From: Aquilaria yunnanensis
Taxonomy: Eukaryota; Streptophyta; Magnoliopsida; Malvales; Thymelaeaceae
Length of the DNA: 64,000 nucleotides
Reading direction: 5' to 3'
NCBI GenBank assembly: GCA_039654915.1
Contig: CM077597.1
Span: forward strand, 74,588,001-74,652,000
Shown here: positions 1-64,000 of the stretch, piece after piece
Position numbering within the stretch: position 1 is the stretch's first letter
Layout of the letters: the number at the start of each line of letters is the position of its first letter
Notes under the pieces: generated by a model
Told to the model about the DNA's origin: nothing
Seen by the model: the letters and a program-made list of their open reading frames with translations, nothing else
Databases searched by the model: none
Position numbers and translations under genes: made by a program

Positions 1-957
1 TTTTTAACTGAAAGCTTTCTAACAGAAAATTGAAATAAAATATTAAGGGGGATTGTTTGCAATTAACAATAAAATTAAAAATAATCAAAGAACAAAAAAT
101 TAAGAAATTTATTAAGTAAGAAATCAACGAAGCAATTAAGAATGCAAGCCTTGGTATCAGCCAACATCCGCCATCGAATCCCTGCAACTAATCATCGATG
201 CATAGATAAATCAATCAAACATTTGAATATTCATCGATGAAGCTATCTTGTTACTTCTCCTTAGTCATAATTAATCAGAAAACAAATGATCTAATAAACC
301 CTAATTGCTAAACAACCTAGGACAAGTGCTTTGGTTTAATTTAACAATTGTTTTAAAAATTAGATAGAGTGATAAAGCTAAACAATACAAAGACAAGTGG
401 TTACATTTAATTTAGTTGAATGTTCTCCTTAAGACCTAATAATTTCTAAAGTAGCAAATCAATAAACCTTAGTTACTTTACAGATTAAAGAACAGACAAA
501 AAGTATTGTAGGTCTACTGCTTGTCTTCTAATATATGAATAAAAATCTAACCTAAAGGAGAAAAAGAGTTAACACTCCCCAAGCTCTTCATAGTGTTCTA
601 AAATAACCTAATATAAATATAAAAGAATAAAAATAACTAGAATACATTAATATGACCAGAAGAATGGTGTCTTTAAGTTGAAAATTTTGCCCACATGGTT
701 TAGAAGCCTTTGAAATTAATCCATGTCAAAACTGGTTTTCAGAGTTGTGAGCCAAGAAACTTTTCAACACATCAGCGGCACCTTTGAGCTAAAATTCAAC
801 TTTGGTACAACCATTATCTCTCAAAACTCAAAACATGAAAGTTGTAGAGGCCTTTCTTAGTTTCAAATTGACACCTGAATTGCATAAAATGGACATCTAT
901 AGACAAATTTATGCTCAAAATACCGCAATTGCTTTTGAACCAATGATGGTGTGCAAG
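1..957 (-). repeat. Left (3') LTR of the Athila-like element, outer part
   Basis: Collinear with 20,853-22,137 of the right LTR; for example the stretch with the TTCATCGAT motif at 230-240 matches 21,120. It continues on the far side of the hAT insertion at 16,815. The right copy carries about 240 extra bases (21,400-21,640) that are absent here. No coding capacity is seen. Confidence 0.85.
950..957. repeat. Target-site duplication (left) of the hAT element, TGTGCAAG
   Basis: TGTGCAAG here is repeated at 16,815-16,822. Removing the element and one copy restores an uninterrupted alignment with the right LTR around 22,130-22,150, which confirms the insertion point. Eight bases is the usual hAT length. 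Confidence 0.88.
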
Positions 958-1429
958 CTTAGTTAGATAAAACGCCCCTATTAACGCTCTTGAGTCCAAA
1001 GAGTGTTTTTACGCTGAAGTGCCACAAATTCGCGCTCTGATAAAAGGAAAAGCGCACTCTGTGAATTGTAGATTGCGAATTGCACTTGCAGTCAAAATTG
1101 CAACTTAAACTCTTGAGTTTTGTCTTGTGATTCAGTTCAGGCTTTTTATTAGCCCGTGTGCATCTCTTCTCACTCAAGTCAGAAACTCGAAGTTAAACGC
1201 TAAAAACAAAAAGAAAAAAAAAAAGAAAAATCGAATCCTATCTTAGATGCGATCTCAAGGTTGAAGAAACAAACAATATCAGCGTTGAGTCGATTGACAT
1301 CGTACCGTAGCCAAGCAATTTTAAAGCAGCAACTATAACTGTGTAGCATATAATTCGGCGACAGGAAAAAATTGGGAGTGACAAAACTTGCTGGTGAGTT
1401 TGTTTATCAAAAAGTAACAATTGTATGTA

Positions 1430-1850
1430 TTTGTGTGTGAATTTGGTTTTGGCCTCTATTTTTGCGTGATTCATGATGCAATACATGGTCTCTATTTGTT
1501 TGTTTGTTGCAAGCTATATATTGTCTTTGTTTTTGTGTGAAGGAAGAACATGCCTTTGTTTTTGCGTGATTCGTGAATCTATATATTTCTTTCTTTGTTT
1601 GTGCGTGGCTGTAGCTGTATATGGCCTCTGTTTTTACATATGGAAAAAGATGGTCTCTGTTTTTGGGGAAATGAAGAATATGGCGTATGTTGTTGAGTGA
1701 TTCATGAAGCAATAAATTCATGAAGAAATAAATTCATGAAGAATATATCTATTTGTGAAAAGCAAAATGGTCTATGTTGTTGCAAAAAGCAGCTACTTGT
1801 GGTTTCTAGAATTTAAGTGATTCATGAAGCATAATTATGCCATGGGCCCA
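1430..1850 (+). repeat. Degenerate short-period repeat in the hAT 5' region
   Basis: Phrases such as GTGATTCATGAAGCAAT and GGTCTCTGTTTTTG recur irregularly every 40-80 bases. The region precedes the transposase start and has no credible coding content; the open frames on either strand are by-products of the repeats. Confidence 0.5.
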
Positions 1851-1982
1851 TCTCACCTTGGAATTTTTTGTAGTTATTAAAATGTTGTCTGTTTCTCCCC
1901 ACATATAAAGTAACTCTTGAACATGAATTGTTCTATTTATCCCATTTTGATTAAATACTATTATTTCTTATTTGTAGCTATA

Positions 1983-2590
1983 ATGGAAGAAAATTACAAT
2001 GAACAAAGAGGAAATTCACAATAAAAAAAGGATTCAGTTGGAGGCACTGATGATCAATGCAAGGAATTGAGCTCTACACCTTTGAGAAGGTATGTGACAT
2101 ACATTGAGAATAAAAAGGACAAGTGGATCTGTAATTTTGGTTGCAAACCAGAACCTTATATGGGAACATACTATCGTATAAGAGCTCATTTAATTGGACT
2201 GTTACCTGGACAACAAGCTCAAGGGATTGCTATTTGCAATAAAATAACAAAACGTGAAAAAGCTGAATTGAAAAAAGAAGAGGAGGAGGCTCAAAAATTT
2301 TTTGGGGGTAGCACCCGTAAGACCCCTTTTCCAGTCTACCCATTGTTCCACCAACACATGATATGAATATTGCACGTGAACAAGGAACAAAGCATATTGG
2401 GGAATTGTTTAAGTTATCTTTTAAAGAACAAATTGGTGGTATAATTGCTAGGTACTTTTATGGTTGTGGAATCCCTTTTAACACTGCAAGATCTCCATTT
2501 TCGGTTGATGTTATCAGAGCAATAAATGAAGCTCCTAAAGGATATAAGCCTCCCAATTATCAGAAAATAAGGACCATCCTACTTGATATA
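1983..2590 (+). pseudogene. hAT transposase, N-terminal part (BED-type zinc finger), broken
   Basis: The ATG at 1,983 opens a frame that meets a TAA at 2,022-2,024 and then continues in the same frame. It encodes a BED-like finger (WICNFGC, then an H about 20 residues later in RAHLIG) and a lysine/glutamate-rich linker. A frameshift near 2,310-2,360 moves coding into another frame, where residues around [17 protein letters not shown] and [16 protein letters not shown] are typical of plant hAT proteins just before the DUF659 domain. The match stops abruptly after LLD. The missing continuation resumes at about 14,643, 12 kb away, with RERMKIDHALIPI. It is a transposase relic with at least one stop, one frameshift and a large insertion. 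Confidence 0.85.
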
Positions 2591-2944
2591 GTGATCCCTT
2601 ATGGCAGTGTAATTTAGGTAGGATTGGATCCCAAGATTCTCAGTGTGTAACATATGTATAACACTTTTTTGTAACTCTTCAACATAGTCCTTAAGAAGTC
2701 TATATTCATGGACTATGTTGCCATCCATCTCCTATCTCACAATAAGTTTTTCCCTTTTAACCATGAACTTGCTGACTTTCAACCTTAGCTCATTTTTTTA
2801 CTTTCTTTTTCAACTCCTGTAACTTCATCCTTGGTTGACTTCTCATAACATCCTGGTACTTATGAGTAATATATATTGCTGTACTAATCTCAATTTGAAT
2901 GCTTGATTACATGTGTGCGCCTTACTGATGCATTTAATTTGGAA
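2591..2944. other. Junction segment with no recognised gene
   Basis: Sequence between the broken hAT frame and the Mutator-like fragment. It has stops in all frames. It probably holds the left edge of the roughly 12 kb insertion, but I found no convincing terminal repeat or target duplication. Confidence 0.4.
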
Positions 2945-4023
2945 CTAATCAAGTCTTCTGGAATATGAAGCCCAAATTCTGAATGAGCAACTAGTTCCAC
3001 ATTTTACACCAACTTTCTTCCTGTCACTAATCTTGAACCACAAGTCTCTTTGGTGGGAAACTGCATACTCAGTACAAGCCTCCTTAAATTGTTTTAAATC
3101 ATCAAATCTTAACCTTGGCTCGAAAACAGGAGGCATTACTCTAGCGTCATACTTGGGGAACTTACTTCTCCTAAAGCTGGTATTTTGTTCACCTTCACCA
3201 TCATCAGCATCATTACTTGATCCCACATCCCCAGCATCATCTGACTCAAGGTAATCAGTATGATCTCCATCACTTCCATTTCGAACATCAACTTCATTAA
3301 CTTTAGCATCAATTTCATTATCATCTAATTCTTCATCATTTGAAGGGATGGAATCATCATCGTCAGAATTCTCATCCGCTTGATCACCATCTTCAGTTTT
3401 CTTCTTCATCTCTACAACCTTATCAAAAATTTTTTTAAGATTAGCTCGAGCAACTCTCACCTCCTTATCCAACTCGTCAGTTCTTGTCTTATAAACACAC
3501 CATCAACCTCATTATGGAAACTTTCACCTTTTTTTCCCCTCACTACTCTCTTTATTTCCCTATCTTTTTCCACCCACATCTTCTTCATTTGGACATTCGG
3601 TTACCTCATCCAAGGTTTTGTCTCCTATAATATCTTTTATTAGGCCAAGATCAACTATGACCTATGTTTGCCCTGCATATCTCTGCATGTTGCCTACATT
3701 GCTTGAACTATCAGCCTCATTATGCTTTATATGGAAGTGGCATTGCCCTTTTTCACCCAGTAACTGCAATGCTTCAATCACTGAATCCATATTACATATA
3801 AGCTTAACATCTTCATAATCTTTCAAAAGAGTCCAACTTTTCTATTGATACCCATTATGGAACCCACGATCACAAATGAAGCTCACAAATGAATGCCAAT
3901 TAGTCCAGTACTTAGAACTAACAACCCCTTCCTCCCTTCCCCCTCATATCTAAAAGGAAAATATCTAAACCTCCCTCCATAATGGAATGTATATTTGAAC
4001 ATCATATTTACATCATCTGCCAT
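2945..4023 (-). pseudogene. Mutator-like (MuDR) transposase, N-terminal fragment
   Basis: Reading leftwards from an ATG at 4,023, the start (MADDVNMMFKYTFHYGGRF) resembles the N-terminus of plant MULE transposases. After frameshifts and stops, an open stretch at 3,472-2,945 encodes a long acidic linker (D/E/N-rich) followed by the MuDR DNA-binding domain: FPKYDARV, FEPRLRFDDLKQFKEA, YAVSHQRDLWFKISDRKK and a Cys pair in VKCGTSCSFRIWAS. The MULE catalytic domain, the CCHC knuckle and the C-terminus are absent, so this is roughly the first third of a transposase. Its closeness to host gene pieces invites comparison with gene-capturing MULEs, but I found no MULE terminal inverted repeats. Confidence 0.82.
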
Positions 4024-4556
4024 CCTGCACATACAAAACAACATTTTCAAATTTTGACAAATAATACCTATAACACTTGTTATGCATAAACTACAATTTC
4101 TAGCTCTTTGCACCCTGCCAAAATATAGGGGATTGCGACATTCAAATGACAAAAACCAAAACCTCTCTACACCCTACCCCAAACAAAACATAAAAAACCC
4201 TTCCAAACCCTTTAAAAATAGAAACTCCTTACTCAACAATCAAGTGTACCTAATTTCTGAACCAACGATATTTCCTTTTCTTTTCCACAAAGATCACTCC
4301 GATTCATTGATCCTTCATTCCGAAGTTGAAAATTTTACTCATTTGCCTATCGTCTTCTTTCCCTTGAACTAGCCAAACAAACCCAATAACACTCTGGAGT
4401 TTCTTTTCCTCTTTTCGGTGGGTTAGCAAGTATGATGTGGCGTTTTGTCGTGTCATCTTTCCACATCATCCATGACTTGTCCACTTCCACATTATGTGGC
4501 AACATTAATGGTGTAATGGTATATATGGTCTAATGGTCTAACATTGGTATGTTATT
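4024..4556. other. No gene seen; possible 5' flank of the Mutator fragment
   Basis: A C/A-rich stretch, then GTGGCGTTTTGTCGTGTC-like sequence near 4,437-4,500. No coding match on either strand. Confidence 0.35.
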
Positions 4557-4600
4557 TAGTACTCCCTCCGTCCCAATATTTTTGCTCCATTTCTTTTTTC
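4557..4600 (+). repeat. Solo Stowaway/Mariner-type terminal end (TA-CTCCCTCCGTCCC)
   Basis: TACTCCCTCCGTCCCAATAT is the consensus end of plant Mariner/Stowaway elements, preceded by the TA target. I did not find the matching opposite end nearby, so this looks like a truncated MITE. Confidence 0.6.
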
Positions 4601-4722
4601 ACGCAAACCATTCTGTTAATAGATTGTTGGCTTTATCACTTATCATTTCCTTCCATTTTCCCCATTTTCCTCTTACCAATGAGAATTTTGGTTTCAAACC
4701 ATACATTGGATTGTTGTTGCAG

Positions 4723-4977
4723 AATGACGAAAAACATCGATGCAGTGAAACAGGCTATCATATTCCTCTGAAATGTGCAGAAGTTCAAGAAAATCTGAAG
4801 GATGCCAATGGGGAGAAGACTCAGAAAAGTAGATCTTCTCTTGAGACCTCACTTGGCAATCTAGCTTCAATGAACCACAGGATCTTGGAGGGTAATACAT
4901 CTCAGGAGGGTTAAATTACTTACAGGAGCTATATACCGGCCGTTAATGAAGAAAAGATTTCAGTATTGGGTTTTGAG
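4723..4977 (+). pseudogene. Captured host exon of unidentified gene
   Basis: A pyrimidine-rich tract ending TTGTTGTTGCAG precedes position 4,723, and GAG|GTATGT follows 4,977, so the block has a good splice acceptor and donor. It is exactly 85 codons, beginning NDEKHRC, with hydrophilic sequence including KSRSSLETSLGNLASMNH and, near the end, YRSYIPAVNEEKISVLGFE. One in-frame TAA lies at 4,912-4,914. The composition and the SSLETSLGNLASMNH phrase look like a real plant exon, but I cannot assign the family. It does not match kinesin-13, whose fragment starts 2.4 kb downstream. Confidence 0.5.
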
Positions 4978-8568
<3,591 letters not shown>

Positions 8569-9131
8569 AAACGGCAGAAAGCATTGCATCTTCTGGGTGG
8601 TGTGAACTCGCAGAAAATCATCGAAAACTCAAAACAGATCAGTTCAACTTCGTTTTATTTATGCTGAATGGTTGTTGTCTTAAAGGTGCAAAGTCAGTCA
8701 GCAGGTTCAGGTGGCTGGTGTGTTGCAGGATGGTGAGTTATAGCTAGTTGTTTGTTGGATCTAGGTCATCATAATTTATTATGCCCTTCTGTTCCTTTGA
8801 CGAACATTGGGTTGATAAGCTATTTTGGCGCCCTGAACAGATCTTGTAACTTTAATTCTTTATTCCAATACAAATCAAATTAAACTGTTTCAGTGATTGT
8901 CCTATTTTGGTATAGGGTTTTTAAGAAGATATGTTTTTAAATGCAAATTAAAAGGAACTTATTTAAGCGATTTAAAAGACAAATTAAGAAGTTAATTAAT
9001 TGATAACACTGTATCACACGTAAACAGAAGCTGATCGGATACTAATTATTACTTCTATCTATCTATCTATGTATGCTTGTCTTGTACGTACAAGTCGAAT
9101 CATTCAAGTGAGTAGCTCGACGGGTAATCAA
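8569..9131. other. Convergent 3' flanks of the kinesin relic and the LEA_2 gene
   Basis: The two genes point at each other across this spacer. It holds the kinesin 3' untranslated sequence and, on the other strand, that of the LEA_2 gene. A short ATCT microsatellite sits at 9,054-9,070. No coding sequence is seen. Confidence 0.5.
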
Positions 9132-9791
9132 TCATGGGATACAATCGGTTGGGTGTTCGATCATTCCACCTGTGGCGGCAATGATAGTGATTTCAGCGCA
9201 CCCTAACCGGCGGGCTGCTTGTGTTCTGGTCCAGGAGCCGCCCGGGAGCTTTTCGTCATAGTCACCTTGCACCTCTAGGCGGAAGCGCCAGATATGAGCG
9301 GCGAGCAGGTCAGCCAAATCACAACTGTCTTGTTGGGGCAAGTCCACTGGCTTGAGAGCGGAGTTGATCAGAGTAGAGGCATGGGTCCCTTGGCGGAAGG
9401 CGGGCAATGTTGCCGCAGCAAGACGGATGGGGTCGGTGCAAGCAATGTCGAACCAGGTGAGGGAGGCGACAAGGTGGCTGTAGGCGAGAGGCGTGTAAGA
9501 GCTAGGGTTTGAGAAGCGCAAGGTCACGTCCCAGGTAATGTTGTAGGGTCTAACTCCGGCACCGGCGCTGTCGTTGTACTGGGAGAGCGAGCGCAGGTCG
9601 ACGGCGGGGGTGACCGGGAAAAGCAACGGGTAGAACAAGAGCATGAACGCCGACAATAAAACGCAGAACAGGAGACAAACTGTTACAAAATCCAACACCC
9701 GTCGCCACCACAACTTCTTGGCTTCTCCATAATCATCTTCTTGTTTCAGCGACTTGGGCTTCCCTCCGATATCGTAAGATGCTTCTGCCAT
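9132..9791 (-). CDS. LEA_2 / NDR1-HIN1-like (NHL) membrane-anchored protein
   Basis: An uninterrupted 219-codon single-exon frame. Residues 1-30 are a charged cytosolic tail ending in a KKLWWRR anchor, 33-58 form one hydrophobic membrane segment (VLDFVTVCLLFCVLLSAFML...), and the rest is an extracytosolic LEA_2-type domain with NITWDVTLRFSNPSSY at about 83-98, the usual start of the domain's beta-sandwich. The architecture and length match plant NHL proteins, which sit at the plasma membrane and are linked to defence and stress; specific function is unknown. GC content is well above the surroundings. It lies inside the hAT element, tail-to-tail with the kinesin-13 relic, and has a plausible TATA box. 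With no stop or frameshift it may be a functional captured or stranded gene. Confidence 0.85.
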   Translation of the reverse strand: MAEASYDIGGKPKSLKQEDDYGEAKKLWWRRVLDFVTVCLLFCVLLSAFMLLFYPLLFPVTPAVDLRSLSQYNDSAGAGVRPYNITWDVTLRFSNPSSYTPLAYSHLVASLTWFDIACTDPIRLAAATLPAFRQGTHASTLINSALKPVDLPQQDSCDLADLLAAHIWRFRLEVQGDYDEKLPGGSWTRTQAARRLGCAEITIIAATGGMIEHPTDCIP

Positions 9792-9873
9792 AACTCGATC
9801 TCAATCTTCCCCTACACAATAGAAGAGCTTTACTTGTTCTTAATTTTCTTGTGGTATTGAGGTAGCTCTGCGT

Positions 9874-9886
9874 CATAATTTATAGG
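9874..9886 (-). promoter_or_regulatory. TATA box of the LEA_2 gene (CCTATAAATTATG)
   Basis: On the minus strand CCTATAAATTATG lies about 85-95 bases upstream of the ATG at 9,791, leaving room for a leader of roughly 50-60 bases. The spacing is normal for a plant gene. Confidence 0.55.
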
Positions 9887-9899
9887 ACTAGGAATATGG

Positions 9900-10470
9900 A
9901 GGCCTATTAGTATTAGTAATTTAACTTCTCTTGGGATTTGGATTTCTACTGGCATCAGACACCTAGTTGACTTCGGCAACCTTAATATATTAGCTTCTTC
10001 GACTTGGATTTGAATTTGGCTTTGGATATGGATTCCATTCCATTCCATCTGTAAGTAATACGAATTAGTTCCATCTTCTAGGTAATTACACTAAAAGCAC
10101 AACAGTTGTCGCTAAATCATAGCGAAAACAAGAGTTGACCAGTCAATGGCAAAGGCTGGACGATTTTCCAATGTTTTGCTTTTCTATGATTAAAAATCAT
10201 CGCAATTTTTGCCATAATTAATTTTTGACATTTTAAATCATCTCAAATATTTGGGCAGCCTTTTTTTGAGGCAAAATTTGTAATAACTTTGCTACGAAAG
10301 TAATCATAGCAGACCAACATAGCAAAATTATAGAAAAAATTGCTACGACTCTGCCACGAATATAAACAGAATAATATTCACACGATCAACAATTTTTCCG
10401 TCATTCCATTGTTTTTTTACTTTGAGAAAACTGCAAAAAAATGATTGGATAAAGACAACCTAACCCTATA
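9900..10470. other. No gene seen; possible edge of a further transposon
   Basis: Upstream region of the LEA_2 gene, then AT-rich sequence. CACTAAAAG at about 10,089 recalls the CACTA terminal motif, but I found neither a matching opposite end nor a target duplication. Confidence 0.3.
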
Positions 10471-10945
10471 TCTTTACACCCTAAATCCCTAAACCTAGAA
10501 AACCTAATAACCCCTAAAACCCTAAACCTTAAAACCCTAACCCTAAATCCTAAATCCTAGTCCTCTAACCCTAATCTCTAGACTCTAAACACTAAACCCT
10601 AGTCCCTCCACGCTAAATCCTAGACCCCCCCCCCAATCCTAACCTCAACCCTAAATCCTAAACTCTAAACATTAAACCTTAAACCCCTTAACCCTAACTT
10701 GAACCCTAAATACTAAACACTAAACCCTAAGACGTAAAGACTAAATCTTAAAAACTAAACCTTAATTCAACCCTAACCCTGACCTTAAACCCCTCAACCC
10801 ACCCCAATTCTAAACCCTAAACTTTTGTGTAACTATCAATTGAAATTATAACTCAAAGTCATGATTCTTATCACCCGAACCTTAATGAAAACCGGCTTTC
10901 AATAATAGTGGGGTTAGGGACTTAAATGAACTAATTTTATATGCT
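10471..10945 (+). repeat. Degenerate telomere-like CCCTAAA tract with conserved flank, copy 1
   Basis: About 350 bases of CCCTAAAC/CCTAAATC variants (10,471-10,825) followed by about 120 bases containing TATAACTCAAAGTCATGATT. The same tract-plus-flank arrangement recurs in direct orientation at 13,920-14,316. The tract is too degenerate and internal to be a telomere; it is an interstitial telomere-like repeat. Confidence 0.75.
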
Positions 10946-12085
10946 TAACAAGGGCCAGAAACTTCTATATATATGTTTCAGTTAGTAATTAAACATATTT
11001 AGTCAGTTTCCGTCTTAGGGCCTTCCATATTTTGAAATTAGATTCCATTTTAGGTTTTCATATTTAGTAAGTTTAATGATCTTGTTAGAAATTTGTTAAA
11101 ATTCTGGCATTAGTCCTTGAATTGTTTATGTTTGTGCAATTAGGTACCATAAAAAATTCAATTTTAGTCATTGATGATAATTACTCTAACAAACCCTAAC
11201 CTTTTCAATAATTTGCAATTTCAAAAAAAAAATTTAAGATTTTGTAGTTTTAGTCACTAATAATGTAACAATTGTAGATCATGGGAAAATCTTAGGAAAG
11301 CATAAAATTAAGGGAAAAGTGTAGGAAAACAATAATAAATCAAGCAAAATCATCAGAAAAAATCAAAGAAAAAGGGAAGGGTATTTAAGCGAGATGCAAA
11401 AAGTTTTGGGAAACATGTAGGTGGGTCTTTTGCAACGATTTCAATCATTGCGGTCAACAAAGCAAAAATCAATGGATAAGTTGGTGCCTTGTGTAAAAAA
11501 TGTAACAACACTTTGACAATGATTATGATTGTTGTACCATTCTGATGATTTTGCCTACATTGTCATAAAGAATCGAGGCAAAATCATCAAAATGGCGTGA
11601 TGTTTAGAATCACCATAATCTTTGAGATAAACCAGACGTTCACCCTCTTCTCATCTCTTTTTTTATTTACAAACACTCTTCATCTCCTTATGCCCTCCTC
11701 TCCACCGCCCTCTCCTCTTTGCATAGAAGTATAGGCCGTCGACCAACTCTTCTATCTCTTTTCCCCTTCTCCTTCCTTATGTCATTCTCCTATTTTCTAG
11801 ATGCATTCTAGGTGAGGTCAATCCTCTTTAGGAATCATGATTTAGAGCTTTGTATAGGTAAGGAGTTAATTTCCTTCACTTAATTTTCTTTATACAGAAA
11901 ATTGGGCAATATTAGTGACATTGTTAGGTGATTGTGGGTGATATAGTGAAAGTATGGTGATTGTATGTGATATAGTGATTATGGGTGATTGTATGTTGAT
12001 ATAATGATTGTGAGTGATATAGTGGTTATTAGGTCATAGTGTATGTGTATATATGGATGTTAATAGTAGGATGGAATGCATAAAG
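10946..12085. other. No gene seen
   Basis: AT-rich DNA with stops in every frame. Some short GTGATTGTGGGTGATATAGTG-like iterations occur near 11,925-12,040. No protein match on either strand. Confidence 0.45.
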
Positions 12086-12910
12086 TTTAAGGACTCAATC
12101 GGAAAAAGCTTTAAAATTATGGATAAAATTGTAAGGAATTAAAGTTTAGGGACCTAATTGAACAAATGAAAAAAAATATGGATAAAATTGTAAGTAGTTA
12201 TAGTTTAGGGACTTAATTGAAAAAAGTACCAAATTTATAAATAAAATTGAAAGAAATTAAAGCTTAGGGACTTAATTGACAAAATTACCAAAATTATGAA
12301 TAAAATTGTAAGTAGTTAAAGTTTAGGGACTTACTTGACAAAAGTACCAAAATCACGGATAAAATTTTAAATAATCAAAGTTTGAGGAATTAATTGACAA
12401 AAGTACCAAAATTATGGATATAATCTTAAATAACTAAAGTTTGGGGACTTAATTAACCAAAATACCAAAAGTATGGATAAATTTGTGAAGAATTAACATT
12501 TAGAGACTTAATTGACAAAAGTTCTAAAACTATGGATAAAATTGTAAGGAATCAAAGTTTAGGGACTCAATTCAAAAGAGTGCCAAAATTATGGATGAAA
12601 TTTTAAGGAATTAAAGTTTAGGGACTTAATCCACAAAAGTACCAAAAATATGGATAAAATCATAAGGAATTAAAGTTTAGGGACTTGATTGACAAAAGTA
12701 CTAAAATCATGGGATAAAATTGTAAGTAGTTAAAGCTCAGGGACTTAATTGATAAAAGTACCAAAATTATGGATAAAATTTTAATCAATTCAAATTTGAG
12801 GATTTAATTGAGAAAAGTACCAAAATAATGGATAAAATTTTAGGTAATTAAAATTTGCTAACTTTAATTGACAAAATTATAAAAATTATGGATAAAATTG
12901 CAAGGAATTA
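12086..12910 (+). repeat. 60-bp tandem array, about 14 degenerate copies
   Basis: Each unit reads roughly TTTAGGGACTTAATTGACAA, then AAGTACCAAAATTATGGATA and AAATTGTAAG. Copies differ by scattered substitutions, so the array is old. The unit contains TTTAGGG, the plant telomere repeat word, on the strand opposite to that of the neighbouring CCCTAAA tracts. A stray partial copy lies at about 13,686-13,755. Confidence 0.85.
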
Positions 12911-13919
12911 TTTTGCCGATTCGTTTGGCTTTAACTCGTGCATGTTAACACGTTTAAAAATTCGGGTTTGGACCTACTTGAGCAACACATGAAAGCACCC
13001 TTAAACTTCATCAAATTTATTGCTCTGCCATGTTAAAAGGGTTCCAACTTCAAGGCTGTTCGAAGCCGCCCTCTCCTGCTACTCAATCCCACCACCAAAG
13101 AACCATATGTCATCGTCCAAATGCCAATCCCTGTACCAACCTTGCTCTCCTCCATCTTGGTGTTCTCCAACAGCCAGGGTCTCTTGCATCTTGGCATTCT
13201 CTGACAGCCTAAACCTTCGTGCAAACTTCCCATAGGGCCGTATGACCTAGTGTCATCTCTTGATTTTGTCCTCCACCTCGATCTTTCTCTTGCTGCTAAT
13301 CTAAAGCATGCATTGTTGTGAACACGTGGGCCTCTGGCATCTCTTTCCACTCGATACAAGCATTGTCAAAGGACGATTGCAAAATCTTCTAATTGCTAGA
13401 ACTGCGTTTGATCCCTAACCTTGGTGAATTCGTGGCAAAATCTGCCTCTGTTGAGTTCCATATCTCCTATCAACAACTCTGGTGCCAAGTATGTTAAATT
13501 GGTTTAACTATTTGAATCCGACTTTATGAAGAATCATCATCTCAATGTGGCAGGGATGTAATTTTGACCAAAATCAAGCCAATTGTCTTAATAAAATCGA
13601 CTGGGTTAAACATGAACCGCATGTAACCCGGCCTAAAAAGACAAAAATATGTTAATTGAGTTGAGTTAATTCCAAATGAACCAGGCCTATACTTTAAGGA
13701 CGTAATTGACAAAAGTACCAAAAAGTAACTACTTAAAGTTTAAGGATTTAATTTTTTTAAAAATGAATTAAATTTGCTATATAAATTTATAAATTACAAT
13801 GATGCGAGGATGTGGGTACTCTAGGACAGGTAGAAGGGGAACTTGGCCTTAGTCAAGATCATGTCATGCTTGGCCCTTGTTGCCAATGTAGTGGCTAGAT
13901 ATTTGATGCACCGACCATT
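12911..13919. other. No gene recognised
   Basis: Moderately GC-richer than its neighbours around 13,030-13,480, but none of the open stretches on either strand resembles a known family. It includes a stray piece of the 60-bp repeat unit near 13,690. Confidence 0.4.
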
Positions 13920-14316
13920 ATAATATAAGCACTAAACCTTAAAGTCTAAACCCTAATCTCTAGACCACAAGCACTAAACCTTAAAGTCTAAATCTGAAAC
14001 CTAAAACCCAAAACCCAAAATTGTAAAACCTTTTAACCCTAAACCTTAAACCCCTCAACCCAAACCCAAACCCAAAATACTAAACCCTAAACCCAAAATT
14101 GTAAACCATAAACAATAAATAGTAAACACCAAACCTTAAATCCCTTAACCCTAACCCAAACCCCACCTCATCCTTAACCTTAATTTTAAACCTTAAATAT
14201 TTGTATAATGCTAAATTCTAATTATAACTCAAAGTCATGATTCTCACTGCTCGAGCCTTAACAAAAACTAGCCCTCAATTATGGTGGGGTCAGAGACTTG
14301 CACCAATTTCATTTTA
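13920..14316 (+). repeat. Telomere-like CCCTAAA tract with conserved flank, copy 2
   Basis: Direct repeat of 10,471-10,945: degenerate CCTAAACC units (13,920-14,200), then the TATAACTCAAAGTCATGATT flank. The two copies bracket the 60-bp array and about 3 kb of DNA. Confidence 0.7.
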
Positions 14317-14640
14317 ATTTAAGTTAATTGACTCCAAAATGACTTATTTATATTTTTATATCTTTTTTACCCGAAACTAATTTTAATTAAAATCCAATAT
14401 TATGTAGCTATAATAATCCATTGAAAATACAATTTTTGTAATCTTACTAAATTTTTTTATCAATTTTTCTAGTTTAAACCATTAAAAAAGAAAAATTCAT
14501 AAAAATTTAACATCATGAAAATTTACTATCAAATAGATTATTTCATCTACATAATATTAACTTTCAAATAAAATTGGTTTAAGGCAAAAAAATGTAAAAG
14601 TAAAAATAAGTCAGTTGACACAAGTTAAAACGAATTAGCT
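14303..14640. mobile_element. Foldback MITE with long inverted arms
   Basis: The left arm from about 14,303 (TTCATTTTAATTTAAGTTAA, then TTGAC..TGACTTATTTAT) matches the reverse complement of the right arm ending near 14,640 over at least 60 bases with mismatches. There is no coding capacity. The right edge adjoins the point where the hAT transposase frame resumes. I could not identify the target duplication. Confidence 0.55.
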
Positions 14641-14642
14641 CT

Positions 14643-16512
14643 AAAGAGAAAGGATGAAAATTGATCATGCTTTAATTCCTATTAATGAACAATGGCCTCA
14701 GTGTGGAGTTTTAATAGTCTCAGATGGTTGGTTCAATATCAAAAACCAACTTTTGATAAATGTTTTGGCTATTTTAGGCGGAAGAGCTATATTCTTGAAT
14801 GTTGTTGATTGTTTAGGTGATGAGAAAAATGCTCAATTTATTGCTGATATTTTGCTTAAGGCTATTGAAAGTATAGGGACATACAGTGTTGTGCAAATTT
14901 TGACAGATAATGCTTTTAATTGTAAGGCTATCAGAGAAATCATTCAAGCTAGGCATCCCCATATTCTTTGGTCTGGTTGTATAGCTCATACACTTAGTCT
15001 TCTTATGAAAGATCTTGCCAAGTCATCTCAATCGGCCTTGTCATTTTTTAATGATTGTTATGAAAAGGCAAAAGGAGTGGTGAACTATATAAAAAATTAC
15101 ACTTTTGTGCTACATATCTTCAGAACTTTCTCAGCATTGGATGTGATTCAAGTGAAAAAGACCAGATTTGGCCATCATTATGTGGTATTAGATTACCTTC
15201 TTTGAGTGAAAAATGCTTTGATAAGCATGGTTTTAAATGAGGAGTGGGAAGACCTTAAAAAAGGCAATTCTAGATCAAATTTGGAGCATGATCAAGTTAA
15301 AAAAGTGGTGTTGGATGATGAGTTTTGGAGACAAGTGAAATTCATAGTGTTTGTCACAAAACCAATTTGGAACATGATTCATTTTTGTGACTATGATAAA
15401 GCAGTTGTTGGTGAGGTGTATCAAAAAATGAAAGATATTATAGGTTCTATTGAAGAAGTTTTACAAAATGGCATTGTTTTGTACAGAATTGTGGAAATTT
15501 TGGTTTTTGAGTGATGGAGAAAAATGAATTTGTCGTTGCACACACTTGCTTATGTACTTACTCCATTTTATTTCTCACAAGCATGGCTACAAAACTAAGG
15601 CCCCTGTGGAAGGAGGAGGATCAAGCCTCATGCCAATCCATTTGTGCAAAGTATGTCTAATTTTCCAATCATGTTTATTACGTACTAAATCCTTTTGTAA
15701 AGTTGCTGAATTCTACATTCACAGTTTCTTTTGCGTGATTATTGCATTTTACATGAAGAGCTAGATTAGATAAAAAAAAAAAATTGACACAAAGTGGCCA
15801 TTTTGTCATTTGTCTATTTTCAGTTTGCTAACTTCATTAATTTTGTTAGCATGTGCTTTTCTTGAAGGAACAAATAAAATAATTGCTTTGGTCAAATTTA
15901 TGTTTTGTGTTCATCATGTACTTTATTTTTTTCTATTATTACTAATAATAATAACAATAATAATTTACTTTAACATTTTTAGGGACTTCTTTGAATGTGG
16001 TTGATCAACTAGTTCATGATTTGAGAGAGACACCATTAATTCGTCAGCAACTTAGTGACTTTACAAGTGATGGAGGAGTATTTGCTCGACCTTAGGCTAT
16101 TGAAGATAGAAAAATGATGATTGCTATTGCTTGGTGGAATTTGTATGGTGTGGCTGCTCCTGAATTATATAATCTAGCGATCAAAGTTCTTTATCAAAGT
16201 GTTAATACTTCATGTGCTGAGAGAGTTTGGAGCACATACTCATATATTCACAATGTGAAAAGAAATAGGTTGAATGTAGATCGAGTTGAATCGTTGGTAT
16301 ATGTGCACTATAATAATAGATTATTGACATGTTATAGAGAAGATTATGAATTATCTTATAAGGATTGGGATGATTTTACATATGACGATGTCCTAGACAA
16401 TGACATGGAGGCAATTCATAAAAAAGATCACACAATTATTTATGGAGATGATGATCCTCAGATTTCTTCCCAAGTATCAAGTTCCAATCAAGCACAATCT
16501 GACTTGTCTTAA
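14643..16512 (+). pseudogene. hAT transposase, central and C-terminal part (DUF659 and hAT dimerisation domains), broken
   Basis: The frame resumes with RERMKIDHALIPI and runs into the DUF659/RNase H-like core: GVLIVSDGW (first catalytic-type Asp), LNVVDCLGD, QFIADILLKAIE, VVQILTDNAFNCKA (second Asp) and the LWSGCIAHTLSLLMKDL block. A stop at 15,203 and further shifts follow. Sequence at 15,515-15,990 is decayed and may include an intron. The last 132 codons (16,114-16,512) hold the hAT C-terminal dimerisation domain: AWWNLYGVAAPELYNLAIKV, SCAERVWSTYSYIHNVKRNR. With the piece at 1,983-2,590 it completes the gene layout, but it is clearly inactive. Confidence 0.88.
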
Positions 16513-16814
16513 GTGCGTAGAGAAGAAATAGCCCATGGTAAAAGACCTAGAAATAATTAGTTGTTTTTTCTAGTCTTAGGATAGTCATCAGATTTAGTCT
16601 AGTTTTTGAACTTCAGTTTGATACTTGTTACTTGTTATGGAATTATCTTATGTCAAAGTTAGATATTTATTTAGTTGTTATGTCTACATTTAACCATTTT
16701 ATCTATATATATATGTATGATGCTTTCGAGCCGCTCCCGCTCTCTAATTTTTGTTTTAACTTTAACGAATTTGCGCTCTTGCTCCTGCTCCTGCTCTCGC
16801 TCTGTGCAACTTAG
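16513..16814 (+). other. 3' untranslated and subterminal region of the hAT element
   Basis: After the stop there is AT-rich sequence, then C/T-rich GCTCCTGCTC-like repeats and GCGCTCT motifs just inside the right end, resembling the motifs inside the left end. Confidence 0.6.
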
Positions 16815-17169
16815 TGTGCAAGTTGCTGCTTTGAAGCTAAATTTGAGCCCCTTAACATGCAAATTAGGTTAAAGATATTCATATGACTTGTAGTTCTAGA
16901 TGTTTGCTTTCCAATGAATAAAAAATCACTCCATTTTGATCTTTGTAGCTCCAGATATGATTTTTATATTAAAGCATCACCAATCTGTCAAAATCCTAAA
17001 AGAACACAATTAATTAAAACTTGTAAAATTACAAATTAGATCCACTTTTAATTAATTGAGTCCAGATATGCTTTAAACTATAAAAATTACCCAGAATAGA
17101 TCTTTAAGGTTCAAAACATATTAAAACAAGTTAAATATGAGAAAAGCAAATATAACAAATGTAAGCCCA
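16815..17169 (-). repeat. Left (3') LTR of the Athila-like element, inner part
   Basis: Continues the LTR from position 957 after the hAT insertion and matches 22,138-22,493. It begins with the second TGTGCAAG duplication. On the minus strand it starts TGGGCTTAC immediately after the polypurine tract. Confidence 0.85.
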
Positions 17170-17190
17170 TCAAATTCCCCCACACATAGT
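17170..17190 (-). promoter_or_regulatory. Polypurine tract of the Athila-like element
   Basis: On the minus strand TGTGGGGGAATTTGA directly precedes the LTR start TGGGC. A G-rich purine run at this position primes plus-strand DNA synthesis in LTR retrotransposons. Confidence 0.65.
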
Positions 17191-18150
17191 TTTTACTCAT
17201 CATTGAGTAAATTAAACCTTAAACTCAAAATGAAAGTAATCTTAAAAAATAGAAACATATTTTTGAGCTAGAGAGATAGTAAGATAATTCCACATTCAAG
17301 GGTCTTGAAAACTCAACAAAGGAATTAAGCATGCAACCTACTAGGCAATAACAACTTAAAACAAAATAAGTCCATGAAAACAATTTCTTTACAAGCTAGC
17401 AATAATCACGTCTTAAAACATGAAAAAAACATCAAACTTATGCATCAAGTAAAGAGACCAAATCAAGTAGATAAGAACTCAAAAAATACAACCAATCCTA
17501 CCAAAAACCCATAGAAGATAACAAATCAATTGAAAATGTATTTCTTGTTTTGATTTTAACTATATTTTTTGTGTTTCACCATTTAGCGAGTGTATAATAG
17601 GGGCTCTGTCATACCCAAGCTACTAACTCGACATAATTCCAAAGTGATCTTTGACCATACCCATGCTTTTAGCATCTTTTCAAATAGTGATCGACTCTTA
17701 CCTTAAGAGAAGACCCCTACCTACTTCAATACCTAGAAACAGTAGAGTAGCAACCTTTTATTCACCAGAACATAACAATTTCAACATTTTTTTTTCTCAA
17801 GTGATTCAAATTATCTATTAACTAAACAAACCACATATCCAATGTAATAAGCTCATAATCTGTCAAGGTTTAAATCAATGTACTAAGCACATCAGTTTGA
17901 TGCAAAAATTAGCTTATCAAGATAATCATCAACTAGTTTGATCAAAAATTGCAAAACCAATTTAAAAATAAAATTTGAGAGTTGTATAAAGACTAATAAA
18001 TTACTAACTTAACGTTTAAGCTAAGCATTCAAGAACCAAAAAGTGAAAATATCTTAATAATTCAGATCAATGCTCAAAAGTACAAGTAAAAAAATTTTAG
18101 ATCAAAAATTTGAAAAAAATAAAAATTAAGAAATGAGGGCCAAAGCTTAG
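17191..18150 (-). other. 3' untranslated region of the Athila-like element
   Basis: About 950 bases without coding capacity on either strand, typical of the long 3' untranslated regions of this lineage. Confidence 0.5.
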
Positions 18151-18171
18151 CTGCTCCCTTACACTTAAATT

Positions 18172-18191
18172 GAACATTGTCCTCAATGTTC
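18172..18191 (-). repeat. Palindromic GAACATTG/CAATGTTC motif
   Basis: A perfect 8-base inverted repeat with a 4-base loop, followed on the minus strand by AATTTAAGTGTAAGGGAG. A very similar phrase recurs after pol in many Athila-type elements, so it supports the lineage call and marks the end of the former coding region. Confidence 0.6.
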
Positions 18192-18479
18192 ACAATAAGA
18201 AACACATGGGGAAACGAAAACCTGCTACCTTGAAAATGTGATTTTGGAAGTGATTCACAGCCCAAAATTAGACTTCAGCTCACTAAAACTATGTTTTGTT
18301 TCACTTCTAGCCTGAAAAAGTAATACCTAACCAAGAAAACCAATTGTGAGAATAAAGAAACCTGAAAAATAAAAGCAGGAAAAAAAAATAAAAGAAAAAA
18401 AATCCTTATTGTTTGGTGCATAAGATAAAGCTTGGGTTGCCTCCCAAAAGCGCATTTCTTTATCTTCTTTGGCTAGATA

Positions 18480-18660
18480 GCGCTTTTAGAATCCCTCATA
18501 AAAGGCTTCAAGTTATACGGGTCAGTGTTGAGCACTTTGTCTATTTTCAAGCTTCTAAGCTCAACCGCGCCACGAGTAGAAATATCAGTAATAACAAATG
18601 GTCAAAATCCAATTATGCTTAGACTTACCAGGCAACACTTTCCATCTTTTTCTGTGTTTG
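18480..18660 (-). pseudogene. Integrase C-terminal remnant of the Athila-like element
   Basis: In broken minus-strand frames one reads TRGAVELRSL, KVLNTDPYNLKPFYEGF, the typical end of Ty3 integrases in this lineage, where it precedes the 3' untranslated region. Everything from protease to the integrase core is missing upstream. Confidence 0.6.
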
Positions 18661-19262
18661 CGTAACATATTTTGTACAACCAAAAATAGCATTTTATGCT
18701 CTTGCTGCAACTTGGCATTTTCTTCCTTAAGTTTTTGTGTCAACTGTGCTTGATTTTCAAAATTTGTTCCTAATTCATTCTACACCAAATATCAACTTTC
18801 TTTAGTAATGTGTCAAAAATATTAAACTACGTAAGTTTGCCAACAAATTCCAATGTGAGAATATTAGTATCTACACAATCTTAGTCTTGGATGTCTTTAA
18901 AAATAGTCTTCTAGGGTCCTTAAACTAGTGAGGCAACCTCCTTTGAATTATTACTAACATATTCTCACTAGCTTTGATCATCTCATTAGTTTGCAGCTTA
19001 TTTTTATTGGTGCACAGCTTCTTCAGAAACTTGGCATATTGAGACATTTGCTTGATTACATTAAGCAAAGGTATGTTCATTTCAACCTTCTTAAGAGTCT
19101 CAAGAATTTCCTACTCTGTCTTTTCCTTATTTGATTTCGCCAACTTACCTGGAAAAGGAGGTAGAATCAGAATTTTTTACTTCAAACAAATTAGCTTGTT
19201 ACTTACCTCCTCAGTTGGCGCATCAGAAATTGCTGGTTTGCCAACTTGTTCCTTTTTAGGTG
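18661..19262 (-). other. Decayed internal region
   Basis: Stop-rich sequence between the gag relic and the integrase remnant. I recognise no protease or reverse transcriptase motif, so the pol deletion must lie here. Confidence 0.5.
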
Positions 19263-20650
19263 TAGCTATTTTTTATATGGTGAGTTGCACTTTTTGCCAC
19301 TTTGAAGGGTCAAGGCATTAGCATGCTCTCTCGGGTTGATTTTAGCTTGAGATGGCAGCCTCTTTTTTTCATCTTCAATTTTGTTCAATGAGGCTGCAAG
19401 TTGTGAAATTTGGCTCCCCAAGTCTTTGATGCTAGCTCTTGTTTTCTGCTGAAACATTTGAGTGTTAGTGGCTAAGACTTTCACAATATCCTTTAGGGCC
19501 ATACCTAAGCTTGGTCCTTGGTCATCTTGTAGGTGAGCTAGTTTTTTCTAACCAGGAGATAGGTACTGAGGTTGGTTATTTGGTTGCCCATATCTCAAAT
19601 TCGGGCGGTCTCTCCAACCAAGATTATATTCATTCGTATAAGGGTTATACCTTCTTGGTTGGTTAACAAACCTACTTACCATATTCACTTGAGGTATTGT
19701 ATCATCTTGAAGCCGTGGGCACGAGTTGATAGGGTGTCATTGAACAAATCAAATACCATAAACTCTAGGATTCTGAACCTATCCCAAAGCAACTTGTTTA
19801 ACAAGAGAGCTTAGTGCAAAAAGTTGAGTTTTAATACTAGAATTTCTCACTTCATTTACCTTTTTCTACACATGGTCTATCCTTATCCTAAACTGTTGTG
19901 AGTTGGTTGCCATTTTAGAAATCAAGTCCTCTGCTTCTTTGGGTGTCTTTTCTATAAGTACTCATTCACTTGCAGTATCCAACATACTTCGATCTATGAA
20001 CAATGGCCCTTTGTAGAAGTATTGAAGCAACAATTGGTTAAAAATTTGGTTGTGGGCAACTCACACATAGTTTGGTTGAATCTCTCCCAGTATTCATAAA
20101 AGCTTTCTCCATTGTATTGCTGAATCCCACTAATTTCCTTTCTGATCATTCTAGCCCTTGAAGCTAGAAAGAACCTCTCTAAAAATTTTCTCTTCAAGTC
20201 ATTGCAAGTTTTGATTGAATCGGAGAAAAGGTAGTATAACCAGCTATTTGCCTTGTTCGCCAAGGAGAAAAAGAAGGCTCTTAGCTTAATCTATTCTTCT
20301 GTAACCCAATGTGGCTTCATGGCGTTAAGTAGACAACATGAAATTTCTTCAAGTGTTTATGGGGTTCCTCACCTACAAGTCCACAAAAGGTAGGCAATAA
20401 ATGAATTAATCTAGATTTTCATTCAAAACCTAACTCAATATTAGGAAAATGGATGCATAGGGGTTGCTGGACAATGTTGAGAGTTGCGAATACCTTTAGT
20501 GTTATTTCCACCATCGTCTCTCTAATAATAATAGCTTCTTTTTCACTTTCAAAGTTACTATTCACAGATGTCAAAGTTATAAGATTGATTGCTTGCCTTT
20601 TCATATTATTGTTCACCTTTACTATCTTATTGATCTCTGGATTAAACATT
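19263..20650 (-). pseudogene. Gag polyprotein relic (Ty3, Athila-like)
   Basis: Reading leftwards: an N-terminal piece (20,649-20,419); the retrotransposon gag domain at 20,263-19,994, with WLYYLFSDSIKTCNDLKRKF, FLERFFLASRARMIRKEISG and GESFYEYWERFNQTMCELP; then decayed sequence with MLDTASEWVLIEKTPKEAE and MATNSQQF; then NEYNLGWRDRPNLRYGQPNN; and a coiled-coil-like piece at 19,502-19,266 with IKDLGSQISQLAASLNK ending in HANALTLQSGK. The order and phrases match gag of Athila-type elements. Several stops and frameshifts make it non-functional. Confidence 0.85.
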
Positions 20651-20723
20651 AATGCACTTCTACAAGAAGATCTTGGCTTAAGTCAATTTGCAAAAGAAAG
20701 AAACTTTAACAGAAAAAAAAATA

Positions 20724-20741
20724 CCCCTGGAAACGGTGCCA
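20724..20741 (-). promoter_or_regulatory. Primer-binding site (tRNA-Asp type, degenerate)
   Basis: On the minus strand TGGCACCGTTTCCAGGGG follows the right LTR after a short spacer. It differs by a few bases from the tRNA-Asp-complementary site used by Athila-like elements. It fixes the element's orientation. Confidence 0.7.
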
Positions 20742-20748
20742 AATTTTT

Positions 20749-22493
20749 TGTCAATCATTAAAACCACAAAAAATAATTCTAGTCACACTAATAACTCAAA
20801 ATAAATAAATTTATATCATAGTGGTGAAAACCAAGTCGAATCCCAAAGAAAATTTTTAGCCAAAAGCTTCCTGACAGAAAACTGAAATAAAAGATTAGGG
20901 AGCATTCTCTAAATTTTTTTAATTTTATTGTTTTTAATTTTATTGTTTGTAATCAACAATAAAATTAAAAATAATTAGAGAACAAAAATTAAGAAACTTA
21001 TCAAGTAAGAAATCAATGAAATAATCAATAATGTAAGCCTTGGTATCAATCAACATCCATCACCGAATCACTACAACTAATTATTGATGCATAGATAAAT
21101 CAATCAAGCCTTTGAATATTCATCGATAGAGCTACTTTCCTACCCATCCTTAGTCGTAGTTAATTAGAAAACAAACGATTCTAATAAATCCTAATTGCTA
21201 AACAACCTAGGACAAGAGTTTTGATTTAATTTAACAATTGCATTAAAAATTAGAGAGATCGAGGAAGCTAAATAACACAAATACAAGCAGCTGTAATTCA
21301 TTTCGGTGTAAGTTCTCCCTAAGATATAATGGTTTCTAACACAGCAAACCAAAAAACCTTAGTTGGTTCACATATTAGAAAGACCAAACAATTACGGATT
21401 TGATATTTAACCCAACATAGATTGAATTCGAATAAAAACTTGTAGGCCTCCTAGCATATAAACAAAATAATCATGAAATTAATCATAGAAGAACACTAAA
21501 TACTCAAAGTATTAATTGACTGAATAAAAAAAACTTTGATCTCATAGTGCTGAAGAATACGTGGATTCAGTCTCCTTCAACTAAAAATAAAAAGATTAGC
21601 CGGACATAGCCATGGAAAACAAAGAGAAGAAAAAGAGAAAAACAGAAAAAGAGGAAATGGACAAAAAGAAGGGCAAGAGCAGCCAAAAAGTGCCATTTGT
21701 CTACTGCTCTTCTTCTAATATATAAATAAAAATCAAACCTAAAGGAGAAAACAATGAAAACTCCTCAAACTCTTTATAATGTTCTAAAATAACCCCACAT
21801 AAATATAAAAAAATAAAAAATAACTAGAAAGCTTTAATATAACTAGGAGAATGGTGTCTCTAAGCTGGAATTTTCACCCACAAAGTCTAGAAGCCTTTGA
21901 AACTAATCCTTGTCAAAACTAATTTTAGAGTTGTGAGCCAACAAACGTTCCAAGACATCAGCAGCAACTTTGAGCTAAAATTTGACTTTGATGTAATCAT
22001 TATCTCTCAAAACTTAAAACATCTAAGTTTTAGAGCTTTTTATTAGATTTGAAATGACACCTAAATTGGATAAAATGAATATCTACAGCCAAAGCTTAGT
22101 CCAAAATACTGTAACTGCTTCTGAATTAGTGATGCCACACAAGTCACAACTTTGAAGTTGAAATTTGAGCCTCTTAACGTGCAAATTGGGTTTTGAAGTA
22201 TTCATATGACTTGTAGCTCTAGATATTAGCTTTCCAATAAATAAAAAATCTTTCCATTTTGATCTTTGTAGCTCAGCATATGATTTTTTCACTAGAACAT
22301 TGCCAATTTGTCAAAATCCTAAAAGAGCACAACCATTAAAACTTGTAAAATTGTAAATTAAGTCCACTTTCAATCAATTGAGTCCATATATACTCTAAGC
22401 TATAAAACAAACTCAAAATAGATCTTTAAGGTTCAAAACACATTAAAATAAGCTAAATATAAGAGAAATAAATATAACAATTGTAAGCGGGCA
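20749..22493 (-). repeat. Right (5') LTR of the Athila-like element
   Basis: About 1.75 kb, begins TG and ends CA on either strand, adjacent to the primer-binding site, and aligns with 1-957 plus 16,815-17,169. It provides the empty-site comparison for the hAT insertion. Confidence 0.85.
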
Positions 22494-22644
22494 CTTTGTG
22501 AAGAAAAATGTGGGAACCTTCCATGAAGTTTCACCCTAGCCATCTTGTCTTGGTCTTACAATGATACTTAGTTGTGATTTGTCAGTAGCAAAGTCAATTA
22601 AGTTGTTTTCTAAATTATTATATGGCTATTAGCATATACATACA

Positions 22645-22696
<52 letters not shown>

Positions 22697-22945
22697 GGAT
22701 ATGGGGGTAGGCCCAAACCCACATCATATCCAACATCCAATGGGTATAAAAAAAAATAAAATCCATATCCACTCCAAATCCATTTAATTGTGAAAAAAAA
22801 TCTTGTTCATTAGGGTAAATATTCATTGACATCCTTCACTTAATTATACCAAATTACTTTTTTTGAAGAATAATTGTACCAAATGGCAAATTGCTATCTC
22901 ACATATAGGAATTTTCAATTCTTTCCAGCAGAAAAAAAAAGGGAA
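22494..22945. other. Unassigned spacer with CATA/TA microsatellite
   Basis: No protein match. It contains a (CATA)n run followed by a (TA)n run at about 22,636-22,697. Confidence 0.6.
22636..22697. repeat. Microsatellite (CATA)n-(TA)n
   Basis: About ten CATA units followed by about ten TA units, uninterrupted and so likely length-variable. Confidence 0.9.
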
Positions 22946-25262
22946 TTCAATTATCTTTTTCCTTTCTTTTTATCAAAATGCAAAACTTATATTAATGCAC
23001 AGTCAAAGTAGACGACAACCGAGATACGAATGGGGACTCCCACAGAGTTTTTGGTAAAACCTGGAGCCCCTACCTTGCTAGAGAATAGGTAGCACCATTT
23101 TCTAACCTTAGTTAAAGAAAATGAACAAATATCAAAAGGGTCAACTAACACTTTTACTTTATCAAGCACAACACTAAAATAAAATAGAGGGGGGGAGACC
23201 CCTTCTGAAGTTCCGTTATGAGATCGAGTTCAACTCAAATGATAAACACTTTATGCCTTGCCGGCGTACTTCCTTGAGGCCCATAAGATGGCCACCGCTT
23301 CTAAATATAGAGCATCCTCATTGCCATACCTCTACCCATAGAACACTGAAAACTTTACCAAGCCCGATGAATTCGAATTGATTACTCCTACTGCACCATA
23401 TTTATTCTCTTTTGAAAGTGTTGCACAACATTTAGTTTGTACAAACAATCACACAGCGATCTCCATTTCACAACTACATGGGTTGCCAATGTCTGGAACT
23501 TACTGTAAGTGCTCCAGCTATCAATCCATGACCTTATAAAGTGTACTGCTTGCTTCGGGGCTTGACAAACAAACTCATGCACCACTCGATTCCTATTAAA
23601 GCACACCATCCAACCAAACACAGCCGATCCAAAGCATATGTTGCTCATCATTCTGCTGGTATGACCGCATCTGATCCTTCCACGCTTGCAAATAGAAAGA
23701 GAAGTCCAACCCTAGCTCGCTTAGAACCGGAGTTTAGTAGGTACACCTGAACAGAAGATGTTCCACCATTTCTTAATCTTGTCTGCAAACTATGTATTCC
23801 AGTGGGGTCTTTAATCAATGCCAAGCAAGGTTGTTTTTAGTTGGAAAGACAGACATATGTGTAGGCACGCCAAAAGAAAATGTGAGCTTTAGAGGCAACG
23901 AGAGACCTCATAACCAGGACCAAAAATTTGATCAAAGTAATGTACCAAAAAGTAGCACATACACAACGTAGTAAGCTGACTTTTCTGAGAATGCTCCACC
24001 ATCAATCATCCCCTATGTTAGCACATTGTCCATAAACCTAAGGGAAAGCAAACTTCAATTAACTATTGCCGCATCTACCGGATGAAACAATACATCGATG
24101 ATATTGTAATTCCACTGAAAATCCTCTTCGTCAATTAGGTTCCCTACCCGCCACTCGTCTGTCCCCAGTATCGTATTGGTGATTGGCTTTGGACTGGATC
24201 CTGGGAACCAACAATAATTTGAAATGGAAATGCGCGTGTCTTTACCAACCCTTCAGAAAGCACCAGCTTTAACTATATCCCTTCCCGCCAGTAAGCCTTT
24301 GTAAATAATTGAATGCATTTGGTACAGGAATGTGAAGAAATAAGGATAGGTGGAAATATTTATCTTTTAAAACCCTTGCCAGTAAACCTGATTCTTTCTG
24401 GGCTAACCTCCATACCTATTTTGCTAAAAGAGCTAAATTAAAAGCATTAATGTCCCTAAAATCGAGACCACTAGCTCTCTTTGATGTGCACAGCCGCTCC
24501 TACCCACACCAAGTCATCTTCATCTTACCTATGTCTGCAAACCAGAAAAATCCTGAAGCCAAAGACTGAAGCTTATCACAATCTTTATTACCACGAGGAT
24601 GTAGCTTATTAAATGCGTGGGCATCACCTGAACAACTGATTTAACGAGAATGTTGCGCCCTACTTGGGGGAGAAGAAAGGCAATCCAAAGCAATTTTCTT
24701 CTAACCCTTTCAATTTAGGTAGTCTTCTTCAGGCCTAGCATCCAGGGGAACCTTAGATACTTATTAGATTTCAAACATACTGTCATCCCCAATAGACTCA
24801 TAAGATGATCCCACTCGTAATAATTCGGGCTAAAGAAAATGGATGATTTTCTCATATTTACCATTTATCCAGAGGGACATTCATACAGCTTCAAGATAGC
24901 ATATAAGTGCTTCACATCTTTTTTTTTTAGCTTGGATAAACACTATACTGTCATTGGCAACAAGTAGATAAGAAACTGAAAGGGCTAAATCTTCTGATCC
25001 TTATGCCTGAAATCCAATTCTACCTTTCAGCTTGCTTGAGCAGAGCTGACAATCCTTAAACATAGAAAAACAAGTGAAAGGGGGAAAAGGGGTCACCTTG
25101 CTTTAAGCCCGGCATAACCCAAGACACCTGGATGGCTACCCATTAACAAACACTGAGAAAGATGTTGTCTCTACATAGCTTATCATAATGTTAATCCAAA
25201 CCTCATTAGAGCCCATTTGACTTGTCATAGCTCTAAAAATGACCATTCTACCTGATCATACA
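22946..25262 (-). pseudogene. L1-type LINE, 5'-truncated ORF2 relic
   Basis: Reading leftwards from 25,262, broken frames give YDQVEWSFL, then GLKQGDPFSPF (RT motif), a decayed active-site region followed by DSIVFIQAKKK, then KMTWCGWERLC and GLDFRDINAFNLALLAK, then the LAGRDIVKAGAF and RVGKDTRISI region, the zinc-binding stretch, and an RNase H domain (KWRSLCDCLYKLNVV near 23,430; VLDKVKVLVDPFDICSFSLT near 23,130). The order is that of plant L1 ORF2 downstream of the RT fingers. The endonuclease and early RT motifs are missing, as expected for 5' truncation during target-primed reverse transcription. Many stops and shifts show that it is old. Confidence 0.88.
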
Positions 25263-25792
25263 CTTTCAATTTTCTTTATGGATATAGTAGATTTTCCTTA
25301 TGATAAACATTGTAGCTACCTTTTTAGTCTATTTCCCATTACACCTCTAAATTATGTTGACTCAGAAACTTTGCCGCATCAAATTTTCAATACGCACACT
25401 TTAATCCTAGAACTATTAAAATCAAGACACTTTAGTTTTTAGACTCGGTAACTCATTCATGTGAGACATTTTCCGTCAATTACATAATGAAATTATCATC
25501 TAACCACACAATTTAAAATTTCAAACCTACAATTTCTAAACTTCATAACCTTGGAACATTAATTGCATTTTAACATAGTCATCTAAGTTTTTTATTTCAA
25601 TCATTTACACTTGAAACTTTGGCTCTCATCACCTGAGTCCCCATCTTCAATGCAACCCCACCCACATGCTCTTATACTCGTAACAACTTGGACCCAAGAC
25701 AGATCTCTCATCGACCGTTGATGCCATTAACAAAATATAGACTAACAAGATAAAGCAAGTCTAAGAGTAGAGGGAGGTCACGAGGCCACAGT
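25263..25792. other. Spacer with no gene seen
   Basis: AT-rich, stop-filled sequence between the LINE 5' truncation and the copia LTR end. Confidence 0.5.
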
Positions 25793-26491
25793 TATAGGGT
25801 TTCGGGAGCTAAACAAATGCAGTGGAAATTAACTAAAACTCTCTAGGATCCAAGTGAAATGGAGTAAATCGGGTGTTTCATGCGTTCTTCACGATTCGGC
25901 AAATGCGTTCTTCTTGCGCTCGTAGTGCTAGCTTGCATTCTCTAAGGAAAGGCAATAGGAAAGCGTGGCAAGAACCTTTCAGAACCTTTCTGATTTCGTC
26001 CTTAAGGAGGCAAGGGCACAAAATCCTTACTATATGATGTATATAAAGTGAGGCATAACTCCCAAGCCTAATGGGATTCAAAACCCTAATCCAATTAGCT
26101 TTAATTTCGAGCTTCATAATAGCTAAACCTTTAGGCCAATTATTAATCCAAAATTATCATGAAACCAAAACCAAACAATGATCCATGTAGCGTTCTCATG
26201 GTGGGTTGATCCAGTACACAAGTTCTCCAACTTGTACCCATATGTAGACTACATATCTCATATTAGTCTTCACACATGCTAGTCTTTATGTATTATTGCA
26301 ACTCGCTCCACAATAATACTAGACCAGAGACGTTTAAGAATACTATTATTCTAAGGTTATAATTATGCTTGATTATGTCACACAGAAACAAACAAAAAAC
26401 ATAATTACTAGAATAATGTCTTAACAAAATATCATGACTCAATGTGCAAAATACAATCTTTTCATGATTAGCTGTTGGGTACAACACTAAG
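25793..26491 (-). repeat. Terminal copia 3' LTR copy with internal deletion
   Basis: It shares its outer end (TAGGGTTTCGGGAGC...) with 34,463-34,560 and its inner end with the LTR starts at 27,661 and 29,426. The central several hundred bases are missing at about 26,178. Confidence 0.75.
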
Positions 26492-26746
26492 AATCTCACA
26501 CTTGTACTAAATCCATTCATCCATGTTTCTAATACTAATAGATTTAGAATGACTATCATGCTTCTGCTGTGTGAGGGATTTCGTTAGTGGATCGGCAATG
26601 TTGTTGTATGACGAGGTCCTACATATCCTCACATCATTCCTTTCTGTGATCTCCTAAATGAGAGAATAGTGTCGGAGGATCTGCTTTGATCGATGGTGAG
26701 ATCGAGATTCCTTAGCATGTGCAATTGCTTTATTGTTGTCACAATA
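26492..26746 (-). pseudogene. Copia RNase H tail, third module
   Basis: Nearly identical to 29,427-29,685, the RNase H end plus polypurine-tract region. It stops abruptly at about 26,746, where sequence switches to LTR-internal repeats with the word TCTAAGTGTGCGACCCAA. Confidence 0.7.
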
Positions 26747-27661
26747 GGTTCTAAGTGTGCGACCCAATAGGTTCTAAGTGTGCCAATGCGTAAAAATAAT
26801 CTAATTGGCTCTAAGTGTGCGACCCAATAGGTTCCTACAACATTGGCAATGATCATATTTATGATCATAAAAACAACGATCGGTGTCTAGCAACACATTA
26901 TTACTACCTAAGTAACAAGATAGTCAATGATTTGACTAAACCTTTAAGATCATTATTCGTATATGTCATTGTCCCTTTATTCAAGATATCAAGACTGAGC
27001 ACGAGACATGGAATGTGTCACTCTCGTACAACCCAATCTATGGTTTCTTGATTATCGAGTAGACTGACTAAAACTAATGATATTGATATCCCATATCAAC
27101 TTATCCAAGCATACTCATGCATTTCCTCAATCTTACTTAATCAAAAGGTCTAAAGATATCACTCTCATTACATAAGAGGGACAAATCCCATCTTAGAACC
27201 AATGACCACCTTCATGTTCTCTCTGTTATGAGCAACAAAGAAAAATATCAAAGTATATGACTCATATGTAGGGAACCTTGATGACCATAGGTCAAAGGAC
27301 TACATATACAGTGATCACTATGAGAATCACTTATGACACTCATATAATGATTCATGTAGCATTCTCATGGTGAGTCGGTCCAGTACACAAGTTCTCCAAC
27401 TTGTACCCATATGTAGACTACGTGTCTCATATTAGTTACCACACATGCTAGTCTTTATGTATTATTGCAACCCACTCTACAATAATACTAGATCAGGGAT
27501 GTTTAAGAATACTATTATTCTAGGATTATAATTATATTTGATTAGATCACAAAAAAAAAAATAACAAACACAATTACTGGAATAATGCCTCAACAAAATA
27601 TCATGGCTCAATGTGCAAAGTACAATATTCTCATGATTAGCTTTTGGGTACAATACTAACA
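26747..27661 (-). repeat. Copia LTR fragment, second module
   Basis: Starts on the minus strand with TGTTAGTATTGTACCC at 27,661, directly after the tract GTGGGAGAT, and runs to the tandem GGCTCTAAGTGTGCGACCCA words at 26,746-26,835. Matches 34,925-35,300 and 55,365-55,640. Confidence 0.75.
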
Positions 27662-28727
27662 ATCTCCCACTTGCACTAAAGCTAATCATCAATGTATTTA
27701 ATACTAATAAATCTAGAATGACTATCATGCTTCTGCTATATGAGGGGTTTCGTTAGTCGATTAGCAATGTTGATGTATGTTGAGGTCCTGCATATCCTCA
27801 CATCACCCCTTTTAGTAATCTTCTTAATAAGATGATAGTGTCGGAGTATGTGCATGCATCGCTGGTGAGATCATGATTCTTTAGCCTGTGCGATTGCTTC
27901 ATTGTTCTTACAATAGAGCTTTATCGGATTGGCAATGGTTTGAGCTACTTCAAGTTCTGCGATGAACTTCTTGATCCAAACATCCTCCTTCGCAGCATTA
28001 AAGGCAGCAATGTATTTAGATTTTATTGTAGAGTCAGCCACTGCCTCTTGCTTTGAACTTTTCCAGCTTGCAACACCACCACAAATGCAAAATACATAAT
28101 TAGATTGTGATCTAAAATCATTCTTGTTGGATTAAAAACTGGCATTCGTGTAACACCTTATAACGAGCTCATCTTCACCTCTATAAACCAAGAATGAATT
28201 TTTAGTCCTTCTCAAGCACTTAAGAATATTCTTAACAATTGTCTAGTGACTCTTACCAGGGTTTGATTGGTACCTGCTCGTTATGCTCAAGGCATACGAG
28301 ACATCGGGATGAGTACATATCATGGCATACATGATAGATCCAATTGTTGAGGCGTATGAAATCTTACTCATGCATTCTCTCTCCTCAGGTGTACTAGGAC
28401 TTGAGAGAGTTATACCATGTGATATGGGCAATAACCCTTTCTTGGAATCTTGCATACTAAATCTCTTTAGCACCTTGGCAATGTATGTACTTTGACTAAA
28501 GCCGAACAGCTTTTTAGATCTATCTATATAGTTCCTAATGCCTAACACATAAGCTGTTTCACTCAAGTTCTTTATAGAGAAACATTTCCCTAGACAAGTC
28601 TTCACAAACTGTAGCTCGATAATGTCATTCCTGATGAATAGTATGCTATCTACATATAACACCAAGAAGCCAATAACGCTCCCACTAACCTTCTTATAGA
28701 CACACAGCTCACCTTCATTTATGATTA
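27662..28727 (-). pseudogene. Copia reverse transcriptase/RNase H, second (duplicated) copy
   Basis: Open over 28,746-28,243: LYVDSILFIRND (the YVDD catalytic motif reads YVDS, so it is inactive), SIKNLSETAYVLGIRNYIDR, RSKKLFGFSQSTYIAKVLKR, YASTIGSIMYAMICTHPDVS and SITSRYQSNPG. RNase H fragments follow to about 27,960, with SWKSSKQEAVADSTIKSKYI. At its upstream edge (about 28,727) it is fused to the middle of an LTR, so it lacks the rest of pol. It duplicates the RT at 29,690-30,860 with divergence. Confidence 0.85.
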
Positions 28728-29426
28728 TTGAGCACGAGACATGCAATGTTTTATTCTCGTATAGCCTAATCTAAGGTTTCTTGATTGCCGAGTAGACAAA
28801 CTAAAACTGATGATGTTGATATCCCATATCAATTCATTCGAGCAGAACAATGCATTGCCTCAATCTCATTCAATCAAGGGCCTGAAGATATCATTTTCGT
28901 TATATAGGAGGGACATATCTCACTTTTATCATACAAAAACCCTCTACATGATATATGACATACCTAATGACCACTTTCATGTTCACTCAGTTACGAGCAA
29001 CAAATGAAAATATCAAAGTATGTGACTTACATGTAGGGAACATTGATGACCTTAGGTCAAAGGACTATTTATACAATGATCACTATCAGAATCACTCATA
29101 ACACTCATATAACGATCCATGTAGCGTTCTCATGGTGGGTTGATCTAGTACACAAGTTCTCCAACTTGTACCCATATGTAGACTACATATCTCATATTAG
29201 TCTTCACACATGCTAGTCTTTATGTATTATTGCAACTCGCTCCACAATAATACTAGACCAGGAACGTTTAAGAATACTATTATTCTAGGGTTATAATTAT
29301 GCTTGATTATGTCACACAGAAACAAACAAAAAACATAATTACTAGAATAATGTCTTAACAAAATATCATGACTCAATGTGCAAAATATAATCTTTTCATG
29401 ATTAGCTGTTGGGTACAACACTAAGA
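28728..29426 (-). repeat. Copia LTR fragment, first module
   Basis: LTR start at about 29,426 (degenerate TCTTAG after the polypurine region), running leftwards until it breaks into RT sequence at about 28,727 near the shared word GAGCACGAGACATG. Confidence 0.75.
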
Positions 29427-32400
29427 ATCTCACACTTGTACTAAATCCATTCATCCATGTTTCTAATACTAATAGATTTAGAATGACTATTATGCTTCTG
29501 CTGTGTGAGGGATTTCGTTAGTGGATCGGCAATGTTGTTGTATGACGAGGTCCTACATATCCTCACATCATTCCTTTCTGTGATCTCCTAAATGAGAGAA
29601 TAGTGTCGGAGGATCTGCTTTGATCGATGGTGAGATCGAGATTCCTTAGCATGTGCAATTGCTTTATTGTTGTCACAATAAAGCTCTATTAGGTTAACAA
29701 TGCTTGGAACCACTCTATGTTTTGTGATGAACTTCTTGATCTAAACTGCTTCCTTCATAGTATCAGAGGTGAAAATGTATTTAGATTCTATTGTAGAGTC
29801 AGCTATTGTCTCTTGCTTTGAACTTTTCCAGCTCACAGCACCACCACCAATGCAAAACACATAACTAGATTGCAATAAAAAATTATCCTTATCGGATTGG
29901 ATGCTGACATTGGTGTAACCCTTTACAAAGAGCTCATCTTCACCTTCATAAACCAACAATTAAACCTTAGTCCTTCTCAAGTACTTGAAAATATTCTTAA
30001 CAGCTATCTAGTAACTCTCACCAGGGTTTGATTGGTACCTGCTCGTTATACTCAAGGCATATGAGACATCGGGACGAGTACATGTTATGGCATACATGAT
30101 AGATTCAATTGCTGAGGCATATGGAATCTTACTCATGCATTCTCTCTCCTCAAGTGTACTAGGACTTTGAGATCTTGAGAGAGTTATACCACGTGATATC
30201 GGCAATAACCCTTTATTGGAGTTTTGCATGCTAAACCACTTTAGCACATTATAAATGTATATACTTTGACATAAGCCGAGCAGCTTTTTAGATTTATCTA
30301 TATAGATCCTAATGCCTAACACATAAGCTGCTTCACCCAAGTCCTTCATAGAGAAACATTTTTCCAGTCAAGTTTTCACGGACTGTAGCTTGGGAATGTC
30401 ATTCCCAATGAGTAGTATGTCATCTACATATAACACTAAGAAGACAATAGCGCTCCCACTAACCTTCTTGTAGACATATAGTTCATCTTCAATTATGATG
30501 AAACCAAAATCATTGATTGCTTTATCAAAACAAAGATTCTAGCTCCGAGAAGCTTGCTTCAATCCATAAATGGACCTTTGCAACCTGCATACTTTATTGG
30601 CATTCTCTGGAGTGACAAAACCCTCAGGTTGTGTCATGTACACATCCTCAATAGGCTTTGCATTAAGGAAGGCAGTTTTGACATCCATTTTTCAAATCTC
30701 AAAATCATAGTATGTAGCAATAGCCAATAAAATTTGGATGGATTTAAGCATAACAATTGGTGAATAAGTCCCATCATAGCCAATGCCATCAATTTGCTTA
30801 AAAGATTTTGCAACCAATCATCATTTAAAGGTAATCACATTACCATCCACGTCGATTTTCTTCTTGAAAACCCATTTGCATCTTATGGGTTTTACCCCAT
30901 CAGGTCAATCAACTAAAGTCCATACTTGGTTTTTATACATAGATTCCATCTCGAACTTCATGGCCTCTAGCCACTTCTCAAAATATGGTACCAACATAGC
31001 TTATTGGTAGGTTGTGGATTCATCCTGATCTATGAGCATCACATCACCAGTGTGAATCACGAGAAAACTATATCTCTCGGGCTCATGTCAAATCTTATTA
31101 GATTTACGTGGGCTCTGTGCTTTAGAAACAAATTCCTGAACCACAACGTCTTGTGGTGTCTGCTCAGGTTCTATTTCAAATTCAATGTCCTATTGTTGTT
31201 CTTGAATTTCTTCGAGCTATACTTTCTTCCCACAGGTTCCTTTAAACATAAACTTTTTCTCTAGAAAGACACCAGTTTGAGCAATAAACACTTTCTGCTA
31301 AGATGAATTGTAAAAATAGTAACCCTTTATTTTTTTGCGATACCCAACAAAGAGACATTTGTGAGATTTATGCCCTAAATTGTTAGAAGATTGACATTTT
31401 ACATAAGCCTCACAGCCCTAAATCTTCATAAAAAACAGACTATGACACCTTCCACTCCATATCTCATATGGTGTCTTTTGAACCGATTTAGATGAAACTC
31501 CGTTTAGTGTAAAAGAGGCTATCTCCAGAGCATATCCCCAAAAGGAGTTTAGAGGGTCAGCTTGACTCATCATATATCGAACCATGTCTAACAGAGCTCG
31601 ATTTCTCTTTTTAGATACACTATTCCTTTGAGGTGTGCCAGTTGGAGTGAGTTATGATACTATATCACACTCCTTTGGATAGTCAAGGAATTCTCGGTCC
31701 AATATTCTCCACCCCAATTTGATTTAAGTACTTTAATACTCTTCCCAAGTTGATTTTGTATTTCATTCTTGAATTCTTTAAACTTTTCAAAGGATTATGA
31801 CTTGTGTTTCATAAGATACACATAACCATATCTACTTAAGTCATTAGTAAAAGTAATGAAGTATTGGTAGCCTCCTCTAGCTTGTGTAGACATAGGCCTA
31901 CGTACATCACTATGTATGAGTCTTAAAAAGTCATTGGCTCTTTCACTTTTTCCAGTGAAAGGAGTTTTGGTCATTTTTCCCAATAAACATAACTCGCATG
32001 TCTCATATGATTGAAAATCAAATGAGTCCAAAAGTAAATCCTTTTAGAGCTTGGATATGCAGGCCATATTTATATGGCCCAGACAATAATGCCAAAGATA
32101 GGTCGGGTTCGAATCATTCAACCTGACCTTTTTGGTATTCACTTTTTAGATTGGATTTTTAAGTTCCAGAACATACAAACCATTGCTAAGTCGAGCACTA
32201 TCATAAAAGATTTCATTTAAATAAATGGAATAACACTTGTTTTTTATTATAAATGAAAAGCCTTTCTTGCCCGAGCAAGAAACGAAAATCAAAATTTGAC
32301 TAATAGTAGGCACATAATAGCAATTGTCCAATTCTAAAACCAATCCATTAGGTAAAGTGAGAACACAAGTCCTTACGGCTAATACAGCAACTCTTGCTCC

Positions 32401-32630
32401 ATTTCCAACGTGTAGGTCCTTTTCACCTTAGGCCAATCTTCCACTCCTACTTAAATCCTTCACATTTGTAAAAATGTAAGATCCACATCCAGTATCTAAT
32501 ATCCAAGATGAAGAAGTAAAAAAGTTAGCCTCAGCAACAAAAATACTAGAAATAGAAGCCTTACTTTCCTTCTTATTCTCAAGTTCTTTAAGATAGATCT
32601 TGCAATTGCACTTCCAATGTCCAGGTTTCT
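29427..32630 (-). pseudogene. Copia pol: protease region, integrase, reverse transcriptase, RNase H
   Basis: In order on the minus strand: a protease/GAG-pre-integrase region (LELDNCYYVPTISQIL near 32,330; SYETCELCLLGKMTKTPFTG near 32,020), the integrase start (RLIHSDVRRPMSTQARGGYQ, FTNDLSRYGYVYLM), decayed integrase to about 31,400, RT from about 30,860 with LQRSIYGLKQASRS and an intact catalytic motif LYVDDILLIGND near 30,415, RYQSNPGES near 30,020, and RNase H with AVSWKSSKQETIADSTIESK near 29,800. Frequent stops and shifts inactivate it. It is the parent copy for the duplicated 3' modules. Confidence 0.88.
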
Positions 32631-33340
32631 TCTAATGGAAACATTCCCTTTCCTTAGCCACACCACCAAATGGTTTTAGTACACTTGAATAAAAATTAGC
32701 ATTGGACTTTCCTTTAGCTTTATTCTTCTTGTTGTTTCTTTATCCCTTTCCCTTGCTCTTTTGAACCCTCATAATGGGCTTAGCCTTCTTAAGGTTTTAT
32801 CGACAGTTCTCAATATGTTGAGCAATTTAGTGAGGGAACAGTCACGATCATTCATGTTGTAGTTCATGACGAACTAACTATAGCTTTCTGGCAATGATTG
32901 CAGGATTACATCAACAGCCAACTCTTTCTAAAGAGCAAATCCTAAACTCTCAAGATTCTTAATGTACCTTATCATATTGAGCACATGACGACCAACGGGA
33001 CTTCCTTCAGACATTTTGCATTGAAAGAATGCTTTAGAATTCTTATGCCTCTCATGTTGAGCTTGCTCTTGGAAGAGCATTTTGAGAGGTTTGATCATAT
33101 CAAATGCCCCCATGTTATCTTGTTGTTTCTAAAGCTCAAATTTTATGATAATTAACATGAGACAGGCAATATCCAAAACATCATTAGAATGCTTCTTATA
33201 AGCATCCTTTTCAGTTCTCGGAGTGTTGGCAGCAGGCTCATTCGAAATGGGCTGCTTTAAGACATAAGTCTTTCTCTCTTACTTGAGGATTATCCTTAAA
33301 TTTTGGTACCATTTGAGAAAGTTGGCCCGTTTAGCTTTTC
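32631..33340 (-). pseudogene. Copia gag relic
   Basis: Contains MGAFDMIKPLKMLFQEQAQH, SPVGRHVLNMIRYIKNLESL (gag-polypeptide domain of copia elements) and, near 32,640, a decayed CCHC knuckle (CFH..KPGHWKCNC). Stops interrupt it. Confidence 0.75.
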
Positions 33341-34449
33341 CTTCTTAATGATCAATTGCAATGAAAGTGTTGATATGTGTTGTGTTATGGTAATCTATAA
33401 CAGTAAATATGCAGTATAAGAATCATGTATTTTAATTCATTTAACAAAGACTTTTATTAAACGATGCTCCCACTATTTTATTCAAAATAATAACCCTCGA
33501 TATTATTTTAGAACACCTCGGCACTAAGGTATTCTAGTGGGCCAAGATCCATATTTCACCATAACTTGAGTCAGCTTTGGCTTTTCTCTCAAGTCATAGC
33601 TATTTAGGTAGGTAACTCCTTACCAATTGCATCTCATGCAGCTCTTGGATAGTTGGGTGAACAATTCTTATCCAAGCTCATCTCATGCACTTAAGCTCAA
33701 CTCTATGCCTTTAAGTCCCCAATCCTATTAGGATGATTTAGTTAAGCCAATCCTAAAGTTAGCAATTTGGATATCACTCTTATCCCATCATGTCTTACCA
33801 AGATGAACATAGGTGCTTTGCTTTGACAAACTCACCAAATGTTGACCAAAGTCTTGAGTGTCAACATTTGAAAGGCATAACATTTAATGACTTAAAATTT
33901 TTTTTTAGGGATTTTCCTTTTATCTTACAAATTATTATTTTCTGTCGTCTTATGCATGCATCACATAGAAATATAACACATGCATCTCATGCTAACAACA
34001 AATTAAACATGGCATGGTTATAGCCTAAATTATGCGATATTCTCAAGCCAATGAGAATATCATAAAAGCCTAAGAAAATAAAAGGTCTTCACAAGCTACT
34101 TTTCTTCCTTACTTGCTTGCCTCCTTGTAGTCACGTCATTGGACACACCACTTTAGATGATCCCAAAATGTACAATTACAATGATAATAAAAACCTCGAG
34201 TTACATTTGAAGAGAGTATGGTGAGAAAATAAGGTACAAAGAGAGTAGTATAGAAAAGGCATGACACGCATGCTACAAATGCAACCAGGGCTATAACCGT
34301 GCACCATGCTACAACCAACAACAAGCATATTATGTCAAATCTCATTCAATAAGAAAATGCATGACAATTAATGCGGGTTTGTTAACCAGTTTATTAATGT
34401 GGTGCGTCACAGACCAATATGGCGATCCTGATTTACGTTCTCACTAGTA
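33341..34449 (-). other. Copia leader region
   Basis: Untranslated sequence between the primer-binding site and gag. No credible coding sequence on either strand. Confidence 0.5.
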
Positions 34450-34461
34450 GCTTTGATACCA
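34450..34461 (-). promoter_or_regulatory. Copia primer-binding site (initiator tRNA-Met type)
   Basis: TGGTATCAAAGC on the minus strand, one base after the LTR end. This differs by one base from the usual TGGTATCAGAGC site of copia elements. Confidence 0.75.
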
Positions 34462-34462
34462 C

Positions 34463-35302
34463 TGTAGGGTTTCGGGAGCCAAACAAATGCAGCGGAAACT
34501 AACCGAAACTCTCTAGGATCCAAGTAAAACGAAGAAAGTTGAGTGTTCAAAATTTTTATACCTAGTTAGCTGAGATGTTCAAGCTCTCTACGATATCCAC
34601 ACGAACCACTCGGATCACCACACCTTGATCACATTTCAACAGGTGCATTCCTCTCACACCCGTAATGCTAAATTGCATCCTTTATGGAAAAACAAGAGGA
34701 TAGTGCGGCTGGAACCTTTCAAAACCCTTTTGATTTCATCCTTATGGAGGATATGGCACAAAATCCTTACTATATGATGTATATATAGTAAGCCATAACT
34801 CCCACGCCTAATGAGTTTCAAAACCTTAATCCAATTAGGTTTAAATCGGGCCTCATAATGGCTTAACCTTTGGGCCAATTATTAATCCAAAATTATCATG
34901 AGACCAAAACCAAACAATTTGGCCCATGGACTCAAATAATCCAATTGGCTCTAAATGTGCGACCTAATAGGCTCTTATCACATTTGACTAAACCTCTATG
35001 ATCATTATTCATATATGTCATTGTTCATTTGTCCAAGATATCAAGATCAAGCACGAGACATGGAATGTGTCACCCCCGTATAGGCCAATCTAAGGTTTTT
35101 TTATTACTAAATAGACTAACTAAAACTAATGACATTAACATCCCATATTAACTCATCCGAGTATGGCCATGCATTTTCTCAGTCTCACTCAATCAAGGGG
35201 CCTGAAGATATCACTTCCATTACATAGGAAGGACAAATCTCAATCTCATCTTGATCATACTTAGCATGATATGTGGCATACCCAATGGCCACCTTTATGT
35301 TC
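34463..35302 (-). repeat. Copia 5' LTR, inner part
   Basis: Ends at the primer-binding site and is interrupted at 35,302/35,303 by the 20 kb element. It resumes at 55,365 after a TGTTC duplication. Confidence 0.82.
35298..35302. repeat. Target-site duplication TGTTC (left) of the 20 kb element
   Basis: TGTTC is repeated at 55,365-55,369. Joining the flanks restores a copia LTR matching 27,222 and 28,976. Confidence 0.92.
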
Positions 35303-36344
35303 TGTGGCAACGTCGGGATTTCTGGAGTCGCCACCAATCAGTTTACTTAGGTCGATTGGTCACCTAAAATATAGTCTGCGAGAGTTCGGGGGTTCGGGAG
35401 TACGGTTACGTTGAAACAACTTTGTTAAAACGCCCAAAAATTGGCACCTTAGTTGATTTTAATTTTGTTTTACTTTGCTTTTAAAAAAATTTCAGTTAAT
35501 TTAGATATTTTAACTGAATTAGTCGAAAATGTGGATTTTTGGTAATTAAGTTGGAAAAAATTTGATACTTCCGAACCATGGACTCTGCCGAGTCATTTGG
35601 ACACGGAAGATTTTTTATTCCGAACCATGGACTCTGCCGAGTCATTTGGACACGGAATTTGGTGAAATTTTAAACAATTTTATCCATATTGTAAAAATAT
35701 GGATTTTTATCTTTTTATTTAATTTATTTATTTTAAAAAAATTGATATTTTCCAAACCGTAGATCCTGCCGGATCATCCGGATATGGAAATTGATTTACT
35801 TAATCGTAATTATTTAATTCCTGAAATTAATTTTTTAAAAGGTAATGATTTTTAATACTAACTAAAAATTTGTCTTTATATTTTTACTTTTTTTTTTTTC
35901 TTTCTTTTCTTTTTTCTTTTTTTTTTTATCTTTTATCTTATTTTTCTTATCTTCTTTTTTTTTTATTTCTTTTTTTTATTTCTTTTTTTATCTTTCTTTT
36001 ATTTTTATCTGATTTTTTTCTTAATTTATAAAAGAATTCAAAAGCAATTAATTTTTTTATTTAATAAGAAGTTAATTTAAAGGAATCAAAGAGTTTAAAA
36101 AATAAAATAAAATAAAAAAAAATCTTTGATCATGGTACGGGGCGTTGTTACTCAGCCAGACCCTCTTCACCAGGTGAAGCAGCTCAAAAGCGGGCACGAG
36201 ACAGTTTCCAGCCAATATACCATGAACTAAAAAAATTTTTGACTTAACAACATGGTTCAGATTTATTTTACATATATATTTTTTTATGGCTAATTTCTTT
36301 AAATGAAATGAGTTTAACCATAAAATAAAGAAAAATTAAATAAC

Positions 36345-37710
36345 AATAAATAAAGTTAGTAAAGTTAGTTGTTAGTATAACAAATATTAAATGGTTAGTG
36401 ACAACAATAATAATAAAAGTTAGCGGTCAGTACAGTTAATTGTTAGTATAGCAAAAATTAAATGGTTAGTGATAACAATAATAATGAAAGTTAGTGGTTA
36501 GCACAGTTAATTGTTAGTATAGCAAAAATTAAATGGTTAGTGATAACAATAATAATGAAAATTAGTGGTTAGCACAATTAATTGTTAGTATAACAAAAAT
36601 AAAAGTTAGTGATAACAATAATAATAAAAGTTAGTGGTTAGCACAATTAATTGTTAGTATAACAAAAATAAAAGTTAGTGATAACAATAATAATAAAAGT
36701 TAGTGGTTAGCACAATTAATTGTTAGTATAACAAAAATAAAAGTTAGTGATAACAATAATAATAAAAGTTAGTGGTTAGCACAATTAATTGTTAGTATAA
36801 CAAAAATAAAAGTTAGTGATAACAATAATACTAAAAGTTAGTGGTTAGCACAATTAATTGTTAGTATAACAAAAATTAAATGGTTAGTGATAACAATAAT
36901 AATGAAAATTAGTGGTTAGCACAATTAATTGTTAGTATAACAAAAATAAAAGTTAGTGATAACAATAATAATAAAAGTTAGTGGTTAGCACAATTAATTG
37001 TTAGTATAACAAAAATAAAAGTTAGTGATAACAATAATAATAAAAGTTAGTGGTTAGCACAATTAATTGTTAGTATAACAAAAATAAAAGTTAGTGATAA
37101 CAATAATAATAAAAGTTAGTGGTTAGCACAATTAATTGTTAGTATAACAAAAATAAAAGTTAGTGATAACAATAATACTAAAAGTTAGTGGTTAGCACAA
37201 TTAATTGTTAGTATAACAAAAATTAAATGTTAGTGATAACAATAATAATAAAAGTTAGTGGTTAGCACAATTAATTGTTAGTATAACAAAAATAAAAGTT
37301 AGTGATAACAATAATACTAAAAGTTAGTGGTTAGCACAATTAATTGTTAGTATAACAAAAATTAAATGTTAGTGATAACAATAATACTAAAAGTTAGTGG
37401 TTAGCACAATTAATTGTTAGTATAACAAAAATTAAATGTTAGTGATAACAATAATAATACAAGTTAGTGGTTAACACAATTAATTGTTAGTATAACAAAA
37501 ATTAAATGTTAGTGATAACAATAATACTAAAAGTTAGTGGTTAGCACAATTAATTGTTAGTATAACAAAAATTAAATGTTAGTGATAACAATAATAATAC
37601 AAGTTAGTGGTTAGCACAATTAATTATTAGTATAGCAGAAATTAAATGTTAGTGATAACAATAATAATAAAAGTTAGTGGTTAGTGAAGTTAGTTGTTAG
37701 TATAACAAAA
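36345..37710. repeat. 69-bp tandem array in the left LTR (about 19 copies)
   Basis: Units read AAGTTAGTGGTTAGCACAAT, TAATTGTTAGTATAACAAAA, ATAAAAGTTAGTGATAACAA, TAATAATAA with a few recurring variants (AAATAAAAG or AATTAAATG; AATAATAAT or AATAATACT). The same order of variants appears in the right LTR at 52,165-53,500, as expected if both LTRs came from one RNA template. Confidence 0.9.
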
Positions 37711-38584
37711 ATAAATGGTTAGTGACTTGAATAGAATAATAATAACAATAATAATAATAAACATACAAAGATTATTGCTAACTCTGCAGAAATAATAAAA
37801 AAAAGGTTAGTGACTTGTATAAATGAAAATAAATAAAAAAAATAAAAAAATAAAAAAATAAAAAAAAAAATTGGAGGATTAAAGAAGGATTATACCGTGA
37901 ATTTGAATCGACTTTTAATCGAGCTGAGGATTCGCGAACTGATTTTTTTTCTTGATTCGATGTCGAACGATGGCGAACGATTTATTTGCGACTGATGGTG
38001 GTTTTGTTGAATGTCGCGGCGATTATTATTTTTTATTAGAAGTTTAGGATATAATTTGTTCTTCCAAACCGTGGATCCTGCCGGATCATTCGGATATGGA
38101 ATTTAATATCCAAGCCATGGATTCTAACCGAATCATTTGGACATGGATATGATCCGTCTTAGGATCTCGTTATTTAATTTTAATTAATATCCAAGCCATG
38201 GATTCTAACCGAATCATTTGGACATGGATATATGTTACATCTTAGGACGGATTTCTAATAAATTGATACACATTTAATGTATTACAAGAATTACAATTAA
38301 ACTATTCTAAAATCCAATAAATATACATGAATATACATATCAAATCAAAGTCGCATGTTGTTCTCTTAATGATCAAAATTAATGTAAGATAAAATCAACT
38401 AATAATAGAAGAAACAAAGAAAAATAAAAACAAACAAAAAGTTTGCTGTCAGTGATGAATCTGTAAGGAAAATAAAATTAATAACTTAAATGGATAAAAT
38501 AAAAAGAATTAAGGGCTAAGTAATAATTTTACCCAAAAGTTTTAAAATTTTGACTTGGTCAAATCGTTTTTTTTTCGTTTTTAT

Positions 38585-38785
38585 TTCTTGTTTCAGCAAC
38601 AGGGAGGCGTGAGCAGGAGCGGCAGGGCGGTGGAAGAACGACGCGGTGGCTGGGGGGACGACGCGGTGGCTGGGTGCGCTGAGGAAGAGCGACGGACAGG
38701 GGCGGAGCGCGGGCAGCCACCGGCGCGAGCGAGGCGAGACGCGACGGTGCGGGAGCAGGCTGGAGAAGAAGCGAAGTCTCTGTGC
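38585..38785. other. GC-rich island inside the left LTR
   Basis: About 200 bases rich in GCG and CGG (for example GACGACGCGGTGGCTGGG twice) in an otherwise AT-rich LTR, next to an AG-rich block at 38,790-39,180 (CT-rich on the sense strand). The order on the sense strand is CT-rich then GC-rich, as in plant 5' leaders; it may include the transcription start region. Confidence 0.45.
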
Positions 38786-38789
38786 GAGA

Positions 38790-39180
38790 GAAGAGAAAAA
38801 AAAAAAAAAAAAAAAATCTGTTGCGAGAGGGAGAGAGAGAAATGAGAGAAAACTGAGATGGAGAAGGAGAGAAGAGAGCCCGTCGGGAAGAGAGAGAGAG
38901 AAGGAGAAACAGAGAGGGGAGCAAAGGAGAGAGAGAGAGTTTTGCGAGAAGAGAGAGAGAGAAGGAGAAAACAGAGAGGGAGAAGGAGAGCAGATAGAGA
39001 AGGAGAGAAGCGGGGAGAGAGAGGGAAGAGAACAGAGAGAGAAGGAGAAAAAAAAAATTAGAGAAAGCGTGAGAGAGGGCTCAGTTCTGTGAGAGGCCAG
39101 AGAGGGAGAGGGCCGAGAGAGTGAAGAAAAGAGAGAGAATCTGAGAGGGAAAAGGAGAGAAGATAAGATTAGAGATAAAG
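38790..39180. repeat. GAGA/AG-rich low-complexity block in the left LTR
   Basis: Iterated GAGAGAGAAGGAGAAA and related words. Open frames on both strands here are low-complexity artefacts. The corresponding block in the right LTR is 54,600-54,990. Confidence 0.8.
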
Positions 39181-39557
39181 GGGGGGAGCCTCTGTCGGCC
39201 ACCCTCCCCATTTTTTATTATTATTTTTGTTTTTTTCTTCTTTTTCTTTTTAATTAATTAATTAATTAATAATTTTTAATTTTAATTAATTTAGATTTAA
39301 TTTATTATTATTATTTTTTATTATTTTTTTTTCTTTTTCTTCCCATTTTTTTTTTTTTTAACATACAAACTAAAAAGAACGCCCCTAAAATAATATTGCC
39401 ATTATTACTATCATTATTTTTTTAATTAAGTAATCAATTAATTAAGTAATTCAATAATAATTTTTTTTTAATAAGTTTAAATTTTTAAAATAATTAATTA
39501 ATTTTTTTATTTAATTAATTTTTTTATTTTTAAGCCGGACGAAATTGGGTGTCAACA

Positions 39558-39580
39558 GCTGCCCCCCTTTGCATGCTTCA
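39558..39580 (-). promoter_or_regulatory. Polypurine tract of the 20 kb element
   Basis: On the minus strand GCAAAGGGGGGCAGC abuts the LTR start TGTTGACACC. This gives the element's orientation. Confidence 0.82.
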
Positions 39581-39660
39581 TGGGACATGATGTATGCAAA
39601 GTTAGTTACCAAATTTCGTCCAGCTTAGCTAGGCATTGAAAACCTTCTCGCCGCCTAAAC

Positions 39661-41572
39661 TCTGAGGTTTAAGAAAAGGTCCTTAGAACCTCTAACGATA
39701 GGAAAAGTTCTATCGTTGTAAGATGGACTGAATGATTGATTGTTTGTTTGAGGTTTAAGGAAAGGTCCTTAGAGCCTCTAACGATAGGAAAGGTTCTATC
39801 GTTGTAAGATGGACTGAATGATTGATTGTTTGTTTGAGGTTAAGGAAAGGTCCTTAGAACCTCTAACGATAGGAAAGGTTCTATCGTTGTAAGATGGACT
39901 GAATGATTGATTGTTTGTTTGAGGTTAAGGAAAGGTCCTTAGAACCTCTAACGATAGGAAAGGTTCTATCGTTGTAAGATGGACTGAATGATTGATTGTT
40001 TGTTTGAGGTTTAAGGAAAGGTCCTTGGAACCTCTAACGATAGGAAAGGTTCTATCGTTGTAAGATGGACTGAATGATTGATTGTTTGTTTGAAGTTTAA
40101 GGAAAGGTCCTTAGAACCTCTAACGATAGGAAAGGTTCTATCGTTGTAAGATGGACTGAATGATTGATTGTTTGTTTGAGGTTAAGGAAAGGTCCTTAGA
40201 ACCTCTAACGATAGGAAAGGTTCTATCGTTGTAAGATGGACTGAATGATTGATTGTTTGTTTGAAGTTTAAGGAAAGGTCCTTAGAACCTCTAACGATAG
40301 GAAAGGTTCTATCGTTGTAAGATGGACTGAATGATTGATTGTTTGTTTGAGGTTAAGGAAAGGTCCTTAGAACCTCTAACGATAGGAAAGGTTCTATCGT
40401 TGTAAGATGGACTGAATGATTGATTGTTTGTTTGAGGTTTAAGGAAAGGTCCTTAGAACCTCTAACGATAGGAAAGGTTCTATCGTTGTAAGATGGACTG
40501 AATGATTGATTGTTTGTTTGAGGTTTAAGGAAAGGTCCTTAGAACCTCTAACGATAGGAAAGGTCCTTAGAACCTCTAACGATAGGAAAGGTTCTATCGT
40601 TGTAAGATGGACTGAATGATTGATTGTTTGTTTGAGGTTTAAGGAAAGGTCCTTAGAACCTCTAACGATAGGAAAGGTTCTATCGTTGTAAGATGGACTG
40701 AATGATTGATTGTTTGTTTGAGGTTTAAGGAAAGGTCCTTAGAACCTCTAACGATAGGAAAGGTTCTATCGTTGTAAGATGGACTGAATGATTGATTGTT
40801 TGTTTGAGGTTAAGGAAAGGTCCTTAGAACCTCTAACGATAGGAAAGGTTCTATCGTTGTAAGATGGACTGAATGATTGATTGTTTGTTTGAGGTTTAAG
40901 GAAAGGTCCTTAGAACCTCTAACGATAGGAAAGGTTCTATCGTTGTAAGATGGACTGAATGATTGATTGTTTGTTTGAGGTTAAGGAAAGGTCCTTAGAA
41001 CCTCTAACGATAGGAAAGGTTCTATCGTTGTAAGATGGACTGAATGATTGATTGTTTGTTTGAGGTTTAAGGAAAGGTCCTTGGAACCTCTAACGATAGG
41101 AAAGGTTCTATCGTTGTAAGATGGACTGAATGATTGATTGTTTGTTTGAGGTTAAGGAAAGGTCCTTAGAACCTCTAACGATAGGAAAGGTTCTATCGTT
41201 GTAAGATGGACTGAATGATTGATTGTTTGTTTGAGGTTAAGGAAAGGTCCTTAGAACCTCTAACGATAGGAAAGGTTCTATCGTTGTAAGATGGACTGAA
41301 TGATTGATTGTTTGTTTGAGGTTTAAGGAAAGGTCCTTGGAACCTCTAACGATAGGAAAGGTTCTATCGTTGTAAGATGGACTGAATGATTGATTGTTTG
41401 TTTGAGGTTTAAGGAAAGGTCCTTAGAACCTCTAACGATAGGAAAGGTTCTATCGTTGTAAGATGGACTGAATGATTGATTGTTTGTTTGAGGTTTAAGG
41501 AAAGGTCCTTGGAACCTCTAACGATAGGAAAGGTTCTATCGTTGTAAGATGGACTGAATGATTGATTGTTTT
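39661..41572 (-). repeat. 86-bp tandem array (22 copies) with an internal hairpin in each unit
   Basis: The unit (85-86 bases) contains GGTCCTTAGAACCTCTAACG, ATAGGAAAGGTTCTATCGTT, GTAAGATGGACTGAATGATT, GATTGTTTGTTTGAGG. AACGATAG and CTATCGTT form a perfect 8-base stem around GAAAGGTT. Copies are nearly identical apart from GAGGTTAAGG/GAGGTTTAAGG and AGAACC/GGAACC variants. One unit near 40,555-40,590 has a partial internal duplication. It lies just inside the 3' end, where Tat-lineage elements are known to carry variable minisatellites. Confidence 0.95.
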
Positions 41573-41875
41573 TTGAGGCAAAGGTTCCATCCTTAAAACC
41601 CCGATGATGAAAATTGATTGTTTTCGAGGCAAAGGTTCCATCCTTAAAACCTCGATGGTGAAAATTGATTGTTTTCGAGGCAAAGGTTCCATCCTTAAAA
41701 CCCCGATGATGAAAATTGATTTTTTTCGAGGCAAAGGTTCCATCCTTAAAACCTCGATGGTGAAAATTGATTATTTTCGAGGCAAAGGTTCTATCCTTAA
41801 AACCCCGATGAAAATTGATTGTTTTCGAGGCAAAGGTTCCATCCTTAAAACCCCGATGATGAAAATTGATTTTGA
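41573..41875 (-). repeat. 51-bp tandem array (about six copies)
   Basis: The unit reads GAGGCAAAGGTTCCATCCTT, AAAACCCCGATGATGAAAAT, TGATTGTTTTC. Because 51 is divisible by three, both strands stay open and give repetitive peptides; I regard these as artefacts. It follows directly on the 86-bp array and shares a TTCC/TGATTG vocabulary with it. Confidence 0.9.
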
Positions 41876-42411
41876 TTGTGGAGAAAAACTCTTTCCTCCT
41901 TTTTAAGTACCTCAGACAATCGAAGTTGAAATGTTCTATTCGGAAGTGTGAATTTTCATAATAGGTGAGTGCAGAAATTTATACTTCGATAAGATGAGTG
42001 AATCTTGATGATGACAATAACACTAACAAATTATGTAGAGGGAACGGATGTTTGGAATCAATATCCAAGGTTCATCTAATATTTTCTTCAGTAAATATAG
42101 ATTCCCTTGTGAGATATGTCATCCAAATAAGGTTAAAGCTTAACTACCCCAAAATGTTATGCCTAGTAGACCTAATAGGATGCGTCTCAAGAGTAATAAA
42201 AATTACTCTTTACTCAGCCATTCCAACCTAAAGGCATTGTCCCATGGTTTTAATATCAGCATGGACGAAACTATCTTATAAGAAAAGAAATTCCTTGAAA
42301 AGAAAAACTGAAACGCGAAAGAAAATGCTGATAATAAAACTAAAGGACAAGAAAAACGGATCAGATCGCTTCTTTCTTCCACAATACTTCAACAGGGTGA
42401 GTAGAGGACCA
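41876..42411 (-). other. 3' flank of the LOG-like gene
   Basis: Between the LOG stop and the repeat arrays. No coding match; presumably the 3' untranslated region and terminator of the LOG gene. Confidence 0.45.
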
Positions 42412-43041
42412 TTATGGGAGTGAACTGGTCGGAAAAGACTGTCGTGTCCAGTCTATCTGAATCATTGCTGGATCTGGTTCAGGAACAAAAGCTTGTATTT
42501 TATCTAGCAATTCTTCAGCAGTTGTTGCGGATATTATGATTCGCCGTGCCACTCTTGATATGAAATTCTTCTGCATAGCATAATCCATAAAAGCTATCAG
42601 ACCTGTAAAGAAATTGTTAACATTTAAAAGCCCAATGGTTTTTTTATGCAAATTAAGTTGGGCCATGGAAGCAATTTGAAAGACTTCTCCCAACGTGCCA
42701 AAACCACCTGGTAGAGCGATAAAAGCATCAGCATTTAAAAGCATTTGTAACACACGCTCTTGCAAATTTTTAACCACTAATTCTTCTCCAATCGTGCCCC
42801 CAGAAACAAATTTCAAAGGTCCAGGGATGATGCCCAAAACTTGACTTCCTCCTAAAGATGCTGCTGATGCTACACCTCCCATTAATCCGACACTACCTCC
42901 TCCATAAACTAAATGTATTTTTCGCTCAGCTAATACTCTACCCAAATGGTTGGCTGCCTTTAAATACTCTTCATCTTTTCCAGGAAAAGCCCCAGAAAAT
43001 ACACAAATACTTCGGGATTTACGAGTTGGGGTTTTCTCCAT
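42412..43041 (-). CDS. LOG: LOG-family cytokinin-activating enzyme (LONELY GUY-like), intronless
   Basis: From the ATG at 43,041 (MEKTPTRK; 209 codons) the frame covers a whole LOG domain: ICVFSGAFPGKDEEYLKAA at 12-30, LVYGGGSVGLMGGVASAA at 44-61, VLGIIPG at 68-74, ADAFIALPGGFGTLGEVFQI at 104-123 (PGGxGTxxE with Glu119), MAQLNLHKKTIGLLNVNNF at 126-144. LOG enzymes hydrolyse cytokinin riboside 5'-monophosphates to free bases in the cytosol. Catalytic-type Arg96 and Glu119 are present, but the usual MHxRK block reads LQERV and the stretch before it is shortened. Plant LOG genes normally have several introns; this one has none, suggesting capture from mRNA. A farther in-frame ATG at 43,128 lies upstream of the TATA box, so I prefer 43,041. 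No stop or frameshift. Confidence 0.9.
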   Translation of the reverse strand: MEKTPTRKSRSICVFSGAFPGKDEEYLKAANHLGRVLAERKIHLVYGGGSVGLMGGVASAASLGGSQVLGIIPGPLKFVSGGTIGEELVVKNLQERVLQMLLNADAFIALPGGFGTLGEVFQIASMAQLNLHKKTIGLLNVNNFFTGLIAFMDYAMQKNFISRVARRIIISATTAEELLDKIQAFVPEPDPAMIQIDWTRQSFPTSSLP

Positions 43042-43072
43042 TCCTATCCTTATCCTTGTGAGAAAAGAGGAT

Positions 43073-43103
43073 ATATTTATAGAGATGAAGAGATAAGGCA
43101 ATA
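43073..43103 (-). promoter_or_regulatory. Core promoter module of the LOG-like gene
   Basis: On the minus strand GCCTTATCTCTTCATCTCTA followed by TAAATAT. The same arrangement (TTATCC, then TTTCRTC, then CTATAAAT) stands before three of the zinc-finger genes. The TATA lies 32-41 bases before the ATG, so the leader would be very short. Confidence 0.65.
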
Positions 43104-43124
43104 ATTTTATTTTCAAGAGTGGAT

Positions 43125-43595
43125 ACATTATTGCCAGCTATACACAGTAGTCACGAGTATGACTCTGGTCAGGTATGGGTACACTATCGTTAAAAGAGGA
43201 GGAAAATTTTTAAAATAGCTGCTAGCATGTACAGTAGTCGCTACTGTAGCTTACGTCAGGAGTAGGTATGTGATTGTTGGAAGGGAAGGAAAATTTCAAA
43301 AGTGGCAGCTATATACAGTAGTCCGTGTCAGGAGTGGGTACATTATTGCCAAAGGGGAGGAAAATTTCAAAAGCGACAGCTAGCACGTACAGTAATCGTA
43401 ACTATGGCTCATGTCAGGAGTGGATACATTATCGCTGAAAGGGGAGGAAAATTTCAAAAGCGACAGCTAGTACGTACAGTAATCGTGACTTTGGTTCACG
43501 TCAGGAGTGGATACATTATTACCAAAGGGGGAGGAAAATTTCAAAAGCGACAGCTAGCACGTACAGTAATCGTGACTTTGATCCTCGTCTTCCAC
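43125..43595 (-). repeat. 86-bp imperfect tandem repeat upstream of the LOG-like gene (5-6 copies)
   Basis: The unit includes GGAGGAAAATTTCAAAAGCG, ACAGCTAGCACGTACAGTAA, TCGTGACTTTGGTTCACGTC, AGGAGTGGATACATTATTAC. Related single copies occur downstream of the zinc-finger genes at about 44,275-44,350, 45,090-45,160 and 45,855-45,945. CACGTC/GACGTG words, the cores of bZIP sites, recur. It could act as an upstream enhancer of LOG. Confidence 0.8.
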
Positions 43596-43628
43596 TGGCT
43601 TTGCGTCCAGTAATGGCTTCAATGCTTT

Positions 43629-44177
43629 CTATGAATCGGTGATTTGCATCTCATCTAGCTTTCTCACAAACTGGCAAACAGGGTCGTTTAGGGTCAGATT
43701 CCCAAGACTGTAACGATCTCGTTCTTTTTGGAAAATTATCCATAATCCAACAACCTCAAATTGCACTATTCCACAAGAATGCGCTTCAAGAACCTCTCGA
43801 ATATCTTCTAGAGATTCCTTACGCAAGCCATTCTTAATGAATCTTATTCTATCATTACGATTTCTGGTGATCACTCCTGGAGCACGACATTTATTGCCGC
43901 AAATCCACCATCCACAATTATGACAAACGCCTAGCCTCTTTGCTCTTCTTTTTTTGGCATAAGCGCTTTTACCAAAGCCGGGCATACGGGGAAAGAACGC
44001 TTCGGGAATTTCACCAGCTGAACGAACCTTAGCTTCAATTAGCCACCGCACATTATCAGGAATGCCTTTGTGCATAAATACTCTGAATCGTTCACATCTA
44101 GCTTGATAAATCTTTTTAAGAACATTTATTGGGAAGGAAGGAAAATACTTTCGTAGGGCGGAAAGAGAAGACTCCAT
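43629..44177 (-). CDS. C4 zinc-finger protein A, carlavirus/allexivirus cysteine-rich-protein-like
   Basis: 182 codons from the ATG at 44,177 (MESSLSALRKYF; an ATG five codons upstream is not shared by the paralogues). It has a leading region with LRKYFPS and LIEAKVRSAGE, a basic patch GKSAYAKKRRAKRLG at 69-83, then a C4 finger CHNCGWWICGNKC at 85-97 (C-x2-C-x4-C-x3-C), FIKNGLRKESLEDI, and a conserved tail NDPVCQFVRKLD. The G-K-S-x-Y-A-basic-R-R-A ... L-G-x-C-H-x-C arrangement resembles the nucleic-acid-binding cysteine-rich proteins of carla- and allexiviruses (Carla_C4 family). No homologue among retrotransposon gag or pol is apparent. It is the most diverged finger of the four (GWW for GRW). 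It has its own upstream TATA module. DNA or RNA binding is likely; the function is inferred. Confidence 0.82.
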   Translation of the reverse strand: MESSLSALRKYFPSFPINVLKKIYQARCERFRVFMHKGIPDNVRWLIEAKVRSAGEIPEAFFPRMPGFGKSAYAKKRRAKRLGVCHNCGWWICGNKCRAPGVITRNRNDRIRFIKNGLRKESLEDIREVLEAHSCGIVQFEVVGLWIIFQKERDRYSLGNLTLNDPVCQFVRKLDEMQITDS

Positions 44178-44234
44178 TGATGAAGGAGGCAAAGAAAGAA
44201 ATTAGTGATTGTAGGAAACGAACATAACTAACAC

Positions 44235-44270
44235 ATATTTATAGTGACGAAAGGGATAATGCGTTTATTA
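44235..44270 (-). promoter_or_regulatory. Core promoter module of zinc-finger gene A
   Basis: On the minus strand ACGCATTATCCCTTTCGTCA followed by CTATAAATATGTG, about 60 bases before the ATG at 44,177. Closely related to the LOG module. Confidence 0.65.
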
Positions 44271-44393
44271 CACTTACAGAATCAAGTACATTATTGTCAA
44301 AAGAAAAGACAAATGACAGCTTATATGTACAGCAATCATGACTGTGGCTCTCATCTTCCACTGATTTATGTCTAGTAACGGCTTCAATGCCTT

Positions 44394-44942
44394 CTATAAG
44401 TCGGGGATTTGCTTCCCATCCAGTTTTCTCACAAACTGGCAAACAGGGTCATTAAAAGTTAGATTTCCAAGACTGTAACGATCCTGTTCTTTACGGAAAG
44501 TCCACCATAAATCCATAATTTCCCATTGCACTATTTCACAAGAATGTGTTTCAAAAGTTAATAGGATATCATCCAAAGATTCCTTACGCAGGCCATTCTT
44601 GATGAATTTTCTTTTATCTTCATGATTTCTGGAGATGTATCCTAAAAAGCGACATTTAGTATTACAATTCCATCGTCCACATTTATGACAGACACCAAGC
44701 CTCTTTGCTCTTCGCTTTTTGGCATAAGCGCTTTTACCAAAGCCGGGCATACGGGGAAAGAACGCTTCTGGAACTTCACCAGCTGAACGAACCTTAGCTT
44801 CAATTAGCCACCGCACATTGTCAGGAATGCCTTTGTGCATAAAGACTCTAATCCTTTCACATCTAGCTTGGTAAATCATTTTAAGAACATTTATTGGGAT
44901 GGAAGGAAAGTATTTTCGCATGGCGGAAAGAGTAGAATCCAT
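44394..44942 (-). CDS. C4 zinc-finger protein B, cysteine-rich-protein-like
   Basis: 182 codons, MDSTLSAMRKYF to the stop, with no interruptions. Basic patch at 70-81, finger CHKCGRWNCNTKC at 85-97, FIKNGLRKESLDDI near 113-126, tail NDPVCQFVRKLDGKQIPDL. By eye it shares about four residues in five with protein C; all four finger cysteines and Cys28 are kept. The unit repeats at intervals of 750-800 bases together with its promoter and leader, so whole gene cassettes were duplicated. Gene start and end are fixed by alignment with the other three copies. Possible role: nucleic-acid binding, gene regulation or silencing suppression by analogy with viral proteins; not shown. Confidence 0.85.
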   Translation of the reverse strand: MDSTLSAMRKYFPSIPINVLKMIYQARCERIRVFMHKGIPDNVRWLIEAKVRSAGEVPEAFFPRMPGFGKSAYAKKRRAKRLGVCHKCGRWNCNTKCRFLGYISRNHEDKRKFIKNGLRKESLDDILLTFETHSCEIVQWEIMDLWWTFRKEQDRYSLGNLTFNDPVCQFVRKLDGKQIPDL

Positions 44943-45046
44943 TGATAAAAGAAGAATTTGAGAGAAGAGATGAAGAAATCAGTTATTGTAGGAAACTGAG
45001 AGTCAGAGAGTATTGCATCCGCTACTTAACCGGAAAGAAGAACACG

Positions 45047-45080
45047 CATTTATAGCGATGAAAGGATAACGTGTTAATTA
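45047..45080 (-). promoter_or_regulatory. Core promoter module of zinc-finger gene B
   Basis: On the minus strand ACACGTTATCCTTTCATCGC followed by TATAAATGCGTG, about 105 bases before the ATG at 44,942. It is followed by a leader with TTTCCTACAATAACTGATTT, shared with the other copies. Confidence 0.68.
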
Positions 45081-45197
45081 CGCTTACAGGAACAAGTATA
45101 TTAAAAGAAAAGACAAATGACAGCTTATATGTACAGGAATCATGACCGTGGCTCTCATCTTCCCCTGATTTATGTCCAGTAATGGCTTCAATGCCAT

Positions 45198-45746
45198 CTA
45201 TAAGTCGGGGATTTGCTTCCCATCCAGTTTTCTTACAAACTGACAAACAGGATCGTTTAAAGTCACATTCCCAAGACTGTAACGGTTTCGTTCTTTATGG
45301 TAAGTCCTCCATAAACTGATAATTTCACCTTGCACTTTTCCACAAGAATGCGTTTCAAGAGTCTCTCGGATATCTTCCAGAGATTCCTTACGCAGGCCAT
45401 TCTTAATGAATTTTCTTTTATCTTCACGATTTATGGAGATGTATCCTAAAGAGCGACATTTAGTAATACAATTCCATCGCCCACATTTATAACACACGCC
45501 TAGTCTCTTTGCTCTTCGCCTTTTGGCATAACGGCTTTTACCTAAACCGGGCATGCGGGGCATAAATGCATCTGGAACTTCACCCGCCAGACGGACCTTA
45601 GCTTCAATTATCCACTGCACATTATCGGGAATGCCTTTGCGTGTAAAAACTCTGATTCTTTCACATCTAGCTAGGTAGATCTTTTTAAGGACTTTTATTG
45701 GAAGGGAAGGAAAGTATTTTCGCAGTGCAGAAAGAGTAGAATGCAT
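45198..45746 (-). CDS. C4 zinc-finger protein C, cysteine-rich-protein-like
   Basis: 182 codons (MHSTLSALRKYF) without interruption. The basic patch is the strongest of the set (GKSRYAKRRRAKRLG); finger CYKCGRWNCITKC; FIKNGLRKESLEDI; the same tail as B. Differences from B are scattered over the protein, while finger cysteines, basic residues, the KNGL block and the tail are kept, which suggests selection on the protein after duplication. It lies between B and D on the same strand with its own TATA module. Confidence 0.85.
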   Translation of the reverse strand: MHSTLSALRKYFPSLPIKVLKKIYLARCERIRVFTRKGIPDNVQWIIEAKVRLAGEVPDAFMPRMPGLGKSRYAKRRRAKRLGVCYKCGRWNCITKCRSLGYISINREDKRKFIKNGLRKESLEDIRETLETHSCGKVQGEIISLWRTYHKERNRYSLGNVTLNDPVCQFVRKLDGKQIPDL

Positions 45747-45825
45747 TGATGAGAGAAGAATTTGAGAGATGATGGAAAGGAATTAGTTATTGAAGGAAAC
45801 TTAGATAACCGACTGGAAGAACATG

Positions 45826-45860
45826 CATTTATAGCGATGAAATGGATAACGTGTCGATTA
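45826..45860 (-). promoter_or_regulatory. Core promoter module of zinc-finger gene C
   Basis: On the minus strand ACACGTTATCCATTTCATCG followed by CTATAAATGCATG, about 80 bases before the ATG at 45,746. Confidence 0.68.
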
Positions 45861-45992
45861 CACTTACGGGAGCAAATACATTATTAAAAGAAAAATGAAA
45901 AATTTTAAATATGATAAATTGTATGTACAGTGATTGTGACTGTGGCTCACATCTTCCACTGGTTTTACGTCCAGTAACGGGATTAATGGCTT

Positions 45993-46541
45993 CTATGAGT
46001 CGAGGATTTGCTTCCCATCCAGTTTTCTTACAAGCTGACAAATAGGGTCGTTTAACGTCAGATTCCCGGGACTGTATCGTTCTCGTTCTTCATGAAAAAT
46101 GCTCCATAAATCGAGAAGTTCACGTTGCACAGATCCACAAGAATGCGTCTCAAGAGTCAATTGGAGATCATCCAATGAATCCTTACTCAGGCCATTCTTA
46201 ATGAATCGTATTTTATCTTCTCGATTATCAGAGATCATCCCTAAAGAACGACATTTAGTATTACAGGTCCAGCGTCCGCATTTATGACAGACGCCTAGTC
46301 TCCTCGCTCTTCGCTTTTTGGCATAAGAGCTTTTGCCTACACCAGGCATGTGAGACACAAATGCCTCTGGGATTTCACCTGCCAGACGAACCTTAGCTTC
46401 AATTAACCACCGCACATCTTCAGGGATTCCTTTATGCATCAGAGCTCTTAATCGTTCACAGCGAACTTGGTAGATCTTTTTGAGGATGTTCATTGGGAGA
46501 GAAGGAAAATATTTTCGCAAGGCAGAAAAAGTAGGATCCAT
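45993..46541 (-). CDS. C4 zinc-finger protein D, cysteine-rich-protein-like
   Basis: 182 codons (MDPTFSALRKYF), uninterrupted. Basic patch GKSSYAKKRRARRLG, finger CHKCGRWTCNTKC, FIKNGLSKDSLDDL, tail NDPICQLVRKLDGKQILDS. First gene of the array in the sense direction. Its leader shares TTCCGGTTAAG and AATAACTGAT with gene B, but the CTATAAAT module is replaced by an AT-rich GATAAAAAATATC segment at about 46,678-46,695, and two TGACGTC sites lie farther upstream. It may be the founder copy, with later copies derived by tandem duplication; that order is an inference. Confidence 0.84.
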   Translation of the reverse strand: MDPTFSALRKYFPSLPMNILKKIYQVRCERLRALMHKGIPEDVRWLIEAKVRLAGEIPEAFVSHMPGVGKSSYAKKRRARRLGVCHKCGRWTCNTKCRSLGMISDNREDKIRFIKNGLSKDSLDDLQLTLETHSCGSVQRELLDLWSIFHEERERYSPGNLTLNDPICQLVRKLDGKQILDS

Positions 46542-46935
46542 TTTCTAGGAGAAAGTAAAAGAAAGGAAGGAGGAAATGATCAGTTATTATGGGCAACTGA
46601 GAGAACCGACTTGAGAGTCACGGAGTACCGTATCCGCCGCTTAACCGGAAAAGTAGATCATACTTCATTTTGATGTGATAGATATTTTTTATCTTGGATA
46701 TTCCATCGAGCTGACGTCGGTCCAGTCCTCGATTATTGAATCCATTGTCCGCTTTTGACAAATTTTCAACGACAATATTTCTTGATGTCTGCCTTATCTT
46801 TGACCACAGCTATCTCTTATCTTGGATGCTGCTAGCTGACGTCAATCGTATCCTTCCAGGTGTAGCCTCGGTTATTGAATCGGTAGCCAAGCTTTTGACA
46901 ATATTGTCTACTTTATCCTTGAATTCCTGATGCGG
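46542..46935 (-). promoter_or_regulatory. Upstream region of gene D with duplicated TGACGTC-containing segment
   Basis: Two related segments of about 110-130 bases (46,678-46,795 and 46,800-46,930) share TATCTTGGAT, GCTGACGTC, ATTATTGAATC-like and CTTTTGACAA. AGCTGACGTC occurs near 46,710 and AGCTGACGTCA near 46,832; TGACGT is the core of plant bZIP/TGA sites. Interpretation as an enhancer is inference. Confidence 0.5.
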
Positions 46936-47890
46936 GTTGGTCCCGCATATTAGCTGTGTATCCAGTGATAGATTGGTAAGAACTGATGACATTGAGATCT
47001 CAGCTTATACTGCTGTAACTGTGCTGTGAATGTGATTCCCGTTTGGTCCTTGTTATGTAAAGGCTATGTATGCATGATATGAAATGCATGAGTGCAGAGC
47101 ATGTGTAACTAATGGCTTTTTTTGTATGGATCTAGTTCTTTATGTCTTTGTTTTACTGGATCCTCTTTGTGATGGCCTTCTTGGACTATCATTGAATCTC
47201 TTTATGCTTTCCAGCTTTTGTTCGCTGCCTCAAAAGCCCAACTCTTTTCAAAATCCTCTTTCTTTGACTTGTTCTTTGAATTTTGGCCTCAATTTCTTTA
47301 AAATTGGCCCGCCTCATAATTTATATCTCTTTCGGGTACTCATCCATTGTCATGGATTTGATACCATCAAAGGCTTTACTTTCAATGTCTGCTTTGCCCC
47401 TTTTCTTGTGGCCGTGTCGACACTTATTTACCCCCATGTTACAGTCCGAATGATTGCTCTTCCTTAGACTCAGGTTTTGATCCATAAGACTTGCCCCCTT
47501 GTCTATTGAACTTCTTTGTTGGCAGTACTTTTCTTGCGCTTAGTAGAGACTACTTTGCTCCCTTGAATATGGTATTTATGTGGATAAAAGGTATCATCTC
47601 GCCTTTAATTTAACAGAAGGTCGAGCATTTCTAGACTTTTGTGATGGCACTTGATCGTAAATTTCTCTTACAAGAACCACATCTTATTAAAGAAAGACTC
47701 AAGCTATATCCTCACTTTTAAGTCTACACACATTAATGAATAATGGTTTGGCCTTAAAGAAAAAATTTCATCAATTTGCAAAGCTTGACAAAGTAATTTA
47801 CGGTCTTTGTTTTTAATTAAAATATCCTGCCATTCTTCCTTTTCCAACTCGAAGACATAAACTGCGCAAGGCAATAAGGTATAAACATGA
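46936..47890 (-). other. No gene recognised
   Basis: Internal sequence of the 20 kb element. Open stretches at 47,084-47,467 (plus) and 47,704-47,895 (minus) show no family match. It may contain decayed pol, but I see no RT or integrase motif. Confidence 0.4.
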
Positions 47891-47892
47891 TT

Positions 47893-48345
47893 CACAAGGA
47901 TAGCCTTTTAGCTGAATGAGGATGATATCGAGAGGTAAATGTTAGGTGTGAGGAAAGTTAAGTTTGAATGTTTTTTTTTTTTGTGGCAGTCTTTTAGCTG
48001 AATGAGAATAATATTAAGAGGTAAATATTAGGTCTAAGTAAAGTTAAGTTTGAGTGGTGTGAAAGAAGGGTATTTTAATACTACTCGTGAGCAGTATTAA
48101 ATAAGGTAGAAACATGATTCATAATGATAGTCTTTTAACTGAATGAGGATGTTAGGTCTGAGGAAAGTTAAATTTAAGTAGTGTGAAAGAATGGTCTTTT
48201 AATACTACTCGTGAGCAGTATTAAATAAGGTAGAAACATGTTTTACAATGATAGTCTTTTAGCTGAATGAGGATGATAAGTCTGAGGAAAGTTAAGTTTA
48301 AGTGGTTTGAAAGAATGGTCTTTTAATACTACTCGTGAGTAAATT
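47893..48345 (-). repeat. 124-bp tandem repeat (about three copies) with a long hairpin
   Basis: Units share GATAGTCTTTTAGCTGAATG and GAGGAAAGTTAAGTTTAAGT. Each contains TTTAATACTACTC, GT, GAGCAGTATTAAA, two 13-base arms with one mismatch, at 48,074-48,101 and 48,198-48,225; the third copy at about 48,322 has lost its right arm. Confidence 0.8.
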
Positions 48346-49659
48346 TGATTATGATGAAAAACTCAATAGTGATGACCTCAAACTTGCCACTCTTTCCAGA
48401 AAGTTAAACCTCATCTGTTGCCCCCCAACTATCGTGGTCTTTATGTATGCTTGGCTTGAAAGTTGCTTTTGTCTTCTAGACCGTCTTTGCAGGTTTTCAG
48501 TTTAGAATCCATAGCTCACTTGTTTTCTTTTTTTTCTTTTGCTCTAGTTTGAGCCCTTCTTTTTTTTTTCCTTTCTCTTTTTTTTTTTTTTTTGTTTTTG
48601 TTTCCTTTTTTTTTTTGTTTTGTTTTGTTTTTTTTTGTTTTTTTTTTTGTTCCTTTTTTTTTGTGTGAGCTATGGTGATGACATATTTGATAACTTTCTT
48701 GAAGTGAGATGACTCAAGTGGCCTTGCTTGCTCGTGCTTGTTCTCAGTTCTTTTTGGTTTTGAATTTTCCCTTGTTGGCTTTTTGATGGAAGGGATGAAC
48801 TTTTTCCCTTTTTTTTTTGGAGTTTGTGTTATGGAGAACCGAGATCATAGCCTTCTTGAAGTGAGATGACTCCAGTGGCTTTATTTGCTTCTCAGTCTCT
48901 CTTTTTTTTTGGTTTTTTTTGTTTGATTTTCCCTTTAATGGCTTTTTGATGGAAAGGATGAACTTTTTCTTTTCAGAGTTTGTGTTGCGGAAAACTGAGA
49001 ACCTTTTTTTTTTTTTTTTTTTTTTTTGAGCATTTATGAGAATTGGGAGACCACTGAAGTCATTTAATATGAGAGCTACCTTGTTTGGAAACTAACCCCA
49101 AACTTCTTGCAAGGATGTTGATAACCACTGTGAATTCTTTTTTAGGGTTGAGGTGCAACATATGAAATCCGTGTTTCTAGATTTGGCAGCACTTTCAAGA
49201 TCATTACTATCAAATTTCCCTTAACTTTTTATTTTCACCCACGAGTAGTATCATTTAGAAAGCAAAGTATGATAGCAATAATGGATAGTATAATAGAAAG
49301 GAGTGAGAGATGGATGTAAAAACGGAATTTTTGGTAAGAAGTGGTAGAATGTGTAGGTGTAATAATTGAATTTTTGGTAAAAATTGGTAGAATATGTAGA
49401 AGTAATAATGGGATTAAAAAGTGGTAGAATGCACACGCAACATCTTTTTGTTAGAGAACAAAAAGAATTACCGGTTGTTGAAAAGTAAAGTGTGATGGCA
49501 ATAATGGATAGTATAATGGCAAAGAGTGTAAAAATGGAAAGTAGTAGAATGCACGCATCACATCTTTTTGTTGTACCAGAAAAAGAATAGCAGGTGTCCA
49601 TTTAACAAAGACTACACCCTATATTCTGGACTAAATCTAGGAGATTTTTACTATTAAAT
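48346..49659 (-). other. T-rich low-complexity region and imperfect repeats
   Basis: 48,520-49,030 is dominated by T runs (A runs on the sense strand) alternating with two related blocks containing TTCTTGAAGTGAGATGACTC. 49,260-49,590 holds two related copies of a segment with GCAATAATGGATAGTATAAT and GCATCACATCTTTTTGTT. No gene seen. Confidence 0.6.
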
Positions 49660-50101
49660 TACTTTTGCAAGCTTTCAAAGATACAAGTTTATTCAAAGGA
49701 TTCCCTGTCATTCAAAAGTGTGTGCGGACTATTAGGTCAGATCTGACTTGGAGCCCTTCCAAAATTAATGTAATTCCAGCTCAAAATCTTCACTTTCAAT
49801 TACCAATCACATCAGGCCTAGGAACTTGGACTCCGCCAACTGTTGGACCTTGAGTTTCAGTACCACAGAATTTTCAGTTAGATTTGGGATTTGGGTCACA
49901 CTATCTTGGAAGAGAAGGTCACTTGGTCTTTACTACTATTGATATAGATGATAGCAGAATGCCTTCTTCAGCAAAGACTGTGATTAACTTTCCTTCAAAA
50001 ATGAATTTCATTTTTTGGTGTAATGAGGAGGGAATTGCTCCGGCCATATTTTCTATCTTGGACTCTATATCTATGAGACGTCCTTCGGTTTGTTCTGCCA
50101 T
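49660..50101 (-). pseudogene. Gag/protease-region relic of a Tat-lineage Ty3 polyprotein
   Basis: On the minus strand, ENMAGAIPSSLHQKMKFIFE and GKLITVFAEEGILLSS correspond to the conserved stretch around the protease region of Tat-type polyproteins (usual form: WIHxAGAVPSSLHQKxKF, then GKLVTIxAEED). Downstream frames are broken, with FCGTETQGPTVGGVQVP and later GLQVRSDLIVRTLL. It is the only recognisable trace of gag-pol in the element. It lies where gag-pol should be, between the primer site and the cargo genes, and has the correct orientation. Confidence 0.6.
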
Positions 50102-51071
50102 TAGTCTTGTTTGGATCTGAGTTGGATATCGGTATTGAGGTCCAATTTTAGTGTTTTTAAAGTAAGATTTATTTTATTAGACTTTACATGCATTTGACTG
50201 ATGTGATGGATGCATGCAATATAAAATGAGATTACGTTCTTATCAGATTTTATATACACGTGATTGATGTAATGGAATGCATGTAATGAGATTATTTTTA
50301 TCAGACTTTATATGTTCGTGATTGATGTAATGCATGCATGCGATGAGCGGGTTTGATTTTCAACTATTGTGGAACTTTAAGACTTCTAGTTTTCATTAGA
50401 AAGATTAAAAAGTTAGCATAATTTGATGCGTGGTTTTGATGCATGAAGAATAATTGCACAAGAACGGAAGTATAACAAAAGAAAAATAAGGTTATTAACA
50501 AGTTAAATAGTAATTAACAACTCATGAAGTATTATGGATAAACAAGTTAAAACCATACGAAGAAAAGTGTAGAGTAACAACACAGCATAACAAGGATATG
50601 CTTATGGCGTTGGTAAAATGGTAGAAATTCTATGGTCAGTTCTATGGTTAAGTGGGGAGTTCTATATGCATAAGGTGGTTTATCAAAAAGGCAAGGGATA
50701 GTTCCCGAATCCCGTCACTAAATCATAGTGACGGCTCGATTCCTTACCCTCTAGGGTTAATGTAAGGAATGGATTAATTCGAGTCGTAGCTTTTCGTGGG
50801 CCCATGCAGAGACTAACCGTCTCAGAAGGCAATACACTACTTTGCTACTTTGAAACCGGTGAAGGCTTGGAGACCGTGGCCTCACAAGGACAGCAACACC
50901 AATTCCGCTTAGAAAGAATCGTGTTTGATTTAAGGAAGCTCGGGTATAGAGCTTCATTTTGTGAATGCATTATGCATGATTACTTAAGTAAATATAATAT
51001 ATAAATCCACATAAAAAGAAGCAAAGCAAAACAAAACAAATCAAGTTTTAGGCTCGACTCACTAACCGGAG
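50102..51071 (-). other. Leader of the 20 kb element
   Basis: Untranslated sequence between primer site and gag relic. It includes three imperfect 65-bp repeats (50,165-50,345, with GTGATTGATGTAATG and ATGCATG words) and a perfect hairpin at 50,712-50,734. Confidence 0.55.
50712..50734. repeat. Perfect 9-base hairpin in the element leader
   Basis: CCGTCACTA and TAGTGACGG flank the 5-base loop AATCA. It lies about 340 bases downstream of the primer-binding site on the sense strand. Confidence 0.7.
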
Positions 51072-51089
51072 TCCCCAGTGGAGTCGCCA
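51072..51089 (-). promoter_or_regulatory. Primer-binding site of the 20 kb element
   Basis: TGGCGACTCCACTGGGGA on the minus strand, three bases after the right LTR. This form is typical of Tat/Ogre-type elements, for which a tRNA-Arg primer has been described. Confidence 0.75.
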
Positions 51090-51092
51090 AGC

Positions 51093-54000
51093 TGTGGCAA
51101 CGTCGGGATTTCTGGAGTCGCCACCAATCAGTTTACTTAGGTCGATTGGTCACCTAAAATATAGTCTGCGAGAGTTCGGGGGTTCGGGAGTACGGTTACG
51201 TTGAAACAACTTTGTTAAAACGCCCAAAAATTGGCACCTTAGTTGATTTTAATTTTGTTTTACTTTGCTTTTAAAAAAATTTCAGTTAATTTAGATATTT
51301 TAACTGAATTAGTCGAAAATGTGGATTTTTGGTAATTAAGTTGGATAAAATTTGATACTTCCGAACCATGGACTCTGCCGAGTCATTTGGACACGGAAGA
51401 TTTTTTATTCCGAACCATGGACTCTGCCGAGTCATTTGGACACGGAATTTGGTGAAATTTTAAACAATTTTATCCATATTGTAAAAATATGGATTTTTAT
51501 CTTTTTATTTAATTTATTTATTTTAAAAAAATTGATATTTTCCAAACCGTAGATCCTGCCGGATCATCCGGATATGGAAATTGATTTACTTAATCGTAAT
51601 TATTTAATTCCTGAAATTAATTTTTTAAAAGGTAATGATTTTTAATACTAACTAAAAATTTGTCTTTATATTTTTACTTTTTTTTTTTTTCTTTCTTTTC
51701 TTTTTTTTTTTTTTTTTATCTTTTATCTTATTTTTCTTATCTTCTTTTTTTTTATTTCTTTTTTTTATTTCTTTTTTTATCTTTCTTTTATTTCTTTTTT
51801 TATCTTTCTTTTATTTTTATCTGATTTTTTTCTTAATTTATAAAAGAATTCAAAAGCAATTAATTTTTTTATTTAATAAGAAGTTAATTTAAAGGAATCA
51901 AAGAGTTTAAAAAAATAAAATAAAATAAAATAAAATCTTTGATCATGGTACGGGGCGTTGTTACTCAGCCAGACCCTCTTCACCAGGTGAAGCAGCTCAA
52001 AAGCGGGCACGAGACAGTTTCCAGCCAATATACCATGAACTAAAAAAATTTTTGACTTAACAACATGGTTCAGATTTATTTTACATATATATTTTTTTAT
52101 GGCTAATTTCTTTAAATGAAATGAGTTTAACCATAAAATAAAGAAAAATTAAATAACAATAAATAAAGTTAGTAAAGTTAGTTGTTAGTATAACAAATAT
52201 TAAATGGTTAGTGACAACAATAATAATAAAAGTTAGCGGTCAGTACAGTTAATTGTTAGTATAGCAAAAATTAAATGGTTAGTGATAACAATAATAATGA
52301 AAGTTAGTGGTTAGCACAGTTAATTGTTAGTATAGCAAAAATTAAATGGTTAGTGATAACAATAATAATGAAAATTAGTGGTTAGCACAATTAATTGTTA
52401 GTATAACAAAAATAAAAGTTAGTGATAACAATAATAATAAAAGTTAGTGGTTAGCACAATTAATTGTTAGTATAACAAAAATAAAAGTTAGTGATAACAA
52501 TAATAATAAAAGTTAGTGGTTAGCACAATTAATTGTTAGTATAACAAAAATAAAAGTTAGTGATAACAATAATAATAAAAGTTAGTGGTTAGCACAATTA
52601 ATTGTTAGTATAACAAAAATAAAAGTTAGTGATAACAATAATACTAAAAGTTAGTGGTTAGCACAATTAATTGTTAGTATAACAAAAATTAAATGGTTAG
52701 TGATAACAATAATAATGAAAATTAGTGGTTAGCACAATTAATTGTTAGTATAACAAAAATAAAAGTTAGTGATAACAATAATAATAAAAGTTAGTGGTTA
52801 GCACAATTAATTGTTAGTATAACAAAAATAAAAGTTAGTGATAACAATAATAATAAAAGTTAGTGGTTAGCACAATTAATTGTTAGTATAACAAAAATAA
52901 AAGTTAGTGATAACAATAATAATAAAAGTTAGTGGTTAGCACAATTAATTGTTAGTATAACAAAAATAAAAGTTAGTGATAACAATAATACTAAAAGTTA
53001 GTGGTTAGCACAATTAATTGTTAGTATAACAAAAATTAAATGTTAGTGATAACAATAATAATAAAAGTTAGTGGTTAGCACAATTAATTGTTAGTATAAC
53101 AAAAATAAAAGTTAGTGATAACAATAATACTAAAAGTTAGTGGTTAGCACAATTAATTGTTAGTATAACAAAAATTAAATGTTAGTGATAACAATAATAC
53201 TAAAAGTTAGTGGTTAGCACAATTAATTGTTAGTATAACAAAAATTAAATGTTAGTGATAACAATAATAATACAAGTTAGTGGTTAACACAATTAATTGT
53301 TAGTATAACAAAAATTAAATGTTAGTGATAACAATAATACTAAAAGTTAGTGGTTAGCACAATTAATTGTTAGTATAACAAAAATTAAATGTTAGTGATA
53401 ACAATAATAATACAAGTTAGTGGTTAGCACAATTAATTGTTAGTATAGCAGAAATTAAATGTTAGTGATAACAATAATAATAAAAGTTAGTGGTTAGTGA
53501 AGTTAGTTGTTAGTATAACAAAAATAAATGGTTAGTGACTTGAATAGAATAATAATAACAATAATAATAATAAACATACAAAGATTATTGCTAACTCTGC
53601 AGAAATAATAAAAAAAAGGTTAGTGACTTGTATAAATGAAAATAAATAAAAAAAATAAAAAAATAAAAAAATAAAAAAAAAAATTGGAGGATTAAAGAAG
53701 GATTATACCGTGAATTTGAATCGACTTTTAATCGAGCTGAGGATTCGCGAACTGATTTTTTTTCTTGATTCGATGTCGAACGATGGCGAACGATTTATTT
53801 GCGACTGATGGTGGTTTTGTTGAATGTCGCGGCGATTATTATTTTTTATTAGAAGTTTAGGATATAATTTGTTCTTCCAAACCGTGGATCCTGCCGGATC
53901 ATTCGGATATGGAATTTAATATCCAAGCCATGGATTCTAACCGAATCATTTGGACATGGATATGATCCGTCTTAGGATCTCGTTATTTAATTTTAATTAA

Positions 54001-55364
54001 TATCCAAGCCATGGATTCTAACCGAATCATTTGGACATGGATATATGTTACATCTTAGGACGGATTTCTAATAAATTGATACACATTTAATGTATTACAA
54101 GAATTACAATTAAACTATTCTAAAATCCAATAAATATACATGAATATACATATCAAATCAAAGTCGCATGTTGTTCTCTTAATGATCAAAATTAATGTAA
54201 GATAAAATCAACTAATAATAGAAGAAACAAAGAAAAATAAAAACAAACAAAAAGTTTGCTGTCAGTGATGAATCTGTAAGGAAAATAAAATTAATAACTT
54301 AAATGGATAAAATAAAAAGAATTAAGGGCTAAGTAATAAATTTACCCAAAAGTTTTAAAATTTTGACTTGGTCAAATCGTTTTTTTTTCGTTTCTATTTC
54401 TTGTTTCAGCAACAGGGAGGCGTGAGCAGGAGCGGCAGGGCGGTGGAAGAACGACGCGGTGGCTGGGGGGACGACGCGGTGGCTGGGTGCGCTGAGGAAG
54501 AGCGACGGACAGGGGCGGAGCGCGGGCAGCCACCGGCGCGAGCGAGGCGAGACGCGACGGTGCGGGAGCAGGCTGGAGAAGAAGCGAAGTCTCTGTGCGA
54601 GAGAAGAGAAAAAAAAAAAAAAAATCTGTTGCGAGAGGGAGAGAGAGAAATGAGAGAAAACTGAGATGGAGAAGGAGAGAAGAGAGCCCGTCGGGAAGAG
54701 AGAGAGAGAAGGAGAAACAGAGAGGGGAGCAAAGGAGAGAGAGAGAGTTTTGCGAGAAGAGAGAGAGAGAAGGAGAAAACAGAGAGGGAGAAGGAGAGCA
54801 GATAGAGAAGGAGAGAAGCGGGGAGAGAGAGGGAAGAGAACAGAGAGAGAAGGAGAAAAAAAAAATTAGAGAAAGCGTGAGAGAGGGCTCAGTTCTGTGA
54901 GAGGCCAGAGAGGGAGAGGGCCGAGAGAGTGAAGAAAAGAGAGAGAATCTGAGAGGGAAAAGGAGAGAAGATAAGATTAGAGATAAAGGGGGGGAGCCTC
55001 TGTCGGCCACCCTCCCCATTTTTTATTATTATTTTTGTTTTTTTCTTCTTTTTCTTTTTAATTAATTAATTAATTAATAATTTTTAATTTTAATTAATTT
55101 AGATTTAATTTATTATTATTATTTTTTATTATTTTTTTTTCTTTTTCTTCCCATTTTTTTTTTTTTTAACATACAAACTAAAAAGAACGCCCCTAAAATA
55201 ATATTGCCATTATTACTATCATTATTTTTTTAATTAAGTAATCAATTAATTAAGTAATTCAATAATAATTTTTTTTAATAAGTTTAAATTTTTAAAATAA
55301 TTAATTAATTTTTTTATTTAATTAATTTTTTTATTTTTAAGCCGGACGAAATTGGGTGTCAACA
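51093..55364 (-). repeat. Right (5') LTR, 4.27 kb
   Basis: Near-identical to 35,303-39,557. Differences seen by eye are the A/T at 51,345 versus 35,555, a roughly 24-base duplication in the T-rich tract near 51,785-51,810, homopolymer length changes and about three other single-base changes. As the sense 5' LTR it should hold the element promoter. Confidence 0.93.
52165..53505. repeat. 69-bp tandem array in the right LTR
   Basis: Same unit, copy number and order of variants as 36,345-37,710. Confidence 0.9.
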
Positions 55365-55664
55365 TGTTCACTCAGTTATGAGCAACAAAAGGAAGTATCA
55401 AAGTATGTGACTTATATGTAGAGAACCTTGATGACCTTAGCTCAAAGGACTACATATACCATGATCACTATGAAAATCACTTATGACACTCATATAACGA
55501 TTCATGTAGCGTTCTCATGGTGGGTCAGTTTAGTACACAAGTTCTCCAACTTGTACCCATATGTAGACTACATATATCATATTAGTCTCCACACATGCTA
55601 GTCGTTATGTATTATTGCAACCAATTTTACAGTAATACTAGACCAGGGACGTTTAAGAATACTA
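55365..55664 (-). repeat. Copia 5' LTR, middle part
   Basis: Continues from 35,302 after the TGTTC duplication and matches 27,222-27,510 and 28,976-29,260. Confidence 0.82.
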
Positions 55665-56539
55665 CTCCCTTCATCCCGTTTATCTTAATCCATTTGGTTT
55701 TGCTTGTAGTTTTAGGCAAATTTACTATTTTTACATGTTTTTTCGGATTTACCCTTCTCTTTTCTCTTCCCCTCGTTAATCTTTCTAAAATTTCACCCGC
55801 CGTTGTCGTCACATCTCTGGTGACGCCACCGGCCATCTGTCTTAGCCTTCCACACTACGTCTCCGCCCTACCACCGCCACTATCCCCGTCCCTTCAGATC
55901 TGATACTTATAAGGACGGTTAGAATCAGGATGAAATGACGGGGACGAAGGCAACTAGGACCGGACAAAGCCCAAATCTACCATTTTCAAGCTTCCCAACC
56001 GGCCCAAAGCTCTAATCTTTTTTTTGCCTCTTCCTTGCTATCTCTGATTGCTAATATTCAAGCCTCTATAGAATATTTTCATCACAATCTTAAAAACCAA
56101 TCAAAGCTTTCATCAATCTTGGTCGCACAGCTGTCCTCGATCGGCTGCTGTCATCGATAGCACGTTCGTCATCGCTCGGCCTCTATCATCGATCGTTGGG
56201 CCATCATCGTTCTTACTCGGCCTCTATTGTCAATCACTCAACCTTAGTCCTCAATTGGCCTTTATCATCGATCAACATTTGTCGTCGATTGGCCTTTATC
56301 GTCGATCGGCCTCCGTCAGATTCACCGTGCAAACCTCACCGGAGTGGGAGAGAGAGAGAGCTGAGATAGGGGAACGCAAGAGAGAGAAAAAGAGTGGAAC
56401 TGTTGTTAGGGGATTGGTTAAGTTAGGGATGTAATTGTAAATGGAGTGTAAAAAAGTTACTTAAAAAGGAAATTGTGCAAGAGTTTTGGAACTACCCAAA
56501 AAGGAAAATGGTGCAAAATATATGAGACGAATGGAGTAT
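55665..56539. mobile_element. Stowaway/Mariner-type non-autonomous element (about 875 bp)
   Basis: Ends CTCCCTTCATCCCGTTTAT and, reverse-complemented, CTCCATTCGTCTCATATAT, with TA on both sides. It splits the copia LTR; the flanks AAGAATACTA and TTATTCTAGGGTTATAA join to give the sequence seen at 27,505-27,530. A minisatellite of CGATCGGCCT-like units lies at 56,135-56,320. No transposase is present. Confidence 0.8.
56135..56320. repeat. Short minisatellite inside the Stowaway-type element
   Basis: Irregular copies of ATCGATCGGCCTCTATC-like units about 20-25 bases long, with CG-rich words unusual for the region. Confidence 0.65.
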
Positions 56540-56693
56540 TATTCTAGGGTTATAATTATGTTTGATTTTGTCACATAAAATCAAAACAACGAACACAATT
56601 ACTGGAATAATACCTCAACAAAATATCATAATTCAATGTACAAGATACAATTATCTTATGATTGGTGATTGGCTTTTGGGCATGACACTAACA
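56540..56693 (-). repeat. Copia 5' LTR, outer end
   Basis: Ends on the minus strand as TGTTAGTGTCATGCCCAAAA, equivalent to the LTR start at 27,661. Confidence 0.78.
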
Positions 56694-57514
56694 ACAACAT
56701 GGATTGACCATGAGAGTTTAAAGGTGGTGACAGTGGGAAGGATTTGAGCGTGGGGTGGGGGACGAAGGTGGCGTGCATTGCAAAGATGGAAGGGATGAGA
56801 GAAAGGAAGGTGGTGGGAAAGGAGGCATGGAGGAGAGAGGGAACTTCGTCTAAATCTGGCAACGGGTTTAGAGGTGGAGTAGAGAAATTGAAATCTTCTA
56901 GATCTAATGGCCGGGAGAGAGGAAAGCAGTAAGGAAAGCATGGCTGTGATGTTGTGGACTGGGAAATATGTTGGGCACATTGGCCTAACTAGTCAAAGTG
57001 GATTAAGTAAGATGGGTTGGAAATAGTGCCTAAGTGGTGGAAACAAAAAGACTAGGTTGTAAAAGATAAAAAATAGGAACTTAAGTGACTGTTATATGAG
57101 TTTTTTCATTTTTAAGTGGACAAAAGTTATGTCACATGCCATCATGTTTTTTCTTTTGTACGAAAAAGACAAATAATATTAATAATGAAAAATAGTACAA
57201 AATCACCTAGTTCCAAAATGATCCTGGACCAATCACCCTTACAAACTTATAGCAAACATAGGGATTTACCTCTTGCTCCCAATACTAGAAATGCAAAACT
57301 ATAACCCAAAGGGACAAAGTAGTCATAATAGTTTAAGGATCAAAGTCAACTACCATAGTCAACATAGTTTGAGGGTGTAATGGGTAATTAGGTCTTATCT
57401 ATTTATATAAACTTTTATTTATTCCTATTAATATAATCTAATTTCAGGAAATAGTTTGGTTGTTTCCATTAAGAAAATGGTCAAGTTATCGATTTTTTTC
57501 CCAAATGAAGTGTA
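56694..57514. other. Spacer with no gene recognised
   Basis: G/A-rich DNA at 56,720-56,940, then AT-rich sequence. No family match on either strand. Confidence 0.45.
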
Positions 57515-58736
57515 TAGAGATGATAAAATTTGACCTGACCTGAAAACTTGACCCAATCCACTCGAACCCAAGCTTGACCCGACCCGATTTGACCAGAAAA
57601 GTCAACGCCTTGAACTCAACTGTACCTAACCCGACCTGAACCCAAACCCAACTAAAGTGAAACCCGAGAAAACCTGAACCCGAACCGGAAATAACTCGAT
57701 AACTAAATCCGACAAGACCCGATTTTAACTTAAATCAATATAAGATGTTTGGTCGGCAAAGACTTTAAAAAAATTATAATTTAATATATGTGAATGAGTT
57801 TTTTCTATTTTGGTGATCTATTTTGTGTTTTAGAGAGAGCGAGCGAAAATTATGTGAAATGATTAGTGAAATTGTTATAAAGAGATAAAAATAATTGGGT
57901 TTGAGAAATTATAGTACCCTTTCTATTCTATATTCTTTGAAATATTTGACTTTTTTAAATAGTTTAAATTGATTTTATTCATATTACTCCTTATATCTTA
58001 AATTATTTGCACCATTCATATTTTAACAATTAATGTATAATTTTTTGTTTTCAACATTTTAATATATAAATAAACAATTTTATACATTAATAATAAATCA
58101 AGACCTACAATTTTTAAATATATTTTTAAAATTTTTTAATAAACATTAATATAAATAAATTCATGTCAAACTAGTCAAAGAAAATGAAACAGAGGGAGAT
58201 TATTTGTTAGAAAAGAATTTAAAAAGTATATATTTAGAAACTATAGGTCTTTATTTATTATTCAATATAATCATTTTTAATTTATATACTAAAATGTTGA
58301 AAGTAAAAAATCATAAATTAATTGTTGAATAGTGAATATTATAAAGAACTTGACATAGAGGGAGTATTTTATTAAATAAATTATATATTAATATATCTTC
58401 ATAAATTTTATATTATTTTTATGTCTAGTTAAATTAAATTTTAATCAAAATTAAACAAAAAAATTGAATCAATTTAGCAATTTCAACTTATGCATCAATG
58501 AACCGAGTAAACCAGATAATCAAGCTGAATCTGGTCTAAGATCCGATAACCCGACCTGATTGGATCCGAACCCAAATAAACCTGTTCTGACCCAACCCGA
58601 ACTTGAAATCTACTGAACCAAAATCAACCAAAACCCAAATAACCCAACTTGAACCCGAATATATGCTAATCCGATTAAATCTAAACCTGAATGGCCTGAC
58701 CCAAACTTGACCCGGCCCACCCAATTGTCATCTCTA
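57515..58736. mobile_element. Non-autonomous hAT-like element (about 1.2 kb), interrupted by Stowaway-type MITEs
   Basis: Left end TAGAGATGATAAAATTTGAC and right end, reverse-complemented, TAGAGATGACAATTGGGTGG. The interior has many ACCCGA/GACCTGA words at both ends (57,533-57,735 and 58,520-58,725). TAGAGATGACAA ends are common among plant hAT MITEs. A clear 8-bp duplication was not found. Confidence 0.6.
57911..58372. mobile_element. Stowaway-type MITE cluster with foldback arms
   Basis: TACTCC.. at about 57,985 and GGAGTA at about 58,363 bound long inverted arms (each about 130-150 bases, for example TTCAACATTTTAATATATA against TATATACTAAAATGTTGAA). A second pair of ends (TAGTACCCTTTCTATTC at 57,912; GAAACAGAGGGAGATTA at 58,186) overlaps it, so more than one insertion is involved. 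Confidence 0.65.
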
Positions 58737-59855
58737 GCTATATAACTTGGAGAAATAACATGGGATGTTTGAAATTAGTAATTTACTTTTTGTGTGCATC
58801 TATTTTAGCACAGTTTTGCTTTATACCTAATCATATTCTTGTGGAATAGAATACTTGGTCATTATCATATATATATAAGTTTTTAACCATCTTCTGAGCC
58901 CTTTTCTAACTTATAAAATATTGGCGCGACTTGTTTAGTTACTAATAGAGCTTCCTTTCGTTTCATTCTTTTCCAAATTTTTATCAACAAAAAAAAAAGG
59001 CAGTGGATAAGAACACAATCTGACCTGGAAACTTCGATATACACAATTATCTCTTTTGAAAAACTCTAATCTATTGATTGAGACTTTGTTTGTATGGCCC
59101 TTCTATACAAAAAGCTCCTAATGATAATCACATTCGGTCTGAACTAATCCGGATCGAATCGTGTTAGACACCTTTAGGTGGAAATTCTTCCAACACTTGT
59201 TTCTTCATTCAAAAAATTTAAATTTTATGAGATCTTACTTAAAACAGAATTAGCTTCTTTCCACTTCACCACACAAATATTTGGTAATTGGAAGATTTTT
59301 CTCATTAATTTTTTGTAGTAGTCAGAATAAAATAAAATCCACATTAAGTCTCAAAAGAGATAAAATCAATGAGGACAATCCAACATCAGAAAGTGAATGC
59401 AAGGGTTCTCTTTCTCTAGGAAAGTTTTAAACCCCAGCTATCCTTACTTACAGGACAAATCCTAGTACTACATCTGCAAAGCTTCAAAGGGCTTTATAAT
59501 TAAAATTGAAAAGCAAGAGAATTAGGATGTGGCCATCTTTAATTCTAGCTGCAGTTAAAAGAAAGTACTCATAAAAGATATATATTATGAATTAGTTGTT
59601 GTGGATAAACACTCGACAGGTTACAAGGTTAGTCACTTTTTTGTGTTTCAGCTTTTGCAATACATTGATTAAAATACTAGAACTTAGCCAAAACCTAATC
59701 CATTAATTAGGTGGCCAACAAAAGTGACAAAAAAACTTTAGCTAAATTAAAGCACTCTAATGTGGCTAAACAAACGGCAAAACTTTTTAAGACATCCAAA
59801 TTGTTTGTGTCCTTGCATTGCGTGAATTGCTTGCAAAATGTTAAATACCATTACC
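58737..59855. other. No gene recognised
   Basis: AT-rich with stops on both strands. A short open stretch at 59,711-59,977 has no recognisable domain. Confidence 0.5.
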
Positions 59856-59874
59856 GTCAGGTATACCATACATC

Positions 59875-60280
59875 GATATTAAATATCGTCACCGTTAGGT
59901 ATATTGCACATCATATTTTTAAGGCATACTACACAGTATACAACACCGCACATTGTTACCGCTTTCACAAAAAATAATAAAAATAAATGTTAGAATATTA
60001 TTTAAAGATGAAATAAATTAAATAAAAATTTTTTGTACATCCTTATATGTGTTTTAATTTTTCTCATCGTAATTTATCAAATATAAATATCATTACTGTT
60101 AAGTATACTCCACATCATATTTTTAAGGCATACTACACAGACCGCACACTATTACCGCTTTCACAAAAATAAATAAATAAATATTAGATTATTATTTAAA
60201 GATGAAATAAATTAAAAAAATTACACCTTTATATGTATTTTAATTTTTCTTATCATAATTTTTCAAATATAAATAAAATA
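59875..60280. repeat. Two direct copies of a 200-bp AT-rich unit
   Basis: 59,880-60,082 and 60,083-60,275 share CACATCATATTTTTAAGGCA, TACTACACAG, TTACCGCTTTCACAAAAA and TTATTTAAAGATGAAATAAA. Confidence 0.8.
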
Positions 60281-61130
60281 TATATGATAGGAGACGTTTT
60301 TTATACAAAAAACATAAAAAAAATATTATATATAAAGCAAAATCAATATTACACAACAAAAAAAATGATATATTGATACAAGAATAAAAAAAAAAAAACA
60401 AGGAAACAAGACTTTAATAATAACAATACATTTTCTAATATGAAAAAAAATGAAAGCAAAAATAAAAGAAAAAGTAACCAAAAAATTAAAGTAAATATTT
60501 ATGTTAAAACATGTGTATTAATTATATTTTACTATTTTATATATTTATGTATGATATTTTTATTTAAAATGGCTAAAAAATATCTTACAAAAAATAGAAT
60601 ACCGCTGTATGTATGTTGTGGTATTTGCGATATACCATGGTTTTTAGACAAATGTACATAAAAAGTTACCAGTATATGAAATACTGTTAAATGCTTCAAG
60701 CAAAAAAATTTAAAAATATTTGTACCGCATACTATTTACTCAAAGTAAATAGTATATTGCAGTATACCGCCATATTTAATTCCATGATTCCATGTATAGG
60801 GTACGAGTACAGTACAGAACGAGTGTGCTTAACATTTAAGACATTTCTTTGTCGCTAAAACAAATTATTGAAATTATATATTTGTGTGTGTTAATTAAGA
60901 AAAATTTCACTTTATTTCAATTTTAAGTTGGACCTTTTTTTTATATTATACTCTTATCATTAAAATTTAAATGATTAGTTATAACTAAAATATAATATAA
61001 TACTGAGAAATGTAACATTATACTTGCTTCCAACATATTTTTATCATTTAAAAATAATTCACTAAATTTCCTCTCTCATAAACTTAGGTTAGAGCTAAAG
61101 GGCCAATAGTGAAATATCAGGGGGCTGAAG
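60281..61130. other. AT-rich sequence, no gene
   Basis: Includes a perfect 12-base hairpin at 60,729-60,755 (ATACTATTTACT / AGTAAATAGTAT, loop CAA) next to GCAGTATACCGC. No coding match. Confidence 0.55.
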
Positions 61131-61847
61131 CTCTAATTTCACCCTTTTTCTTGTAGGAGGAAATTCTTAGCCATTTTCGTTTGTATAATGGCTCATATTG
61201 ATAGTGCACGTGCCATGAAAGTGATTAACAACCAAATTTTCAGGTTAAACCTTATCAAAATTGAATTTTTAAATGTTTAAATCTCCTAGGATACAATCTG
61301 GTCTAAATACTAATCCAAGTCCACAAAAACTCTTAACATGTTGATAATGCCCAGATTTTTAGCAAAATTTCAATTTAGTCTAGATCTTTCAAGATTTGTC
61401 AGATTAGCCCAAAAACTTTGTAAAATGTTCCAAAATTTCCCAGGTTTTTATAAATCTACCAAATTTGCATGAAACTTTTTTGAGTTGATAGATTTGCCCC
61501 AAAGTTTTCAATTTTAACTAAAACATTCTAAAAACCCTCGGTTTCCAATCAAAATTTTCCCTTTTGTATAAATTGACCCTACAAAAGCTTTAAGACTCTA
61601 AATCAGTACCTAATCTAAATTAATTCCTATTTCTACTTTAGATGACCATTCTAAATTCCTAAAAATTCATAACACGAACAACAATGTAACCTAAACATGA
61701 CTAGACCAACTAACCCTAAAATGAAAAAAATGACCAAACTGTTCTAATAATTGACCAAATTGCTCCTAAAAATGAAAATACCCCTAAACTAATTTTCTTA
61801 ACTTAGAAAAAAAAAATTGGTACCCAGAGAAAATTGGTTATCAATAG
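61131..61847 (-). repeat. LTR end of an older relative of the 20 kb element
   Basis: The boundary ATTGGTTATCAATA / GTTGTCCCCTTTTGCATG at 61,835-61,865 parallels TTGGGTGTCAACA / GCTGCCCCCCTTTGCATG at 39,545-39,575. The left limit of this LTR is not resolved. Confidence 0.55.
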
Positions 61848-62269
61848 TTGTCCCCTTTTGCATGTTTCATGAATCATGATGCAAGTAAAGTCATTGCCAA
61901 ATTTTTTCCGGCTTTCCATTTGAACAATGAGAATCGCCTCATTGCAAAAAATCTCGAGATGAAAAACATTTTTCTTCTCTATTTTGAGGCTAAGAAAACT
62001 TCCTTATTACCTTTACAGTAGGAGCCCTCCCACTATTTAAGAATTTAAGGAGAAAGACTTTTTCCTCCTTATCTATGAGGCTTAGGAACTTTCCTAGTTT
62101 TTTTTTTTTTTTTACAGTAAGAACCTTCCTATTGCTTCCAAACTTAGAAGGAAAACACTTCCTTTCTTCTTAAGAGGATAAGAAACCTTCGTTACCTTTT
62201 CCTTTATAGAAACCTTTGTGTGGGAGAGAGAAATCCTTCTTTCATCCGTTTTACCTTTGGCAACGAATC

Positions 62270-62935
62270 TTTTTTACCATGATTTAAGAGGTAGAGATCC
62301 CTCTCTTTACCACCTCTTATTGCCTTTGAGGTAGAAAACACCGTTTCTTTTACCACCTATAAATCCCTTTTAGGTAGAACACCTTGACTCTTTACCACTT
62401 TTGATGACCCTTGAGGTAGAAAACCTTATCTTTTTACCGCCTCTAAATTTTTTTGAGGTAGAGCACCCTAACTCTTTACCATCTGTAATGATCCTTGAGG
62501 TTTAGAATCTTATCTCTTTACTACCTCTATATAATCTGAGGTAGAGGGCTCCGTCTCTTTAAAATATCAATTTAACCCATATTATGATGACCCTTGAGGT
62601 AGAGAAACTTTTCTCATTTGAAACCTTGGTTTTCCCTAAGCTACGATGAAGAGAATTGTCTTTTCTTTTAAACATCAATTTAGCCTTTCTTTATATTTGA
62701 TGAGGTAGAGAAACTTTTCTCATTTAAAACCTCAACTTGACCCAAGTTATGAGGAAGAGAATTATCTTATCTTTAGAGCCTCAATTTAGTCTTCCTTTAG
62801 ATGTGATGAGGTAGAAAAAACTTTCTCATTTTAAAATCTTTGTTTTCCCCAAGTTACGAGGAAAAGAATTACCTTCTCTTTGAAACTTCAATTTTGTCTT
62901 ATAGTGAGATTAAGGAACCTTTCTTGTTATCTAAA
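62270..62935 (-). repeat. Degenerate tandem array, GAGGTAGAGA family
   Basis: Successive units with TTGAGGTAGA and TCTTTACCACC, later expanding to about 118-bp units with GAGGTAGAGAAACTTTTCTC and AAGAGAATTRTCTT. Confidence 0.7.
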
Positions 62936-62994
62936 AAAAAAATTCCAACAAAGCATCCAAACCTAGAATAATTCCATCAAAACGATAAAATTTA

Positions 62995-63470
62995 AAATGA
63001 GTAAATCTGAAACTTGAAATCCTACAAAATGAGTGAATTTCAATAAAGCTAAAGATTCCAAAAAAATGAGTGAATCTTAAGAGTGATAAATTCTACAAAA
63101 TGAGTAAATTTCAAAAATGAAAATTTCACAAAATGGGTGAATTCTGAGAAAGCTGAGGATTCTACTATATGAGTAAATCTTAAAAGAGAAAAATTTAACA
63201 AAATGAGTGAATTAAAATAATTAAAAACTCTACCAAATGAGTGAATTCTGATGAAACTGAAAATTCCATGAATTTAATGAATTTTGAAAGTGAGAAATTT
63301 TATAAAATGGGTGAATTTAAAAAAGCTAAAGATTCACAAAATGAGTGAATCTTGAGAGTGATAAATTTCATAAAATGAGTGAATTTTAAAAAGGCCAAAG
63401 ATTCAAAAAATGAGTTAATCTTGAAAGTGAGAAAATTCATAAAATAAATGAATGTTTAAAATGAAACTTG
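62995..63470 (-). repeat. Degenerate tandem array, AAATGAGTGAAT family
   Basis: About six units alternating AAATGAGTGAATTT..AAAGCTAAAGATTC and ACAAAATGAGTGAATCTTGA. Confidence 0.75.
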
Positions 63471-64000
63471 TCTTACAAGAGACCTTAAGAGTTGAAAATG
63501 TCTTCAAATATCTTAAACATGCCTTGAGAAATGACTTGAAATGAGTTTTGAGGAAATAATGCTTTAAGAAAACAACCTCTTAAAGATGCCTTTATGATGT
63601 GAATTGCTTTGGAAAATGGTGAGACAATTCATGGATGTCAACCTTTCAAATTTGTCCCCCAAATATGATAATAAACCATGATTTGTTTGGGAGTGAAAGC
63701 TTACCATGATTTTGATCTTTGAAATCTTACTTGAATCTTGATGTTGGTTTCCTTTGGTTTCACCTTAATGAAAACCTCCATGAATTGTTGCTACCTTTGA
63801 GAATCAAAATTGAACTATTTCCTGATAACCAAGCTCACTTGTGTACCATAATGCCTCTAACCATTGCCTCTTGAAAGGTTCATTCTTGGAGATCCTTATG
63901 GATACTCCTCAAATTTGCCTTCATAAGACCTATATTTAAAATTGTTTCAAATGAACATAATTATCCATGCTAGTCATGTTGCTCATAATGAATGACTCAT

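Follow-up and report, generated by a model that had tools for sequence, protein, structure and literature searches.

A five-gene cassette in a nearly pol-less LTR element

The window, a 64,000-nucleotide stretch of the Aquilaria yunnanensis assembly, contains a young, nearly pol-less LTR element whose sense strand is the minus strand. Within it lie five intronless ORFs in the sense orientation, one encoding a LOG-type protein and the others four paralogous C4 proteins; all five were found uninterrupted on the minus strand, as the original prediction had described them (Table 1). The element displays the features of an intact insertion, with near-identical LTRs (15 mismatches in 4,250 aligned bases), TG..CA ends, a 5-bp target-site duplication (TSD), and a polypurine tract. 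The sole match in the window to the pol frames of a pol-bearing relative, described below, is a short remnant of its G-patch-carrying frame. The low LTR divergence and this single 34-aa remnant bear out the earlier view of a recent insertion from which gag-pol has nearly vanished.

Table 1. Features of the LTR element in the window
Feature	Position	Strand	Remark
5' LTR	51093..55364	-	minus-strand sequence begins TGTTGACACC and ends CCACA
3' LTR	35303..39557	-	
TSD TGTTC, copy adjoining 5' LTR	55365..55369	.	sequence
TSD TGTTC, copy adjoining 3' LTR	35298..35302	.	sequence
Putative primer-binding site TGGCGACTCCACTGGGGAC	51071..51089	-	3 bases between site and 5' LTR; sequence
Remnant of the relative's G-patch-carrying frame, 34 aa	49949..50050	-	88% identical
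C4a, homologue of virus-type nucleic-acid-binding proteins, 182 aa	45993..46541	-	first gene of the cassette
C4b, 182 aa	45198..45746	-	
C4c, 182 aa	44394..44942	-	
C4d, 182 aa	43629..44177	-	listed start is a TTG at 44192
LOG-type protein, 209 aa	42412..43041	-	longer 238-aa reading starts at 43128
Tandem repeat, unit about 86 bp	39663..41578	.	between cassette and 3' LTR
Polypurine tract adjoining 3' LTR	39558..39570	-	sequence

For the LOG-type gene, the start at 43041 is the better choice, since the 238-aa reading would enclose a CTATAAAT box found some 40 nt ahead of that start. For C4d, 44177 appears the better start, giving a length of 182 aa like that of its paralogues. Among the elements fetched from the genome (see below), a CTATAAA box occurs within 150 nt upstream of the middle C4 in 16 of 16 cases, of the last C4 in 17 of 17, and of the LOG-type gene in 20 of 20, with none upstream of the first C4 (0 of 19). 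This conservation is due in part to the common ancestry of the duplicated spacers.

Genomic copies, a pol-bearing relative, and selection on the cassette

The 842-Mb genome holds at least 150 intact, near-identical copies of the LOG-type gene. In the LOG search, 150 of the 3,664 first-look candidates were scored, and all 150 span the full length, contain no internal stop, and have a listed identity of 100%; the number of candidates suggests more copies than these 150. The C4a search gave the same picture, with 150 of 8,559 candidates scored and every one full length, stop-free, and listed at 100% identity. Among the 100 LTR starts listed, at least 22 consecutive same-strand pairs lie 12.8–16.0 kb apart, and the 20 of these elements that were fetched all carry a LOG-type gene and two or three C4 genes in one order and on one strand. 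LOG is intact in 15 of the 20, and at least 39 of the 57 C4 genes are likewise intact. The expectation of many copies sharing one gene order therefore held, for both genes and for the order itself, and the recurrence of the cassette in all 20 fetched elements rules out an assembly artefact or a one-off capture. Judging from LTR spacing, with their 5' halves outside the stretches read, these 20 elements apparently lack pol. The LTR-start pattern TGTTGACACC occurs 7,777 times in the genome versus 1,394 for the reversed pattern. We dropped this excess as a measure of copy number because only two of eight LTR-start loci (L001–L008) resemble the window element in blastn comparison; these two are both ends of one pair, and their matches reach at most about 83% across 320 bases or fewer.

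A 20-kb LTR pair (on C1) encloses a stop-free pol frame with RT, RNase H, RVT_3, and integrase, together with a G-patch frame. Downstream of pol, four C4 ORFs, one with an internal stop, are followed by LOG, with identities to the window of 91–96% for C4 and 97.6% for LOG; this pol-bearing evidence comes from one element, read in pieces. A 19-kb LTR-start pair also exists. Because the 20-kb relative combines pol with the C4/LOG cassette, the likeliest reading of the window copy is a derivative that has lost pol. Dual RNase H following RT is a stated trait of the Tat family in the part of PMC9289625 available to us; the relative has RT_RNaseH and RVT_3 in one frame, and the window copy is without pol. 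From the dual RNase H of this relative, the family would be a Tat/Ogre-type Ty3 lineage.

Pairwise dN/dS among the four window C4 ORFs ranges from 0.20 to 0.42 (Fisher p 8e-5 to 4e-15), so these are not chance ORFs. Across the C4 region, the 20-kb relative and the window differ at 44 of 1463 codon positions 1+2 (3.0%) and at 113 of 1334 spacer positions (8.5%; p 3e-10), with third positions differing at 72 of 732; the lower divergence of positions 1+2 than of spacers indicates purifying selection on C4. Among copies, pooled pN/pS is 0.12–0.34 at dS above 0.06, 0.24–0.28 at dS 0.03–0.06, and 0.35–0.50 at dS below 0.03. The ratio had been expected to fall below 1, and it lies well below in the paralogue, among-copy, and relative-versus-window comparisons alike. 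Together with the copy number and the shared gene order, these comparisons support reading the five ORFs as resident genes of a mobile family.

The LOG-type and C4 proteins

The window LOG matches PF03641 (E 3.5e-29) and TIGR00730 (147 bits; cut-off 96.35), and it keeps both catalytic-motif residues checked, the R and the E (PGGxGTxxE and the catalytic-type Arg). It scores 94.7 bits against the NCBIfam equivalog NF058542, a model made for prokaryote annotation with a cut-off of 300, and we therefore call the protein LOG-type rather than LOG. The host Lys beside the catalytic-type Arg is absent, with V in its place; given this loss and the missed NF058542 cut-off, enzyme activity is uncertain. 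Across the 113 LOG-type homologues compared, the Lys of host MHxRK is replaced by M, L, or I in 111, and the catalytic-type R and the E are kept in 109 and 111, respectively. LxLxL is a repression motif. It occurs within the last 10 residues in 95 of the 108 homologues of 205–235 aa, taken irrespective of genomic location, and is preceded by a basic stretch in 90 of those 95 (shuffling expectation 0.8). None of the 21 LOG copies listed from this genome has this tail, and the LOG of the pol-bearing relative also lacks it.

All four window C4 ORFs score above the Pfam cut-offs of both PF01623 and PF05515 (Carla_C4 and Viral_NABP), at a modest 23–32 bits, with no Pfam match past about residue 127. 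These two families comprise proteins that bind nucleic acid in carlaviruses and related viruses. In an alignment of 61 C4 sequences (the four from the window and 57 homologues), Carla_C4 is matched at E<=0.01 in 57 and Viral_NABP in 55, with two other families matched once each; some homologues, such as P0032, score under the Pfam cut-off. Chrysanthemum virus B p12 belongs to these same families. Structure prediction for C4a yielded a poor model (pLDDT 66, pTM 0.31), and fold searches with it gave no significant match, a garlic virus A NABP fragment ranking third at a non-significant E of 1.2. A profile search of PDB sequences gave no hit at E<=1. Searches of IMG/VR contigs yielded three pattern-matching stretches with a single C4 query and 57 with the C4 alignment, of which tblastn confirmed none.

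Homologues of the cassette proteins were found in several plant families. Gene models from Rhamnella and Citrus fuse C4-like and LOG-like parts, and the Citrus proteins P0113 and P0117 combine C4-like and SLOG parts. We set aside Rhamnella P0072 and Orobanche P0110 as instances of C4 within the same pol-bearing element, as these gene models may be false joins; the pieces joined to C4 in them look Athila-like, and Pfam returned no match to these pieces at E<=0.01.

Interpretation and comparison with known systems

We consider it probable that the window element belongs to a Tat/Ogre-type family as a non-autonomous copy that has lost pol, and that its resident 3' C4 and LOG cassette acts on silencing or cell state. 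In this high-copy family, the 3' accessory cassette comprises two to four tandem C4 genes and then one LOG-type gene, all in sense. Most of these genes are presumably transcribed from their own promoters, and pol-bearing relatives presumably provide pol in trans. Probable functions of the C4 proteins are nucleic-acid binding and either a lowering of silencing of the element or activation of transcription from it. The LOG-type protein probably alters cell state, through release of active cytokinin or through a regulatory role as a diverged LOG, and its effect would fall in tissues whose new insertions are inherited. Since the cassette persists in copies that apparently lack pol, the copy or cell expressing its products likely benefits from them.

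A possible, though less probable, alternative is that C4 serves only element replication, as an RNA chaperone, nucleocapsid-like protein, or transcription factor, and that LOG is a nuclear regulator rather than a cytokinin enzyme. The replaced host Lys and the frequent LxLxL tails among homologues are consistent with such a regulator, whereas the retained R and E, and the absence of the tail from the listed genome copies and the pol-bearing relative, argue against it. That the cassette is passive cargo, hitchhiking with ORFs intact only through the youth of the copies, is very improbable: the scored copies are indeed near-identical and hence recent, as are the window LTRs, but C4 positions 1+2 differ about one-third as often as spacers, the paralogue dN/dS is low, and homologues are retained in several plant families. 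Neutral cargo was thus rejected by the codon tests (dN/dS, pN/pS, and positions 1+2 versus spacer).

An independent origin of the basic arm and four-cysteine ribbon, with C4 not homologous to virus NABPs, is unlikely. The modest Pfam scores, sub-threshold homologues, lack of a significant fold match, and unmatched C-terminal part would fit it; against it stand two Pfam models exceeding their cut-offs in all four window ORFs and recurring in most of the aligned sequences, with two other families appearing once each. A more speculative extension of the preferred reading, which we offer tentatively, is a two-part host-manipulation module in which C4 blunts silencing and the LOG-type protein reprograms hormone state or transcription, kept by pol-shedding copies, with C4 exchanged with flexuous RNA viruses. 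In such a module, C4 possibly passed from retrotransposon to virus, and the module is apparently kept since it pays the expressing copy or cell while pol is shed.

If the inferred functions hold, one plant retrotransposon would code for a hormone-linked enzyme as well as for relatives of virus silencing suppressors, and the effect of a transposon on the state of its host cell could here be tested directly. The association further connects LTR retrotransposons with a family of genes from flexuous plant RNA viruses and bears on the origin of virus silencing suppressors. Copies that lose pol yet keep the cassette raise the question of which genes of a retrotransposon serve the copy that encodes them.

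A close published parallel is the YgdH (LOG-type) domain in LTR retrotransposons of Citrus and, under less strict filtering, of Populus, as given in the available part of PMC9289625, citing Steinbauerova et al. 2011. Both these and the window element are LTR elements of Ty3 type that carry an additional LOG-type domain, and given Citrus P0113 and P0117 the cassettes are probably related. The portion of that description at hand makes no mention of virus-type C4, tandem C4 copies, order or strand, nor of pol-deleted derivatives or selection on the cassette. Our literature searches found neither virus-type C4 genes in LTR retrotransposons nor a C4 and LOG pairing. The novelty claimed for the combination thus stands in part, the LOG-type domain being already published, as far as the consulted part of PMC9289625 goes, and the C4 genes and the pairing not found in print.

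From the same partial source, Ogre and giant Phalaenopsis Gypsy elements carry an AlkB-type ORF (PMC9289625). Common to them and the present family are long LTRs, a dual RNase H (seen in the present case in the 20-kb relative), and an extra ORF potentially countering host control; unlike them, each of the present elements has several extra genes, C4 and LOG, and the sampled copies apparently fall short of the length that gag-pol requires. In Retand, Grande, and RIRE2, too, additional ORFs lie after pol and ahead of the 3' LTR, frequently accompanied by tandem repeats, according to the accessible text of PMC11963269 and PMC7264820, in which a term search found no mention of a LOG domain, zinc finger, or carlavirus. 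Their extra ORFs (TRP28 and others) are antisense, whereas the window cassette is sense.

PMC7588395 describes chrysanthemum virus B p12 as a transcriptional activator in the nucleus and a silencing suppressor in the cytoplasm. As in carlavirus NABPs, the Carla_C4/Viral_NABP match of the window proteins spans a basic arm and four-cysteine ribbon; unlike them, the window proteins are 182 aa long, are conserved in both their N- and C-terminal parts, and lie in an integrated retroelement. Endogenous non-retroviral RNA virus sequences occur in plants, including a betaflexivirus replicase-like one in cucumber (available part of PMC3136472), and share with the cassette a resemblance to plant RNA viruses and a chromosomal location. 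An NABP gene was not found in that portion of the account, whereas in the present case such a gene belongs to a mobile element and is under selection.

The window element and its copies

A complete LTR-retrotransposon insertion lies on the minus strand of the window. It has a perfect 5-bp target duplication (TGTTC), a putative PBS three bases away from the 5′ LTR and, adjoining the 3′ LTR, a purine tract. The LTRs differ by 15 mismatches in 4,250 aligned bases and by four gap events; since these differences are few and 10 of the 15 mismatches fall within one simple-sequence stretch (35900–35973; the other five lie elsewhere), the insertion is young. Its 11.5-kb interior encodes the five cassette ORFs, all sense, yielded no long pol frame and retains a 34-aa remnant (49949–50050) that is a piece of the G-patch-carrying frame of a pol-bearing relative. 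The original prediction of a young insertion stripped of nearly all gag-pol, with five genes on its own sense strand, thus stands. Tandem arrays occur in each LTR (~70-bp units; 36355–37725 and 52168–53538) and in the interior (~86-bp units; 39663–41578). Because the flank at the 5′ LTR (55363–55664) is ~89% identical to two other window stretches (27213–27514 and 28978–29279), the element seems to have inserted into an older repeat; near those stretches lies a fragment that we take to be copia-like.

Coordinates of the principal features
Feature	Position	Strand	Length	Remark
5′ LTR	51093–55364	minus		
3′ LTR	35303–39557	minus		
LOG-type ORF	42412–43041		209 aa	ATG downstream of CTATAAAT box
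Pol-bearing relative	C1:4559602–4579629			LTR pair

Searches of the 842-Mb assembly containing the window returned 3,664 first-look candidates for LOG and 8,559 for C4a. In each case the best 150 were scored and all 150 were full length, stop-free and 100% identical as listed, so that these sets show recent copies only; the full copy number is probably in the thousands. Of the 31 C4a places listed on contig C5, 13 are followed 3.50–3.67 kb downstream by a listed same-strand LOG, and one has an opposite-strand LOG within 8 kb. The LTR start TGTTGACACC occurs 7,777 times in the assembly, against 1,394 for its reversed control. As a copy number this count was ruled out: six of eight loci bearing the sequence lacked a blastn match to the window element, which indicates that it is common to other genomic sequences, and the two that match, each only in part (L001 and L002), are the ends of one pair.

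An element sample independent of gene content was drawn from contig C1 by pairing its 100 listed LTR starts. This gave 34 consecutive same-strand pairs <30 kb apart, 22 of them spaced 12.8–16.0 kb, from which 20 were chosen by eye and examined in their 3′ parts. All 20 carry C4 followed by LOG, in a single order on the element's sense strand, with two C4 ORFs in 3 elements and three in 17 (four in the window copy). The sample has 15 intact LOG genes among 20 and, under a strict rule that gives a lower bound, at least 39 intact C4 among 57. From the LTR-start spacing we infer that the sampled elements are too short for gag-pol. The pair 2460804–2476609, one of the two others in this spacing range, contains a LOG place from the genome-wide search. 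The expected recurrence of one gene order inside LTRs was recovered in this sample, and the expected abundance of copies in the 150 scored LOG and C4a places.

Among the 12 pairs outside 12.8–16.0 kb, the one read, in pieces, was the 20-kb pol-bearing relative. In those pieces its pol frame is free of stops and comprises RT, RNase H, RVT_3 (a second RNase H-like domain) and integrase; a 324-aa frame with a G-patch lies upstream. The pol frame ends ~1.4 kb before the first of four sense C4 ORFs, one with an internal stop, which are 91, 96, 96 and 95% identical to window C4a–d; LOG, also sense and downstream, is 97.6% identical to its window counterpart. Because the relative combines pol with four C4 and LOG, the window element is most readily interpreted as descended, by deletion of pol, from an element of this kind.

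Selection and putative promoter signals in the cassette

The four window C4 paralogues show dN/dS of 0.20–0.42. Across the C4 region, window and relative differ at 113 of 1,334 spacer sites, 72 of 732 third codon positions and 44 of 1,463 first and second positions (p 3e-10 vs spacers). Pooled pN/pS among copies, computed from pairs that are not independent, was 0.50 for LOG and 0.35 for C4 at dS <0.03, 0.28 and 0.24 at dS 0.03–0.06, and 0.12–0.28 and 0.17–0.34 at dS >0.06, a pattern expected for genes constrained in a transposing lineage and relaxed after insertion. All these ratios lie below 1, as had been anticipated. In the C4-copy tree, grouping follows largely the cassette position, so the positions are stable paralogues. 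The cassette is a resident, selected, sense-strand part of a recently active family.

CTATAAA occurs within 150 nt upstream of the middle C4 (16/16), the last C4 (17/17) and LOG (20/20), with <1 expected per group from shuffles, and upstream of the first C4 in 0/19; the counts exclude ORFs whose match stops short of the first residue. Part of this conservation is attributable to common descent of the duplicated spacers. Between C4d and LOG (43144–43580), short repeated motifs (family D12) resemble the C4 upstream spacers by eye, a likeness that duplication of promoter modules might explain.

Cassette proteins and their homologues in plants

The assignment of one LOG-type and four paralogous zinc-finger genes was confirmed by profile matches: the LOG-type ORF matches PF03641 (E 3.5e-29) and TIGR00730 (147 bits), and all four 182-aa C4 ORFs exceed the cut-offs of both Carla_C4 and Viral_NABP. 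Among 61 aligned C4 sequences, the window four included, 57 match Carla_C4 and 55 Viral_NABP at E<=0.01, some below cut-off; the matched region spans a basic arm, a C-x2-C-x4-C-x3-C ribbon and the segment following it. The window C4 form one clade with two homologues (support 0.98), which makes the tandem expansion younger than the C4 family.

The closest PDB relatives of the LOG-type protein are Arabidopsis 2a33 (At2g37210) and 1ydh (At5g11950). It scores 94.7 bits against the NCBIfam equivalog cut-off of 300 for cytokinin-activating enzymes. The Arg and Glu of both catalytic-type motifs, presumably the catalytic residues, are present, and are kept in 109 and 111 of 113 homologues (195–235 aa). 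The Lys following this Arg (MHxRK) in three proteins taken as host LOGs (P0124, 2a33 and 1ydh) is absent from the window protein, which has V; in 111 of the 113 homologues this column holds M, L or I. An LxLxL motif lies within the last 10 residues of 95 of the 108 listed homologues of 205–235 aa (among P0121–P0240), preceded in 90 of these by a basic stretch (shuffling predicts 0.8); it occurs in none of this genome's LOG copies that were inspected, including that of the pol-bearing relative.

C4 homologues numbered 177 at E<=0.01, with Rhamnella, Populus, Xanthoceras, Orobanche, Gossypium and Citrus named among the 120 listed. LOG homologues were scored among the 7,998 candidates with the most words in common, and the 120 listed include Reevesia, Paulownia, Populus, Diplodiscus and Xanthoceras. 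By database annotation, C4 and LOG/SLOG share single gene models in Rhamnella (P0085) and Citrus (P0113, P0117). Our Pfam scan found a LOG or SLOG part in all three (below cut-off in P0113) and C4 at E<=0.01 in P0113 only, also below cut-off; in P0085 and P0117 the C4 part was recognised by its 61% and 58% identity with the window protein. The longest listed contigs are equal in length for the C4 and LOG entries P0009/P0140 (8,723 bases) and P0008/P0174 (4,511 bases), which suggests physical linkage. Gene models P0110 (Orobanche minor) and P0072 (Rhamnella) fuse C4 with other pieces, which we take to be Athila-type protease and integrase; given these joins, possibly false, C4 may be present in more than one retrotransposon lineage.

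Possible roles and comparison with known systems

The C4 proteins would benefit the element through an action on nucleic acids. LOG could increase the level of active cytokinin or have a regulatory function, an option kept open by the replaced Lys and the LxLxL tails of homologues. Cassette products would chiefly favour the copy or cell making them, the strongest hint being that apparently pol-less copies retain the cassette. The carlavirus protein Chrysanthemum virus B p12 is described as activating transcription in the nucleus and suppressing silencing in the cytoplasm (PMC7588395); by analogy, C4 proteins might share such a role.

The proposal that this gene combination is undescribed holds in part. 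We found no report of virus-type C4 genes in LTR retrotransposons in the literature searched, most subscription papers lying outside its scope; papers retrieved for the C4 Pfam families dealt, by their titles, with glyoxalase-type gene families. LOG-type (YgdH) domains, however, are already in print for Citrus and Populus LTR elements (PMC9289625, the one relevant source found for LOG, YgdH or lysine decarboxylase in such elements). Long LTRs together with dual RNase H, the latter seen in the pol-bearing relative, agree with the way PMC9289625 presents the Tat/Ogre lineage.
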